A model generated the notes under the pieces. That model had not been told where the DNA came from. It ran no database searches and saw nothing but the letters and a program-made list of their open reading frames with translations. This document shows, in pieces, positions 1 to 64,000 of a stretch of 64,000 bases of DNA (positions are counted from its first letter, which is position 1; each line of letters opens with the position of its first letter). Source of the stretch: Siphonodentalium dalli (Eukaryota; Mollusca; Scaphopoda; Gadilida; Siphonodentaliidae); NCBI GenBank assembly GCA_032622095.1, contig CP136066.1, positions 134,571,917 through 134,635,916 on the forward strand, in the 5' to 3' direction. The position numbers and the translations under genes are program-made.

Positions 1-1040
1 ATTTATTACAGAAATTGCTGGAAACAGGGACCAGCCTAGAGGGCGACTTGGGAGATATCTTCTCTCTACATTGTGTCACTTCTCCCTGTTTTTGTACCTG
101 TATACATATTGCAGAACAGCATATTTATAGTATATTTACTACTTATTGGGTCACAAGAAGATGAAGAGAGAGTAAATTGAACTTCAGCCTTTATGACTGC
201 TCCCTGATAACAGTCCATTTCTCCCTAATTATCTAATAGGGAGAAGTGACTTCTCCCAAATTGAATTCTCTAAGGTGGTCCCTGGCTGGAAAGTGCATTA
301 TTTTTCCATGAGTTAGTAGTTTGATGTACACCATTGTTTGTCCAACTCCTTCCCTATAATTTGTTCCATGTCAACAATGTACTTAACACTTATATGCCAA
401 ACATATATTTAAAACAAGAGAAAATAGATGTCATAAAATATTTTTCATAAATAAGGCCCGTTTCTCAGGCCAAATTTTTGTATTATATTTATATTTATTC
501 CTGGGGCACATGCCATCAGTGCTTTTCACATTCGCATTGGCTAGCTCCGGGTTTAATTTCAGTTGCCAGTGGCCATTATTTCAATTGCAAAATGTTTGTT
601 GATAGACTCCATGTAATTTATTTGGCAAAAATAGCCCCAACAAATATTACCGATGCATTTCATTACTGAGTTTGCAGTCACAATCCATCACATGTATAGC
701 AAATGTTTGAACTTAGTTACCAATGACAATGAAAGTTTCAATGACACTATAGCTCAACTTCGAGAGGGGATAATTTGGTGCACTGCAATTAATGGGAGGA
801 TTAAGAAAAGAACAGTTAAATGATAGTGTCAATGACACTGTATCTCAACTTGAGAGGGGACAATTTGGAAAATGTTGTGCACTGCAGTTAATGGGAAGAA
901 CAGTTGTAAAAGTAATACAATGAAGGGATTGAATTGATGATGCAAACACAATGATCCCAATCATGCCTGTGAAATATTCAAAGAGCTCTGCTTAAACTGG
1001 CAGAAACTCTGATGCAATGAGAGCGGAATATCCGCTGTTT
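1..1040. other. Intergenic, no gene seen
   Basis: No credible exon, RNA gene or clear repeat array was found. A short motif ending in 'caatgacactatagctcaac' near 740-770 recurs near 825-855 and again near 14095, so the stretch contains fragments of a dispersed repeat. Confidence 0.4.
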
Positions 1041-1047
1041 TGGAGTG

Positions 1048-1372
1048 AAATATAATATTTATAAATAATATTACTTTTTCCTTAAGGGAAGCCCGAAACT
1101 GAACTATATGGATTACGTCTCCGGCCTTGTGTCAATCAGGAGGGTTAAAATTGTATTGCTGTGCCGATCCCACTCACACCCGTGTCCGGATTAGTCTCGC
1201 ATGAATACACCCGCATTCTATCTATTGTCTAGTCAGTTTTTTATTTCCGACTTAATCATGAGATTTGCGAGTCGCGGGGTTGGGAATGGCACCACCATGG
1301 GAGGGATCTATGATAGTTCAGTTTCGGGCTTCCCTTAAGGAAAAAGTAATATTATTTATAAATATTATATTT
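1048..1372. repeat. ~320 bp MITE-like inverted-repeat element
   Basis: The two ends, about 60 bp each, are inverted copies: the left end runs through 'cttaagggaagcccgaaact' and the right end carries its reverse complement. The outer part is an AT-rich palindromic stretch. There is no coding capacity. The interior (1107-1245) is repeated in inverted orientation at about 5780-5910, so this is a short relative of the larger element next to it. Confidence 0.7.
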
Positions 1373-2248
1373 TTCCGCCAAGGAGAAGCCCTCAACTGAA
1401 CTATATGGATTAGAATGCAAGCCCAGGAGGAGGCACGAGCAATAAAGTTAATTAATATCCAAATTCGATGGGAATGTACTCTTCCGAAACAGGATTCATG
1501 TAAATGTGATTTAGTCATGAATCAGATATGATTATGTTACGTGAAAGAGCTCCCAATTCAGATTACGACATTGCTCAAATGTGTACCCCCCCCCCCCCCC
1601 CGTTGTTTTTGGAATAAACATCCCAGGTAGTGCCATATAATTCATGCTAGCGAGACAACCGAGCAAGTATAACTTTGCTGCATCCTATTCTCTTTGTTAT
1701 CTTCTTCGCTCTCTTGACAGTTCACATTATGAACTGATGTCACATGCAGCCATTGTGTATGCCATAAGATATCAGAATGCTTATGATACACCAGGGAGCA
1801 AATTAACTGGAATCGCATCGCGATTTGCCACTGAAATGTGGATACCGGTAATAGCGAGGAATTTTTTATACATGTATGATGTTATAAAAATGCTATCTAA
1901 TCATGTCAATGTGAGATTATTTGCTAATCAGATATCGAAAGTAAATTGCTCCCTGTGATACACAAACCAGATATAAAAATGGTATGCTGGAGATATCATA
2001 GCGAGGTATGAGGTTTCATTATATCATGCCACACATCTGTACTCCAGCCTCGTATAATGTAGAGAGCAGGGAACGCCATCATGATCCAAGGTATCATTGC
2101 ATACCAGTATATATGGGATTAGAGAACACCACTGAGGACTTGATGAACAAGCATAGAAGCATCAGTGATCTATGATGGCGCACATAACGAGTGTCGGGTA
2201 CATTTCGAAATGATCAAATGTAGCAGAATGATCAAAATTGCAAAATGA

Positions 2249-2768
2249 CCGGTGAAGGAGTGGCCTGGAGGTATCCCGAAGGTATTACGATTCCAGGAGA
2301 TTGGACCCCATCGTGTGGAGATGTGGGCCACTGCACCGTGGGGAAGAGATAGAAGGCTGGTTGGTGCAGCTCTTGGAGGCACGCAACAAGTCTTCCCCAC
2401 CCAGATCATTCAGCCTTTCTTTCCTACCGGTGAAGGAGTGGCCTGGAGGTATCCCTAAGGTATTACGATTCCAGGGGATTGGACCCCATCTTGTGGAGAT
2501 GTGGGCCACTGCACCATGGGGAAGAGTTAGAAGGTTGGTTGGTGCAGCACTTGGAGGCACGCAACAACAAGTCTTCCCCACCCAGAACATTCAGCCTACC
2601 GGTGGAGGAGTGGCCTAGAGGTATCCCGAAGGTGTACGATTCCAGGGGAGTGGCTGGACCCCATCTGTGGAGATGTGGGCCACTGCACCGTGGGGAAGAG
2701 GCAGAAGGCTGGAGCAGCTCTTGGAGGCACGCAACAACTCTTCACTTCCCCACCCAGAACATCCTCCA
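2249..2768. repeat. Three tandem copies of a ~175 bp repeat
   Basis: Copies begin with 'ccggtgaaggagtggcctgg' or a near variant at 2249, 2427 and 2599 (periods 178 and 172 bp). Each carries the segment 'atgtgggccactgcacc' and ends near 'cttccccacccagaac'. The open frames over this array are by-products of the repeat rather than genes. Confidence 0.85.
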
Positions 2769-3310
2769 AAGGCTACAGTGCTGGATCTTTCCTGACTGAG
2801 ATAAATACTTGTACTTATCGCAAATTGTTGAATTAAATGAAGCAATATAAGATATCAACCTGTATCCTCATCCTGTACAAAATCACTTACCAGCGGAACA
2901 TCAGAATCCTCGTCCGACAGTGTGCCTGGTGACCCACTGTCGACCCGCGATTCTTGCTCATCGTCGTCAAACCTGCCGACGCCACGCGATGCAGAGAAGC
3001 ATGTCAAGATCGACGCCAGCCAACAGAATTGGCTGCATCAGGTTGGGATACCAGACTGTGGAAGAGGCCTACTCTGAAATGGTTCGACGCAAGACAAATG
3101 CTCTTGCATTTGGGATAAGTAGCTATGTCCTGTCCAAGGTCACCCCCTCAAATTCTGGGGCATCATCAAGCTGCGCCCCCAAGGCCAGAGGGAATAAGTT
3201 CTGATGAGCCATTTGATCAGAGGAAGCCCCTTCCATGGAATCCCCCAAATGCAGGTGGTCCTGACCAAACTGGAATAAATGTCGATGACATACCACTATG
3301 ATCACATGAC

Positions 3311-3494
3311 GGCGGAGGAGCAGGCCCGGATGTATCCCGAAGGTATTACGAGTCCAGGGGATCGACTGGACCCCATCTTGTAATGATGTGGGCCACTGCA
3401 CCATGGGGAAGAGTCAGAAGGCCATTTGGCTGGTGCGCTATGTCTATGAGAGCAAGAGCGTCACGTGACAACGAGTCTTCCCCACCCAGAACAG
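3311..3494. repeat. Fourth, detached copy of the ~175 bp repeat
   Basis: It runs from a diverged start (ggcggaggagcaggcccgga) to 'cttccccacccagaac' and keeps the 'gatgtgggccactgcacc' core. It is separated from the tandem array by about 540 bp of unrelated sequence (2769-3310) in which no gene is recognised. Confidence 0.75.
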
Positions 3495-6400
3495 CCGCCA
3501 AAGGCTACTCCCAGGTGCCCAATAATTGTGGTGGCCTATAAACAGATCTTCGTGGCAGGAATCCAGGCCGAAATCAAAATACTGATGGAAATTTCACTCT
3601 ATGTGGAATAATAGTATATCGATGTGAATTTTTTCGAAATTTAATAATCGTATTGCCACCACCATTAGGCACCCGAGAGAAAGGTGCCGGAGCAATCGCC
3701 CGTGAAGATTGGTTTCCCGAATCAACCACTTGCAGCACCCGCCTACCATTGGTTCACACTGCCGTAGCAGGACCTGGGGGGCCAGAACTGGTCCTGCCCG
3801 AGGTAAAGACTGGTACGGTTGCTCAAAGTAGGTACCGGTAATCATTGACTAATATGCCCTTACCCAACTATAACAAGTAATACACCCGTGAATGAGCAAC
3901 CTGCACGGTGTGTGGCCATCAAATTCGAATCATGTTCGACTGCAAGACATGCTGTTAGTTATAACAAAGCAAGGTTAATATACATAACACAATACAACCT
4001 AGGTTATTGAGTATAAAGTAAGGTTAATATAAAGTCACGTTATACCCCTGGCCACGTGATCTTACCTGCTATGACAGGTAAGATACTGTCTTTTCTCGTA
4101 TATGAGGACGATGAGTTCCGAATGCACATAGGCAAGAACTAGGCGGTTTCCGTTAGGAAAGTGCGCTTACAGCGGACGTGAAGATACGAATGCCTTCATT
4201 TTCGTCATGATTGTATCGAATCGTTATAATCAGTGGATATGTGACAATAGACGAAGAGCCATGTCTTGGCCGGTTTCGGAAATATATTGGCAGTAGATGT
4301 GCGCAATATAAACGCTGCGCATGTAAGCTCGCTTTAGACATGTAACAATACAAATGCAGTCCTTTCTGATATTCTGCGCAATATAAATGTGTTGCATGTA
4401 ACTGCGCATCATACACGAGTGAAAGCTATTTGGCAGAATATCGTTTTGATATATGTGGAAATAGAAGTTAGTGAGCCAAGTGATGGTCTCTACTGGAAAG
4501 ACTATTGGCAGTGAATCTGGAGCACGTGACAATATGTATTCTTTCTATTTCGCTGTTTGCCGTTATCATTCACTGATGAAACTGCAAAGTATGTCAGTAT
4601 TGGGATGAAAACTGTTCACCATATGTAAGCAGACTAGTAGTCAGTTCTGACAGCATACATGAGGCCCTGATACCATATGATTGTCATGTACAATGTATGG
4701 AACTATTACGGCATGCAATACATTATTGCAAGCTCGCCCATGCCGAGGCATATTAGAGCCTACGGTAAGATGGCTTAGTGTCAGGCTACAAAGTTTTCAC
4801 TTCATTGCAGTTGGTGAACAATGGTTCGTAGTAACCCAAACTGTACATACATGGATGTAAAGAATGCAACACAATATTTAGAACGTCAGACAACACATCA
4901 ATTTGAAGTGTGGTTATATATGTGATAACGAATACCATCCCCCTGTTACGGAGTGTTAGTAACTATTGTACTGATGATACAATGAGTTATATGATATTTA
5001 ATCGTGATAGACAAGGCAGAATTTTCTAAATACCTTGAAGTCGATGTAATGTGTTATTACATTTGCCATGTGTCTAACAAGACCACGCGCTCATACATAC
5101 TGGCGGGTGTAGATTCGCAGGTATTGATCGTTAAAACAATGTTACAGATCGCTCAGTCGAAAGAAATGTGAATTGTCATCTGATAGTGATAACAAGTACT
5201 ATCTTTCGTATTTATTCATGTAAAGTATTACAAAGGAGGATATGGCTGTCCTGTGCAACTTTCTGCGAATTAACAGAGCAGTGCCATGTATGATTTGGCA
5301 GTATACATTAGGATACAAAGCAACGGAACTTACGAAAGAACCGAAGCGAGTCGACGGAAACTTATGTAAAGTGAAACACGTGTAGCATGAAATTAGGAGA
5401 TATCGCATACCGTACTACATTGCGTCCTCAATGGTAAGTCATGATAGTCATCACGCCGTATGTGTGGCACAATATGCACTATGTGGTTTTGCCACAAGTA
5501 AGCTATGTGCTTCTTTAGTCATTGTCAAGATGGCCATCTTAATTCCAATTGTTGGAAGATAAAGCCGTCTTGAGGAAAACAGAAAACACGGAAACAAATT
5601 ACGGATACAGTGAAACGAAAAAAGTTCCCGTTTCGGATGTGAGAAATATTAATTAACTATCGGGTACAATAAATTGCAAGTTTGTAATATCAACAATAAA
5701 TATTGAGTCGATAAACTCGCAACACAGAAAGATACAACCTTGAGAAAATAGAAACGATCCTGTCCTGGCGAGGAGGAATAAAAAAACTGACTAGACAATA
5801 GATAGAATGCGGGTGTATTCATGCGAGACTAATCCGGACACGGGTGTGAGTGGGATCGGCACAGCAATAAAATTTTAACCCTCCTGATTGACACAAGGCC
5901 GGAGACGTAATCCATATAGTTCAGTTGAGGGCTTCTCCTTGGCGGAAAAATTCCACTGCTAAAGAACAGTGTTGTAACATTTGTTTCTGATATATAGGAA
6001 TGACGTCACAAAACCTGCAGACTGATAATCCTGGTATGGTATAACGGGATGATGCTAGTGTCTATCCAGTTATTAGAGGGATAACTAACTAAAATTTACT
6101 GAATGGATCATCCCAGTTAAATGATACACTGGAATAGTCTATTATTCATCTGGAAGGATATTTATTTGTATGGGTGATTGGAAAATACAAGTGCAGAAGA
6201 AATATGGTTTCTATTCATTTTATTTCTAGCAAATGTTCAGATATTAAATAAGTTAAAAAGTGCACCGCCCAGATTATCCCCCCAGCAAAGGTGGCTTTCT
6301 ACTGAGGTTTATTAATTTTCTGATGTGGCTTAAATCGAAAAATGTCTTCATATGGCCTGTGATGACTGAACAAAACCTGTAGCAGGTAGATATCCTTCAT

Positions 6401-6599
6401 CCCATTGTTAATATACAACAAATCATTCACATCCCATTTAAGATGTTGGAGATACAGGGATGGTCGTATTTTACACTCTGAGGACCACAACTTCCAAAGG
6501 CCATGTTTTTTATTGTAAAATTCCAATGAATGTGGGCTGCAGGGTGTGTCGAAGAATATAAATGTAAATCCAAGATGGGTGCTGGTGGCTATGCTTTGC

Positions 6600-8135
6600 A
6601 AAATTTAGATGGCTCCCATATGGAGGCCACCCCTAATATCCATATGAAGTTTGGTGACAATCTGATGAGGGATGTGGCGAAGTCATTTCGCCCTGAAAAT
6701 CTGGTCTAGGCTGGTCCCTGGGGAGTGTCAAAATATTATGTCATGCAAAGAGTAAAATACAAGCCGGGTGTGTGTGTTCTATTTTCTATACCGGAATAGG
6801 CTTATGTCGTGGGGGTTTATTACATGTGATGTAATTACTGTGTTAACTTTACCACCTTGACGTGTCGCGACTTCCGAATGCATTCTGTTCAAAACTAAAT
6901 AAAATAATTGAATATACGGCACTTCAAGAGTAGAGTGAAGCTTGACCACCGTGTCAAGCGAGTGACCACCATGTCAAGCGAGTTAAACTAATGCGAACTC
7001 AGTTGTGTGAATAAGCTCACACAAGCTCATCGTTACGATTGCCTTGAACATCGTTTAAACGGCGCAGTATTGACCAAAACAAACTGGACAACTTCGTTAA
7101 CTCGCTAACGGCCGTGCACTATGCACACGTTGGCGAACATCAATAAATATATCTGTAACATGCTTGTAAATTTTCAAAACATTTCTCCGATAAATCTGGG
7201 CTGCAGAAAGTGCCAATGGATTCAAATGTGAAATCCAAGATGGCCACTGGAGGCTAAAGGATTTAGTCATGCAAAGAGTAAAATACAAAATGGCTGCTGG
7301 CAGCCATGTTTTTAATCGAACATCGTTCAAATTTGATAACTCCCATTTAGAGCAGATCCGAAATATGCAAATTAATTTTTAAAACATTTCTCCGATAAAT
7401 TTAAATGTATGATTTATAATAATTTAACCGGGAAGTGAATAATAGTTCAATAAGTTAAAAACTTCGAAAGTAATACACCTTATTTCCTGGCATATGATAG
7501 AATCACCCTAGTTGAAATATTCAGTAACATGTAATACCATATACCGCAGTGTGATTTTTAGGATTACCGCTGTATTTTTATGCTTCAATACCGCCCAGCA
7601 CTACCTCATAGATCCATATGAAGTTTGGTGAAGATCGGACGATGGATGTGGTCTGTAGGGTATTCCAAATGATTTAGTTATGCAAAGAGTAAAATACAAG
7701 ATGGCTGCCTGTGGCAATGTTTTTCATAGAATATCATTAAAATTCAATAGCTCCCATCTAGAGGTAATCCTAAACATGCTTGTACATTTTTAAAACAATC
7801 CTCCCTTAAAAGGGTGTGCTGATGGATTAAGATTTGAAATAAAAACTGGCTGCTGGCAGCCATGATTTCCCATCTGGAGGTCACCCCGAAGATCCATTTG
7901 ACGTTTGGTTATGATCGGATGAGAGATATGACCTGTAGGATGTGCCGAAGGATTTAGTCATGCAAAGAGTAAAATACTGCTGGCGATCATGTTTTTTAAC
8001 AAATTTCAGTAAAAATAGAAGGCTCCTATCTAGAGGTCACCCCCAAGTTCCATATTGGTGACTTCGGATGAGAGATGTGACCTGTAGTGTGTTCTAAAGG
8101 AAATTGTTGATGGATCACACACAGAAGCATGGTCG
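6600..8135. repeat. Diverged tandem array of ~200-300 bp repeat
   Basis: Successive units share 'atgcaaagagtaaaatacaa' followed by 'gatggctgc', a 'ggcagccatg' segment and 'gaggtcaccccgaagatcc'. The same family recurs at 14230-15010 and, inside the Polinton, at 43640-44110. It has no coding capacity and lies downstream of the last RAD51B exon seen. Confidence 0.75.
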
Positions 8136-8395
8136 GATGCCAACCCATAGCGATATCTCAAACATCGTCAAGTTGAACTAAAATGAATGTATGTAAATAT
8201 TCTTTCCCCATGGTAGTTTATCAGCATACCAAAGATCATTAAAATCTGACCACCGATGACTGAAATATAGAGCCCAAAATTTGGACAGACAGATGGAACT
8301 ATGTAATAATAAATGTTTGTTGAACTTATTATCTGAGCATTTCCCAAGGGAACTACTTGTATGTGAATAATTAGTATGCAAAGGATTAAACTCAC

Positions 8396-8579
8396 TGGAA
8401 TGTTGAAGGCCTCAGAGAGATGTTTAAGGATAGCAGCTTCCTGTGATAAATGGTTCGTCCTGTCTGCCAGACTTTTTCCCACTGTTGTACTGAATTCCTT
8501 CCTAACAAGCGAAGCTATAGAGTCAATGATGATTAACTTGGCATCATGTTTTATTATGACTTCTTCTAAACTATCAAGT
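8396..8579 (-). CDS. RAD51B: RAD51B exon with Walker B
   Basis: This is a 184 nt exon with acceptor 'ttttcag' and donor 'gtgagt', phase 2 in and phase 0 out. It encodes LDSLEEVIIK, Walker B LIIIDS, then SLVRKEF and a helix ending AFNIP. It is the last exon I can place on this strand in the window. Confidence 0.93.
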
Positions 8580-11500
8580 CTGAAAAATGTGGAAACACAA
8601 TAAAAGTTTATTGGAAGGTATTACAGTATTTCAGGGAGGAAGGGTTCAAAACACATTGTTTATAATCTTAATCATGTAGATTTATATTGATTGTTATTTC
8701 AACTCAGATAATACATCTTTAATAAAGAGGTAATGAGATAAAGAACATAACAATTCTAATGTAGGTGATCCATCCCCCCTCTCCGCACCCCATTGCCTGA
8801 TATATCCTTTCTCATATATGCATAGAGGATTTTTGAAGATGAATTTTACCAATGAAAATGACATACAAAAATCATGTAAGATTGTGATTAAGATATGGGT
8901 CTCACAGAATTGATCGAGACATGAGATGGAATATATTGTCACCTACTACCTACTACCCTCACACTCACCGTTTGAGCAGCCCATCACAAGTTTTCTCTCT
9001 TATAATAAGAACTTTGCTGGCAAGTGTAGCAAGTGCTTCAGATGAAGAAATTTCGAACTTATTAGTTGCTACTTCTAGTAACCTGAATAGATAATAAGGC
9101 CATTTCAAATTAATAGTTTGTTTCTCAGGGAATCCAGCCCATCCCACAAAAAAACCCACTTGCTCTCAAGCATATTTATGACCTCTTATCAATAAAATAT
9201 ACATAACTATATCTCAATTTGGACACTTCCAATGAAAGCTGAACTTGATAGTCAAGAAATCCCATTTGGGCTCATAGAAAATAAACCTGTGCTTTGGCAT
9301 GTGATCAGCATGATAAGCAAAATACGGACTATCTAAAGATATCCACTGCTGGGGTTCACCATCAAATTTACAGAGGTAAATTGGTCAGGACACCGGGTTT
9401 ACAGCAGTATGTATGGTAATTATTTGTCTCAGATGTAGGGCATTCAAACTATTATTTATAGATATGGTAGGTATGGAAATCCATAATATTTACATGACCA
9501 GTGATGACTACCCATCAATTTTCATGACCTACGATAGATGACATCACATAATTGTGATGATGTCACCATGGTACGAATGTCAGGTGTGAACAGGTGAGTA
9601 AATAACGTTTGAACTCAATAAACACTATTACAGTTAATTTGATTTGCAATATTTCACCACAAAAGTATGGACCAAACTCACTTTCAAATAGTTAGTTATC
9701 ATTATCGTAGTTTTAGCATATATGGTGATTAGGAAAGTAATTAGCAGGTGCTACCCTAATATGCACAAAAAGACGTTATTTGACCGAAATAGACACATTT
9801 TCCCGCATTTAGGCCCACATTTATTTACTTTTGATAATGCTGATGAATAATGAGTAACTTTCCAACTGCAACAACTGTCAATGTCCTCATTGTGTTCCAA
9901 AACATGTGCATGCATGTTGATGTCATGCTTGTAACATGCACCCGCAGCTATTATTATTGAATTGGCACCTTTGCAGTACAGTGATTTTTTTAACATTGCA
10001 TCGAAAATAAGAGACAATAGATGGATACCATAAATAAAACATCGTTAGAAAGGTCAACACAATCTTCTTTCTTTCATAAACTTATTGGTTATTGTTATTG
10101 GTATGTGTGTGTGATAAACAATAACAAGGGGTACGCATCTAAGATGCTTTTGTCGAGGTTTTTGGCAGTCGAACCAAACTTCTGCCAATAAGGTGCACAA
10201 CTCCGGGAAAAAAAGTCGGATGGTGGTATATTATTGCAATAGACCTATATACCAAATATCAATTGAATCCGTTAATATTTCATTGAGTTATCGCACTAAC
10301 GGTGATAAAATTGTTATTAAAATAGACAAACTAAGACCCATAACTCCAGAAAAAAATTCGGACAAACCAGGTTTTCAAACTTGTCCGAGATATTGTTGCA
10401 AGAGACTCATATACCAATTATTGTTGTAATCGGTTAATATTTCATCGAGTTATCGCGCTAACGGTGATAAAATTGCTAAAAATAGACAAACTAAGACCCA
10501 TAACTCCGGAAAATAAATTCTGACAAACCTGGTTATCGAACTCGTCCGAGATATTGTTGCAAGAGTCTCATATACCAAATATTGTTGAAATTGGTTAATA
10601 TTTGCGTGAGTTATCAAGCTAACGGTGAAAAACTAAAAAAAAAGTCATCAAAGATGGATAACTCTTGTCAAAAAGTTCGGACGTGACCCATTTTCTACAG
10701 GCAGTAAATAGTCATTGGGAGCAACTCACATACCAAATTTTTTTTGAATCCGTTCACAAATGTCAAAGTTATAAGCCATTCTTTAGGTCCGCCAGTCGCC
10801 GCCCGCCCGCCCGCCAACTGTCCCTCGTCAAACCATAAGTCGAGTTTTTGAAAAACTCGACTAATAAACCAAATCGGTATGTGACTTAAAATGCCAGACC
10901 TGTCGGCAATGTTTCGTCAACATTTTTAGCAAACCCCAAAATAGTAATTGTGACTCATACAGGTGCTATCTATATTTAGTCCAAGGACATCTCTTTATGG
11001 TCGTACATGTTAGGTTGGAGTATAAGGATATCCAATTCGCTAACCAAAAATTAATTTGTATATCCCCAGCTGATATCCCTGTAAATATTGTATTATTCCC
11101 GAACATTAAGCTCTGCCCTAGCAGGCAGCCGGGATGAAAGTAATTTGCATCCTGTCCACTTCTGCAGACAGATGAAAGATTTAAAATCCAGAAGTACAGA
11201 CGAAATAAATAAATTAATGGGAATCAACAATCCATCAGTCCATATCAAAGGGTCAACTTGCCTCTGAGGAGAGAACGCTGATTCAGTGTCAATGTAAATG
11301 ACAGATGAGTCACAGCCACCAACTTTGTGAGGAGCAGCACACTGCATGCTAAGCATCAAACAAAACTGTGTTTTCCCACATCCTGATGGCCCAGCAATCT
11401 GAAATTATTATAGAAAGTTCACCATGGTATTTAATTTAATATAATCAAATCTATTCGGGCTATATTATACTATGCATATAATAGAGTAGAGGATGTACCT

Positions 11501-14500
11501 GGCGTTGCATGGATAAAGTATGGTAAAATTAAAATTGACACAGTTACCATAAATTAGAAACTGTTGATTGCTAAAGCTCCCCTCATCCTTTCTCCGGGCT
11601 TGGGATGTGTCAATCTTTGTCTCAATCAGGTAAAAGATAAAGAGCGATTGTGTCGTTTCTGTTCGGTAATGTGACTCTTGTGCAGATATTAAAAGGCGAC
11701 GTTGGGCAGTCAGGACCCAGCCCATGTTAAAGGCCCACTTAATTTTCGAATCATCAATTAGATTTTTATAGTGCAGTGATTTTCGTTTTAATGACAATCT
11801 ATGACATAAAATAAATTAAATGATTAAACTAATATAATCCATCAACATGTGAAACGTTTGTGTCTCAGAATGTACCCATGGAGCAATAGAAAATCGCTAA
11901 AATCATAGAAACATTTTCCCCATTTGTCATCCCAGCATGAATCAGGAGAAATCAGTCTTGGAATTCACAACAAATTCTGAGAACTCTTGAAGATTTCCGG
12001 TAGATGCCATCAGGCAGGTAAAAAAAACATGGTGTCAAATGTGAAGAAGAAGTTTACGATTCGGAAAGAGAAGAGGCGTGCATGCGTATCGGAGAACAGA
12101 TAGAATGATAGGGTGAGATCATTTTGCTCCAAAATACAGAAGAGACCAGATGCAGGAAGTTGGATATTGAATGAGTCGTCCGCCAACCCGACCTTTGCGG
12201 GCAGACTCCGGACAAAGATCATGTTACCAGTAGAGCAGAAATACATACCCATGGCAAATTTCGCAATCGGTGCAGAAATGTGACTCCTATAAGGAACATA
12301 CATTGAGACACTCACATTAGCATTTATATATTAAGACTAGCGGATGTACCTGGCATTGCACAAGTAATGTGTGGTAAAATTAAAATTGTGGATGCCTATT
12401 AATAAATATAATCAATTATTCGTGCCCCTTTAAGCATCTGAGGTAACCGGCACCTATCTCAAATGATACTCCTCGGGTCAAGTTACAACTGTGTACCGAT
12501 TTTCAGCTCCCATAGTCCAACCGTTTGGTCGCTATGATTAATTAATTAATTAAATTAATTATTAGTGCCCCTTTAAGATATCTGATGTCAACGGGGCCTA
12601 TCTAATAACACTCCCCAGGTCAAATTACCCTGTGTACCATGTTCAGCACCTCGGCTTCAACTGTTTGGTCACCCATAGCTAGACAGACAAACAAATAAAC
12701 AACATTGATATATTACATCATAACGTCAAAAGGCCACACACAGAATTCAGGCCCCTGCCTGTGTTTGGTCATATTTTTTGGTCATAACAAGTACAACTCA
12801 ATGACATGTTAAGGTCAGTTCGGTCCTTAAACAGCCAAATAGCTTGATATGTACAATTGTACATGTATTCTTTCTTAAGTAGTCATTAAAATCCATACTA
12901 AATCTAGTAACTTGTAGTTGTGAAGAGTAGTACTACATATGTTCAGTTGTGTTTAATGATACTGTTAATTGTGTTAGTTGTGTTTAATGATACTGTTAAT
13001 TGTGTTAGTTGTGTTTAATGATACTGTTAATTGTGTTAGCTGACAGTCAGTTAAATTGTAATACTGTATGTTCTTTTTCAATTGATATTTGATCAGTTTA
13101 GTTAAAGTTTTCATTGTGAGAATAGACAACATGTCAGTGTATAAAGTGTTGTTTCAATTGTTAATGAAGCGATGCAAGTTTATAAAGAGGTTTAATTGCA
13201 CTCATTTACACCATGATATTGCTTGTTCATATATTTCTTACTGTTATAGGAATTCCCAATTTTAGCCTCTACGACACAATTTTTTCCCCAATTGTAAGGG
13301 CCCCAGACCCTTTCCCAAAATACCCAGGATTATCCCTGATAACACTGTATAAGTTATACAATCGAATTTGAATCAAAATAGATAATGAAAGTTAACTATA
13401 TGGATTTATATGAAAATTTAAATGTAGTTTTTCAAAGACTTCTGAGAAATTAGAAAGCTTATTTAGGAATGATCCAGCTCGATTGAAAATCAGCATCTTT
13501 TTGTTGTTGTGACTAACATGGACACAATAAAAGTCTAAATCATTTCAGAGACATACTAAATTGGTAATGAGTACACTAAGAATTGAATAAAAGTGAATCT
13601 TTGTTCACAGTAGAAATATCTTTGCTAACATGTGTGTTACCGTTATAATCAGCTTCAAGACAGATATTTTCAGTGCAATGACTATTATTTGGATTTAAAT
13701 TATCTTTTTACAGCTGTGTATAGTTTTAACGACGCATATTTTTTTTAATCTCCTACTCTTATTTTAAATTCTTAGTTGTTAATTGTTGACCAATTGTTTT
13801 TACTGTGAGTTTTGTGTATTTTCACATTGAAACTAATTGATGTCTAATGCGTTTTTAAATGCTTATACATGTATAATAATAATAATGTTGTTACCATTAG
13901 CTGTATGGCCACACATTGTTTATTTTCTGTTTCTCAGACACTTTTTTCTCTCCAAATGGGCAAGCAGGCAGTTTTTATATTTACATTTTTACCTACAAAA
14001 TTACCCAGTAGACAGTTTTTATTGGAACGTTTTATGACCAAAGTTTCCGGGCAGGCAGTTTTTATGTGTTTACTCACGAACTATCAAACGAAAGTGTCAA
14101 TGACACTTTAGCTCAAATTGGGGACGTGTTAATAATTTTATGCTGAGCAGTCAATAGAATGATAAAGAAGGAAAGTCAAAAAGTTTCAGTAAATGGATTG
14201 TATTTTGTTAAATGAAATTAATTTCATTTCTCAAATAAATGTTGGCTGCAAGGTGTGGTGATGGATTATAAATGTGAAACCCAAGATGGCTCCAGGCGGC
14301 CATCTTTTTAAACAAATTTCGGAAACAATCGACAGCTTTCATCTAGAGGTCACCCCAAAGAACTATATGAAGTTTGAATGAGGGATGTGACATGTATGGT
14401 GCGCCAAATGATTTTAGTCATGAAAAGAGTAAAACCCAAGGCGACCATGTTTTTTAATGAATTTCCGAAAACATTGTTGGCTCCCATCTAGAGGTCACCC

Positions 14501-16656
14501 CGAAGATCCTTATGAAGGTTGGTGACGAACGGACTACGGATGTGGCCTGTAGATTGTGCCAAATGATTTAGTCATGCAAAGAGTAAAATCAAAGATGGCC
14601 ACTGGCAGCTATGTTTTCAACAGATTTTGGGAAAAAATTTGTTGGCTCCCATCTAGGTCACCCTGAATATGCATATAACGTTTGGTAATGATCCGGCGAG
14701 GGATGTGGTCTTAGGGTGTGCCAAAGGATTTTGTCATGCAAAAGTAAAATTCAAAATGGTTGCTGGTAGCCAGTTTTTTCATCGTAAACTTTTATAGGTC
14801 CCAACATGCTTGTAAATTTTCAAACATTTCTCCAATAAATGCGGGCTGCAGGGTATGCCGATGGATTCAAATCTGAAATCCAAAATGGCTGCTTGCGGCC
14901 ATATTTTTAAATGAATTTCGAGGAAAATTGATGGGCCCCCATCTGGAGGTCACACCGAAGATGAAGTTTGATCATCGGATGAGGGATGCAGCCTATAGGG
15001 TGTGCATAATGAAATTGTTGATGGATGGACAGACAGGCAAATAACAAATGGAAATATCAAATACAAGATAAAATGTGTCTAGCTAGATCTAATGCCAGCA
15101 GTGGACAGAGATTGTTGACATTGCGTTGTGAAGCCGAGCAGCAGGATGACTAATAATTTTAATATTTGGTGGGCCATAAAAAGCCCCCAGCAGGCCATAT
15201 TTTTATAAGGAGGCAGGTGTCTGAGAAAAAAAAATTAATTTTGTTTGATTTAATCTTAAAATCATGATAATCACTTCAACAATATTCTAAGATATATTAC
15301 ATGCCACAAACATTTACAGGATAACAACACTTCTGTCAGGAATAAAAACAGTCTACAACTGTGAAATGATTTGGAGTCAACAATACTAAAAGCATATATC
15401 TTTCAGAATTATGTGTTCATTTCATGAATCCAACATTCTTTTTCCTTTATCACTTCGAGAATTTGTTGGAGACGGCAACACAACAGTTTTCATTGTAGTT
15501 TGTGCCTCCTGAAACAATAGCTCATGAACATGACATGAAGTAAATAATTATCTTACCTCAGTTATTGTTCCATAAGGGAGACCACCCAGTAAAACTTTAT
15601 CAAGATAAGGAAGTGAGGTTGCAAAGAAGCTTCCAGTCTCTTGTCTTTTCCTCAACAAATTGTAAGCCTGTAATGAGTAAAAATATGGCATAATCTTGAT
15701 GTGATGTTTTAAAGATGCTGCATCTCTTCCCTGAACTTTCTGCATCAACTCAGGTCTGAAGGGTATCTATATATACTATACTCGAAAATGGTGAGAGGTG
15801 GCCCCGGGATGCAGATTGACCGCTCGCAATGCATGTGCTGCAGTTCAAATTCCTGTTTGAAAAGTAACATTCTGACAGGTAACAAAGTTACATCAGACAG
15901 TGCTAGCAACTTTTCTTAAAGAAACAGGACTAATAGCATTGATTGTATTACAAAGAGGTGCAAGGGGGGGGGGGGGGTCGGAAAAAAAATTCAGACACGT
16001 ATGGCATTTTTTCCTTTCGATCATTTTTTGTACCCACCCACCCCCACCGCCAATTTGTTTTTCCGTTTTCGGCTGTTTTTTCCGACCATTTTTTTACACC
16101 CACCCCCCTTTTAACACTAAAACAGAGATTTGCAGGGGGAAATTCACTGTAAACAGCTGTATATGAATTTCTGTGCATACTATTTATCATGGACGTTAAC
16201 ATGGACATGTAAATAGGAATGAGTCATTTTGAGGTCATTCGGACAAAAAAACATGGCTGCCAGCGGCCATTATGGATTTCAAAATTTGCAACAAAATACA
16301 ACATGATAACTGCCTGCAGTCAGTTTACCAGTTAGAATTACATTATTTCTCTCATTCAAAGTGGTTTTGAAGCCCAACTCATTGCCAGAACACTAAAAAA
16401 ATTGCTTGTTGGTGGCTTTGACCACCCACCCAGCCACCCCGGCATATGTGCCGGAAAATATTTTTCACCCCTCTCATGAGGAATTGTCCAGACCTTAAAA
16501 TTATTAATACGTATTCTATAAAGCTGACATGCAACTCACAGACACAGCTTTCGGAACACAAGCCTCTGCACATTGTAAAACGAGCTTTTGAATTGTTAAG
16601 TAACCAGCTCCACCAAGCAGCTTCAGGAGCTCAAGTGTAGATTTTGACAACACGTC
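8396..16656 (-). CDS. RAD51B: RAD51B, DNA repair RecA-family paralog (partial, 5 exons)
   Basis: RAD51B belongs to the BCDX2 RAD51-paralog complex and helps load RAD51 on single-stranded DNA during homologous recombination in the nucleus. Five minus-strand exons join in phase: 16656-16540, 15667-15557, 11398-11262, 9082-8969 and 8579-8396. They give a helical N-terminal segment, a linker with YLDKVLLGGLPYG, Walker A GPSGCGKT, the RAD51B-typical YIDTESAFS and Walker B LIIIDS followed by VRKEF. Order and boundaries follow vertebrate RAD51B as I know it. The first coding exon was not found above 16656, and the exons after the 8396 donor were not found in the leftmost 8.4 kb, so both ends are missing here. 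One intron uses a GC donor. Introns are filled with repeats. Identification is firm; completeness is not. Confidence 0.93.
8969..9082 (-). CDS. RAD51B: RAD51B exon between Walker A and B
   Basis: This is a 114 nt exon with acceptor 'attcag' and donor 'gtgagt', phase 2 to phase 2. It encodes LLEVATNKFE through VLIIREKTCDGLLK, the segment between the nucleotide-binding motifs. Confidence 0.9.
10190..10845. repeat. Diverged ~130-160 bp tandem repeat array
   Basis: Units share 'gagttatcgcactaacggtg' or near variants, 'agacaaactaagacccataa' and 'gttgcaagag'. It lies in a RAD51B intron and is non-coding. Confidence 0.75.
11262..11398 (-). CDS. RAD51B: RAD51B exon with Walker A
   Basis: This is a 137 nt exon entering in phase 0 and leaving in phase 2. 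It encodes IAGPSGCGKTQFC (P-loop) and YIDTESAFSPQ. The downstream splice donor reads 'gcaagt' after CAGAG, a GC-AG intron. The next exon restores the frame exactly, which supports this donor. Confidence 0.93.
11480..12700. repeat. Dispersed repeat copies in RAD51B intron
   Basis: A segment beginning 'ggatgtacctggc' and running into 'tggtaaaattaaaattg' occurs near 11490 and near 12340. A second segment ('gcccctttaag', 'cctatct', 'gtgtacc', 'ccgtttggtc') occurs twice at about 12423-12540 and 12567-12670. These are ordinary short interspersed repeats with no ORF worth naming. Confidence 0.6.
12946..13041. repeat. 31 bp minisatellite, three copies
   Basis: The unit 'gtttaatgatactgttaatt' plus 11 bases starts at 12951, 12982 and 13013, a perfect 31 bp period, in a RAD51B intron. 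Confidence 0.9.
14230..15010. repeat. Second array of the ~200 bp 'aaagagtaaaat' repeat
   Basis: It holds four to five diverged units with 'atgcaaagagtaaaat', 'gttggctcccatctagaggt' and 'caccccgaagatcc'. It is the same family as 6600-8135, placed in a RAD51B intron. Confidence 0.75.
15557..15667 (-). CDS. RAD51B: RAD51B exon, linker before Walker A
   Basis: This is a 111 nt phase-0 exon between acceptor 'cattacag' and donor 'gtaaga'. It encodes AYNLLRKRQ through LPYLDKVLLGGLPYGTITE. The open frame extends upstream past the acceptor, but the acceptor and protein homology place the exon start at 15667. Confidence 0.92.
16540..16656 (-). CDS. RAD51B: RAD51B exon, N-terminal helical segment
   Basis: This is a 117 nt phase-0 exon between a 'tttcag' acceptor and a 'gtgagt' donor. 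It encodes 39 residues starting DVLSKSTLELLKLLGG and ending ACVPKAVS, which align with the region of vertebrate RAD51B just after its first coding exon. Confidence 0.88.
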
Positions 16657-17587
16657 CTGAAAGAATACAAAAGTCTGATTTTATTCATATTTGAAACTGA
16701 AATTAAATATGTGTGGTCACAGCATTCTGGTACGTGAAGCTTCAAGATTCGATTGGATCCGGTTCGATCCGATCATAGGATTTGAATTTCTTGGCATTCT
16801 TGTGGGTGAAAAATAGAGCCATATTGGCCACAAGCCGCCGCTAGCCATATTATCCTAACGTCAGCCACATGAAAAAAACTCTGCCACCGGAATTGTAAAA
16901 TGACTGAGCCGTGTGCATGGGCTTATATGTCAAGTACAATTGTACTGTAAATCGCAAAGAACTAAACCGCATCGGCATACACGCATGGACAATGCTTGGT
17001 TGTTATATTATCAGAACACCCGGGCCGTTCAATGTGAAATAGACTATTCTGATGCCTGCTTTCAGTCTCAGATGTTGCTGGCATTAATTTTGTCAATATA
17101 TGCACACAACCTGTATAATATCATAGAAAAAAGTTTGAAATATTATATATATCATTACTATCGGATTCATCCTTCAATGATGCATTCATATATCGCAAGA
17201 TGCCAGTGATGATAGCAGTTTGAAGTCGACAGAAGTACCAATGTAACTTATACCGATTAGGTGTGAAACTACATAGTACATCCATGCATTTTTTTTAGCG
17301 TTTGTGGTGAACCCGTAGACTTTCAGACCACACGTATTCATTCTTTTCGTGTTATGCTTTTCCTCGGGATTAGGACAATTTCGGAAACGAAAATACGCTG
17401 AATGTTAACGTCTCAGCCGGCTGAGCCGCCATATTTCGTCAGCCACAAATGTCGAGACTGAGCCGGCTTAGCTAACTAACCAGCCACGAAATCGGTTGAG
17501 CCAGCCGCAAAAACTATTTGTCGTGGCTTCGGGTCTAGAGAACATGAGGTTGAAGATGCCTTGTCCTAAATTTCAAATCTAACTCTA
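16657..17587. other. Upstream of first RAD51B exon seen, no gene recognised
   Basis: This should be intron or 5' region of RAD51B. I found no first exon. Two segments near 16830-16870 and 17400-17520 repeat a 'gccgccatat/gtcagcca' motif. Confidence 0.35.
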
Positions 17588-17804
17588 TACAGTAATGCCC
17601 TAAATAATTGACTCCTTAACTGCAGTAGAATTATGGGTTATTTTTCAGTATTTAGTCGGAAATATGGCTTGTTGTCATTCATCGGAAAGTTCTCAGTGAG
17701 AGCTTTCCGATGAATGGCAACAAGCCATATTTCCGAGTAAATCTTGAAAAGTTACCCATAATTCTGCTGCGGTTAAGGAGTCAATTATTTAGGTCATTAC
17801 TGTA
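17588..17804. repeat. 217 bp foldback MITE with possible TA duplication
   Basis: The two ~100 bp arms are near-perfect reverse complements with almost no loop: the left arm starts 'cagtaatgccctaaataatt' and the right arm ends with its complement. A TA dinucleotide flanks each side, consistent with a Tc1/mariner-type target. A further partial arm ('ttagggcattactgta') lies just beyond, near 17835. Confidence 0.85.
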
Positions 17805-18689
17805 CATTTCTTATCAAATAATTGTCATCCATTTAGGGCATTACTGTAGGTCTATTAGAATAACGCTTTAAATTTTAGTATTACATGCTGTGTTATCTTG
17901 CTGCACATGTACAAATCATGTACCAAACATGTACCTCCCAATGAAGTGACAGTAATAGTTTATTTATCACCTGATCACGCAAATGTATGAAGTTATTGGA
18001 AATATCAAAAACGGATGTGCACAGACAATCTTGATTAATCAGAGATAAACTGTACCAACATTTATTATTGAAGATGAGAAGATTCAGTGTTTTCTATGGA
18101 AACTTCCAGCAGTTCATCGTGTGTCTTATACATTATAGCAAGCTCCATGACCCATCCGATGCCCTAGTAGTTGAATACCCCATGCATTTTGCCCCACTAT
18201 ATGCACATAGTAATACATGTACTGCTGAATTGATCTTTATCCCATTGTGTTGAGCACTAAATTACCCAGGTTAACAACACCAGTATCAAGCTATGCAGTC
18301 CATGAGCTGGTAGGACCCCTCGTGAACCCCTACTACTTAACTTCTTTGGTATTTTCATGTACCCTAATATGTACTGGTTAGCAAAAACGATCTTAACAGC
18401 AAATATTTTGGGTCCTATTGTAACTACTGTGTCCAAGTTTAGCCTTACTCGGTTACCTTTTTTTTTCCGATTATGATGGGGTTTGAAACTGATATCCCAT
18501 ATATTAAAGTGATGTCATTGTGATTGGATTTTAACAGGTGATATGTCATTTTGTAGGTATATGAATACTAAGGAATTGGTCCTTGCCACTAAATAATAGT
18601 TTCGGAAAAGATCTAATGGGCATGGTCTTAGGAATAAAAGCCATGGCAACTGTTTTAGAAACATTATAAATAAAAGGCCATCCGGCCAC

Positions 18690-19240
18690 AGTGTCCCCCG
18701 AAAAAGTGGCTTCATTGGGGGCATCAGCTTTTCTGAAAAAAGTAACAAGGACCCTAAATCCGAAGCAACCAGACAAAAATGGGTGGATCGTACCCATATT
18801 CGAACTATATCTGTATTTCGAGCTGATAAACTCATATACCAAATTTTATTCAGATATTATCACACAAACTGAAGTTATCATCCGGAAACCAGAAATTTAC
18901 AGGATTCTAAGTCGTAAAAGGGCCATAACACTCACAAAAATGAGTAGAGCAAACCCATATTCGAACCTGACCTGTATATTGGGCTGATAAACTCACATAC
19001 CAAATTTGGTTCAGATATGATCACACAAACTGAAGTTATCATCCGGAAACCAGAGAATTACAAGATTCTAAGTAATAAAATGGCCATAACTCTTGCAAAA
19101 ATGGGCGGAGCAAACCCATATTCGAACCTGACCTGTATTTTGGTCTGATAAACTCACCTATGAAATTTGCTTTTGATCTAATATCCGAAACTAAAGTTAT
19201 CATCCGGAAACCATTTCCGGATGAACGCACGCACGCACGG
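18690..19240. repeat. Tandem ~170 bp repeats, 'gttatcatccggaaacc' family
   Basis: Three units share 'gttatcatccggaaacca', 'atggccataactc', 'gcaaacccatattcgaacct' and 'aactcacataccaaattt'. A related array is at 23990-24345. Tandem ACGC/GGAC simple repeats follow at the end. Open frames here are incidental. Confidence 0.7.
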
Positions 19241-19549
19241 ACAGATGGACACCGGCTATTTTAATAGTCCCCTGAATTTATTTTTTTCGGGAGAAAACTA
19301 AGTCTATTTTAGCAGCTTCAGACTCACATATATCAAGGAGACGCCTGAAACCCATCAATGATAGGGATATTATGCACATGACGTCAGCATAACACAGGTG
19401 GTTCAGAGTTGTTGACCCAATATTACACCCTATTTTAGAATTATACAATTTGAAATTATTTGTTACTCATTTCGTTGATGTATACATTGAATATATAAGG
19501 ACTTAGCACACACCCTTGTTGGACTCCACATGTGGGACAAAAATGTTTA

Positions 19550-20062
19550 GCATATTACGCTTAAGCATAATGGTTACGCTTAAGCGTAATTAGCTATTAA
19601 AGGTGAATTAGGCCTCCCACATGATCGGGTGTGGACATTAAAGATAGGCCCGTGTACACACAATGTACACATCTCCATGTCTGCATGTTAAAGAATGCTA
19701 CCGGTACTTATGTGAGACCAAATTCACATTTAATAGCCAATTACACTTAAGCATAATGCACCACACTTAAGCATAAAGCCATTACGCTTAAGCGTAAAGC
19801 CATTATGCTTAAGTGTAATTAAAATTCCTTATCTCAAAACTCCCCTGAGGCTGAAATGGATCAGGCAATGACTGATGCTAATAACTTTTGACATATATTT
19901 AACTTAGATGATACGGTACCATTATATGTAAGGTAGTAAGGCTATGAAAACCTATTAATAAGCTTAAGCATAATGGCATTACACTTAAGTGTAATGGAGT
20001 TGTGAGTGAGCATTACACTTAAGTGTATGGACTACACTTAAGAGTAATTTAATAGCTATTAA
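19550..20062. repeat. Cluster of palindromic 'cgcttaagcgtaat' motifs
   Basis: More than ten copies of a 10-16 bp near-palindrome around CTTAAG, with 'cattacgcttaagcgtaa' variants, occur in both orientations. Two longer arms (near 19600-19625 and 20040-20075, 'tttaatagctattaaatgtg') also pair. No gene. Confidence 0.8.
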
Positions 20063-20107
20063 ATGTGAATTTGGCCTCCGATAGGTATACTAGAGTCACC
20101 ACAGTGT

Positions 20108-21452
20108 TAAGCCTAAAAAAAAAAATACGTTTGTTTCCGCTAACCCGACCGACCCTATTTTAAACCCCCGACCCTAAACTTTTTATTGCCATTGCAACAA
20201 AACAAAAAATTGGACCAAAACAAATAAAAAAAATAAAATAAAAAAATTTAAATTTTTATTTTTTTTATTTAGGTCCCAATTCATATCATAACAAGATGCA
20301 AAACATTTATATATTTCTACATATTGACTTAAGAAATGTAAGTTTACAAAAAGATTTGAATTGGAATCATACTGTAAAGTATGTTTGGCTTTATCTAGCT
20401 TTCATCTGTGAAAACTTCAAATAATTTGAGTTCAGGTATGTTATCATTCAGCATTCAGACTTCAGTATTTGATCAAATCAACCTGTTATCAAGTGGGATC
20501 TCAAAATACCAAATGAAAAATTAACATAGAGATTAGTACCATATATAGTCATTACTACCTTAATACATGTACATGTACATTGTTTCTGTACTACATGTAC
20601 ATGTAGTATTTCTGTATTACATGTACACGTATATTATGTACAGTATGTGTCTCACTTGAATTTTATAAAATAGCCTATTTATGAATAAGAGTGATAATGG
20701 CAAGTCTCATTTCAAGCAGGATAAGCATAATCCATTGAACCAAAAGATATCTGACAATAACTTATAAGCATTTCCAATCCATACATATATAAAAAGTTCC
20801 AAATTTATGCTTGAGAAACTTGATAAAATTGACCTCTCAGTAAAATTCAAAATACTGACTCAAAAGAGCCTTAGATTAGCTCTAAATGCAATGGATTTTC
20901 AAAAATGTTCCAGGGGGAGAACCCCCACCATCATCAGGGGGTCACCCTTCCCAAACATTCCTCCGCTCAGGCCTTCATGTTATGCCTTCGGCATATCATT
21001 GCCCAAAAACAGGTGTCCCCAAACAATACCTAGATCCTTCACTGAATGCGGAGGAGAAGGTGGTGCTGTGAAGCCATCCTTAAGAGATCGGTACAAGACG
21101 GTCACTCCAATATGTGAACAGTGCAGTGGTGCTGGACTGACTCCAGTTGTCACCAGACTATATGGGAAATATTAGGATTATCAAAGACTATATTAGTATA
21201 TAGACTAGTATATATGTAAATATTAAAACATATGTAGGATTGAATTAGAGTTTCTAGTTCCTCTGTCATCTGGGTTAACCTGATTGGGGCTAAGAAGTAC
21301 ATAGTTTGGGTTATTGACAAGTATTATACAGTTATTTTTAAAGATACTGAAAAAAAAAAGTTAACAAAAAAAAAAGAAGTTAAGCCTACCTACCTACCCT
21401 AATTTTTTTTAGCTCGTTAGTGGAAACAAAGGTATTATTTTTTTAGGCCTTA
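20108..21452. mobile_element. 1.35 kb TIR element, non-autonomous
   Basis: The left end starts 'taagcctaaaaa' and continues 'tttgtttccgctaac'; the right end carries the reverse complement of 'taaggcctaaaaaa' and 'tttgtttccactaac'. The best open frame (20807-21175, 122 codons) has no recognisable domain. It overlaps a GC-rich 'gccttcggcatatc' segment that recurs near 27045, so it is probably not a gene. Confidence 0.65.
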
Positions 21453-22681
21453 TATAAAGTTACTCGGCCATGGTAGCACCTGGACCAGTGCGTCTAAAAC
21501 AGGAATGTTCCTGCACTGAAATATCTACAGATAGAGATTAAGTTCTTTCGATAACTCTACTTTGGTGGACTATAGGACAGACCAAATTTACCAATATCAT
21601 AATAAAATTAATTAGTCGAAAATATGGGGGATAAAGATATACCCTAACTCGATCGAACAGACCCGAAAAATTGCCGCAATACTTTGTTGGTCGTTCACCT
21701 GATTGCGAAAAATGCCCATAAAATGTCTCTTTTTTTGTAAAAGGAAGGTAATTATATTTATTATATGACTATATATATATGAATATTCTTCCCTAAATAC
21801 CACAATTGTTTGACAATCTAATCCAAATCATCAGATCACACTGAGTGAGATTTCCCTGGATCAAATAAGATCACACTGCTACGGAAATTGCCAAGATGTG
21901 CCGATTAATGACGATGAACTATTAATTTATCCATTGAAAATGAGTAAATTAAACTGCTGAAGTGAAAGCAATCAGTAATTAAATCAGATTAAACAGGGAT
22001 AGATGTTGGATTCGCCCCTTGCATGGCTATACGGTCATATCGTGGAATACCAAATTGAAGTCATTTCAACCCACATTTAAAAAAAAATATATGTTTTGAG
22101 TAATGTAAACTGCTGTTTTTGCATGCGCGTTAGGCCAAACTTTTTTATTTTACTGCTTTACGGATCCGCTGATCCTGTTTTCTGTGGCCCGACAAGGAAA
22201 TAAAAATCAAATATAATTTTTATTTTTATTTTCACAGCCGACAGTTAGCTGTTTCTGTTTATCAGTAACAAATTATCTAACCACATTTCACTGATTAAAG
22301 ATGCATAGGACACACCAACTATATCTCTGGCTTTAATTACTTTTAACTACATCCAAGGTGATAACTGAGAAGTCAGCTTGAGTTTATATGTGTCGGCCAC
22401 CAAGATACCTGTATGCTTTCTATAAATATTGACATCTCTGTAAAACTTTAAATGGCCTTTAGAATACATTATGTATTCCTGGGAATTTATGGTGATCTTT
22501 ATGACTGAAGACCAATAACAGTCCACAAGGTTTCTTAGATAGGAATGACAAATTAATGAGTATGTTGGTTTGCTCAAGTTACACATTCACTTTTTATCAC
22601 TACCACTAATCTCACCATTCCCATGTGTGTATTAACTCTCTCTATACTAAATACTCATTGACCAGACAAGTAGATTCCTTA

Positions 22682-22737
22682 GGAAATGTTCAGATAATAA
22701 GTTCAACAAGTTCTAAACTTATTATCTGAACATTTCC
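22682..22737. repeat. 56 bp perfect hairpin
   Basis: Two 22 bp arms with sequence 'aaatgttcagataataagtt' and its complement flank a 12 bp loop. A single related arm ('aacttattatctgagcattt') lies at about 8327-8346, so this is a dispersed element. Confidence 0.85.
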
Positions 22738-23039
22738 CACCAACTAATAGGAATCCTTCTGCAAATATATTATCTGCCGGCTACTTATTTTTCCATGATA
22801 TCCATCCAGATGAATAATGGACTTTTCAATGTATACATAATTATAACTGAATGGGGGAGTCCATTTATTTCTGGATTGTTTCAATATCATTCAATAATCT
22901 GAGCTGTTTCAAACTAGAGGTGTGACTGTCCCAATGGGACTACGGATACCCCCCTGTTTTTAAAATACTAAGATGTTTCACATGTCAGTAAACATTTAGT
23001 TAAAATAATAAAATAACAGTTCCCATTGCAGGTGTACAT

Positions 23040-23705
23040 CCATAACCCTAATTTTAAACCTATTGACCGAAAAATGTAGGAATAAAAGGTTGGACAAAAT
23101 TATGTATGTTGCGAAAAAAATTCTAAGTTGTAAAAGGGGAATAACTCCACCAAAAATGTCGGACAGACGTCATAATCGCAGGTGCACAGGTTCCCATGGT
23201 ACTAAATATCAGTGCCAAGATTAAAAAACATTGACCGAAAAATGTAGGAATAAAAGCTCGGACAAAATTATGAATGTTGCAAAAAAAGTTTCTAAATAAA
23301 AAAAGGGGGATAACTCCACCAAAAAATGTCGGACAGACGTCATAATCGCAAGTGCACAAGTTCCCATGGTACTAAATATCTGTGCCACGTTTTTAAAAAA
23401 TTGACTGAAAAATGTAGGAATAAAAGCTCGGACAAAAGTATACATGTTGTGAAAATTTTCTAAGTCGAAAAAGGGGGGATAACTCCACTAAAAAAAGTCC
23501 AACAGACGTCATAATCGCAGGTGCACAGGTTCCCATGGTGGTTGATGTCTGTGCCAAGTTTCACGGAAATTGATCAAAAAACAACTGAGAAAAACTCCGG
23601 ACAAATTTGTGTCCACGGACGGACGACGCCGACGGACGACGCCGACGGACGGACGGACAAGCTGACTCCAGTATACCCCCCCCTACCTTCGTTGTGGGGG
23701 GTATA
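23040..23705. repeat. ~170 bp tandem array ('gataactccacc' family)
   Basis: Three units carry 'ggataactccaccaaaaa', 'gacagacgtcataatcgcag' and 'gtgcacaggttcccatgg'. The array ends in a GACG/GGAC simple repeat and a 'ccccccctaccttc' tract. Non-coding. Confidence 0.75.
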
Positions 23706-23884
23706 ATAATAGTATTGGATTTGAATTTTGTGATATACATCCGTCCGAAAAGTGTTCTCTATAAATGACTGACAGAGAATTATAAAGACATAGTTACCAC
23801 CTTAGCGAATGTCCAAAAAAAACAAAGCATTTTTATTTTTATTTTTTTTTCGACCGACCCTACCAAAACAAGGTTAAACAAGAG

Positions 23885-24425
23885 CATCGCTAGGGCGTGG
23901 CAAAATACGCCCTTTACCCATTTCGAATTGTACTATCGCAAAATAAGATAATACTTTGAGCTTACATTTGAAGAAAATCTGATATACCCCTAATTTCAAT
24001 GCCAAATTGTGGTCAAATTCTAAGTCGAAAAATGGCCATAACTCATGTAAAAATAATTAGACAGAACCTATATTCAAACTTGGCCTGTAGTTTTAACTGG
24101 GAAATACACATACCAGCTTTGGTTCAGCTCAAATAATCAAAACTGGAGTTATCGGTCGGAAACCAAAATGTTATGAAATTGGTCAAATTCTAAGTTGAAA
24201 AATGGCCGTAACTCATGTAAAAATAACTGGACGGAACCCATATTTGAACTTGGCCTGTATCTTTAGCTGGGAAATACACATACCAACTTTGGTTCAGATC
24301 AAATAATCCAAACTGGAGTTATCGATCGGAAACCAAAAATGTTAACGGACGGACGGATGGCTAGACAGACGGACGGACAGACTGATAACATAATACGACC
24401 TTTTTTCAAAAAGGGCGTATAAAAA
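23885..24425. repeat. Two-copy ~150 bp repeat, 'ataactcatgtaaaaataa' family
   Basis: Units share 'tggccataactcatgtaaaa', 'gaactggcctgta'-like text, 'gggaaatacacataccaac' and 'ggagttatcg'. They relate to the 18690-19240 family and end in 'ggacggacgg' simple repeats. Confidence 0.65.
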
Positions 24426-25026
24426 ATCCGTAAAGCAGAAAAATAAAAAAGTTTGGCCTTAGCAATATTCAGTGCATGCGGAATCTTCGGGCGCCCGATA
24501 CAAATGGTACCAGGATCACCTTGCAAAAAAATCCTTGCTCTGGCGAAAATAGGGGGGGCACCCCCCTTGGATCCGTTTGTCTCCATGTGGGAAATCACTG
24601 ATGAGCAATGAGGAGCTCCCCTTAAAATCATTCTAGGCGAGTGGCGGGTAGCTCTCATAAAAAAGGCCGAAGGCCTGAGGGGGAAGTATGGGAGGGGGTC
24701 AGGAGGCCTCCCCCGGAAAATTTTGAATATTAGATGCTCTGAGATTGAATCTGGAGCCTTTTAATGATCCAATCAGTGAACAGCACATTATTATGTGACT
24801 TAAGTCACTGTAGTCATTTATCGACATCGACCATGTACTTCGACCACGTGGTCACTGTATTTATCGTTTATTCAATATCTTGACTGATATCATTAATATA
24901 AATGAGGCCAACGGTTTTTTGGCTTTTTGACAGTAAATCAATCTAATTAATGGGTCATACATTTTGAATTAATTCCTCGATCTATTTTAGTAAATAGCGC
25001 ATATACTAAAAAGAAAACATTCGTGT

Positions 25027-25165
25027 TTTTAGTGAATATCGGAATTACCGATCACAGTGAGATACTGGAATCATCACTCGGGGTCATGGCCTAAAGGCCA
25101 CAGGTGATGATTCCAGTATCTCACTGTGACCACTCATGAGATACTTCCGGTATTCACTCAAAAAA
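25027..25165. repeat. Foldback with 26 bp perfect inner arms
   Basis: Inner arms at 25052-25077 and 25102-25127 ('tcacagtgagatactggaat' and complement) are flanked by a second, imperfect pair of arms around 'agtgaatatcgg' and 'ccggtattcact'. Confidence 0.85.
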
Positions 25166-25581
25166 TGCAGGTAACCTCTGTATAATAAGTTTAAAAAGCC
25201 ATGATAAACTATGAGAAAAGATGAGAATGAATTTTTTTTCATTGCAATATTTTTCCTCGACCAAAACCGGACCCACCCCATGGTTTCAACTGTTAAAGGG
25301 AGAAATTGTGAACAAAAAATTAAAATATAGAGCCCCCCCCCCTCACTTGTATAGGGCTATATCATCCACTACTATATGAATCTGATTGTTTCAATTCATT
25401 TTGAAGCTGTAATTTGTCTAAGAAATGATTTTGGAAAAAAATTGCATGACATCAAAAAAAATCTGCATTCCGGGCTCGGAGACCCCCACCCACCCAGTCC
25501 TTGTATCCTGTAATTTTTTTCCGACCCACCCCTGGATTAAATGGTTATTATTGTATAAACTGTGCATCATATAATAAACAT

Positions 25582-25712
25582 TTTATCACAGCAGTGAGTT
25601 GATCCGTGACATCGCATCACGTCTCTTTGTGTGGCAGAGAGTTTGATCCGGCAATCTGCCCACCTCAACATGACGTGATACTACGACACGGATCAACACA
25701 TTGTTGTGATAA
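25582..25712. repeat. 130 bp inverted-terminal element
   Basis: The ends pair over about 25 bp ('ttatcaca..cagtgagttgatccgtg' against its complement at 25686-25712). It has MITE character and no gene. Confidence 0.7.
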
Positions 25713-25779
25713 TATGTATATATCATGGTGTGTCAAGGTGATCGCGATGCATTATATATACTACTAGCTGGTGGACCCG

Positions 25780-26330
25780 ACTTCGTCCGGGCTGTTTCCC
25801 CTCTGCTTTTCGGCGAATTGCGCGATTTGACCTTGAATTGTCCATTTTGAAGGTCAAGGTGAGGTGGGGTCACGATTTGACCCGTCCAAAACACTGCCCG
25901 GACAAAAGTACCCGTCGAAATCCATCCGGTTTTACCCGATTTGATCTCGAATTGATCATTTTGAAGGTCAAGGTCAGGTCGGGTCACGATTTGACCCGTC
26001 CCAAACACTCAGTGGACAAAAGTAACCCTACGTATCAAATTTTGCAATTTGACCTTGAATTGACCCGATTTCAAGATCAAGGTCACGTCGCACGGGCAAA
26101 CGAATAGGCTTACGACACTCCCCATACGAAAGTATCCCTAGACACTAATTTTCATCGAAATCCTGTGATACTCGGGCGTTCGACCTTGAAATGACCCGAT
26201 TTAAAGGTCAAGGTTTACCCCCACATACCAAGTTTCATCGAAATCGGCTCGGCCATTTTCGAGTCCATCGCGAACAGACAGACAGACACACACACAGACA
26301 GACAGATTTCCCAAAATATATAATAGATAT
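25780..26330. repeat. ~110 bp repeat array, 'gaccttgaattg' family
   Basis: Four to five diverged units carry 'cgatttgaccttgaattg', 'tttgaaggtcaaggtcaggt' and 'ggtcacgatttgacccgtcc'. It ends with 'caagtttcatcgaaatcgg' and an AGAC simple repeat, typical invertebrate intergenic repeat sequence. The ORFs across it are artefacts. Confidence 0.75.
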
Positions 26331-26579
26331 ATACGTTGTCCGGGGAAAATCACGGTTTGGTCGTACGTGTCTTGTGATATATTCTTCCTTTCCGGACTTG
26401 AACAAAACCCTCCGTTACTAGCAGTTTGGGAAAGTTGGACAAAACATTCAATGTACCGGTATAGACTATAGTTAATTAAAAATTAATTAAAAAATTAAAA
26501 AAATTAATATCGGTATGTCCTGACTCCTGTTTTTTTTTTTTACAAAACGGGCGTATAAAAACCGGTTACGTAGCGTTTT

Positions 26580-26822
26580 TCCGAAGACCCATAACTCCGA
26601 AGGTCCGATTCTCCGAAGGTCAGATTCTCCGACGCCCCGATTCTCCGAAAGCCCATAACTCCGAAGTCCCGATTCTCCGAAATCCCATAACTCCGAAGAC
26701 CCATAACTCCGAAAGCCCATAACTCCGAAGGCCTATAACTCCGAACGCCCATAACTCCGAAGGTCTATAACTCCGAAGGTCTATAACTCCGAAGGGCCGA
26801 TTCTCCGATTCTCCGAAGATCA
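26580..26822. repeat. 16-18 bp minisatellite, ~14 copies
   Basis: The unit is 'ataactccgaaggcc' alternating with 'gattctccgaaggcc'. Being near a multiple of three in places, it opens several minus-strand frames rich in Gly/Ser/Arg that are artefacts. Confidence 0.9.
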
Positions 26823-26859
26823 TGTTTTATCGCTTATTAAATAAGGTACAGTCCAGTGG

Positions 26860-27480
26860 CGGGGTCAATGGGGCCCTAGGGAAGACCGCCCCCAAAAAAC
26901 GTGTCAAATGTCATGCAAACGTCAGGAAATCCCTCCTAGGCATTCAAATATTCACAGTGTTCCTGCCCAGGGGAGCCCCCGGACCAACGATTGGGGGCGA
27001 CCCCTCCCATGTATGTGCTCCCCAAATCAGGCCTTCGTGATATGCTTTCGGCATATCATATGCATGATATATCCCCCACATATGCTAATTAATGTGCAAC
27101 CCTAAATGGGAACCCTGGCTCCGCCACTGGTGTGCACCGGGTATATTATAACGAAACGCTGCAAGAATGTCAGAGTAGCCTAACATGCACATGCAGGGGC
27201 GACAGGTTCTTCCCCGTTCACCCCTGTACATTTTATTCTGGCATCTCATGGGCCAACGTAACGTTATAGTATCTGGTGTATAGTTAGTGGCGGGCCAGGA
27301 TTCCCATTTAGGTGGGGGCAGTAGGAAAAGTTTGAATATTTTGATGCCCCATGAACGATTTCCGGGCGTTTACATGACATTGGACATGTTTTGGTAGGGG
27401 CCCTTATTGTCTGAAATAGCAAGTAGAGGTTTAATGGGGGCAGTGGGAATTTTGGGACCCCTTGGCTTCGCCACTGGACT
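26860..27480. repeat. Degenerate GC-rich dispersed repeat, no gene
   Basis: It contains 'gggagcccccggaccaacga' and 'gccttcgtgatatgctttcg', also seen at 20930-21000, then 'ggctccgccactgg' and 'ggcttcgccactgg' repeats. No exon recognised. Confidence 0.5.
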
Positions 27481-27522
27481 GTACACTATTTAGTAAACGA
27501 TTCCCGTACAAAAATATTTCTC

Positions 27523-27845
27523 AGGAGAAATTTCACACATGAGTTTATGGTAGAATAGGGTAGAAATCTGACTTAGAGCATTCTGGCTGCATTTTTATCA
27601 GAATATCTCAAATAATTCTAAGTCCAGATTTCTCACATGAGAATATGGTACAATAGGGTAGAAATCTGACTTAGAGTATTCTGGCTGCATTTTTATCAGA
27701 ATATCTCAAATAATTCTAAGTCCAGATTTCTCACATGAGTTTATGGTAGAATAGGGTAGAAATCTGACTTAGAGTATTCTGGCTGCATTTTTATCAGAAT
27801 ATCTCACAAATAATTCTAAGTCAGATTTCTCACATAAGAATATGG
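27523..27845. repeat. ~100 bp tandem repeat, three copies
   Basis: Units share 'tggtagaatagggtagaaat', 'ctgacttagagtattctggc', 'tgcatttttatcagaatatc' and 'aattctaagtccagatttct'. Only point changes separate them, so the expansion is recent. Confidence 0.9.
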
Positions 27846-28031
27846 TAGAAAACAGTCTGGGTGAACGTCGACTCTATATTTGAAATATAGAGTCTGGAGC
27901 TTATGTGGCCAAAACCATTTCTATTCAGCGAAGAGCTTCCCCAAAATGACGTCACGGATTAAAAAAAATACATCGATGATTGACAGGTGTCCCCACGTGT
28001 TATTTGTTGTGCTTCGCAATAGCAATGGCCT

Positions 28032-28295
28032 GTGTCGCGACATAAACTTACAGCAGATAATATTTGTCGTGTGTGCGACTATTCTTTTTCGGGAGATGAA
28101 CTCGCTGCATCAACCGGAAAGCTGCATCCGAGAGCAAAAAATAAGGTCGTCATCAAAAATGATGCTTTAGAACTATTTAAAAGCATAAAATTAAGTCATT
28201 TCCTCGGTGTTAACTTTCAGATGACTTTTTTACGACAAATAATTTGATTTGCAAACCATGTTACAATAAAGTAAATCAAATACACGGACATGAGT
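28032..28295 (+). pseudogene. Fragment of an unrecognised Cys2..Cys2 zinc-finger-like ORF
   Basis: The frame from 28032 encodes a 71-residue segment with an early CRVC pair. A second Cys-x2-Cys pair lies in a different frame just after a T-run near 28224, so one base separates the two halves. Spacing of the pairs (about 60 residues apart) suggests a treble-clef or ZAD-like zinc finger of a transposon or transcription factor. No promoter or downstream domain is seen. Called a broken fragment with low confidence. Confidence 0.35.
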
Positions 28296-28775
28296 GAGTT
28301 CTATTTATATTTATGGGAGGCCAAGTTGGTACCATGCGCAGGCCTATCTATCAGGTCTAGCACATCCTTCAAATTAATCAGAATCGTACCGAATATATAA
28401 TTTCGAAGCCATTTTTTCTGTCTGTTGTATTTGCAAGCATCGCTTTCGATCGGAGAAATACCGACTCTGTTACTATATTTAGAGGTGACATTATGGGAGT
28501 CTCCGCCCTCTAACACTTGTTTATTAACCCATGCGGTTTCATTGGACGGAAAATAATTTACGCAATCAATCAGATTACGGAATCCCGAGGACTTGGAAAT
28601 GAGATAGCGATGTTATCCGTCAGACCTAATATTCAATGTTGTAATGAATATTTAGGTATGAGTTTACTCAGACTGGGCCTGCGCATGGTACCAACTTGGC
28701 CTCCCATAAATATAAATAGAACTCACTCATGTCCGTGTATTTGATTTACTTTCATGATTGTACCATGGTTTGCAA
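28265..28775. repeat. Inverted repeat, ~80 bp arms around a ~330 bp core
   Basis: The left arm (about 28276-28344) and the right arm (about 28676-28745) are reverse complements, including 'ggaggccaagttggtaccat'. The core (28345-28676) recurs as a direct copy at 28790-29110. Confidence 0.8.
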
Positions 28776-28784
28776 ATCAAAGGC

Positions 28785-29112
28785 GCAGGCCTATCTATCA
28801 GGTCTAGCACATCCTTCAAATTAATCCGAATATATAATTTCGAAGCCATTGTTGTCTCTGTTGTATTTGCAAGCATCGCTTTCGATCGGAGAAATTCCGC
28901 TCTGCTACTATATTTAGAGGTGACATCATGGGAGTCTCCGCCCACTAACACTTGTTTATTAACCCATACGGTTTCATTGGACGGAAAATAATTTACGCAA
29001 TCAATCAGATTACGGAATCCCGAGGACTTGGAAATGAGATAGCGATGTTATCCGTCAGACCTTATATTCAATGTTGTAATGAATATTTAGGTATGAGTTT
29101 ACTCAGACTGGG
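28785..29112. repeat. Direct duplicate of the preceding ~330 bp core
   Basis: It runs from 'gcgcaggcctatctatcagg' to 'gagtttactcagactgggta', nearly identical to 28337-28678 with small deletions. Confidence 0.85.
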
Positions 29113-29115
29113 TAG

Positions 29116-31072
29116 AAAATGTCGGATTCCGGTCAGAATAAATCTCAAGAATATAAAGTCTAAGTCAGATTTCATGGTATTGGCCATATGGTAGAAATGA
29201 CATACAGCACTGGCATAATAATGGATTAATCCCTATATTAAAGTGATGTGAAACACTCAACTGAGGTGTTCCGAGCGGAATAAAATATAATCATGACAAA
29301 ATAAGTTATTTCATATATTTGATAACCAAATAGTCAGAAAACAGCTTCATTGCTATAAACAAATTATAAAAAGTGACTATTATTGGCGCAATTATAGTTG
29401 TAATGTTTATGCCGAATAAAGCGTCCCGAATAAAGTAGTAAATATTTACATTTGTGCGTAGTTCAAACATTGTGTTCGCTGAAATATTATAGTCGATGTG
29501 GTTGGAACTTTCGACAATCTTAGTTCATTGCTACATTCTTCCAATGGGGATAGTGTTTGTATACTAACTGATTGTTTTTTTTTTCAATGGTATAAGTACA
29601 TGATATGTCTTTAAACATATTAATGCAAAATATAAACACTTTTAAACCTTGTAGTGCTAAATTGAAATTTTTGCATGACTAAATCTAAATCCAGAGAGAA
29701 TTTATCAAATAGAAATTGTCAGTTTGTATCCCTGTATTCTATATTCTTCATTGTATTGGACAATACAAATTTATTTACCATATACATAGATGTATACAAG
29801 TGTATGAACTGAATGAATGCTGTAGATATTATAAGGTTTTGTCACATAATTAGCCCCTAATTCTGGCCTCATATTTTTTAGTAAGACGCACGTTTATTAT
29901 TGGCATGTACATAGAGCTTAGCGCAATGATATCGATGTCAATGCCAAATATTTGTTACTATGTTGATCAGAATATAATTATGATATTCAATTTGTGTTGA
30001 GTTAAAATATGTACTGTACTGACTTTGAGATAAACATGGGCGACAAGGGTGGTTTTTGTCAACATGAATAAGACAATTTAATATGGAATTATTTTTTCTT
30101 GAAGGTGTCTTTACTTCCTCTTTGGTTTTGATAAGGAAATCAATATAATTTTTTTTAACCCCAGCCATTTCGATATCATTTTCCTTGCTAAAATGTGATT
30201 ATGTGACAACATGGATCTCAAATTCATCTCAATTCTATACAGAATTTATTAACCTCGGCCACTAAATTTGATTAGAGCCATTGAATCGCTAAAGCTTGGC
30301 TTCGCATCAAATTTTGTGCACTCTGGTTAATAAATTTCTGATAGAATTGTGACTCATTAGAGATCTTCTATATATTATTATATACAAGTAATGCAAACAA
30401 TTAGAAAAAAGTAAGATAAATTGTAATATATGCTTGGCCATTGATTTGAATCATCATTAATAAAGTTCTAAACTTAACTAACATAACTTGGTGCCTTCTG
30501 TCATAATTAGTCAGGCACCAGCTATTTTCTATGAGAGTTTAATGACTGTTATTTCTCTTTTATACACATTTTATGATGTACCAACAGGGTCAGTGACCTG
30601 CCAGTGTGGCCATATGTGCCAAGCTATATATATATCAGGATTGTTGCTGGATCAGAGACAGTATAGGAGAGATAAAAACACTCAGCTCTAAAGTAAAACT
30701 GTATAAATTGCCTCCACAGATACATGATACCATATTATAGGATATTGTTTATTTTCAATTAAGAGGCCTTGTAGGGCAGATCAATTTGCAATAATTAAAA
30801 CATAGTAGAAAATAAAGTTAACATGATTGAGTTTGATTTGCACAAAATATAATAATTAGTTTGTAAAATTTAATCACCATCCTTTCTCCTACACAATGCA
30901 TAATTATGTGTTAATTATCTCAATTAATTCATAAAAAATATCAAATGTCCATTGGTTTAGTGGATTTTTAAATGAAATGATATGTGCTATTAGTTTATTG
31001 GATGTATATATACAAATTGTTATCATTTGGAATATGTGTTGTTTTAATCAAACAGTCACATACTCAAAAGTA
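29116..31072. other. AT-rich intergenic, one foldback, no gene
   Basis: No exon-like segment was found. A ~140 bp foldback at 30216-30356 pairs 'ttctatacagaatttattaa' with its near complement near 30330-30350. Confidence 0.45.
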
Positions 31073-31228
31073 GAGCGGACAAACTTAAAAAGCGCACTAG
31101 AAGTAGGAGTTTAGTCCATCGGCACAACACACGGGCTTGTGATACATCATTTTGAAAGTTATGACATTGTGCACCGGATAGGACCCGGTGTGAAATATAC
31201 AAGTGATGCAAAAGATGATTTTGAGAGG

Positions 31229-31234
31229 TTTAAG
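31229..31234. repeat. Polinton target-site duplication, left (TTTAAG)
   Basis: Six bases identical to 55616-55621. Six-base duplications are the rule for Polinton/Maverick integration. Confidence 0.95.
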
Positions 31235-31688
31235 AGTAGTAGTGTAAAATACAGACAGCCAACGCCCAACAACCCCATAGTAAAGTATGGTGATCACCTT
31301 TTTCAAATATCGGTCAAAAGGGGATCAAAAATCTAGGTCATAGGGTCAAAGATAACCTTATCTGATAAGCAGCTGATATGTTTCCCACACCCACACTGAC
31401 CTATTATAATAGGTCACGGTCAAACAACAGATCAAGTCCAAGCAATCCTATAGTAAACTATGAACATCCCCTTTATCAAATATCGGTCAAAAAAGGATCA
31501 AGATCAAGGAATCATGTTATCTATATATAGGTCAAAACTGATAGGTCAGTCTGGTAAACAAATATATATCCCATCACAATGTCCTGTGATATAGGATGAG
31601 GTGGAAATAAGAATTTCAAGGAGTTATATTTTCCAGGATAACCATATCAGATATATATCCAATCACCAAATACTCCAATGCAAATGTT
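31235..31688. repeat. Polinton left terminal inverted repeat
   Basis: It matches the reverse complement of about 55144-55615. Identity is near-perfect over the first ~110 bases ('gtaaagtatggtgatcacct', 'atcggtcaaaaggggatcaa') and falls inward, ending around 'ccaatgcaaatg'. Confidence 0.9.
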
Positions 31689-32515
31689 GATATTGTTTAA
31701 AGGGCAATAACTCCATCAAAATAACTCAGGTCTAAATATCAGTTAAACAAGATACAATGTTGATTGCCAAATATAATAATTTTTTAAGTATAACCAGAAA
31801 ATCACAGAATACAAACTGACAAAGTTTATGAAGGATATTACTCGAATGCAAAGAGCTTATTACTATTATTTTATAAAGGAATATCAGGACATATCCTATA
31901 ACAATTTTATTTCAATCAGTTTAAATTAAAAACCAAACAATTATAAAATTGAAAATATTTTTTTGTACAACTGTCCACAATGCAGCAGACCAGAAATGCT
32001 ATGTATTACAGATAAGAAATATAGCTGAGAAATAACAGCTGAAAGAAGTCAGATATATTCAACCAATCATCGTAAAGTATGTTAATCACCTTTTTAAATA
32101 CAGGTCAAAAGGGGATTATAATCTATATCAGGGGTGAACAATAAGGTTATTTTATAGCAGCTGATGTGTTTCACACACCACACTGACCTATGATAATAGG
32201 TCATGGTCAAACAATATATAAAACCCATGCACATATATTGTAAACCATGAATATCCACTTTATCAAATATAGGTCAAAAGAGGATCAATGTCCAAGAAAT
32301 ATGTCAGTCAAAACTGCAATAAGGTCCAACAAACAAGAATCAGACATCTTATTTGTTAATCATTACTATATAGTCAAATACTATAACTATATAATTTACA
32401 GGGTAATATAAAAATACTATATTAAATATTATAATTATTTATTTTTAAATAACCAAATCTGTTATGGTTCTTTATAAGTCATATGATGTAGCATCACAGT
32501 CACATGATATATCCT
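31689..32515. repeat. Polinton left subterminal repeats
   Basis: At 32068-32300 a diverged direct copy of the TIR interior appears ('caggtcaaaaggggat', 'gcagctgatgtgtttcacac', 'taataggtcatggtcaaaca'). At 31976-32040 a segment ('ccacaatgcagcagaccag') is inverted relative to about 54245-54308 on the right side. No gene. Confidence 0.75.
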
Positions 32516-32517
32516 GA

Positions 32518-32530
32518 AATATATAAATAT
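32518..32530 (+). promoter_or_regulatory. TATA-like box before the first Polinton gene
   Basis: AAATATATAAATAT lies about 35-40 bases before the ATG at 32562. The same TATATAAATA string precedes the polymerase start at a similar distance. Confidence 0.5.
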
Positions 32531-32561
32531 CCGCAGAATTAATATAAATTTATTCTACAAT

Positions 32562-32795
32562 ATGACACAAGCACAACTGGATCAACAAAAATTTAAAATT
32601 GATCAATCTGAAGAAAAAGAAATATTTATCGAGATTGACAAACAAACCTTTATTATTATCAAGAAAAATAGAAAGAATATATTCCTACAAAGAGGATCTA
32701 AATCTATATCATTCGATATAAATACATGGAACAATCTGTGTCAAAATCAATACAGTGTTGATTATATTCACAGATATCTAAACTGTAAGAAATGA
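32562..32795 (+). CDS. Small PC4-like single-stranded-DNA-binding protein candidate
   Basis: A 77-residue protein opening the virus-like block. Residues ~27-65 read as short beta-strands (FIIIKKNRKNIFLQ) followed by KSISFDINTWNNLC. Its spacing and the conserved Trp resemble the C-terminal domain of the PC4/SUB1 coactivator family, which binds single-stranded DNA. A role in coating displaced strands during protein-primed replication is inferred. Its stop overlaps the next start (ATGA). A TATA-like box lies about 40 bases upstream. The assignment rests on pattern only and could be wrong. Confidence 0.5.
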   Translation: MTQAQLDQQKFKIDQSEEKEIFIEIDKQTFIIIKKNRKNIFLQRGSKSISFDINTWNNLCQNQYSVDYIHRYLNCKK

Positions 32796-33172
32796 GTAAT
32801 GATGTTGTGGAACAAAACAAAAGTTATCAATATATAACACAACAACTATTTAGTTACCATGCTGGACAATTGTGTTATAAAATGAACCAACTTTGTGAAA
32901 GAACTTGTTATGGATGTAAAAATGACAAAGCTAGTCAGTCCTCACACCAATGTGTTATGTTAACATTCAAGGAAAAGATAATGTTATTCTATGATGATGT
33001 CTTTAATGAAACTGATGTGAAAGAACTTGTAGAATCATTTTTAAAACTGAATATCGATCAGGAATATAATATTGCAATACAGACTTTCCTTCAAGATAAA
33101 GATTGGATTGAATATAATATTCCAAAACAACAATGGCGTCAACAAGTTCAACACATACTGGAACGAATCTAG
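32792..33172 (+). CDS. Cys-rich Polinton protein of unknown function
   Basis: 126 residues, with a compact motif LCERTCYGCKND followed by HQC (residues ~33-54) that could bind zinc, then a helical acidic C-terminal half (DVKELVESFLKLN, KQQWRQQVQHILERI). Similar Cys-rich small proteins with a CYGC core sit beside integrase in other invertebrate Polintons, as far as I recall. It overlaps the upstream gene by 4 bases and the integrase start by 40, a virus-like packing. No function is assigned. Confidence 0.7.
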   Translation: MSNDVVEQNKSYQYITQQLFSYHAGQLCYKMNQLCERTCYGCKNDKASQSSHQCVMLTFKEKIMLFYDDVFNETDVKELVESFLKLNIDQEYNIAIQTFLQDKDWIEYNIPKQQWRQQVQHILERI

Positions 33173-34023
33173 AAGAAACTAATAAAGAGGATTTCTTAAA
33201 AACAATATACTACAATGTGTCAAATCCTGCATCATACAGTGGAACTAATAAACTGTATAAAGTTATTCAACATAAGGATACACCAAAGATATCAAAGAAA
33301 TTCTTACAACAATGGCTTAATAATCAGGACTCGCACAGTTTGATGACACCAGTTAGAAGAAAATTCAGAAGAATCAAGATGCTCGTATCAGGAATAGACA
33401 GTCTTTGGGATATGGACCTTCTCTCAATGCAAAATTTATCACAATATAATGATAATTATCAATATATTCTTGTTCTTATTGATGTGTTTTCAAAATACCT
33501 ATGGTGTCAACAAATTAAAAATAAAAGTGCTAAATCTGTATTAAAAGGTCTTCAAATTATTTTCAATACCACACCAAGACGTCCAAAAACTATCCGTGCA
33601 GACAAAGGCACTGAATTTAGCAATCTATTGATAAAAAAGTTATTTAATAAAGAAAAAATTAAATTCTTTACAACAGAAAACGAAGTAAAGGCGAGTGTTG
33701 CCGAAAGAGTAAACAGAACTATAAAAACTAAAATGTATAAGTATTTTTACAAAAACAGAACATATAGATATATTGAAATATTACAAAATTTAGTAGAAAG
33801 TTATAATACAACCCCACATAAAACATTAGGATATATATCTCCAACCGAAATTAATAAAAAAAATCAAGCAAATGTATGGGCACAAATGTATATTAAAGAT
33901 GTGAAAAAAATAAAAACAGTTCCATTCAAATATAATGTTGGAGAAAATGTTAGAATATCATTTCTTAAACACCCATTAGGAGAGCATATCATCAACAATG
34001 GAGTGGTGAAATTTTTAAAATAA
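33133..34023 (+). CDS. INT: Retroviral-type DDE integrase, frame broken near C-terminus
   Basis: The recombinase that inserts Polinton DNA and makes the 6 bp duplication. The rve core shows D95 in WDMDLL, D157 in ADKGTEF and E191 in VAERVNRT (D...D(33)E). The conserved FSKYLW strand is present, and NTTPHKTLGYISPTEI follows. The frame stops at 34021, but the expected C-terminal part, an SH3-like segment and a chromodomain ending around 34280, continues in the -1 frame. So a net one-base shift lies near 34000-34020, beside A- and T-runs. Start at 33133 chosen because it is the first ATG and overlaps the preceding gene modestly. The catalytic core is intact, but targeting through the chromodomain would be lost unless the ribosome shifts. 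Confidence 0.93.
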   Translation: MASTSSTHTGTNLEETNKEDFLKTIYYNVSNPASYSGTNKLYKVIQHKDTPKISKKFLQQWLNNQDSHSLMTPVRRKFRRIKMLVSGIDSLWDMDLLSMQNLSQYNDNYQYILVLIDVFSKYLWCQQIKNKSAKSVLKGLQIIFNTTPRRPKTIRADKGTEFSNLLIKKLFNKEKIKFFTTENEVKASVAERVNRTIKTKMYKYFYKNRTYRYIEILQNLVESYNTTPHKTLGYISPTEINKKNQANVWAQMYIKDVKKIKTVPFKYNVGENVRISFLKHPLGEHIINNGVVKFLK

Positions 34024-34280
34024 AAAAAAAAAGGTACAAGCAAACTATTCCTATTTATAAATTAACAGATATACAAGGAGAACCAATTAGAGGTATATTC
34101 TATCAATCGGAATTGAAAAAGGTAGAAAAAAGAGAAGATGAACTGTGGATAATAGAAAAAATTATAAAAAAGAAAAAAAATAAAGGAAAAATTCAATACC
34201 TAGTTAAATGGGATGGATGGCCTGAAAAATTTAATTCATGGGTCAATTCATCAGATATTAAAGATGTCAATACAGAATAG
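34023..34280 (+). pseudogene. INT: Out-of-frame integrase C-terminus with chromodomain
   Basis: In the frame ending with TAG at 34278, the sequence encodes a Lys-rich linker, a small beta-barrel-like segment (IYKLTDIQGEP, then FYQSELKKV) and a chromodomain core (QYLVKWDGWPEKFNSWV). Chromodomains at the C-terminus of Polinton and Ty3-type integrases direct insertion to modified histones. It is displaced by one base from the catalytic ORF. The next gene begins at 34264, inside its end. Confidence 0.85.
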
Positions 34281-34701
34281 TGAAGATATATTTTTATATA
34301 TTCAGAGTGATAAATACACTAAATATTTCCCAGAAAACAAACCATATAAATTTACAATACCTATTAAAAAACCATTTATTTTGAGAGAAAATTCAAAAAT
34401 AGCAATATACGATTTCAAATATCTATTATTTAATGATCAAACAGTATCAAACAAACAGATATTTATTTATTCAAATATAGTTCAAAATTCTATAGTTTTT
34501 ACTGAAGAAAGACCTATTATTGCTAGAATTATAAATGACAAGGAAACTAAATGGAATATAAACCAAATGAATTTATGTTATTTTCGATTAAAATATAATG
34601 AAATAAGCTTTATAGAAATTTATATAAAAGATGATACAAATCAATACGCCATATTTTTGGAAAAACCAGTGGCAATAACACTACATATAAAAAATGAGTA
34701 A
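34264..34701 (+). CDS. Penton-like minor capsid protein candidate
   Basis: 145 residues from the ATG at 34264; an upstream in-frame ATG at 34213 lies within the chromodomain and is less likely. It opens with DIFLYIQSDKYTKYFPENKPYKFTIP and ends VAITLHIKNE. A stretch beginning with a tyrosine/phenylalanine strand, 'YFP-N-P--F', and a closing 'hh-LHh' strand recall the penton-like single-jelly-roll proteins of invertebrate Polintons. It would form the fivefold vertices with the major capsid protein at 35043. It overlaps the next gene by 8 bases. Confidence comes from position and pattern; a structure comparison would decide. Confidence 0.55.
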   Translation: MSIQNSEDIFLYIQSDKYTKYFPENKPYKFTIPIKKPFILRENSKIAIYDFKYLLFNDQTVSNKQIFIYSNIVQNSIVFTEERPIIARIINDKETKWNINQMNLCYFRLKYNEISFIEIYIKDDTNQYAIFLEKPVAITLHIKNE

Positions 34702-35035
34702 GCAATTGTATATACCAGATCCAGATGTATGGGTGGAATATTATAAACAAAATAGTGAAAAAAATAAAAATGCAAATTATTTTCCCTATAAAAAGATAAA
34801 TGATACTAAAGTTACATTACAATTGGAAACAGTCTCTCCAACTCAACAAATCGTAGAACAAGCAAAAGACGAAATTATCCGTGAAGAAGAAAAAATGCCT
34901 AACAAAAAAAAATATAAAAGGAAAAAGAAAATAAAGAGAAATCATAACAAAAGAAAACCTCAAGGAAACAAGAAGAAGAAGAAGCGAACGAGAAAAGTGA
35001 TATCTAAAAAATACAAGGATATATTCACAAAATAA
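34694..35035 (+). CDS. Lys-rich core-like protein
   Basis: 113 residues. The N-terminal half has LYIPDPDVWVEYYKQ and VSPTQQIVEQAKDEI (residues ~5-20 and ~49-65). The C-terminal 45 residues are almost entirely Lys/Arg/Asn. The basic tail suggests condensation of encapsidated DNA, as adenovirus core proteins do, or a scaffold role; this is inferred. Position between the penton-like and major capsid genes fits a virion component. The long minus-strand frame opposite is a shadow of the Lys codons. Confidence 0.7.
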   Translation: MSKQLYIPDPDVWVEYYKQNSEKNKNANYFPYKKINDTKVTLQLETVSPTQQIVEQAKDEIIREEEKMPNKKKYKRKKKIKRNHNKRKPQGNKKKKKRTRKVISKKYKDIFTK

Positions 35036-35042
35036 AAAAACA

Positions 35043-36359
35043 ATGGCAAAGATTGATGAAAAATATTTCAAGGAGATACTTCCTCCTCAACTCGCTAATC
35101 TGTTCAGTATTCCACCTACTCAAACAGGTGTAGAGAATATTTATTATCAGGAATATCGTCCTATATCACAGATATCAGGCTATTCTCCGATAGAATTCAA
35201 TATTACAGGACATCAAGGAATGGACTTTATTGACCTAAAAAATTCCAGATTGAATGTTAAAATAAAAATAACAAAACCTGGAGGTGATAAAATTACAAGC
35301 ACAGACAAACTTTCCACAGTGAACCTTATGCTACAGTCCTTATTCAGTCAAGTAGATTTATTTATTCAAGGAACTTTAATACCAAATGCTAATCCTTTCC
35401 ATTCCTTCCGATCATATATTGATGTAATGCTGGACTATAATACAGAGAACAAGGATACCCAACTAAGGTCGCAGATGTTTTATCTTGACAAACCTGGTTA
35501 TATGGATAATGTAACCCTTGCAGGAAGAAACTCAGGACTTGTATCAAGAAACGACTGTATAAAGGAAGGGAAGACATATGAACTTGAAGGACCTTTGTAT
35601 CATGATCTTTTCCAAATGCAGAGATATATACTCAATCAAGTAGATGTTCAAATAAGACTCTTCATAAATAAACCAGCATTTTGTTTGTTATCCGAAATGC
35701 CTTCCCCTGAATATGAAGTTGTTATCACAGATGTAATTTTCAAATCAGCTCGTCTAAAAATTAATCCTGGAGTAATTTATGCACAAAATGAAATGTTAAA
35801 AACTGTAAATGCTAAATATCCTTTCACCAAAACAGATATCAAAATTGCATCTGTACCAATAGGTCAAAGAAGTTTTGTGTGGGATAATATATTTCAAACT
35901 GTGAGACCAAATAAACTTGTAGTAGTATTTGTTACCAGTGAAAGTATGGCGGGGGCATATACATCCAATCCGTATAATTTTCAAAACTGTGATTTAACAC
36001 AAATATCTCTTTATGCTGATGGTATACCAGTCGATGGTTCCCCAATAAAATGTGATTTCAAGACAAAGGGGAATGCTATAGTACCATATATAAATCTTCT
36101 TAAATATAGTGGTAACTGGTTGAATAACAATAGCAATGGTATTGAACGTGAATATTTTGAAAATGGGTATGCTATTTTCTGTTTCACTATTGAACCTACT
36201 TTTGACAATGTTAATTATACTAGTTTAATCAAGTCTGCAAATATTCGATTAGATGTTCAATTTGGAACCCCTCTACCCAAAACAATGTCATGTATAGTAT
36301 ATGCTAAATTTCCAGGTTATTTTGAAATAACTCAAAATAGAGACGTTATAATTGAATAA
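35043..36359 (+). CDS. PY: Major capsid protein, double jelly roll (Polinton PY)
   Basis: 438 residues, the usual size for the Polinton PY family (annotated in animal genomes as F54H12.2-like). It includes the recurring segment LSTVNLMLQSLFSQVDLFIQG (residues ~84-105), an NPFHSFRSYID helix and the C-terminal RLDVQFGTPLP and VYAKFPGYFEI strands. Double-jelly-roll proteins of this family build icosahedral capsids like those of adintoviruses and virophages. The reading frame is open with no visible break. It starts 8 bases after the core-like gene and precedes the packaging ATPase, the standard morphogenesis order. Confidence 0.9.
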   Translation: MAKIDEKYFKEILPPQLANLFSIPPTQTGVENIYYQEYRPISQISGYSPIEFNITGHQGMDFIDLKNSRLNVKIKITKPGGDKITSTDKLSTVNLMLQSLFSQVDLFIQGTLIPNANPFHSFRSYIDVMLDYNTENKDTQLRSQMFYLDKPGYMDNVTLAGRNSGLVSRNDCIKEGKTYELEGPLYHDLFQMQRYILNQVDVQIRLFINKPAFCLLSEMPSPEYEVVITDVIFKSARLKINPGVIYAQNEMLKTVNAKYPFTKTDIKIASVPIGQRSFVWDNIFQTVRPNKLVVVFVTSESMAGAYTSNPYNFQNCDLTQISLYADGIPVDGSPIKCDFKTKGNAIVPYINLLKYSGNWLNNNSNGIEREYFENGYAIFCFTIEPTFDNVNYTSLIKSANIRLDVQFGTPLPKTMSCIVYAKFPGYFEITQNRDVIIE

Positions 36360-36396
36360 AGGATTGAGTATTTTTTTTGTGCAAATTAGTTGAGAG

Positions 36397-37071
36397 ATGG
36401 CTAGTATGATAGAAACATATGAAAAGTCCGAACAAGGGACTCTGGTACCATTTATATCACCAGCTAATATTCTAATATGCGGACCAACACAAAGTGGAAA
36501 AACAAATTTAGTGAAAAGAATTATCGAAAACAAAAATGGAATGTTCAATCAAAATATTCAATCAGTTATGTTATGTTACACTGCATGGCAAAAAAATTAT
36601 GAAAATCTAAATGTTGAATATCATAAAGGAATTCCATCTGCAAATACTATTGAAGAGTGGGCCATTGTCAACACTTCTCACAAAATAATAGTTCTAGATG
36701 ATTTAATGGAAGAAGTAATACAAAATTATGACATGCTGCAGTTATTCACAGTCAAATGTCATCACTCAGATATAAATGTTATCTTTTTAGTTCAGAATAT
36801 ATTTCCAAAAGGTAAATATATGAGATCAATATCATTGAATTCACAATACATAATTTTATTTCAATTTCTTAGAGACAAGCAACAGGTTAAATTGCTATCA
36901 AGACAAATTTCTCCAGAAAAAATTATATATTTTTTGGATGCATACGAAAAAGCAACTTCTAAAAAATTTGGTTATTTACTTATTGATATACACCCCCATT
37001 CTAACAAGCTCTACCAATTGAGGTCTCAAATTCTACCGGGGGAAGACTTGATAATATACACACCTCAATAA
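36397..37071 (+). CDS. ATP: A32/FtsK-HerA-type packaging ATPase
   Basis: 224 residues. Walker A GPTQSGKT at residues 29-36, Walker B KIIVLDDLM at about 98-106, and a downstream VQN motif (about 132) that matches the sensor glutamine/asparagine of the HerA-FtsK clade. It would pump the genome into capsids made by the neighbouring PY protein. The end overlaps the ATG of the next small gene (37071). The frame is intact, in contrast with integrase and polymerase. Confidence 0.93.
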   Translation: MASMIETYEKSEQGTLVPFISPANILICGPTQSGKTNLVKRIIENKNGMFNQNIQSVMLCYTAWQKNYENLNVEYHKGIPSANTIEEWAIVNTSHKIIVLDDLMEEVIQNYDMLQLFTVKCHHSDINVIFLVQNIFPKGKYMRSISLNSQYIILFQFLRDKQQVKLLSRQISPEKIIYFLDAYEKATSKKFGYLLIDIHPHSNKLYQLRSQILPGEDLIIYTPQ

Positions 37072-37424
37072 TGGAAATAGAAATGCAAAATTTGTTTAAT
37101 ATCTTCCAAAATTTCAATAAAAAGAAGCAAAGACAGGTATTCAAATATATAACAATACCACAAATTGAATTAATAACAGAAGCTATATACAACGTGCTTA
37201 GTGGAACGGTTCCTATAACAGATAAACAGTTAAATTTATTTTAAAAATATAAAAAAAATTTACGAAATATTATCACAAATAATATAAGTATTAAAAAAAG
37301 AAGAAATCTACTTCAAAATTGTTCGAAAGTTATACAGGATATACTTGGTGTATCTATTTCTTATCTTAATAATGGCCAAGGAAATGATTCTGATACCGAA
37401 AAAGAAATATCAAAATTTACTTGA
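37071..37424 (+). pseudogene. Small basic Polinton protein with in-frame stop
   Basis: From the ATG at 37071 the frame runs 57 codons, reaches TAA at 37242-37244, then stays open in the same frame to 37424. Both sides look like one protein: a helix-rich N-part (EAIYNVLSGTVPITDKQ), and after the stop a Lys/Arg-rich part with KKRRNLLQ and a hydrophobic segment. Polintons commonly carry a small protein of this type after the ATPase, as I recall. I therefore read the TAA as a nonsense mutation. Its 3' end overlaps the next gene in another frame. Confidence 0.6.
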
Positions 37425-37623
37425 TACAATAAATGAAAATGAAAAACAAAGTAAATCAATAGAAAAGATGAAAGGTGAGTGTACACCAGAAATAACAAAT
37501 GAGGTCAGTACGCAAACTGAAGAAATTAAACCACTACCAAATCAAAACAATAAGACCAAAGTTGTTACAAAAAGGAAATGGGATTCATTCAAAATCGTAG
37601 GAAAAAGCAAAAAAAAGAAATGA
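37372..37623 (+). CDS. Small Lys-rich Polinton protein
   Basis: 83 residues if started at 37372 (MAKEMILIPKKKYQNLL); the upstream ATG at 37345 would add nine hydrophobic residues and is less likely. The N-terminus is amphipathic, the middle is Glu/Thr/Asn-rich and disordered, and the C-terminus ends in a basic KIVGKSKKKK tail that may act as a nuclear or DNA-binding signal. It is the last gene before the polymerase promoter. No family is assigned with confidence; it may be a minor virion or core protein. Confidence 0.6.
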   Translation: MAKEMILIPKKKYQNLLDTINENEKQSKSIEKMKGECTPEITNEVSTQTEEIKPLPNQNNKTKVVTKRKWDSFKIVGKSKKKK

Positions 37624-38143
37624 ATATCTCAATATAATACATATACTGTGTGAAAACACCATATGCTGTGTCTAAACTTTTATAGAGATAACCTATATTT
37701 TTATTATATGTCAGATCTATGTCAGATATGTATATTTATATGTCACAAGTCTAATATAGATCGTGTGAAATCACCTTATGCTACTTCTAATCTATATAAA
37801 TATAAATAACAAAAACTAAGTATATTCAACAATCAAAAATGACAGATGCATGGTAAAACTTTATTAAGAAATAGAGAATAGCCATATCTCAATGTAATAC
37901 ATATACTGTGTGAAAACACCATATGCTGTGTCTAAACTTTTATAGAGATAACCTATATTTTTATTATATGTCAGATCTATGTCAGATATGTATATTTGTA
38001 TGTCACAAGTCTAATATAGATCGTGTGAAATCACCTTATGCTACTTCTAATCTATATAAATATAAATAACAAAAACTAAGTATATTCAACAATAAAAAAA
38101 TGGCAGATGCATGGCAAAACTTTATTCAGGAATTGGACAATTC
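37624..38143. repeat. 260 bp tandem duplication of the polymerase promoter and start
   Basis: Units 37624-37883 and 37884-38143 are almost identical ('gtgtgaaaacaccatatgct', 'tgtcagatctatgtcagata'). The second unit contains the functional ATG at 38100. The first contains a decayed version at 37840 that runs into a stop after four codons. So the promoter was duplicated together with the first dozen codons. Confidence 0.92.
38053..38062 (+). promoter_or_regulatory. TATA-like box before polymerase B
   Basis: TATATAAATA lies about 40 bases upstream of the ATG at 38100. The same box is present in the duplicated unit near 37793, giving two potential start sites. It matches the box before the first gene at 32521. 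Confidence 0.55.
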
Positions 38144-39437
38144 ACAATACCTCGACCAACAATTTGCTGATATATCAGAAGATGATTTCTTCAATCTTAT
38201 CAGTAACACAAGATCACTCAATATGTCAACAACCTGTGAAGAATGCCACAAACAATTCTCATCCGTGTCAAATTTAAAACGACACAAACTATCTCATACT
38301 GATACGAGGTACACATGCGAAGAATGTGAAAAACAATTCAAGAACAAACAGACACTCCGGAATCATAAAAAAAATAAACACACAAATATAGAAGTCAATC
38401 AGAATATGGAAAATAATATTGATAATAATATTATTGAAAACGTTGATGATGACAATGATGAAACAGACAACAATAACCAAAATTCCTCAAATCAACCTGT
38501 TCAAACAGCATTGAATGCTAGTGCATTGGTATTCGATATAAGACCACAGAATGAGCCAGAGAAACAAGATATTCTAACGTTTTTTGCTAACAATTATGAC
38601 AATGCAAAAAAAGTTGTTAGTGATGCACTGTTATTACATGGAGTTAAATGGTGGTTCAATACAGAGATTAGACTTTTCAAGGAAAATGAGGATGAGAGAA
38701 AAGAAATGACTTCTCATTTTAGAAGTAACACATATCGTTATACTACAATTAATGAATTTTCAGAGGACTATTTTGACGATGCATTTCACAAAATGTTTCA
38801 ATCATTCGATAATTTCGTTCATCTCGGAAGTGGATGGCGAATTGATGCTGTGATAAAAATGGATGTTAATATGGCCAAGTATACCCCATTATCAGGATCT
38901 TCATTTATAGCAACACCCAAAAAGCTATTACGGACTAATTCATTAACAAATGTTGTGAATATGGATGATAAATGTTTTATGTACTCTATATTAGTTTCAT
39001 TGTATCCCTGTAACACAAATAAATGTTCAGTTCAAACACTAATTCCTTATGAACAAGAGTTGAATTTTACAGGATTACATTTTCCAATCAGTGTCAAAAA
39101 TGTTATAAAATTTGAGTCACAAAACAATATCTCTGTAAATGTTTTTGGATACGAGGATAAAACTATTTTCCCATTGTATGTTAGCCACAAAAGTGAAGTA
39201 AGACATCATGCCAATTTATTATATATCAAAGAGGGTGAAAAATCCCATTATATATGTATTAGGGACCTTAATCGATTTCTATATGTATTCAATAAATCAT
39301 GTGGACAAAAAAAATACTATTGTCCTTATTGTTTACATGGATTTATTCGTGATGATCTACTTCAGAAACACAAACCTCAATGTCTAACTCATGGAATTCA
39401 ACACACAACACTTCCAAAAGAGGAGAAAAATATGTGA
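38100..39437 (+). CDS. POLB: Protein-primed DNA polymerase B, N-terminal part
   Basis: 445 codons ending at TGA 39435. Two C2H2 zinc fingers (C46, C49, H62, H66 and C73, C76, H89, H94) are followed by an acidic Asn/Asp linker and then the conserved N-terminal region of animal Polinton polymerases: a VKWWFNTEIRLFKE-type segment, GSGWRIDAVIKMDVNMAKY, and a C-x2-C...H/C finger close to the end. The protein must continue into the exonuclease domain, which begins at once in the -1 frame, so a one-base break lies in the A-run at about 39425-39430. The shared promoter duplication lies just upstream. Confidence 0.92.
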   Translation: MADAWQNFIQELDNSQYLDQQFADISEDDFFNLISNTRSLNMSTTCEECHKQFSSVSNLKRHKLSHTDTRYTCEECEKQFKNKQTLRNHKKNKHTNIEVNQNMENNIDNNIIENVDDDNDETDNNNQNSSNQPVQTALNASALVFDIRPQNEPEKQDILTFFANNYDNAKKVVSDALLLHGVKWWFNTEIRLFKENEDERKEMTSHFRSNTYRYTTINEFSEDYFDDAFHKMFQSFDNFVHLGSGWRIDAVIKMDVNMAKYTPLSGSSFIATPKKLLRTNSLTNVVNMDDKCFMYSILVSLYPCNTNKCSVQTLIPYEQELNFTGLHFPISVKNVIKFESQNNISVNVFGYEDKTIFPLYVSHKSEVRHHANLLYIKEGEKSHYICIRDLNRFLYVFNKSCGQKKYYCPYCLHGFIRDDLLQKHKPQCLTHGIQHTTLPKEEKNM

Positions 39438-41932
39438 AATTTACCGAATACCACAAACAAGCACCAATTCCATTCATATTGTATGCCGATATGGAAACTA
39501 TAAATAAACCTGTAGACACATGCTATCCTGATAAAGAAACATCTTATTCAACAAATTATCAACAAATGTTACCTTGTAGCTTTGGAATAAAACGAATATG
39601 TTGTCTCGATGAAAAATATAACAAACGTACTCAATTATTCAAGGCTAGAAATGGTGTAATAGAGAAATTTATAGAAACACTATTTGAGGAAGAAAAGGAA
39701 ATAGCGGAAATTATTAATCAGGACAAACCAATTATAATGAACGAAAATGATAGAAGAATGTACATTATTGCAAATAAGTGTTATATGTGTAATGGTAATT
39801 TTTATTTGAATAACAAAAAATGTAGAGACCATTGTCATTTTACTCAAAAATATCTCGGGGCATCTTGTAACAGGTGTAATTTACAAAGAAAAAAAGCTCC
39901 AAACTTTATACCAGTTATTTTTCATGGTGGATCCAACTTTGATTTCCATTTGGTAATGCAAGAACTAGGAAAATTCAAAGACTCTAAAATAACATGCATC
40001 GCAAAATCAATGGAAAAATATATTACATTTACCTTTGGAAAATTTCGATTTCTTGACAGTTATCAATTTCTTAGTGCATCATTAGATACATTGGTGAGTA
40101 ATTTGAGAAACAACGATCTCTATGATTTCAAATATCTCAAAGATGAAGGTGTATTGAATGACAAACAATTGAAATTGTTATGTGAGAAAGGAATATATCC
40201 ATATGATTATATCACAACTTTTGATAAATTCACTGAAACACAACTTCCTCCTAAGAATTGTTTTTACAACAAACTTAAAGGTAGACATATAACCGATTTG
40301 GAATATGAACAAGCCAATAATGTTTGGACTTGTTTTAATATTCAAAATTTGGGTGATTACCATGATATTTATTTGAGATCTGATGTATGTTTATTAGCAT
40401 GTGTTTTCGAACAATTTAGAGAACTTTGTTTGAAACACTATGAATTGGATCCAGCTCATTTTATTACTTTGCCAGGATTTTCATGGTCTGCTATGCTTAA
40501 AAAAACTGGTATCACCCTACAGCTGATAACAGATATTGATCAATTTCTAATGATAGAAAAGGGTATGAGAGGTGGAATATGCTCGATATATACCAGATTA
40601 GCGAATGCCAACAACCCATACATCCCAGAAACTTTTGATCCCACAAAACCTAATAGTTATATAGTGAACTGGGATTGTAACGCTCTGTATGCTAGAGCAA
40701 TGATGGAACCAATGCCAAAGGGAAATTTCAGCTTTTTGAACACAGAAGAAATAGCAAATTTTGACATAACAAATATTACGAGTGACTCAGAATGTGGGTA
40801 TATATTAGAAGTTGATTTGGAATATCCAGAAGATATACACAACATGCATAATGATTATCCATTGGCCCCGGAAAAAAGAAAATGTGAATTAATTGAACTA
40901 TCACCATACAGTCAAAAAATGTTGGAACAAATTTATAAAAATAAAAAAAAACCATTTAGTCAAAAACTTGTTCAAACTCTATATAATAAGGAGAAGTATA
41001 TTATCCATTACAGAAATTTACAACTTTATATGCAATTGGGAATGAAATGTATTAAAATTCACAGAGTGCTTAAATTTGATCAATCAACTTGGTTGTCTGT
41101 TTATATCAATCTAAATGCAAAAATGCGATCAGAAGCTACAAACAATTTTGATAAATCACTATTTAAACTCCTTTCTAACTCTATATTTGGGAAGTCGATG
41201 CAAAATTGTCGTAAATATAAGAATATTTCTATATATAGTGACGAAAACAAATTTGCAAAAAGTGTTAAAAAGAGCAGTTTTCAAACTTTTACAATTTTCA
41301 ACGAAAATTTAGTTGGTGTAGAAAGTCAAATGATAAATATAACTCTTGACAAACCAATATATATAGGTTTTTCAATTTTAGATATATCAAAAACATTTAT
41401 GTATTCTTTCCACTATAATTACATAAAACCGAAATTTGACAACGTTAAACTGTTAATGACTGACACAGATTCATTTTGTTATCATATATATACCGATGAT
41501 ATTTATGAGGAAATTGGTATTAGAAAGGATTTGTTTGATACTTCAAATTATCCATCAAACCACTCAATCTATAATAATTCAAATAAATCAATTCCAGGAT
41601 TATTCAAGGATGAATGTGCCTCGGTACCTATTACACAATTTGTTGGTTTGAGACCTAAGTTATATAGTATGAAAATGTCTAATGAACAGGAAAGACTAAG
41701 AGCTAAGGGTGTCAACAGTATTAGTTTAAAACATGAATATTATATGAATTGTTTAAAATCAGATTATAATTTACTGTATTGTTCATCAAATAATATCACA
41801 AATTATAAACATAATTTGTTCGGTACTACAATTAATAAAATAGGACTTTCTGCCTATTGTGATAAGAGGTGGTGGAAAACAAACGGCGTTGATTCATATG
41901 CATATGGACATTACAATATTTATAATGTATAA
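39424..41932 (+). CDS. POLB: Protein-primed DNA polymerase B, exonuclease and polymerase domains
   Basis: Open from before 39424 to TAA at 41932; the upstream ATG at 39380 overlaps the N-terminal ORF and is not a real start. Exonuclease I YADMET, exonuclease II FHGGSNFDFHL and exonuclease III DYHDIYLRSDVCLL are all present. Between Exo I and II there is a C-x2-C...CRDHCHF...C-x2-C segment resembling the endonuclease VII zinc site often embedded in Polinton polymerases. Polymerase motifs follow: A (NWDCNALYARAM, ~residue 430 from 39380), B (LSNSIFGKSMQN, ~600) and C (MTDTDSF, D695 and D697), then a KLYSM thumb motif. All catalytic residues look intact. It replicates the element from a protein-primed terminus. 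It ends just before a convergent minus-strand gene. Confidence 0.95.
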
Positions 41933-42110
41933 TTTATTGTTAGTTGCAGGAAAAAAAAGAGTATTGATTTATATGTTATTGTTGTTGTTGACACTATTAG
42001 GTATTAAGAAAAATTAATATATTATTTATGAATATGTATTTGTATGTATTGATATATTTGTGTATTGCTAATATTATATGAATTTTTGTGTAATAAATAT
42101 ATTTACCATT
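41933..42110. terminator. Convergent 3' ends and poly(A) signal
   Basis: AATAAA on the plus strand at about 42092 follows the polymerase stop by ~160 bases and lies just before the minus-strand gene's stop at 42111. On the minus strand ATTAAA overlaps that stop. The two transcripts therefore probably overlap tail to tail. Confidence 0.5.
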
Positions 42111-42140
42111 TTAATTCATTCTTCGTCTTCTCTTTAGTGT
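42111..42140 (-). CDS. Terminal exon 6 of the minus-strand cargo gene
   Basis: 30 nt coding to TAA, acceptor 'attacag'. Encodes TLKRRRRMN, a basic cluster fitting a nuclear localisation signal. Confidence 0.7.
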   Translation of the reverse strand, partial: TLKRRRRMN

Positions 42141-45100
42141 CTGTAATAGATGGGTGTAATAATTGGTTCAATAAGAATATAGTCACAGTTCTATTTTATA
42201 TTTCACAATAAAATATACCTATCAATATTTCCAGTATAAATACTGTGAAATTTTTCCATTTCCAATATATATAACACAAATTTTAATAATAGTTAAAGAC
42301 ACATATTGGTTTTATGGTGGGTTTGACTCACACCCTTTAAAATTTATACAACAGAAGTTAGTATTTTAACAACACCCAATACAAGTATCTTTTAACTAAT
42401 AATTTCGGTAGTTCTATTACTTACTGAAAACAGATTTTCGTCCTGAGTATCGACCATTTTTCTCTTTCCCCCCTGTAAAATATACAAAATGAATTCAAGT
42501 GTGTGTTATTCTTGTATATACAGTTTCCAAAAATTACCAAAGTATATTCAGATGATAATTATTACAAAGTTGTGGATCTTTATAGATATTTATTGTGAAA
42601 TACATAATAGTGAATGTTTACTTTATAGCAACTCGCTTTCCCTCCTTATTCGGGTATAGACAATTAACATAAAGAGGTCTATCTACAGTGTAATATATTA
42701 TTTTCTCACTAATACTTCTATAGTATTTTATATATAAATAGTGAATATATTATAAATAAAATATACCTCATTTTCGTCGTCGTCGTTGTCGATAACCACT
42801 ATTCTTCTATCCTATAAAAAATAGTAAAATTGAAGTAAGATATTAAACAAGAAAAAGAAACTTCGCACTATTATCTGTCGTTTTGAAAATATCTGAATAG
42901 GTTACAATATTTTCTTTTTATATTTAAGTATTATATTTGTAAATAACCAAAAAAGTTACCTGGCTATCAGCACCTCCTGGAGCTGGACTATCAGGGGATA
43001 GTGGACCCGCAACGGCGGCACTTGCTGCTGAAGCACTGGGGTGGGGTGGTATGGCTGCAGACGATGGACCCGCAATGGCGACACTTGCTACTGAAGCACT
43101 GGGGCGGGGTGGTATGGCTGCGTAGGACGGACCCGCAATGGTAGCACTTGCTGCTGAATCACTGGGGCGGGTTGGTATGGCTGCGTAAGATGGACCCGCA
43201 ATGGTGGCACTTGCTGCTGAATCACTGAGGTTGGGTGGTATAGCTGCTGCGACATTGTGGTGGGGTGGTGGTCTATGCATAATGGGTGCATCATCATCAT
43301 CCTGAAAATATTATATTAAAATTAATTTAAATATATATATAAATATCGAATGAGTCTATTCAACAAGAGCTAATTAGATCAATCACATAACACACACTGT
43401 TCACTTGGTACTCCATTTAATTTAGACAATTGTGTTTTTCAAAATAGTAACCTCATCCTATTTTATCAAATTCGAAGTGATAAAGCGAAATAGAGACTAC
43501 TTATATTGTTTAACGACTGAACTAAATATTTTACTGATACATACCAGGTTGATTGCCACTCCATATTTCTGTCTAATCTGTTGAAAGACAAAAAAAACAT
43601 ATTATTATACTATTATCTTAAATGAAAAGATACTGTGATCCAAAGGATTAGTTATACAAAGAGTAAACTCCAAAATAGCTGTTGGTGGCTATATATATAT
43701 ATTTTTTTTTTAACCAAATAAACCCAAAATCACTCGTTGCTCCATTACAAATTTATATTAATCCTACTTGTACCCCGCGTATTCGGATTTAGTCATTCAT
43801 AGAGTAAAATCCGAAATCGCTTCTGATAGACATGGTTTTTTCTCTCCCGAATAATGTCAAAATAACTTATTCCAATCTACATGTTCAATGTCAATATCCA
43901 TGAGAAATTTCCTAATTATCTGACCGAAGGTACGAGCTATAGTCTGTGCCAAATAAGTTAGTTATGAAAAGAGTAAAATCCAAGATTGTTGCTAGCGACC
44001 ATGTTTTTTAGCGAAATAACCCCAAAATTACCCCTTTCCATCTACATATTAATATTAACATCCATGACAATTTTCATTATAATCAGACAAGTAGTACGAC
44101 CTGTAGTCCACGTATATCACTATTTATTAAAAAATAGGGGTACGTGTTGATTACGATCTGGGTATCATTCGTGGTATGGGTACGTTCTGATTTCGAATTC
44201 ATATTTTATACCACTTCCGGTATGAATTAGTTCCGACTCACATTCCATATTTTGTATATTATTATTTCCGGAAAACAATGTCCAGCATGTTTTTTAAGGA
44301 CGACCAGCTGGGCGCAGCCCAGCCGCGCATATGTTGCGCAGCAACATATGCGCAGGTCGTCCTTATACTAAGTTCGCTTTCGAACATGGGCGCCGCCATC
44401 TTGAATTAAGGGCACCGCCATCTTGGATTTGAGGCGCCGCCATCTTGAAACGTCATTGCAATTAAATTAAAACTACAAAATGTTACTTTTCATATAGCAG
44501 AACATAACAGTATGCATTGCGTTAAGGCATTAGGCCTACATGCTTTATTCTTTGAACAGTAATCATTACTTAAATCATAAATATTGTCGACCGGACTCGG
44601 GTTGCTATGCCATTCGGGAAATGGCGGAAATTTACGTAAAACTGCAAATTTTCCTTAGCCACCTCGCGAAAACAACATAATTCATATCGTAAATATCTTG
44701 AACGTTTATTATATAACTAAATAAACTTTTCTGTAGTTTAGTAAATTAGTAGAAGCATGTTCACGTAAACTGTTAGGTTACGTCATATGTTGTATCCAAA
44801 GCGACGTCATATTGGCACGCGCATTTTCCCGCGAAAGATATTGACGTTTTGACAGGGACGCGACAAAGCACACAAAGCAGGCATAATGTTGGCATGGTTC
44901 GCATTAGATTTGATTGGGTTGACGTTGTTAGGCCTACATAGTGCATGGCTCCGAGTCCGCGCTGGTATAAATGTAGCGCCATGCAATTGTATAATCAAAC
45001 TGACAAAATCCCAACCTATAAAATCACTATAGAATTTGTACAGGTACAAACAAAACATGTTCTTGGAAATTGAATGTTCTTCCTTACTTATATTCTAATG

Positions 45101-48100
45101 ATTTGGGTTGTGATTTGAAACAAACAAACAACCCAAATTATGAGGGGGTAAATCCAAGTTCTCACTCATAATAACCCCAATTTCCAACCAAGGCCAATGG
45201 TTGTGGAGGCGAGTACAACTAATATTTCATCCAAATTGAGGATGGGCATAATGTGCCAGTCAAAAAAATGGCCCCGGGGAGCCACGATCGAAAGGCTGGA
45301 AGATACATGTATGAGTATAATATGATAATTATGAGTTACAGACCCAATCCCCCTACCACAAGCAACCAACTTCGTGTACGTAATTGGTTATAAGAAATAT
45401 TTATAGTTAATTAAATCTTGACGTTCATATAAGTCAACACATATTAGTCTGAGTATAGTGCAGGTACGTCGTGACTGCACGGTCGTCCTTTTTTACATGG
45501 ATGTCAATGCCATAATTTCTTGTTTATTATATTATTAGTATTATTGAGGATTTGTTATTGTTGGGACGAAACTGAATGTGATTGGAACGTTTCGTTTAAG
45601 GATCAATTGTATTGTGTTAACTCATATGCTATTGAGGCTAAAAAGGTTGTTTGGGCAGCTGAGCTGCACGTTCGTAATTCATATTCTGTAAATATTGACA
45701 TTGAAAAATGGCCCATACTGAGACTGATTGACATAAGCCATAGTGAGAACATCGATTGTGTGAATTGCCCGTCTACTGTAACATATACGGTATACATTAA
45801 TAACCTTCGATGTCCAATAGGTAAGTGGTTAAAATATTTATATTGGAACACAAGAGGTGATAATAAAATATTTTATGAATAAAAAACCACCAATATAATT
45901 TAAAACAAATATTTATTAATTTAATACAATATCTAGCGTTTGACTGTAGTAAATATTAAAAACACACCCAAAATATTGGACAGATTTGTCTTAAACTATG
46001 AACTTCCTGTCTTGACGGCAAAATATTTTTGAAGTGACAATAGGTGACAAGAAATTATTGAATTTGTTTTTTATTCAAAAATGAGTTAAATTTTATTAGA
46101 GCTAATAAAATTGAAAACCATTTAGCCACGAGGTAAGAAAATATTTGTCAAATTCCAATTAAATGCTGGTTGATACATTCTTGTGGAACAACTTCGAGGT
46201 TAGAATCCTAACACAATCAACTAAAACACCAAAACCGAAATCTGTCTAGCAAATGTATAATTGTTTATTTGAAGTCTCTACTTGGTAATACCTAAACACA
46301 ATATATTTCATACTGTGTGATTACAGATTTCACTGTTTATTCTATTTAAGTTAACTGTCTTTTGCTTTTACACTGTATAACAATAAGAAACCTAGTGTAT
46401 TTTCAAGATATTATTCCTACCCACCTCCCCTGAAACTTAATTATATCCTTCTATTATAGCCACACCACAAGAATCAGTTGTCGCAACAACACAAGAATCA
46501 GTGGTCGTAACAACACAAGAATCAGTCGTCGCAACAACAACACAAGAAGCAGTGGCAACAACAACGACAACTGGTATGTTTTATCTAGAAGAAGAAGCTC
46601 TCAAACTTATTCGGTGTGATAAACTAAAGATATATGTTTTGTTAAGTTCCAATTGATCCAGGTGTTATCATCATGCATTAACTTTATAACCTTGTGGTGA
46701 CTCCAGTGGCATTGTTTAATACACACACACTGAGGCCTGTACACGGGAGGTCAGGATATCTGTGTGCGATCGGAGGTTGTACCATACCCACACCCCCTGA
46801 AACTTAATTATAACCTTCTATTATAGCTACAACACAAGAATCAGTCGTCGCTACAACACAAGAAGCAGTCGCAACAACAACGACAGCTGATATGTTTTAT
46901 CTAGAAGAACCTCTCAAACTTATTCGGTGTGATAAACTAATAATATATGTTTTGTTAAGTTCCAAATCAGTATTTTCAAATACAGAGGGATATAAGTATA
47001 TAGAGTTGCACCCCTTTATATTGTATCTATAGATATTACAGTGCAGGAACCAATTCTGGTTGTAGACGCACTGCTCCAGGTGTTATCATGATCTAATAAC
47101 TTTATAACCTTGTGGTGACTTCAGTAGCATTCGCGATGGGAGGGGGGGTACCGTACCCACCCCCCTGAAACTTAATTATAACCTTCTATTATAGCTACAA
47201 CACAAGATGCAGTCGTTGCAACAACACAAGAAGCAGTTGCAACAACAACGACAGCTGGTATGTTTTATTAGAAGAAGCTCTCAAACTTATTCGGTGTGAT
47301 AAACTAATGATATATATTTTGTTAAGTTCCAAATCAGTATTTTATCATAATCTAATAACTTTATAACCCTGTGGTGACTCCAATAGCATTCTTTAATATG
47401 CACACACCGAGCCGTGTACACAGAGGGTTAGGTGTTAAAGTCCGTGCGTGATTGGACAGTGTATGGTATCCACAACATACCTGGATGAGTGTTGTAATAT
47501 GATGAAGTTTGCGTTGTATCTTTATTCAGTGATCTCGAATGAGAACTTTTCAGCCTGACAAACTTGTTATCTGACCGACTTCTGAATTTTAACACAATAC
47601 CCTGACCAGGTTGCAATCCTTGGTTTGCTATTACGAGAGACAAGTACACTACCTCTTGGCTATCAACTTCCCTTACATTGAAAACAATTTGATTTCTGTT
47701 GGTAGTTTATCAGTAAAATATTGAATTCATGTGGTGATAACTCCATATTTTATAAATTCACCATTAAACTGTCTATTGACATTGAACAGATTTAGAAGAA
47801 ACCTAGTGTATTGTCAGGTGTGGTGAGGTGTTAATATCTGTGTGCGATCGGAGGGGGTGTATCATACCCATCCCCCCTCAAACTTAATTATATCCTTCTA
47901 TTATAGCCACAACACAGGAATCAGTTGTTGCAACAACACAAGAAGCAGTCTCAACAACAACAACAGCTGGTATGTTTTATCTAGAAGAAGCTCTCAAACT
48001 TATTCGGTGTGATAAACTAATGATATATTTTTTGTTAAGTTCCAAATCAGTATTTTATCATAATCTAATAACTGTATAACCCTGTGGTGACTCCAGTAGC

Positions 48101-50114
48101 ATTCTTTAATACGAACACACAGACCGGTGTACACAGAGGGTCAGGTAATAATGTCTGTGCGTGCTTGGACAGTGTATGGTATCCACAACATACCTGGATG
48201 AGTGTTGTAATAGGGTGAAGTTTGCGTTGTATCTTTATTCAGTGATCTCGAATGAGACTTTTCAGCCTGATAAACTTGTTATCTGACCGACTTCCTGTAA
48301 AATATTCAATTCAGTTGGTGATAACTCCATATTTTATAAATTCACCTTTAAACTGTATATTGACATTAAACAGATTTAGAAGAAGCCTAGTGTATTGTCC
48401 ACCCACACCCCTGAAACTTAATTATATTCTTCTATTATAGGTACAACTCAAGAGGCAGTTGTCACAGAGACAACAATGACCGCTGGTATGTTTATTAAGA
48501 AGAAGCTCTCAAACTTATTCATAAACTCTCATCAGAGGTAAAATTATTTACAGAGATAGATAACTAGATAGAGTTATCCTCTCTTGCATTGAAAAAACAT
48601 CTGATTTCTGTTGAGAGTTTATCAGTAAAATATTAAATTGAAATACGAAAACTTCTGATTTCTGTTGTAACTGTGTATTCCAATAACTATTTTACTGCCT
48701 GTTTATACCACTATTTGGCAAAAAAAAAAATTTGTCAACTTTAAATTTTTTTTTTTAATTTTCTGCTTTTGTGTAATATATAGATTGGTTTTGTTGTAAA
48801 GGGAATACCATATATAACTATATACTTTTTATTGAAACCAGATCTATAATATCTACGACCACCTCAATATTTACTATTAATTACAACCCTTTTTGTTGAA
48901 TTTTTTACAGGTTGGTAAATTTATCCATAATATTCTCAATTTCAGAAAGAGGAGGAATTAGGGAAAATATCTATTCTGGTAAGTTGAATATTCTCCATAT
49001 AATTAACTACTTAAATAAGTTTGAATTGATTTCCTATTTCAGATTTTGTATTGAAAATAAGTTTAGTTTATATTTAAATCTTCTTTCAGCAACAGAGTCT
49101 TTATTGAAATATATTGGCTCCACAGTCGGGGCTGGTGCGGGGAGTTTGCTGTTGGGGTTGATGGGGTGGTGGTGTAGACGAAGATTACAAACCAACAGAC
49201 AGCATCGAAGACTGTTACAAACCTCCAGTTTGCACACAACAACATTTTCGGCATCAGACTCTCCCACTGATATGGACCAAACTGAGGTGACTTCCATCGA
49301 TTTGGGAATATCCTCAGATTTAGAGACTGTAACTGCTGCGGATGCTTCCACCGCAGTTACATTCTCTAACTCTGAGTATTCTCCCAGTTCTACTGATATC
49401 ATCTCACTTTGTTCCATAACAGAGGGAGAGTCGGTCGTACGATGCTCCGATTCAGAGGATAAAACTTTGTCGGCTGAGCCCACATCAATTATATCCTCTA
49501 TTTCGGAGTACAATGCGACTGAGGCAATTTCTTCAACACCCGTAAAAAAATCGGGAAGAAAGATTAACCCTCCAGTTAAGTATACACCTTAAATATTGAT
49601 CAAGGTGAATACATAATGATACTCTATCCGATCGGACAGTCTTCTTTAAAAATACTTTCTTTATCCAAATTTTGTTCAACAATAAAAAATTTGACTCATA
49701 TCCAATTTGATCCGTATCTTCGACAAATAACAAACTTAAAAAGAATTGATTCAATTCAATTTTTCTTCCTTCAAAGCTGTATTAGTTTAGGAGCGTCTGA
49801 TTGGATTGAGTATCGTTAAACTTTCCATAATTGAAATTATTTGACTAGTATAGACTTACCTGTTTTTCCATTTCTTCATCAAACTTTTTGATGTCATTGA
49901 AATAGGTGTAGATATCATCTTTGTTTTCAGCCAGGTGCTCAAACTCATTGTGTGTTAGCGGCATGAATGAAGACGTGTTGTTACTTGTTAATGACAGCAA
50001 ATTTTTCCCTTTGTAACGTTTTAATGTTACAGCTTTGGTGGATCCTAAGGATGCCTTTAAAACCAAGTTTTCTTTAAAGTAGGGATCTCGCACAAATTGC
50101 ATTCTTGTATACAT
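42111..50114 (-). CDS. Spliced Polinton cargo gene: PC4-like domain, P/S/A repeats, basic tail
   Basis: Six minus-strand coding exons, all phase 0: 50114-49860, 43577-43545, 43301-42960, 42811-42767, 42472-42425 and 42140-42111 (TAA at 42111). They total 753 nt, 250 residues. Exon 1 encodes a domain with AVTLKRYKGKNLLSL and FMPLTHNEFEHLAENKDDI whose layout fits PC4/SUB1. Exon 3 encodes an acidic DDDD start and four ~22-residue repeats (SAASATIAGPSYAAIP). Exons 4-5 are acidic then basic, and exon 6 ends LKRRRRMN, a likely nuclear signal. A nuclear single-stranded-DNA or transcription role is inferred. The 6.3 kb first intron contains another gene on the opposite strand. A further 5' exon is likely at 51487-51517. 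Confidence 0.75.
42425..42472 (-). CDS. Exon 5 of the minus-strand cargo gene
   Basis: 48 nt (GGKRKMVDTQDENLFS), phase 0, acceptor 'tttacag', donor 'gtaagt'. Confidence 0.7.
42767..42811 (-). CDS. Exon 4 of the minus-strand cargo gene
   Basis: 45 nt (DRRIVVIDNDDDENE), phase 0, acceptor 'ttatag', donor 'gtatat'. The short hydrophobic core next to acidic residues (IVVID plus D/E) resembles a SUMO-interaction motif. Confidence 0.7.
42960..43301 (-). CDS. Exon 3, Pro/Ser/Ala repeat, of the minus-strand cargo gene
   Basis: 342 nt, phase 0, acceptor 'tttcag', donor 'gtaact'. After DDDDAPIMHRPPPHH it encodes four tandem copies of a ~22-residue unit (66 bp) based on SDSAASATIAGPSYAAIP. The copies differ by few bases, so they expanded recently and stayed in frame. 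Predicted disordered. Confidence 0.8.
43545..43577 (-). CDS. Exon 2 of the minus-strand cargo gene
   Basis: 33 nt micro-exon (IRQKYGVAINL), phase 0, acceptor 'caacag', donor 'gtatgt'. Confidence 0.65.
43640..44110. repeat. Host-type ~200 bp repeats inside the Polinton
   Basis: Units with 'caaagagtaaa', 'ccaaaatagctgttggtggc' and later 'gaaaagagtaaaatccaaga' belong to the family seen at 6600-8135 and 14230-15010. Their presence in the long intron shows traffic between host repeats and the element. Confidence 0.65.
44297..45490. mobile_element. ~1.2 kb insertion bounded by 10 bp inverted ends
   Basis: The left end AAGGACGACC and right end GGTCGTCCTT are exact complements, each in a T-run. A third copy at 44356-44365 makes the first 69 bases a compound hairpin with inner palindromes 'gctgggcgcagcccagc' and 'gcgcatatgttgc/gcaacatatgcgc'. 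It is more GC-rich than its surroundings. It ends seven bases before the ATG at 45497. No coding gene was found inside (44448-45480 shows only short incidental frames). Confidence 0.55.
44393..44447. promoter_or_regulatory. Three YY1-type CCGCCATCTTG sites, 22 bp apart
   Basis: Identical 11 bp copies start at 44393, 44415 and 44437, exactly two helical turns apart. CCGCCATCTTG contains the YY1 core (reverse complement AAGATGGCGG). They lie ~1.1 kb upstream of the glycoprotein gene. A 'ggtataaatg' TATA-like box follows at about 44964. Confidence 0.6.
45520..45820 (+). CDS. Glycoprotein exon 1: leader and Cys-containing ectodomain
   Basis: The open frame starts at TTG 45520 and ends at donor 'gtaagt' (45821), phase 1. 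After the hydrophobic stretch come ETECDWN, QLYCVN and IDCVNCPS, plus a final LRCPIG, giving five to six ectodomain cysteines. The true initiation codon is uncertain. Confidence 0.7.
45520..49592 (+). CDS. Spliced type I membrane glycoprotein gene carried by the Polinton
   Basis: Exons at 45520-45820, 46460-46573, 46827-46889, 47195-47257, 47907-47969, 48441-48485, 48946-48978 and 49090-49592, all joined in phase 1. The product has a hydrophobic leader-like start (FIILLVLLRICYC), a ~85-residue ectodomain with cysteines and an LRR-like WPILRLIDIS segment, a Thr/Gln/Ser/Val mucin-like stalk from cassette exons, one transmembrane helix (STVGAGAGSLLLGLMGWW), a basic CRRRL stop-transfer and a ~140-residue Ser/Thr/acidic tail. 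Cell-surface location is inferred. No in-frame ATG precedes the leader; the nearby ATG at 45497 is in another frame, so the start is either in an upstream exon or broken. It lies in an intron of the opposite-strand gene. Confidence 0.75.
46460..46573 (+). CDS. Mucin-like cassette exon 1
   Basis: 114 nt, phase 1-1, acceptor 'attatag', donor 'gtatgt'. Encodes three to four copies of TTQESVVA and ends in a Thr run. Potential O-glycosylation stalk. It is the longest cassette. Confidence 0.8.
46827..46889 (+). CDS. Mucin-like cassette exon 2, donor mutated
   Basis: 63 nt with acceptor 'attatag' and the same TTQESVVATTQEAVATTTT pattern. Where the others read CTG|gtatgt it reads CTG|atatgt, so the GT donor is lost. 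The exon is probably skipped; because cassettes are phase 1-1, skipping does not shift the frame. Confidence 0.65.
47195..47257 (+). CDS. Mucin-like cassette exon 3
   Basis: 63 nt, phase 1-1, acceptor 'attatag', donor 'gtatgt'. Thr/Gln/Ala/Val repeat (TTQDAVVATTQEAVATTTTA). Confidence 0.8.
47907..47969 (+). CDS. Mucin-like cassette exon 4
   Basis: 63 nt, phase 1-1, acceptor 'attatag', donor 'gtatgt', with TTQESVVATTQEAVSTTTTA. Confidence 0.8.
48441..48485 (+). CDS. Mucin-like cassette exon 5 (diverged)
   Basis: 45 nt, phase 1-1, acceptor 'attatag', donor 'gtatgt'. TTQEAVVTETTMTA, shorter and more diverged than the others. Confidence 0.75.
48946..48978 (+). CDS. Glycoprotein juxtamembrane micro-exon
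   Basis: 33 nt, acceptor 'tttcag', donor 'gtaagt', phase 1-1 (ERGGIRENIYS). Confidence 0.7.
49090..49592 (+). CDS. Glycoprotein last exon: transmembrane helix and cytoplasmic tail
   Basis: 503 nt from acceptor 'tttcag' to TAA at 49590-49592. Encodes the TM helix, CRRRLQTNRQHRRLLQ and a Ser/Thr/Asp/Glu-rich tail ending VKYTP. An AATAAA signal follows at 49681. Confidence 0.82.
49681..49686 (+). terminator. Poly(A) signal AATAAA after the glycoprotein gene
   Basis: It lies 89 bases past the stop codon and before the convergent first exon of the minus-strand gene. Confidence 0.5.
49860..50114 (-). CDS. Exon 1 (PC4-like domain) of the minus-strand cargo gene
   Basis: 255 nt between acceptor 'ttgcag' and donor 'gtaagt'. 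It begins MYTRMQFVRDPYFKENLVLK. The open frame carries on upstream of the acceptor, but the acceptor and the candidate 5' exon argue that translation starts here or further upstream. The PC4 resemblance rests on a beta-strand 'KRYKGKNLLSL', a Ser/Thr-rich turn, then 'PLTHNEFEHL'. Confidence 0.75.
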
Positions 50115-50549
50115 CTGCAAGTATAGATTATTAGTTTGATAGATTGAATTGTATTTGAACATCCTACTCAATAAGATGTTTGTTAATACTTTAAGGATTT
50201 GGTATTCTCTGACATATATTCAATTTGAAATTAGATTTTCAATTGTATTTGATCATCCTAATGGGTGAGATGTTTCATATTACTTGAAGGATATTTTTGG
50301 ATTTGTTTACCTTTTGGTGATCAATGACTTAAACTTTTTTTGTGATCGCTGATATATCCATTGATTCATCTATGCTTGTGAGAAATTAATATAGAGTTCA
50401 ATCCCTTGGATGCCCTTACAGCATGATATTAATGTGTCATATTTAATACTGTGAGATATCTGGAGGAGTTATATCTTTCTATTTGATTTTTAAGGGTTTA
50501 AAGGTGCACACAATTCAAATGTGAATTCTCTTGTTTATATTATTTTCTA

Positions 50550-53100
50550 TGGTGTATTGAGCAGAACAGATCTCAATACCTTAATCGACCTGATCATTTG
50601 ATATTACACTGTTTTTTTGTTTTTTTAGATTCCTCTTTCAAATACAATAAATAATAGTATTCCATTTAATCTGATAATTCCAATGACCTGAACAGCATAT
50701 TTCACTAAGAGATAGAGTTATTGCCCTTCCACAACAAAATTAATTTTAGAACAGAAACATTTATTCAACCTGATCAGTTGATATTTCCTTGTTTTAGAGG
50801 TTCTTTTCAAATGGTATGGAACATATTGTATATGCTTTGGAAAAGGGAGCAAACATATGGAAGAATATAGAACAGCTGTGGTCTTGGGATTGTTTACCAA
50901 GTGAAAGATTTCTCCCTTGTGAATCCAGATTGGATTTAACAGATAGAGTTATTCCTCTTCCATAGACTTTGATAATTTCAAAACAGAAATAATTTTCCTA
51001 TTTATTCGATCTGATCAGTTGTAATGTAGAACATGTTGTATATACTTTGGAAGAGGAATTATGGATGTATATAAAACACACATGGTCTTAGATTGTCTAC
51101 CAAGCGAAGGATTTCACACTTGTGCCCCTATTGGATATAAGAGAGAGATATGTTATGGAGCTTCCTTTCAAATGGTATAGAACATATTGTATATACTTTG
51201 GAAGAGGAACCAAAAATATGGAAGAATATGAAATATATATGGTCTTGGATTGTCTAGCAAGTGGAAGATTTTCCCACTTGTGAACCCTGATTGGATCCAA
51301 GAGATAGAATTATTCCACCTCTATTCTATTTTTTTGGTATTGATTTACTATTAATTAGAAATATTCCATTCTTATATGGGGGGGGGGGGGAGGGGGTAGG
51401 GGGTGTTAGAATAATAAGAAGGGTTTGATTAAAGATAGGATATATTCTAAAGAGTAATAGTTGAAGATATAAATATTAGTACTTACGTTTGTTGGTTGTT
51501 GATTTCCTTCTTTTTTCCTGTATTATTCTGAATGATCAGAGCATAATATAGTTGCCTATTTTTTCTTGTCTTTTATACCATTTTTTTAATCAGCTCACAC
51601 CTTGTTCATGACAAAATCCATATCTTTTTACCGGTGCTTTCTCACACTTGCATTTACCTCATGACTTGAACATTTGTTTTTTTCACATAATATGTCATAC
51701 ATATTTCTGGGTCATAGTGACTCCTTTCTATTTTGGTAAGTGACAGTGACCTTCTTACGATTTTCATATTTTTACTGTTTGGTGTTAAGCATTAAATTTC
51801 ATATTTTGTAAAATAAGGTCTGAAAAGGGAAATGTTGTAGCATCCGCTTGGTATCCATCATTCATATTCAGCATACAATTGATACCTCTCTGCTCTAGTC
51901 AATATTTAACCTCTGAATAATATGATACCTCATACCTGATTATATTACCTCAACATATTTTGTTTTATTATTATATCTTATTGCGTCCATATTTAGATTG
52001 ATTTAATATTCAGAGCTATTTTTTGCTCTAAGTATTGATTACAGCTTCACTTAAGTTATCGATTGACCACGTTGTATTATACACAACATATCCCATATTA
52101 TATACCATTTGAAAGAGGTATCAGTTAATATATATTCCACCAGAATACCAAACAGCTGTGTGCTTGGATGGTGCATTCTTGTCAACTCAGTTTGGATCAG
52201 TTTTCAAACTAAGATTTAGAGTTATTCATCTTCAATTGAGTATAATAGACTTTGATCAAAGTTAATCACAGAACACGCCTCATTACCTCAACAGAAACAA
52301 TTTCCCATGAAATCTGATTAGTTGATATTACACTGTCTTCTTCTTTTATTTGGTATATAATTTGGAATATATTGTGTATAATATGATGTTGTGGTTCGAA
52401 CCACCAGAATATAGAACAACATATGGTCTTATATTGTCTACCAAGTGATAGAGATTCTCATGATTAATTGTAAGATTTCCCCCATTGTCAAGTCAGAATG
52501 GATCAGAATTCGAACTAAGAGATAGAGTTATCCCTCTTCCATTTTAGTATGATCACTGTACATACTTCTGTTCATCAACAGAAGCAATTGTTCTTGTTTA
52601 TTCTACCTTATCAGTTGATATATACTGTTTTGAGGATTCCTCTTTCAAATGGTTTATATTATAGAACATTATATATATAATTTGGTATAGGAACCAAACA
52701 TTCCACAAGAATATGGAATAGTTGTTGTCTTGGTTTGTCTACCAAGCTCAGATTAATTCCAAGATTTCCCTCTTGTCAAACCAGATTATAAACTAAGAGA
52801 TATAGTTATTCTTCTTCCATTGAGTATATTAGCTTTGATCCAAAGAAACAATTTTCCCTTTTTATCCAACCTGATTAGTTGTTATCACACTGTTTTATAG
52901 ATTCCTTTGATGTGTTATACCAGAACACGGTACAGCTGTGGTCTTGGATTGTCTACCAAGCGTTGAGAATTGCTCAGAATTCATCCTAAGAGTTATTCCT
53001 CTTCCATTGAGTTTAATAGACTGATCGGTTAATATTACACTGTTTTTGGAACTTCCTTCTTTCAAATAGTATGTAATATGAGATATGATGTATTTGTTCT
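50550..53100. repeat. Diverged ~200-330 bp tandem repeats, right half of Polinton
   Basis: Recurring blocks are 'cctgatcagttgatatt', 'cctctttcaaatggtat', 'aacatattgtatatactttg', 'ggtcttggattgtctaccaa' and 'gagatagagttattcctctt', seen six or more times. No open frame of note. A G-run with possible quadruplex potential is at 51379-51402. Confidence 0.75.
51487..51517 (-). CDS. Possible upstream exon of the minus-strand cargo gene
   Basis: 31 nt between acceptor 'atacag' and donor 'gtaagt'. If spliced to 50114 it is either leader or adds a short polar stretch ahead of the exon 1 methionine. Coding status is uncertain. Confidence 0.4.
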
Positions 53101-55143
53101 GGTGTTTCGATAATTAAGTGATCCTTTAATCTTTGAGTTATTTATTTGCTGAAGTCACATATTCAGTTAATAACATAAGAGCCGTCCATTGACAAGTTTT
53201 TTCAGATATCTTTAAACTCCCCTAATAAGGTGAGAAAATTTGTGATTTGTATAGGTAAGGGGATCATAAAATGTTATTTTCATATTCATATTCTTTATAA
53301 TATTATCATATCTATAATCAAGGACCAGTGTAGAGATTTCAATTTATTATAGGTGGTTTCTGTATTGGGTTAAAAGAACTGTTATCAGGGATATATTATA
53401 TTATCTTAGGTTCAAGTTTCACACTAGGATTATACATCTATGATTATTCAACACATTGGTCTTTTGTAAAATTATTTTATTGATTATTAACACTGTTATA
53501 ATATTTGGCTAAAATTTTATTAATTTGTTGTTATATACTGGTTTTGTAGAATTTATCTCCTGACAATACTCTTTGAACTGGTCCTTGATGATTGTGTTTA
53601 TTAAACATCATTTTAAAATTATATATTTAGGCAATCATCCTGTTATTTTTGTTGATTTTTCAGGAATTATAACTATTTGACCATTTGTGATATTCTCAAC
53701 TTTGTTTTTTTTATACTTCATTATTAATCATGACAAATTCTATTTTTTTAAAATATTATTGCGGCAATCATTGTAAATATTGTTGATTTTGCGGAAATTT
53801 TATATTTGACATTTACATTGTTGATTTTTGTTCTCAAAATAAATATAATTTTTATATAAATTGTTATATTGACATTTCCAATTTGATTTAAGTTTTTGGA
53901 ACAATTATATAACTTGGTGTGGTCTACATATTATAATCGTGGTTGGTTATTTTGTTTTGATGTATATAGGTATTTATATGTATTTCCATATGGTTATTTC
54001 CCAGGTATGGAAAGTGATATTCTATATATTAGGTATTGTTCTGAGGATATTGTTTGGTGTGTCCTAAGATTTCAATCTGGTATAGGTTTAACCTAGGAAT
54101 ATAACCTGCATGAACTTACTGACCTATTCTCACAGCTGTTATTTCTCAGCTCTAATTGTTTGGGGTGTCCTAAGATTTCAAATGAATAGTGTGTAGGTTT
54201 AACACAGGAAGATAACCTGCCTGAACTTACTGAGATATTCTCTCAGCTGTTATTTCTCAGCTATAATTCTTATCTGTAATACATAGCATTCCTGGTCTGC
54301 TGCATTGTGGATAGGTATACATTTTTTCTTTTAGAATTTGGTAAGTTTTGGTTTCAATTTAAATTAATTGAAATAAAGTTATACAATAGGTCCTGAGGTC
54401 CTGAAATTCCTGTACATAACTATAGTATTAATTAATTTTCTTTAGTCATTCCGTTTGCATGCGCATCAATTCCTTCATAAACTTTGCCAGCTTGTATTCT
54501 ATGATTTTCTGGTCATTTTTTAAAAATCCTTGTCATATTTAGCATGCAGGATTGTAACTTGTTTAACTGCTATTTAGATCCGATTTATTTTGATGGAGTT
54601 ACTGCCCTTTATCGATATGATTAACAGCTGTGATTACTTGCATTTGCTTAGGTCCAATTTGGGAAATTGTGAGTAATTTAAACACTTGGAGATATTATTC
54701 TTATTACAACATTGATTATGGTGGAATCTTGGTCATATTTTCATATTTAATTGTCTATAATAGAATTGTATTGTGGTTTATATCGTCAGTGGTTATTGCG
54801 TGTCGATTGCAGATTAACAGGTTGGTCATATGCTATGTAGGCATATAATTATATGTATCCATACCATGTATGGTAGACATAATGCCACCATTCGGATCAA
54901 CCATTCATCGTTCATCTGTCTGTCTGTTTGTTCGTATACACTTGATATACTATTACATTAGTCAATTACCTTTAGAAATTAATAAGATTTTACATTCGCT
55001 CATATTCATGCCCTATTCAATTCTTTTAACAAAGTAGTTTTGTCCGACTGTGTTCATATTTTGAAAATAGGCTTATCATAATACACACCTCGTCTGCATC
55101 TTTATAATGATTGTGTGTACATATAGGAAAGTATCCCTTATTC
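53101..55143. other. AT-rich right subterminal region of Polinton, no gene
   Basis: It contains a ~105 bp tandem pair at 54055-54270 ('gtgtcctaagatttcaa', 'ataacctgc', 'gctgttatttctcagct'), part of which is inverted relative to 31976-32045. No credible ORF. Confidence 0.6.
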
Positions 55144-55615
55144 ATTTGCATTTGACTATTTGGTGATTGGATACATATCTGGTATAGTTCTCTTTGAACT
55201 ATAATTTGATTTTGAATTTCGTATCCCCACATCCTATATCATGGGATATTGTGGTGGGATATATCATCTGTCGATCAATAACATATATTTGATTACCCCA
55301 CTGACCTACCAGTTTTGATGTATATCTAGATAAGAGGATTCCTTGACCTTGATCCTTTTTTGACCGATATTTGATAAAGAGGATCTTTATAGTTTACTAT
55401 AGGATTGCATGGACTTGATCTGCTGTTTGACCGTGACCTATTATCATAGGTCAGTGTGGGTGTGGGAAACATATCAGCTGCTTATCAGATAAGGTTATCT
55501 TTGACCCCCTGACCTAGATTTTTGATCCCCTTTTGACCGATATTTGAAAAAGGTGATCACCATACTTTACTATGGGGTTGTTGGGCGTTGGCTGTCTGTA
55601 TTTTACACTACTACT
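55144..55615. repeat. Polinton right terminal inverted repeat
   Basis: Reverse complement of 31235-31688. It ends ACACTACTACT, followed directly by TTTAAG. Confidence 0.9.
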
Positions 55616-55621
55616 TTTAAG
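55616..55621. repeat. Polinton target-site duplication, right (TTTAAG)
   Basis: Identical to 31229-31234. Confidence 0.95.
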
Positions 55622-56880
55622 CGACAAAAATCAGCAAAAATCGCTATTTTTTATAAATGTAGCTAAGAGCGACACAACTGTAGAGAAACACGATTTTTTT
55701 ACGCCAAGATATTGTAATTCTACATACTTCTATATTTCTAATATGATTGTGCTCGATTTCGTTGAAAGTTATCAAGATTTCTGAGATTTATTGTAAAAAT
55801 AGACAAAAAAACGCAAATTTTCAATTTGTTTGGCCCACTTAATCAGCAATAGTTCAATATTGAATTGACTTGCGATCTTCAATATAGTGTAGAAAATTGC
55901 GGAGATATATTCCGCATATGACAACATGCTGTTTGTGTCAACCTATTCAATAAGTGATGTGTTATGTAAGATTGTTTCACCCCTCACCCCAAAATTCCGC
56001 AAAAAGTCACTGTTTTGGGGAAATTCGGCAGAACGAAACAAAAAATCAGAGAATTTGGAATATTTTCCTGCTAAGCTATAGCAGTCTACATACTTATAGA
56101 TACCAAGTATGGTAACGACATGATTTCGTTGATAGATGGCAAAATGTCTGAGATTTATTGTAAAAATAGACAAAAACAAATGTTAATTTTCAATTGTTTT
56201 TCCCTCTTAATGGGTGATAATTCAATATTGCTTTAACGAGGGATCTCAGAAATACCCTGGACATTTGTGAAATTGTACACGGCATATGCTCATAGGCCAA
56301 TTATGTCATCCTTTGGGATAGGTGTTGTATTGTGTAAGATTGTGTCACCCCTAACCAAATAAATCAGCAATAAGTCAGGTTTTAGAACATTCGGCAGGAC
56401 GGAAGAACTGGGATTATTCTGTGCTATGATATATAGTATTGTACACACTTACTCCTAGATATATACCCAATTTGAAGATTTTGTTGATATAGATGCCAAG
56501 ATTTCTGAGATTCATGGTGAAAGTAGACCGAAAAATCATACATTTTAAATGTTTTTGCCCCTCTGCTCTATATATATGGGTGATAATTTATTTTTGTCTT
56601 TGAACAAGGATCTGTGGAAAGATTTCAACAGTTGTCAAGACATATATTATATATGACTGTTGATGCGTATTATCATCCACTGTCGTAGTTGCTGTGTTTG
56701 GTTACATTTATGTACCCCTTACCCCATGCAATAAAATAGTAAACCGCAAGATGAGACGAATACACGGCATATGACTATATATATATACATCCAAGCAGTA
56801 TACATGTACATATACCTTCTCAAGGTGAGACAATGAAAAGTTATTTGAGTTGAAGAAAATGCAGCATTGCATATGTTAGC
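55622..56880. repeat. Left arm of host palindrome: ~365 bp tandem units
   Basis: Unit landmarks 'cagcaaaaatc/cgcaaaaagtcac/cagcaataagtca' fall near 55630, 55995 and 56365, about 365 bp apart. Each is followed by 'attcggcag' or a relic and 'tgagatttattgtaaaaata'. The array is reverse complementary to 60480-61866. Confidence 0.8.
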
Positions 56881-57359
56881 TTCGCATGATAGCTTCACAT
56901 GTATAGGATTATATATTTAAAGAGAGGTTTCGCAAAATTACCACGAAATACGAACAAAGGCGAATCTTTAAAAATAACAATAAATACAAAAGTTTATAAA
57001 CGCATATGTAGCTGCCATCAAAACAAATTGAAATATCTTGATGGTTATTATGTGTAAAGTTATCAAACGTGCAGCGAAATATAAATACGGACAATGGACA
57101 CCATTCGTATAATGAACTACTATACATATAAGAATTACGAGTAGCTTATAGTCTAGTCGTATGTGTTTCGAACGGTCTATTAAAACATATTTTCACAGAA
57201 TTGACGACTACGAGTCCATTTGGGAGAAAATAGTGCCGTTCATTGTGTTCAATCTTCTTGCCACACACAATATTGTGATATAGTTATGTATTTAATTGTG
57301 TTGTTTACATGTCAAATATAGTCAGTTGTACACTAGATGAATGCACGCAAAGCTCGCGT

Positions 57360-57539
57360 GCCCATATACTTGGTTTCTCAAATCCGTAATCGTAACTACA
57401 GATATTGAAAATCGACAACTGTTATAAAGAACACATATTCTAGTGATGTGCCCATATACTTGGTTTCTCGAATCCGTAATCGTAACTACAGATATTTAAA
57501 ATCGACAATTGTTAGAAAGAACACATATTCTAGTGATGT
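57360..57539. repeat. 90 bp tandem duplication
   Basis: Two copies of 'cccatatacttggtttctc' through 'acacatattctagtgatgt' start at 57361 and 57451, with three or four differences. Confidence 0.9.
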
Positions 57540-58870
57540 ACCGGCAGCACCCTATTCGTAATTCATACGTGCAGTAATTCATTATGCGTAAGCTGTCAAG
57601 TGCCAACACAGCAAATGATAACTTACCGTATACATGCATTGTAATGCATTGCGCTAAATACCACCCGGTTCCTGTTACCATCAAAATGACAGACAACAAC
57701 CCAATTGCTGAATAGGCAGTTTACTTTGAGAGTGATTTAAAAAAATATGAAAATCTCAGCATATCTATGGCTGTAATTATGATGGCATTGGCGCAGTTGT
57801 ATGTTTGTTGAACTAAAATTGGTGTTGCAATTAAAGATGGCCACCAACACGGTACCAAAAATAGAACCATTGGCAGTAGTTCACAATATCAGGATATGTT
57901 TGGTAGTTGCTTGTCGGCGGTTGGATTCAAGATGAACCAAAAATAGTTTGATATGATGTATTCACTTCAACAATAAGAATGTCAGCAGATTGACTTCCAA
58001 ACAACACAACAAGCCAACTTCGAAAATCTAGGTGCAAATTGTGCAGGTATGGTAGTTTTGTTGTAAAGTTGTGCTTTTGCTTAACTTAATACAAATGTGC
58101 ATAATATGCAGAAGTCATATTATAGCGAAACAACACATTTATAGTTTTACTGTTTACACTTAGTTCCTTCGAAAAAATGACCAGAATCCTAATCATGCAG
58201 TGATCTTCAGGTTTAATAAGATATAATTCTCTAATATTCCTGACACACAGTCATTTTACCCAGACAAATGTATATGAGATCATATATCGATGTGTTTCGG
58301 CAAACAAACTGGCAATCACATAGGGATCATGTTATGGATTCTTGTTGACCATCTTCACAACATCCACACATTCAGTTAGATGATAGCATTCTCCGTTTTA
58401 TAGAACTATCGCAAATGATATCTTTATCAATTCGTGAACCACGGCTCCTTCCAATCTCTTTGCAAAGCCAGACTCCGGCATACGTCATGTCATATTTTTC
58501 AAACATTACAACAGATAATGAACTAACCTAATGCGTTAGTGATTCACAGACAGCCATATTTTCCAAATAGCAAGAACACCACAGGGGATGTGCAAATTGT
58601 TTGGTACCATTTTGGCTGCCATATTTATATTTTAAACACCAATTTAATTTCAAAAACACACCATAGTGCCATAGCAATAGATATGCTGAAATTTCCATTT
58701 CCCGAAATCACACTAAAATATAGACTGTCTCTGTTTTGGTGGAAACAGGAACCTAGTGGTTTTTAACGCAATGCATTACCATGTATGACTGCCATAAGTT
58801 ATCTTTCGCTGTGTTGGCAGTTTTACATTATTATATTTCACTGCATGTTCAATCACTTTACACATAATAT

Positions 58871-60419
58871 CCAGGTTCAACCACATGTACATGTAACTTG
58901 TAACGTGTGTTATTCTAGTATTGCTATAGATATATGCACTTGGAGAGAAACATAATGTGATTTAAAGCTACAAGTTTTGATACATCGGCCCAACTTGTAA
59001 CAGGATGTGTAAACTATAATCCGGAGGTAGACACAAGCTATCCACAGTACATGTAACCGTCTATAACTTCGCTTCAATCGAAATATAATTTTTCCGCGTA
59101 GACACATTGGCTGCTCACTATAGAACATCTTACATTTGCACATGAGCGACGAAAAATGTCGGGAGAAACAATCGCGAGGAAACAAGTAAGGTTCCAGGAT
59201 GCAGACGACCCACGATGTTGAGTGACCATGAGTTTTTTGTCAGGCCTGGCTGGACTATGCACGTTCTGGGCGCTTACCAATCATCCCATTGTGTTAGCTG
59301 GAGTCTCCATGCTAACTCGGGACGATTGGAGGTGGTGCTGCACTACCAGGTCACTCCGGTAGAACCCTTGGGGAGACAGACTGGTCTGGGGCCTTCACTG
59401 CCACCACAAAGACCAAGACAAAGAAAAAGAACTCAAAGACGCAGGGCCGCTGATAGGAGCGCCAGGTGGAAACAGGGAGCTGAGAGACGCCCAGCCCCCC
59501 CCCCCCCCCCCCCCCCCACATGGCCTTGGGAAAAAATCACCAGCACATCGTCGATGTCGTCACCGATGTTACAACTAGTACCACCAGAGGAAACAGGGAC
59601 GCCAGAGGTCCCTGCTGCCGACATCGAGGCCAGAGGAGATAGGGACGCCGACATCACCCCGGACATCCCTGCCGCTGACTTTGTGGTAATGATGGAGTCA
59701 CCACCAGCTCCATCACAGATGGTGGAGGACACCACACCGCCCTGAAGACGCCGACGTATATAAGGACCAGAGTCTTCACCCCCATGGCAACGACACCGCC
59801 TGGGCTTGCCGAAGATGAGGAAACAGCTGCGGTGTGGAGATGATTTGAAACTGAGATGGCAATAGCCAAAGAACACACACGAGTATGGGAGGAAGAAAAA
59901 CGACAAGAACTAGAAAAACAACCCACGTCTCCCCATCTTCTGGAGAAAAACAGCATCCAAAGAAGAAGAAAAAGAAAAAACCTATTTGATGTTTAAAAAT
60001 GCTTCTTTTTTCATTTTTGTTTTTTGTTTTGTTTTGTCCTAAATACACGCTCAATATGAAGGGTGAAGGAATAGACCTATCGGTCTATTCGACCATCCAG
60101 GGATTAGCCCCACCCCCAGAAAGTAATATTACTGCTCACCCACGATATTTAAAGGAAGTCGTACCAACAACCCTTTTCGGAAAACGGTTTGGTCACCGCT
60201 GATGAAGTATTCAACAAAAGTTCCCTAAGCACAGGTTCGTCGATTGACATGAAGATTGGACACCTGTCTGATACACATTTCGCAATGCTGCACATTTGAC
60301 ACAAAACATCTAAACGGTTTGACGGTGTATGTATAGGCGGAATGGTCATGTGAGTCGGGTGATTTCGTTGGCAATGGTAACACACGTTACAAGTTACATG
60401 TACGTGTGGCTGAGCCTGG
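58871..60419. mobile_element. 1,549 bp element with 42 bp terminal inverted repeats
   Basis: Ends 58871-58912 and 60378-60419 are reverse complements with three mismatches (CCAGG.TCA.CCACA.GTAC...). It interrupts the right arm of the large palindrome. It contains the Pro-rich ORF at 59215-59745. No clear target duplication was found. Confidence 0.75.
59215..59745 (+). CDS. Hypothetical Arg/Pro-rich ORF in the 1.5 kb TIR element
   Basis: 176 codons: a short N-terminal part, a very basic stretch (RPRQRKRTQRRRAADRSARW), a poly-Pro run from the C-homopolymer at ~59490-59517, then an acidic Pro/Glu/Asp-rich region ending EDTTPP. The composition (basic then proline then acidic) recalls C-terminal tails of transposon-encoded proteins. 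No catalytic domain is visible, and the poly-C tract makes length unstable. It may be a remnant or incidental. It is more GC-rich than its surroundings, including the palindrome arms. Confidence 0.35.
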   Translation: MLSDHEFFVRPGWTMHVLGAYQSSHCVSWSLHANSGRLEVVLHYQVTPVEPLGRQTGLGPSLPPQRPRQRKRTQRRRAADRSARWKQGAERRPAPPPPPPPTWPWEKITSTSSMSSPMLQLVPPEETGTPEVPAADIEARGDRDADITPDIPAADFVVMMESPPAPSQMVEDTTPP

Positions 60420-60479
60420 CTATTAACAATCACTAAACCTCCCAATATGTACATGTATAATATTATACAACAGTTACTG

Positions 60480-61866
60480 TGAAGCTATATTAAGCGAAGC
60501 AAACATATACAATGATGTAATTTCTTCAACTCAAGTAACAGCTAGTTACTATCAAACACCTCAGCTTGATAAGGTATGTGTATAATGCATAAATGTATAT
60601 AGGAATATTCCGTGGTTGTCTCATTTTGCGATGTATTGTATTATTGGGGTGAGGGGTGCAATAACGTAACCAAACAAATGCGACAGAAGATGATAAAATC
60701 CGACAACATTCATTTACATTATGTGTCTCGTCAACTCTTGAGAGTTTGTCCTAGATCATTGTTCAAAATGGAACTGAATTATCACCCATATAGAGGGGTA
60801 AAACAAGTTTAAATTTCACGATTTTCGGTCTACTTTTACCAGAACACTTCGAAATATTTCCATCTGTAAATGATACCATGGCGTTATCACAAGGTATATA
60901 TCGAAGTGGGTAGACTGCAATATAATAGCACAAAATAATCAGAGTTCTTGTGCTTTTGTATTCTGCCATACCGAATTTTCTAAAAACTGATTTTTTTCGT
61001 CTGCATTTTGGGGTGGGGGGTGACACAATCTTCCACCACATAGTACCTATGACAAAGAATGACATCTTTATCCTACAATCATATGCGGTATATATTCCAC
61101 AAGTTTCTAGATTATATACGGGATCTCCATTCAATACAATATTGAATAATCGCCTATTAAGAAGGGCAAAACAACTGAACATTTATGATTTTTTGTCTAT
61201 TTTCCAAGTAAACTTAAGAATTGTTTACATCTATCAACGAAATCATGGCATTTCAATACTTTGTATTTATAAGTATGTAGACTGCTATATCTTTGCACAA
61301 AAATATCCCAAATACCTGTGCTTTTGTATTCAGTTGTGCCGAATTTCCCTAAAACAGTGACTTTTTGCTTAATTTTGGGGTGAGGGTTGAATTAATCTTA
61401 CATAACACAGCACGTGTTAAATATAATGACATTCAGCATATTATCGTATGCGGTATATATATCCGCACTTTTCTAGATGATACACGATATCCTTGGTCAA
61501 ACCAATATTGATCTATCGCCCATTAAGTATGGCAAAAAAATTGAAAAATTGCGCTGTTAATTTTGTCTATTACATGTATTACAATAAATCTAAAAAATCT
61601 TGCTATATATCAGAGAAATCGTAACACTATCATAGTAAATATCTAGAGGTATGTATATTACAATATTTTAGCGCAAAATGTTCGCGTTTCTATACTTTTG
61701 CTGAATTTTGGCACTTAATCCTCTAAAAATCATCTTTTGCATCATTTATATATTTCACACCGGGTCCTACCCACTGCGGAATGTCATAACCTTCAAAATG
61801 ATGTATCACAAGCTTGTGTGTGGTCCCGACGGACTAAACTTTCTGAAATCGGTTCCGTCCGCTCCA
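60480..61866. repeat. Right arm of host palindrome: inverted ~365 bp units
   Basis: Units with 'ccgaattt', 'gtgacttttt', 'ttggggtgag' and 'tgacacaatctt' recur near 60970, 61340 and 61700. They are the reverse complement of 55622-56880, and 61708-61866 is the complement of 31073-31234. Confidence 0.8.
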
Positions 61867-61999
61867 ATACTATACTATATACAGGTGTATCAGGTGCCAT
61901 CCCAGTTTTTATGCTGTTTCCATGGTAAAAGTCTATTTCTCTCCAATACATGGATACCGCAAGTGAAGGAGGAAGTTTTTATATTGAATAAAAATAACG

Positions 62000-62505
62000 G
62001 AGTGGGTAAAGAGCGGTATACCACTCTTAAACACTGAGGGCTAAAGAACGGTATACCGCTCTTTAGCGATGAGGGCTAAAGAGCGTTACTCATCGCTAAA
62101 GAGCGGTATACCGCTCTTTATAGCCGGACACTACAGATCGGACAGTACGGATGATAATGTAAGACCGTTCTTTTTCACGCCAGGACCATGTATAGCTAAC
62201 TAGCGGTATATACCGGTGTACACCACTTGAGTGTATGACAGGTACACTGTTCTTTGGCGTTTGTCACTAAATAGCAGTATACCGTTCTTTAGCGCCAACG
62301 CTGAAGGGCGGTATACCGTTCTTTAGCACCAACTGCTAAAGAGTGGTATACCGTTATTTAGCGTATCAGGCCCATATAGTTAAAGAGTGGTATACCACTC
62401 TTTAGCGTTTGGTACTAAAGAGCGCCAAACGCTAAAGAGCTGGATACCGTTCTTTATCGTGTCAGGCCCATATAGCTAAAGAGTGGTATACCGCTCTTTA
62501 GCCAC
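62000..62505. repeat. Palindromic minisatellite (AAAGAGCGGTATACCGCTCTTT)
   Basis: Around ten copies of a 22 bp perfect or near-perfect palindrome centred on GGTATACC are separated by short spacers ('gccaactgc', 'gtatcaggcccatatag'). Each copy alone can form a hairpin. Confidence 0.9.
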
Positions 62506-62721
62506 GGCCTAAAAATAATCACACACCGTTAAGGATAACCTGCCCTTAATAGATTAACCTGTCATTGTATCTCGTCAAATTATAGTATCACAAATACTCT
62601 ACTCCAATATCATGTCAGGTATAATGGATCATAATGTGTCTATGACGTAACTTCTGCTTGTATCTGTCTGATATTAAAACAGTCAATTTGTATGTCATTT
62701 ATCGCATATTATTTCTTAACA

Positions 62722-62830
62722 TGTATTCAGGATTCACCCCCAAAATTAACTGGTATTCAGGATTCACCACCCAAAATTAACTGGTATTCAGGATTCACCC
62801 CCCAAAATTAACTGGTATTCAGGATTCAAG
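62722..62830. repeat. 31 bp minisatellite, 3.5 copies
   Basis: The unit 'gtattcaggattcacccccc' plus 'aaaattaactg' repeats every 31 bp at 62722, 62753, 62784 and 62815, followed by a G-run. Confidence 0.9.
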
Positions 62831-63370
62831 GGGGGGGGGGTGATACCCTCATGAGAGGGTTAGAGCTCTGGGGCTCTAATGAACTTGCATTGGAAAACTC
62901 TCCCTACATTATATAGAATGATGATTAAGTTTCAATAAGCAACAGGAATCCTAGCTGTTACAGGATTGAAACAATTTGACATGCATAAAATTGAGGAAAC
63001 ATAGCATTTCTTCTGGTCCTTGCCCTATCTCCAAATAACTGCTCAAATCTGAGAGCTACCATGACCTATTATCTGCCATTTGTCCATTAAAACCCTGTTA
63101 GCTGTTAAATTATTTTTTATTACAACATGGGAGCTGTCTATTTCACCCAGTACAGCTACTACCATAATAAATCTGCCACAGCCAGATGTCTGTGATCCTA
63201 AATAAAACTTTGCCATATACAACTCTGCCAATGTGTGGTGTGTTGGACATATTTCACTCTTGCAATACAGCGAATAATTCAACTCTTGTGATCATCTTTT
63301 TAACATTTATGTTTTCTGATACATGGTGACACATCAGTGCATGTGCAGAAATATTTTTCCAAGATAAATC
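62831..63370. other. Intergenic or intronic, no firm gene
   Basis: A minus-strand frame at 63043-63282 (79 codons) has ordinary composition but no recognised domain or convincing splice sites, so it is left unassigned. Confidence 0.3.
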
Positions 63371-63417
63371 ATGGAGTTGGCCAGAAGTATCATGAAGTTT
63401 GCAAGAAGAATGAAAAC
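63371..63417 (+). CDS. First exon of an unrecognised host gene
   Basis: ATG at 63371 with an in-frame stop shortly upstream, then MELARSIMKFARRMK and a 'gtaagt' donor in phase 2. The next exon at 63922 enters in the matching phase. Amphipathic, basic helix. Function not recognised. Confidence 0.55.
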
Positions 63418-63921
63418 GTAAGTAATATATATATATTGTTTTGAAGCAGCTAAAACACAAACTTTCTGGGGCATTTTGCATATCAGTGAGCTTCGCATAG
63501 ACTACATGATCAATAACACAATACAGTAATGTTAAGAATCGCCCTCGTTTTAGACTTCCAGTTTCACAAGAAAGGAATATTGAACAATAAATCAAACCAA
63601 ATTGTATAACAGTGAGCCATGGTGGCTAGGGCGGCACTACAACAATTATAAATTTATATACATGTATTTTTCCGAATCAGATTTGTTTATTAGAATACTC
63701 GACAAAATGCTGTTGGGTGGAATATCCTTCTATTGATGATTATGATCAAGTTAAAGAAGTTACCTCAGATAAGTCATATCCTTCAAATGTTCTTTAGAGT
63801 TGAGCCTATGAGGATTTCAATTGTAATTTGAGGTTTCTCTGGATATAATGCAAACAATTCATTCCATGAACCAGGGCAACTACTTATTATGTTGTTTGTC
63901 ACTTTATATTCGCCATTTCAG

Positions 63922-64000
63922 GAATGAAGGCAGCAACATACCAGAGAAGATTCAGAGCCACGATACAAGGCTTAAGGCTAAAGAAAGAGCAGAATACATC
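63922..64000 (+). CDS. Second exon of the unrecognised host gene, runs off the window
   Basis: Acceptor 'atttcag', then an open frame to the window edge (NEGSNIPEKIQSHDTRLK, AKERAEYI). Highly charged and helical, coiled-coil-like. Phase agrees with the 63417 donor; no other frame stays open with that donor. Confidence 0.6.

What the first reader, a model, noticed from the sequence alone, without database searches (positions are those of the whole stretch)
45520..49592. Polinton-borne spliced membrane glycoprotein gene with expandable mucin-like cassette exons
Inside the element bounds lies a plus-strand gene reading as leader, Cys ectodomain, five duplicated phase-1 Thr/Gln exons, TM helix and acidic Ser/Thr tail. 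Every junction is phase 1, so any number of cassettes can be included without breaking the frame. Polinton core genes are intronless, and a multi-exon surface protein with a variable stalk is unusual cargo. It could be a captured host receptor or adhesin, or an envelope-like protein.
Basis: partly seen in the sequence, partly recalled or inferred. Interest (0 to 1): 0.92.

Follow-up and report, generated by a model that had tools for sequence, protein, structure and literature searches.

The report
Polinton-borne spliced surface protein gene
A virus-like mobile element in what looks like a mollusc genome carries a multi-exon gene for a cell-surface-type protein whose outer domain varies far more between element copies than the DNA around it, and related elements carry versions of the same gene.

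Summary
The window holds a 24.4-kb Polinton (31235-55615; 94% TIRs, TTTAAG target-site duplication). Inside it, on the plus strand, is a gene model: Cys ectodomain exon (E1), five Thr/Gln-rich cassettes, an 11-codon exon, and a TM + acidic Ser/Thr tail exon (T); every junction is phase 1. Other copies in the same 2.2-Gb genome show coding selection (E1 dN/dS 0.12-0.29 for 11 of 12 copies against the window). Six copies read have 3-5 cassettes of varying length. A divergent Polinton has the same layout with four dissimilar phase-1-1 cassettes. A natural single-exon relative (359 aa) carries leader, E1-like domain, stalk, TM, tail and C-terminal motif in one frame, so these parts belong to one protein. 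E1- or T-like exons follow PolB in 19 of 21 elements with PolB at least 53% identical (17 with E at most 0.01) and in 0 of 31 at 46-50%. Unexpectedly, E1 diverges far more than its flanks, at synonymous sites too (one pair: dS 1.3 against 0.008 in PolB), an MHC-like pattern. Corrections: in the window copy a 1.22-kb insertion interrupts the leader, and cassette 2 lacks a GT donor. Splicing is inferred, without RNA evidence; function (surface recognition) is inferred.

The parts
31235..55615 (.). Polinton/Maverick-type element, 24,381 bp, flanked by TTTAAG at 31229-31234 and 55616-55621
   Evidence: inverted arms 31230-31567 and 55283-55620, 94% complementary; ends and duplication read; alignment with a copy on C3 stops at 55615
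33133..34023 (+). integrase ORF
   Evidence: Pfam rve E=8.6e-9
35043..36359 (+). major capsid protein ORF
   Evidence: 214 relatives in the protein collection, some named capsid protein, from Pecten, Pinctada, Mytilus and others; no Pfam match
36397..37071 (+). packaging-type ATPase ORF
   Evidence: weak AAA/A32 matches, best E=0.0014, under the cut-offs
38100..41932 (+). PolB region in two overlapping ORFs (38100-39437, 39380-41932)
   Evidence: name from motif reading and layout (recalled), no Pfam DNA polymerase match at E<=1; copies have open frames up to 1413 aa
44297..45519 (.). 1,223-bp insertion inside the leader part of exon E1, absent from two sister copies
45520..45820 (+). rest of exon E1: end of leader and Cys ectodomain, 4 Cys invariant in 9 aligned sequences, donor TAG|GTAAGT, phase 1
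46460..46573 (+). stalk cassette 1, 114 nt, phase 1-1
46827..46889 (+). stalk cassette 2, 63 nt, phase 1-1, donor position AT instead of GT
47195..47257 (+). stalk cassette 3, 63 nt, phase 1-1
47907..47969 (+). stalk cassette 4, 63 nt, phase 1-1
48441..48485 (+). stalk cassette 5, 45 nt, phase 1-1
48946..48978 (+). small exon, 33 nt, phase 1-1
49090..49592 (+). exon T: TM helix, basic stretch, acidic Ser/Thr tail, C-terminal STP..KSGR..PP.KYTP motif, stop

Best explanation
The gene encodes the element's own type I membrane surface protein. A signal peptide and a roughly 90-residue four-Cys recognition domain come from exon 1, a Thr-rich stalk from a variable set of symmetric phase-1 cassettes, then a TM helix and a long Ser/Thr-rich cytoplasmic tail. 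Because every junction is phase 1, unequal exchange or exon skipping can change stalk length without breaking the frame. The recognition exon is kept as long-lived divergent versions while flanking and intron DNA is homogenised among copies, as expected if selection favours rare variants of a recognition surface. Shown: layout, phases, variation between copies, clade-wide presence, coding constraint, exon-limited divergence. Inferred: splicing, membrane topology, recognition role, the kind of selection.
For: Phase-1 chain. Other copies: 58 E1 and 76 T matches. E1 dN/dS 0.12-0.29 for 11 of 12 copies against the window; the twelfth differs by one synonymous site. A single-exon relative at C1:272.0 Mb joins leader, E1-like domain, TM and tail in one natural frame (E1-like part against the C8 element E=1e-12; tail against the window E=3e-5); two further single-frame copies cover at least 97% of it at 70-80% identity. 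The C8 element (PolB 65%, MCP 60%) has the same order with four tandem 99-nt phase-1-1 cassettes. In six copies 24 of 25 cassettes are multiples of 3 and 25 of 25 are stop-free. E1- or T-like exons follow PolB in 19 of 21 copies at 53% identity or more, 1 of 1 at 51%, 0 of 31 at 46-50%. E1 hyperdivergence: window against C3 dS 1.3 in E1, 0.17 in T, 0.008 in PolB; four-fold sites 11 of 21 in E1, 8 of 78 in T (p=8e-5); mismatches rise within the exon limits.
Against: No RNA evidence. The window copy lacks a start in frame and one donor. Some of the family matches are weak (two of the 19 rest on E 0.08 and 0.99). Close E1 pairs have nonsynonymous changes at about or above the neutral share (omega 1.2-1.7 in three pairs, dS 0 in a fourth), and 6 of 12 pairs show no E1 excess over flanks. 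One 466-nt cassette is out of frame. No fold could be assigned. Many E1 copies on C5 have no T or core gene nearby in the capped lists.
Confidence: 0.55

Rival explanations
1. A host receptor or adhesin gene, introns included, was captured by an ancestor of this Polinton clade and kept; the protein still works on the host-cell side, for instance as a decoy, an immune modulator or a bar to superinfection.
For: Introns and symmetric phase-1 exons are usual for animal extracellular proteins (recalled) and unusual for Polinton genes (PMC8097293, passages). Three E1 relatives (34-36% identity) at C9:151.5-151.7 Mb have no MCP or PolB match nearby in the capped lists. Nematode Mavericks carry host-type cargo genes (PMC10680173, passage).
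Against: No database relative of E1 although the same collection holds many bivalve Polinton capsids. The single-exon relatives may be the older form. The three C9 loci may be element remnants; their surroundings were read only for 3 kb around one of them.
Confidence: 0.25
2. An attachment or fusion protein on the virion or infected-cell membrane, functionally like the fusogen reported in nematode Mavericks.
For: Surface layout, clade-wide presence, position downstream of PolB, variable outer domain.
Against: The ectodomain is only about 90 residues with no visible fusion-peptide or heptad layout; no sequence match to PDB; no virion is known here.
Confidence: 0.12
3. Chance open frames and repeats in decaying, non-functional element DNA.
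For: The window copy is interrupted and has one broken donor; some other copies carry stops.
Against: dN/dS well under 1 over long distances, third-position excess, same layout in a divergent element, single-frame relatives.
Confidence: 0.04
4. The E1 excess divergence comes from a local mutation or conversion process (short-tract exchange from a diverged pool, or locally raised mutation), not from balancing selection.
For: Synonymous sites are raised as much as the rest; flanks are very similar between copies; copies are mosaics.
Against: The peak coincides with the coding exon, and amino-acid change is constrained.
Confidence: 0.35

Closest known systems
Polinton/Maverick elements of animals
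   Same: TIRs, 6-bp target duplication, integrase, capsid, ATPase, PolB-like gene in one strand block
   Different: Intact vertebrate Mavericks are described as intronless (PMC8097293, passages); here a lineage gene is split into eight exons
Maverick fusogen and cargo genes of nematodes (Widen and colleagues, seen only as a passage of PMC10680173; original paper not read)
   Same: A membrane-type protein or host-type cargo in a Maverick
   Different: No sequence or fold link was found or tested; size, cassette stalk and tail differ
Candidate envelope glycoprotein of an adintovirus (one mention in PMC11071296, passage)
   Same: Suggested surface protein in a related virus group
   Different: No sequence compared here
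MHC-type recognition genes (PMC3720538, abstract and outline only; intron homogenisation recalled)
   Same: Works like: divergence concentrated in the recognition exon with conversion and recombination
   Different: No sequence link; the gene here lies in a mobile element and has a single-domain ectodomain
Leucine-rich-repeat cap domains
   Same: Spacing of Leu/Ile/Pro/Cys in E1 looks like a single capped repeat (impression, recalled)
   Different: 0 of 9 family members match any Pfam model at E<=10

Membership tests
Polinton/Maverick | terminal inverted repeats | tested here: met
   338 nt, 94%
Polinton/Maverick | 6-bp target-site duplication | tested here: met
   TTTAAG on both sides, read
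Polinton/Maverick | retroviral-type integrase | tested here: met
   Pfam rve E=8.6e-9
Polinton/Maverick | double-jelly-roll major capsid protein | tested here: inconclusive
   relatives named capsid protein; fold not tested
Polinton/Maverick | protein-primed DNA polymerase B | tested here: inconclusive
   54 copies in the genome, but no Pfam polymerase match; motif reading only
Polinton/Maverick | A32-type packaging ATPase | tested here: inconclusive
   Pox_A32 E=0.0071, under cut-off
Nematode Maverick fusogen | viral-fusogen fold | not testable with these tools
   single-sequence model of E1 had mean pLDDT 32.7 and was not used; exons were not joined
LRR receptor | LRR or LRRNT/LRRCT profile match | tested here: not met
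   no Pfam match for 9 of 9 E1 members at E<=10, none for the single-exon relative
Mucin-like stalk | Thr/Ser-rich tandem repeats of variable number | tested here: met
   3-5 cassettes in six copies, lengths 45-466 nt; glycosylation not testable
Spliced gene | junction-spanning RNA | not testable with these tools
   no RNA data at hand

The most novel reading that the evidence does not exclude
A clade of mollusc Polintons uses a split, modular surface protein the way vertebrates use MHC exons: introns let the recognition exon persist as old, divergent versions while flanks are homogenised by exchange between element copies, and stalk length is tuned by separately evolved phase-1 cassette arrays. 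A DNA virus-like element would thus have gained spliceosomal introns to run a modular antigen- or receptor-variation system.
Probability: 0.35. Interest if true: 0.93.

Novelty: new variant of a known kind. Interest (0 to 1): 0.84.

Why it matters
Polinton genes are described as intronless, and animal Polintons have few known surface proteins. A clade-wide, intron-split membrane protein with an exon-limited hypervariable ectodomain gives a candidate for how these elements meet cells or each other. The single-exon and multi-exon forms in one genome let intron gain or loss in a virus-like element be dated. The E1 pattern makes a question testable: whether recognition genes of mobile elements evolve under MHC-like balancing selection.

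Tried and rejected
Upstream signal exon: I first took E1 to start at an acceptor at 45538 and looked for a phase-1 exon upstream; sister copies show E1 itself starts with ATG, so that idea was dropped. Ungapped PolB dN/dS (rows L002, L003) was misaligned and is not used; one search replaces it. Cassette counts from the strict motif (3, 3, 2 and 1 for four copies) were too low; searches give 4, 4, 3 and 4. Single-sequence structure prediction of E1 failed (mean pLDDT 32.7) and no fold search was run on it. No relatives of PolB, MCP, the single-exon protein or E1 were confirmed in IMG/VR. E1 has no protein-collection match, no PDB-sequence match, no Pfam match. Rfam gathering search of the window: 0 matches; ARAGORN: 0. 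A genome search with the minus-strand PC4-like exon did not complete.

Rows dropped before counts: I used 56 of 76 T matches (left out 13 opposite-strand echoes and 7 second fragments), 50 of 58 E1 matches (8 second or short pieces), 96 of 98 MCP and 53 of 54 PolB places. In one search I used 83 of 83 E1-like rows, the same 56 T rows, 53 PolB and the first 34 MCP places. The MCP and PolB lists are capped by the tool (96 of 1872 and 53 of 538 candidates scored), so absence of a core gene near a match is weak evidence. In one search, 17 of 30 fetched E1 loci were aligned (copies with poor ends or near-duplicates left out), 12 of 30.

Full report
What is there. The window is C6:134571917-134635916 of a 2.23-Gb genome in 9 contigs. 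An element with 338-nt, 94% inverted ends and a TTTAAG duplication spans 31235-55615. Plus-strand core ORFs fill 32562-41932: integrase (Pfam rve), capsid (214 relatives, best 46% identity, named ones mostly bivalve: Pecten, Pinctada, Mytilus, Mizuhopecten, Argopecten), a weakly matched ATPase and a region that I call PolB from motifs and layout (no Pfam support). The host is therefore probably a mollusc; it is unnamed here.

The gene. Between 45.5 and 49.6 kb lie E1, five cassettes, a 33-nt exon and exon T. The six internal exons are symmetric phase 1-1; 7 of 7 acceptors are AG and 6 of 7 donors GT, the exception being cassette 2 (AT, shared with the C9 copy). E1 in the window has no start in frame: a 1,223-bp insertion, absent from the C3 and C5 copies compared, sits in the leader. 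In sister copies E1 starts with ATG and a hydrophobic leader. Uninterrupted copies exist elsewhere in the genome; none is singled out here.

Is it coding? Against the window, E1 of 11 copies has dN/dS 0.12-0.29 with dS 0.40-1.87, and a twelfth differs by one synonymous site. Differences load on third positions (for C3: 20, 13, 40). Exon T has dN/dS 0.39-0.80 over dS 0.03-0.17 in six copies and about 30% identical relatives over its whole length elsewhere. Four Cys are invariant in nine E1 sequences, down to 23% identity.

One protein. At C1:272.0 Mb a single frame (359 aa from its Met) holds a leader, an E1-like domain with four Cys, a Thr/Ser stalk, a TM helix (hydropathy 2.01), a Ser/Thr tail and the C-terminal motif. 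Its first part matches the E1-like exon of the C8 element (31%, E=1e-12) and its TM/tail start matches window T (29% over 72 aa, E=3e-5). Of 115 matches to it, three (itself included) cover at least 97% in one open frame. This links E1 and T without joining exons.

Cassettes. Six copies carry 5 (window), 5 (C9), 4 (C3), 4 (C5:226.98), 3 (C5:227.28) and 4 (C6:69.95); 25 of 25 are stop-free and 24 of 25 are multiples of 3, the exception being a 466-nt first cassette. Length also varies inside the first cassette by its 24-nt repeat. The divergent C8 element (PolB 65%; MCP 60%) has E1-like exon, four tandem 99-nt phase-1-1 cassettes of different sequence, and T-like exon with a phase-1 acceptor. 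So stalk arrays were amplified separately within one layout.

Distribution. Of 53 PolB places, 21 are at least 53% identical to the window's (the window included); 19 of these are followed on the same strand by an E1- or T-like exon, 17 with a match of E<=0.01 or 126 (the other two, C6:228.97 and C8:104.12, rest on T matches of E=0.08 and 0.99). The one at 51% has E1-like exons; 0 of 31 at 46-50% do, which may reflect sensitivity. In a first tally, 21 of 56 T matches have MCP or PolB upstream within 25 kb, 3 of 56 on the wrong side; for E1 13 of 50 and 0 of 50. Most E1 copies without a listed core gene lie in two stretches of C5; the five such loci compared in detail from that set (L018, L020, L023, L026, L034) share element sequence on both sides of E1.

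The unexpected part. Window and C3 copies are near-identical in PolB (dS 0.008) and over the right 4.3 kb (99.6%), but E1 has dS 1.3 and 74.8% DNA identity, against 92.5% in the next 150 bp of intron. With C5:226.98, PolB dS is 0.018 and E1 dS 0.40. Across 15 comparisons with the C9 copy, E1 is 70-87% identical while upstream and intron stretches are mostly 88-99% (exceptions: two copies whose upstream is unrelated, one whose distal intron is). The mismatch peak falls within the exon. T is not raised: dS 0.17 for C3, 0.05 for C5:262.63. Four-fold sites: 11 of 21 (E1) against 8 of 78 (T) for C3; 5 of 24 against 3 of 83 for C5:262.6 (p=8e-5 and 0.013). Against this: in 6 of 12 pairs E1 shows no significant excess over flanks, mostly close pairs of the C5 set, and in close pairs nonsynonymous changes are not reduced.

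How it most likely works. I read it as the element's own type I surface protein with a variable recognition domain on an adjustable stalk. The E1 pattern resembles MHC-type exons, where recombination homogenises introns while the recognition exon keeps old lineages (recalled; for MHC exon 2 with conversion see PMC3720538, abstract only). A local mutation or short-tract exchange process is the main rival for the pattern, a captured host receptor the main rival for origin. None of splicing, topology or binding was tested.

Literature. Intact vertebrate Mavericks are said to have intronless ORFs (PMC8097293, passages). Nematode Mavericks carry a putative fusogen and host-type cargo (PMC10680173, passage). 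One adintovirus is said to have a candidate envelope glycoprotein (PMC11071296, passage). Polinton-like viruses of protists have group I introns and fibre proteins (PMC12220804, passages). In eight searches of the open-access library I saw no listing of a spliced Polinton membrane gene; subscription journals are not covered.

Noticed in passing
window 49860-50114 (-) and about 42960-43301 (-): Minus-strand exon-like stretches with good splice signals inside the element: one weakly like the PC4 coactivator domain (Pfam E=0.11, below cut-off), one with Ala/Pro-rich 63-nt repeats. The plus-strand gene would lie in an intron of that gene.
   Followed up: partly
window 38100-39437 and 39380-41932 (+): The PolB region is in two overlapping frames here, while several other copies have one longer open frame (up to 1413 aa).
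   Followed up: no
genome C5:223.9-229.3 Mb and 258.9-262.7 Mb: Two stretches of one chromosome hold most of the E1 and T relatives and many MCP copies of this and the 57-61% lineages, whereas the 44-52% MCP lineages are spread over all contigs.
   Followed up: no
genome C1:272007651, C9:8643754, C5:259594494: Single-exon relatives of the whole protein: intron gain or loss, or reverse-copied forms, could be told apart from their surroundings.
   Followed up: partly
genome C9:151538431, C9:151650857, C9:151662589: Three E1 relatives (34-36% to the window, 68-69% to each other's reference) with no listed core gene nearby: possible host genes.
   Followed up: partly
window 37624-38133: A 260-bp tandem duplication at 96% just before the PolB region.
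   Followed up: no
window 8168-8620 and 11093-11404 (-): Exon-like frames that read like a RAD51-family recombinase (recalled from the sequence), so the element may sit near a host repair gene.
   Followed up: no
window 50650-53000: A field of diverged short repeats inside the element with no clear gene.
   Followed up: no
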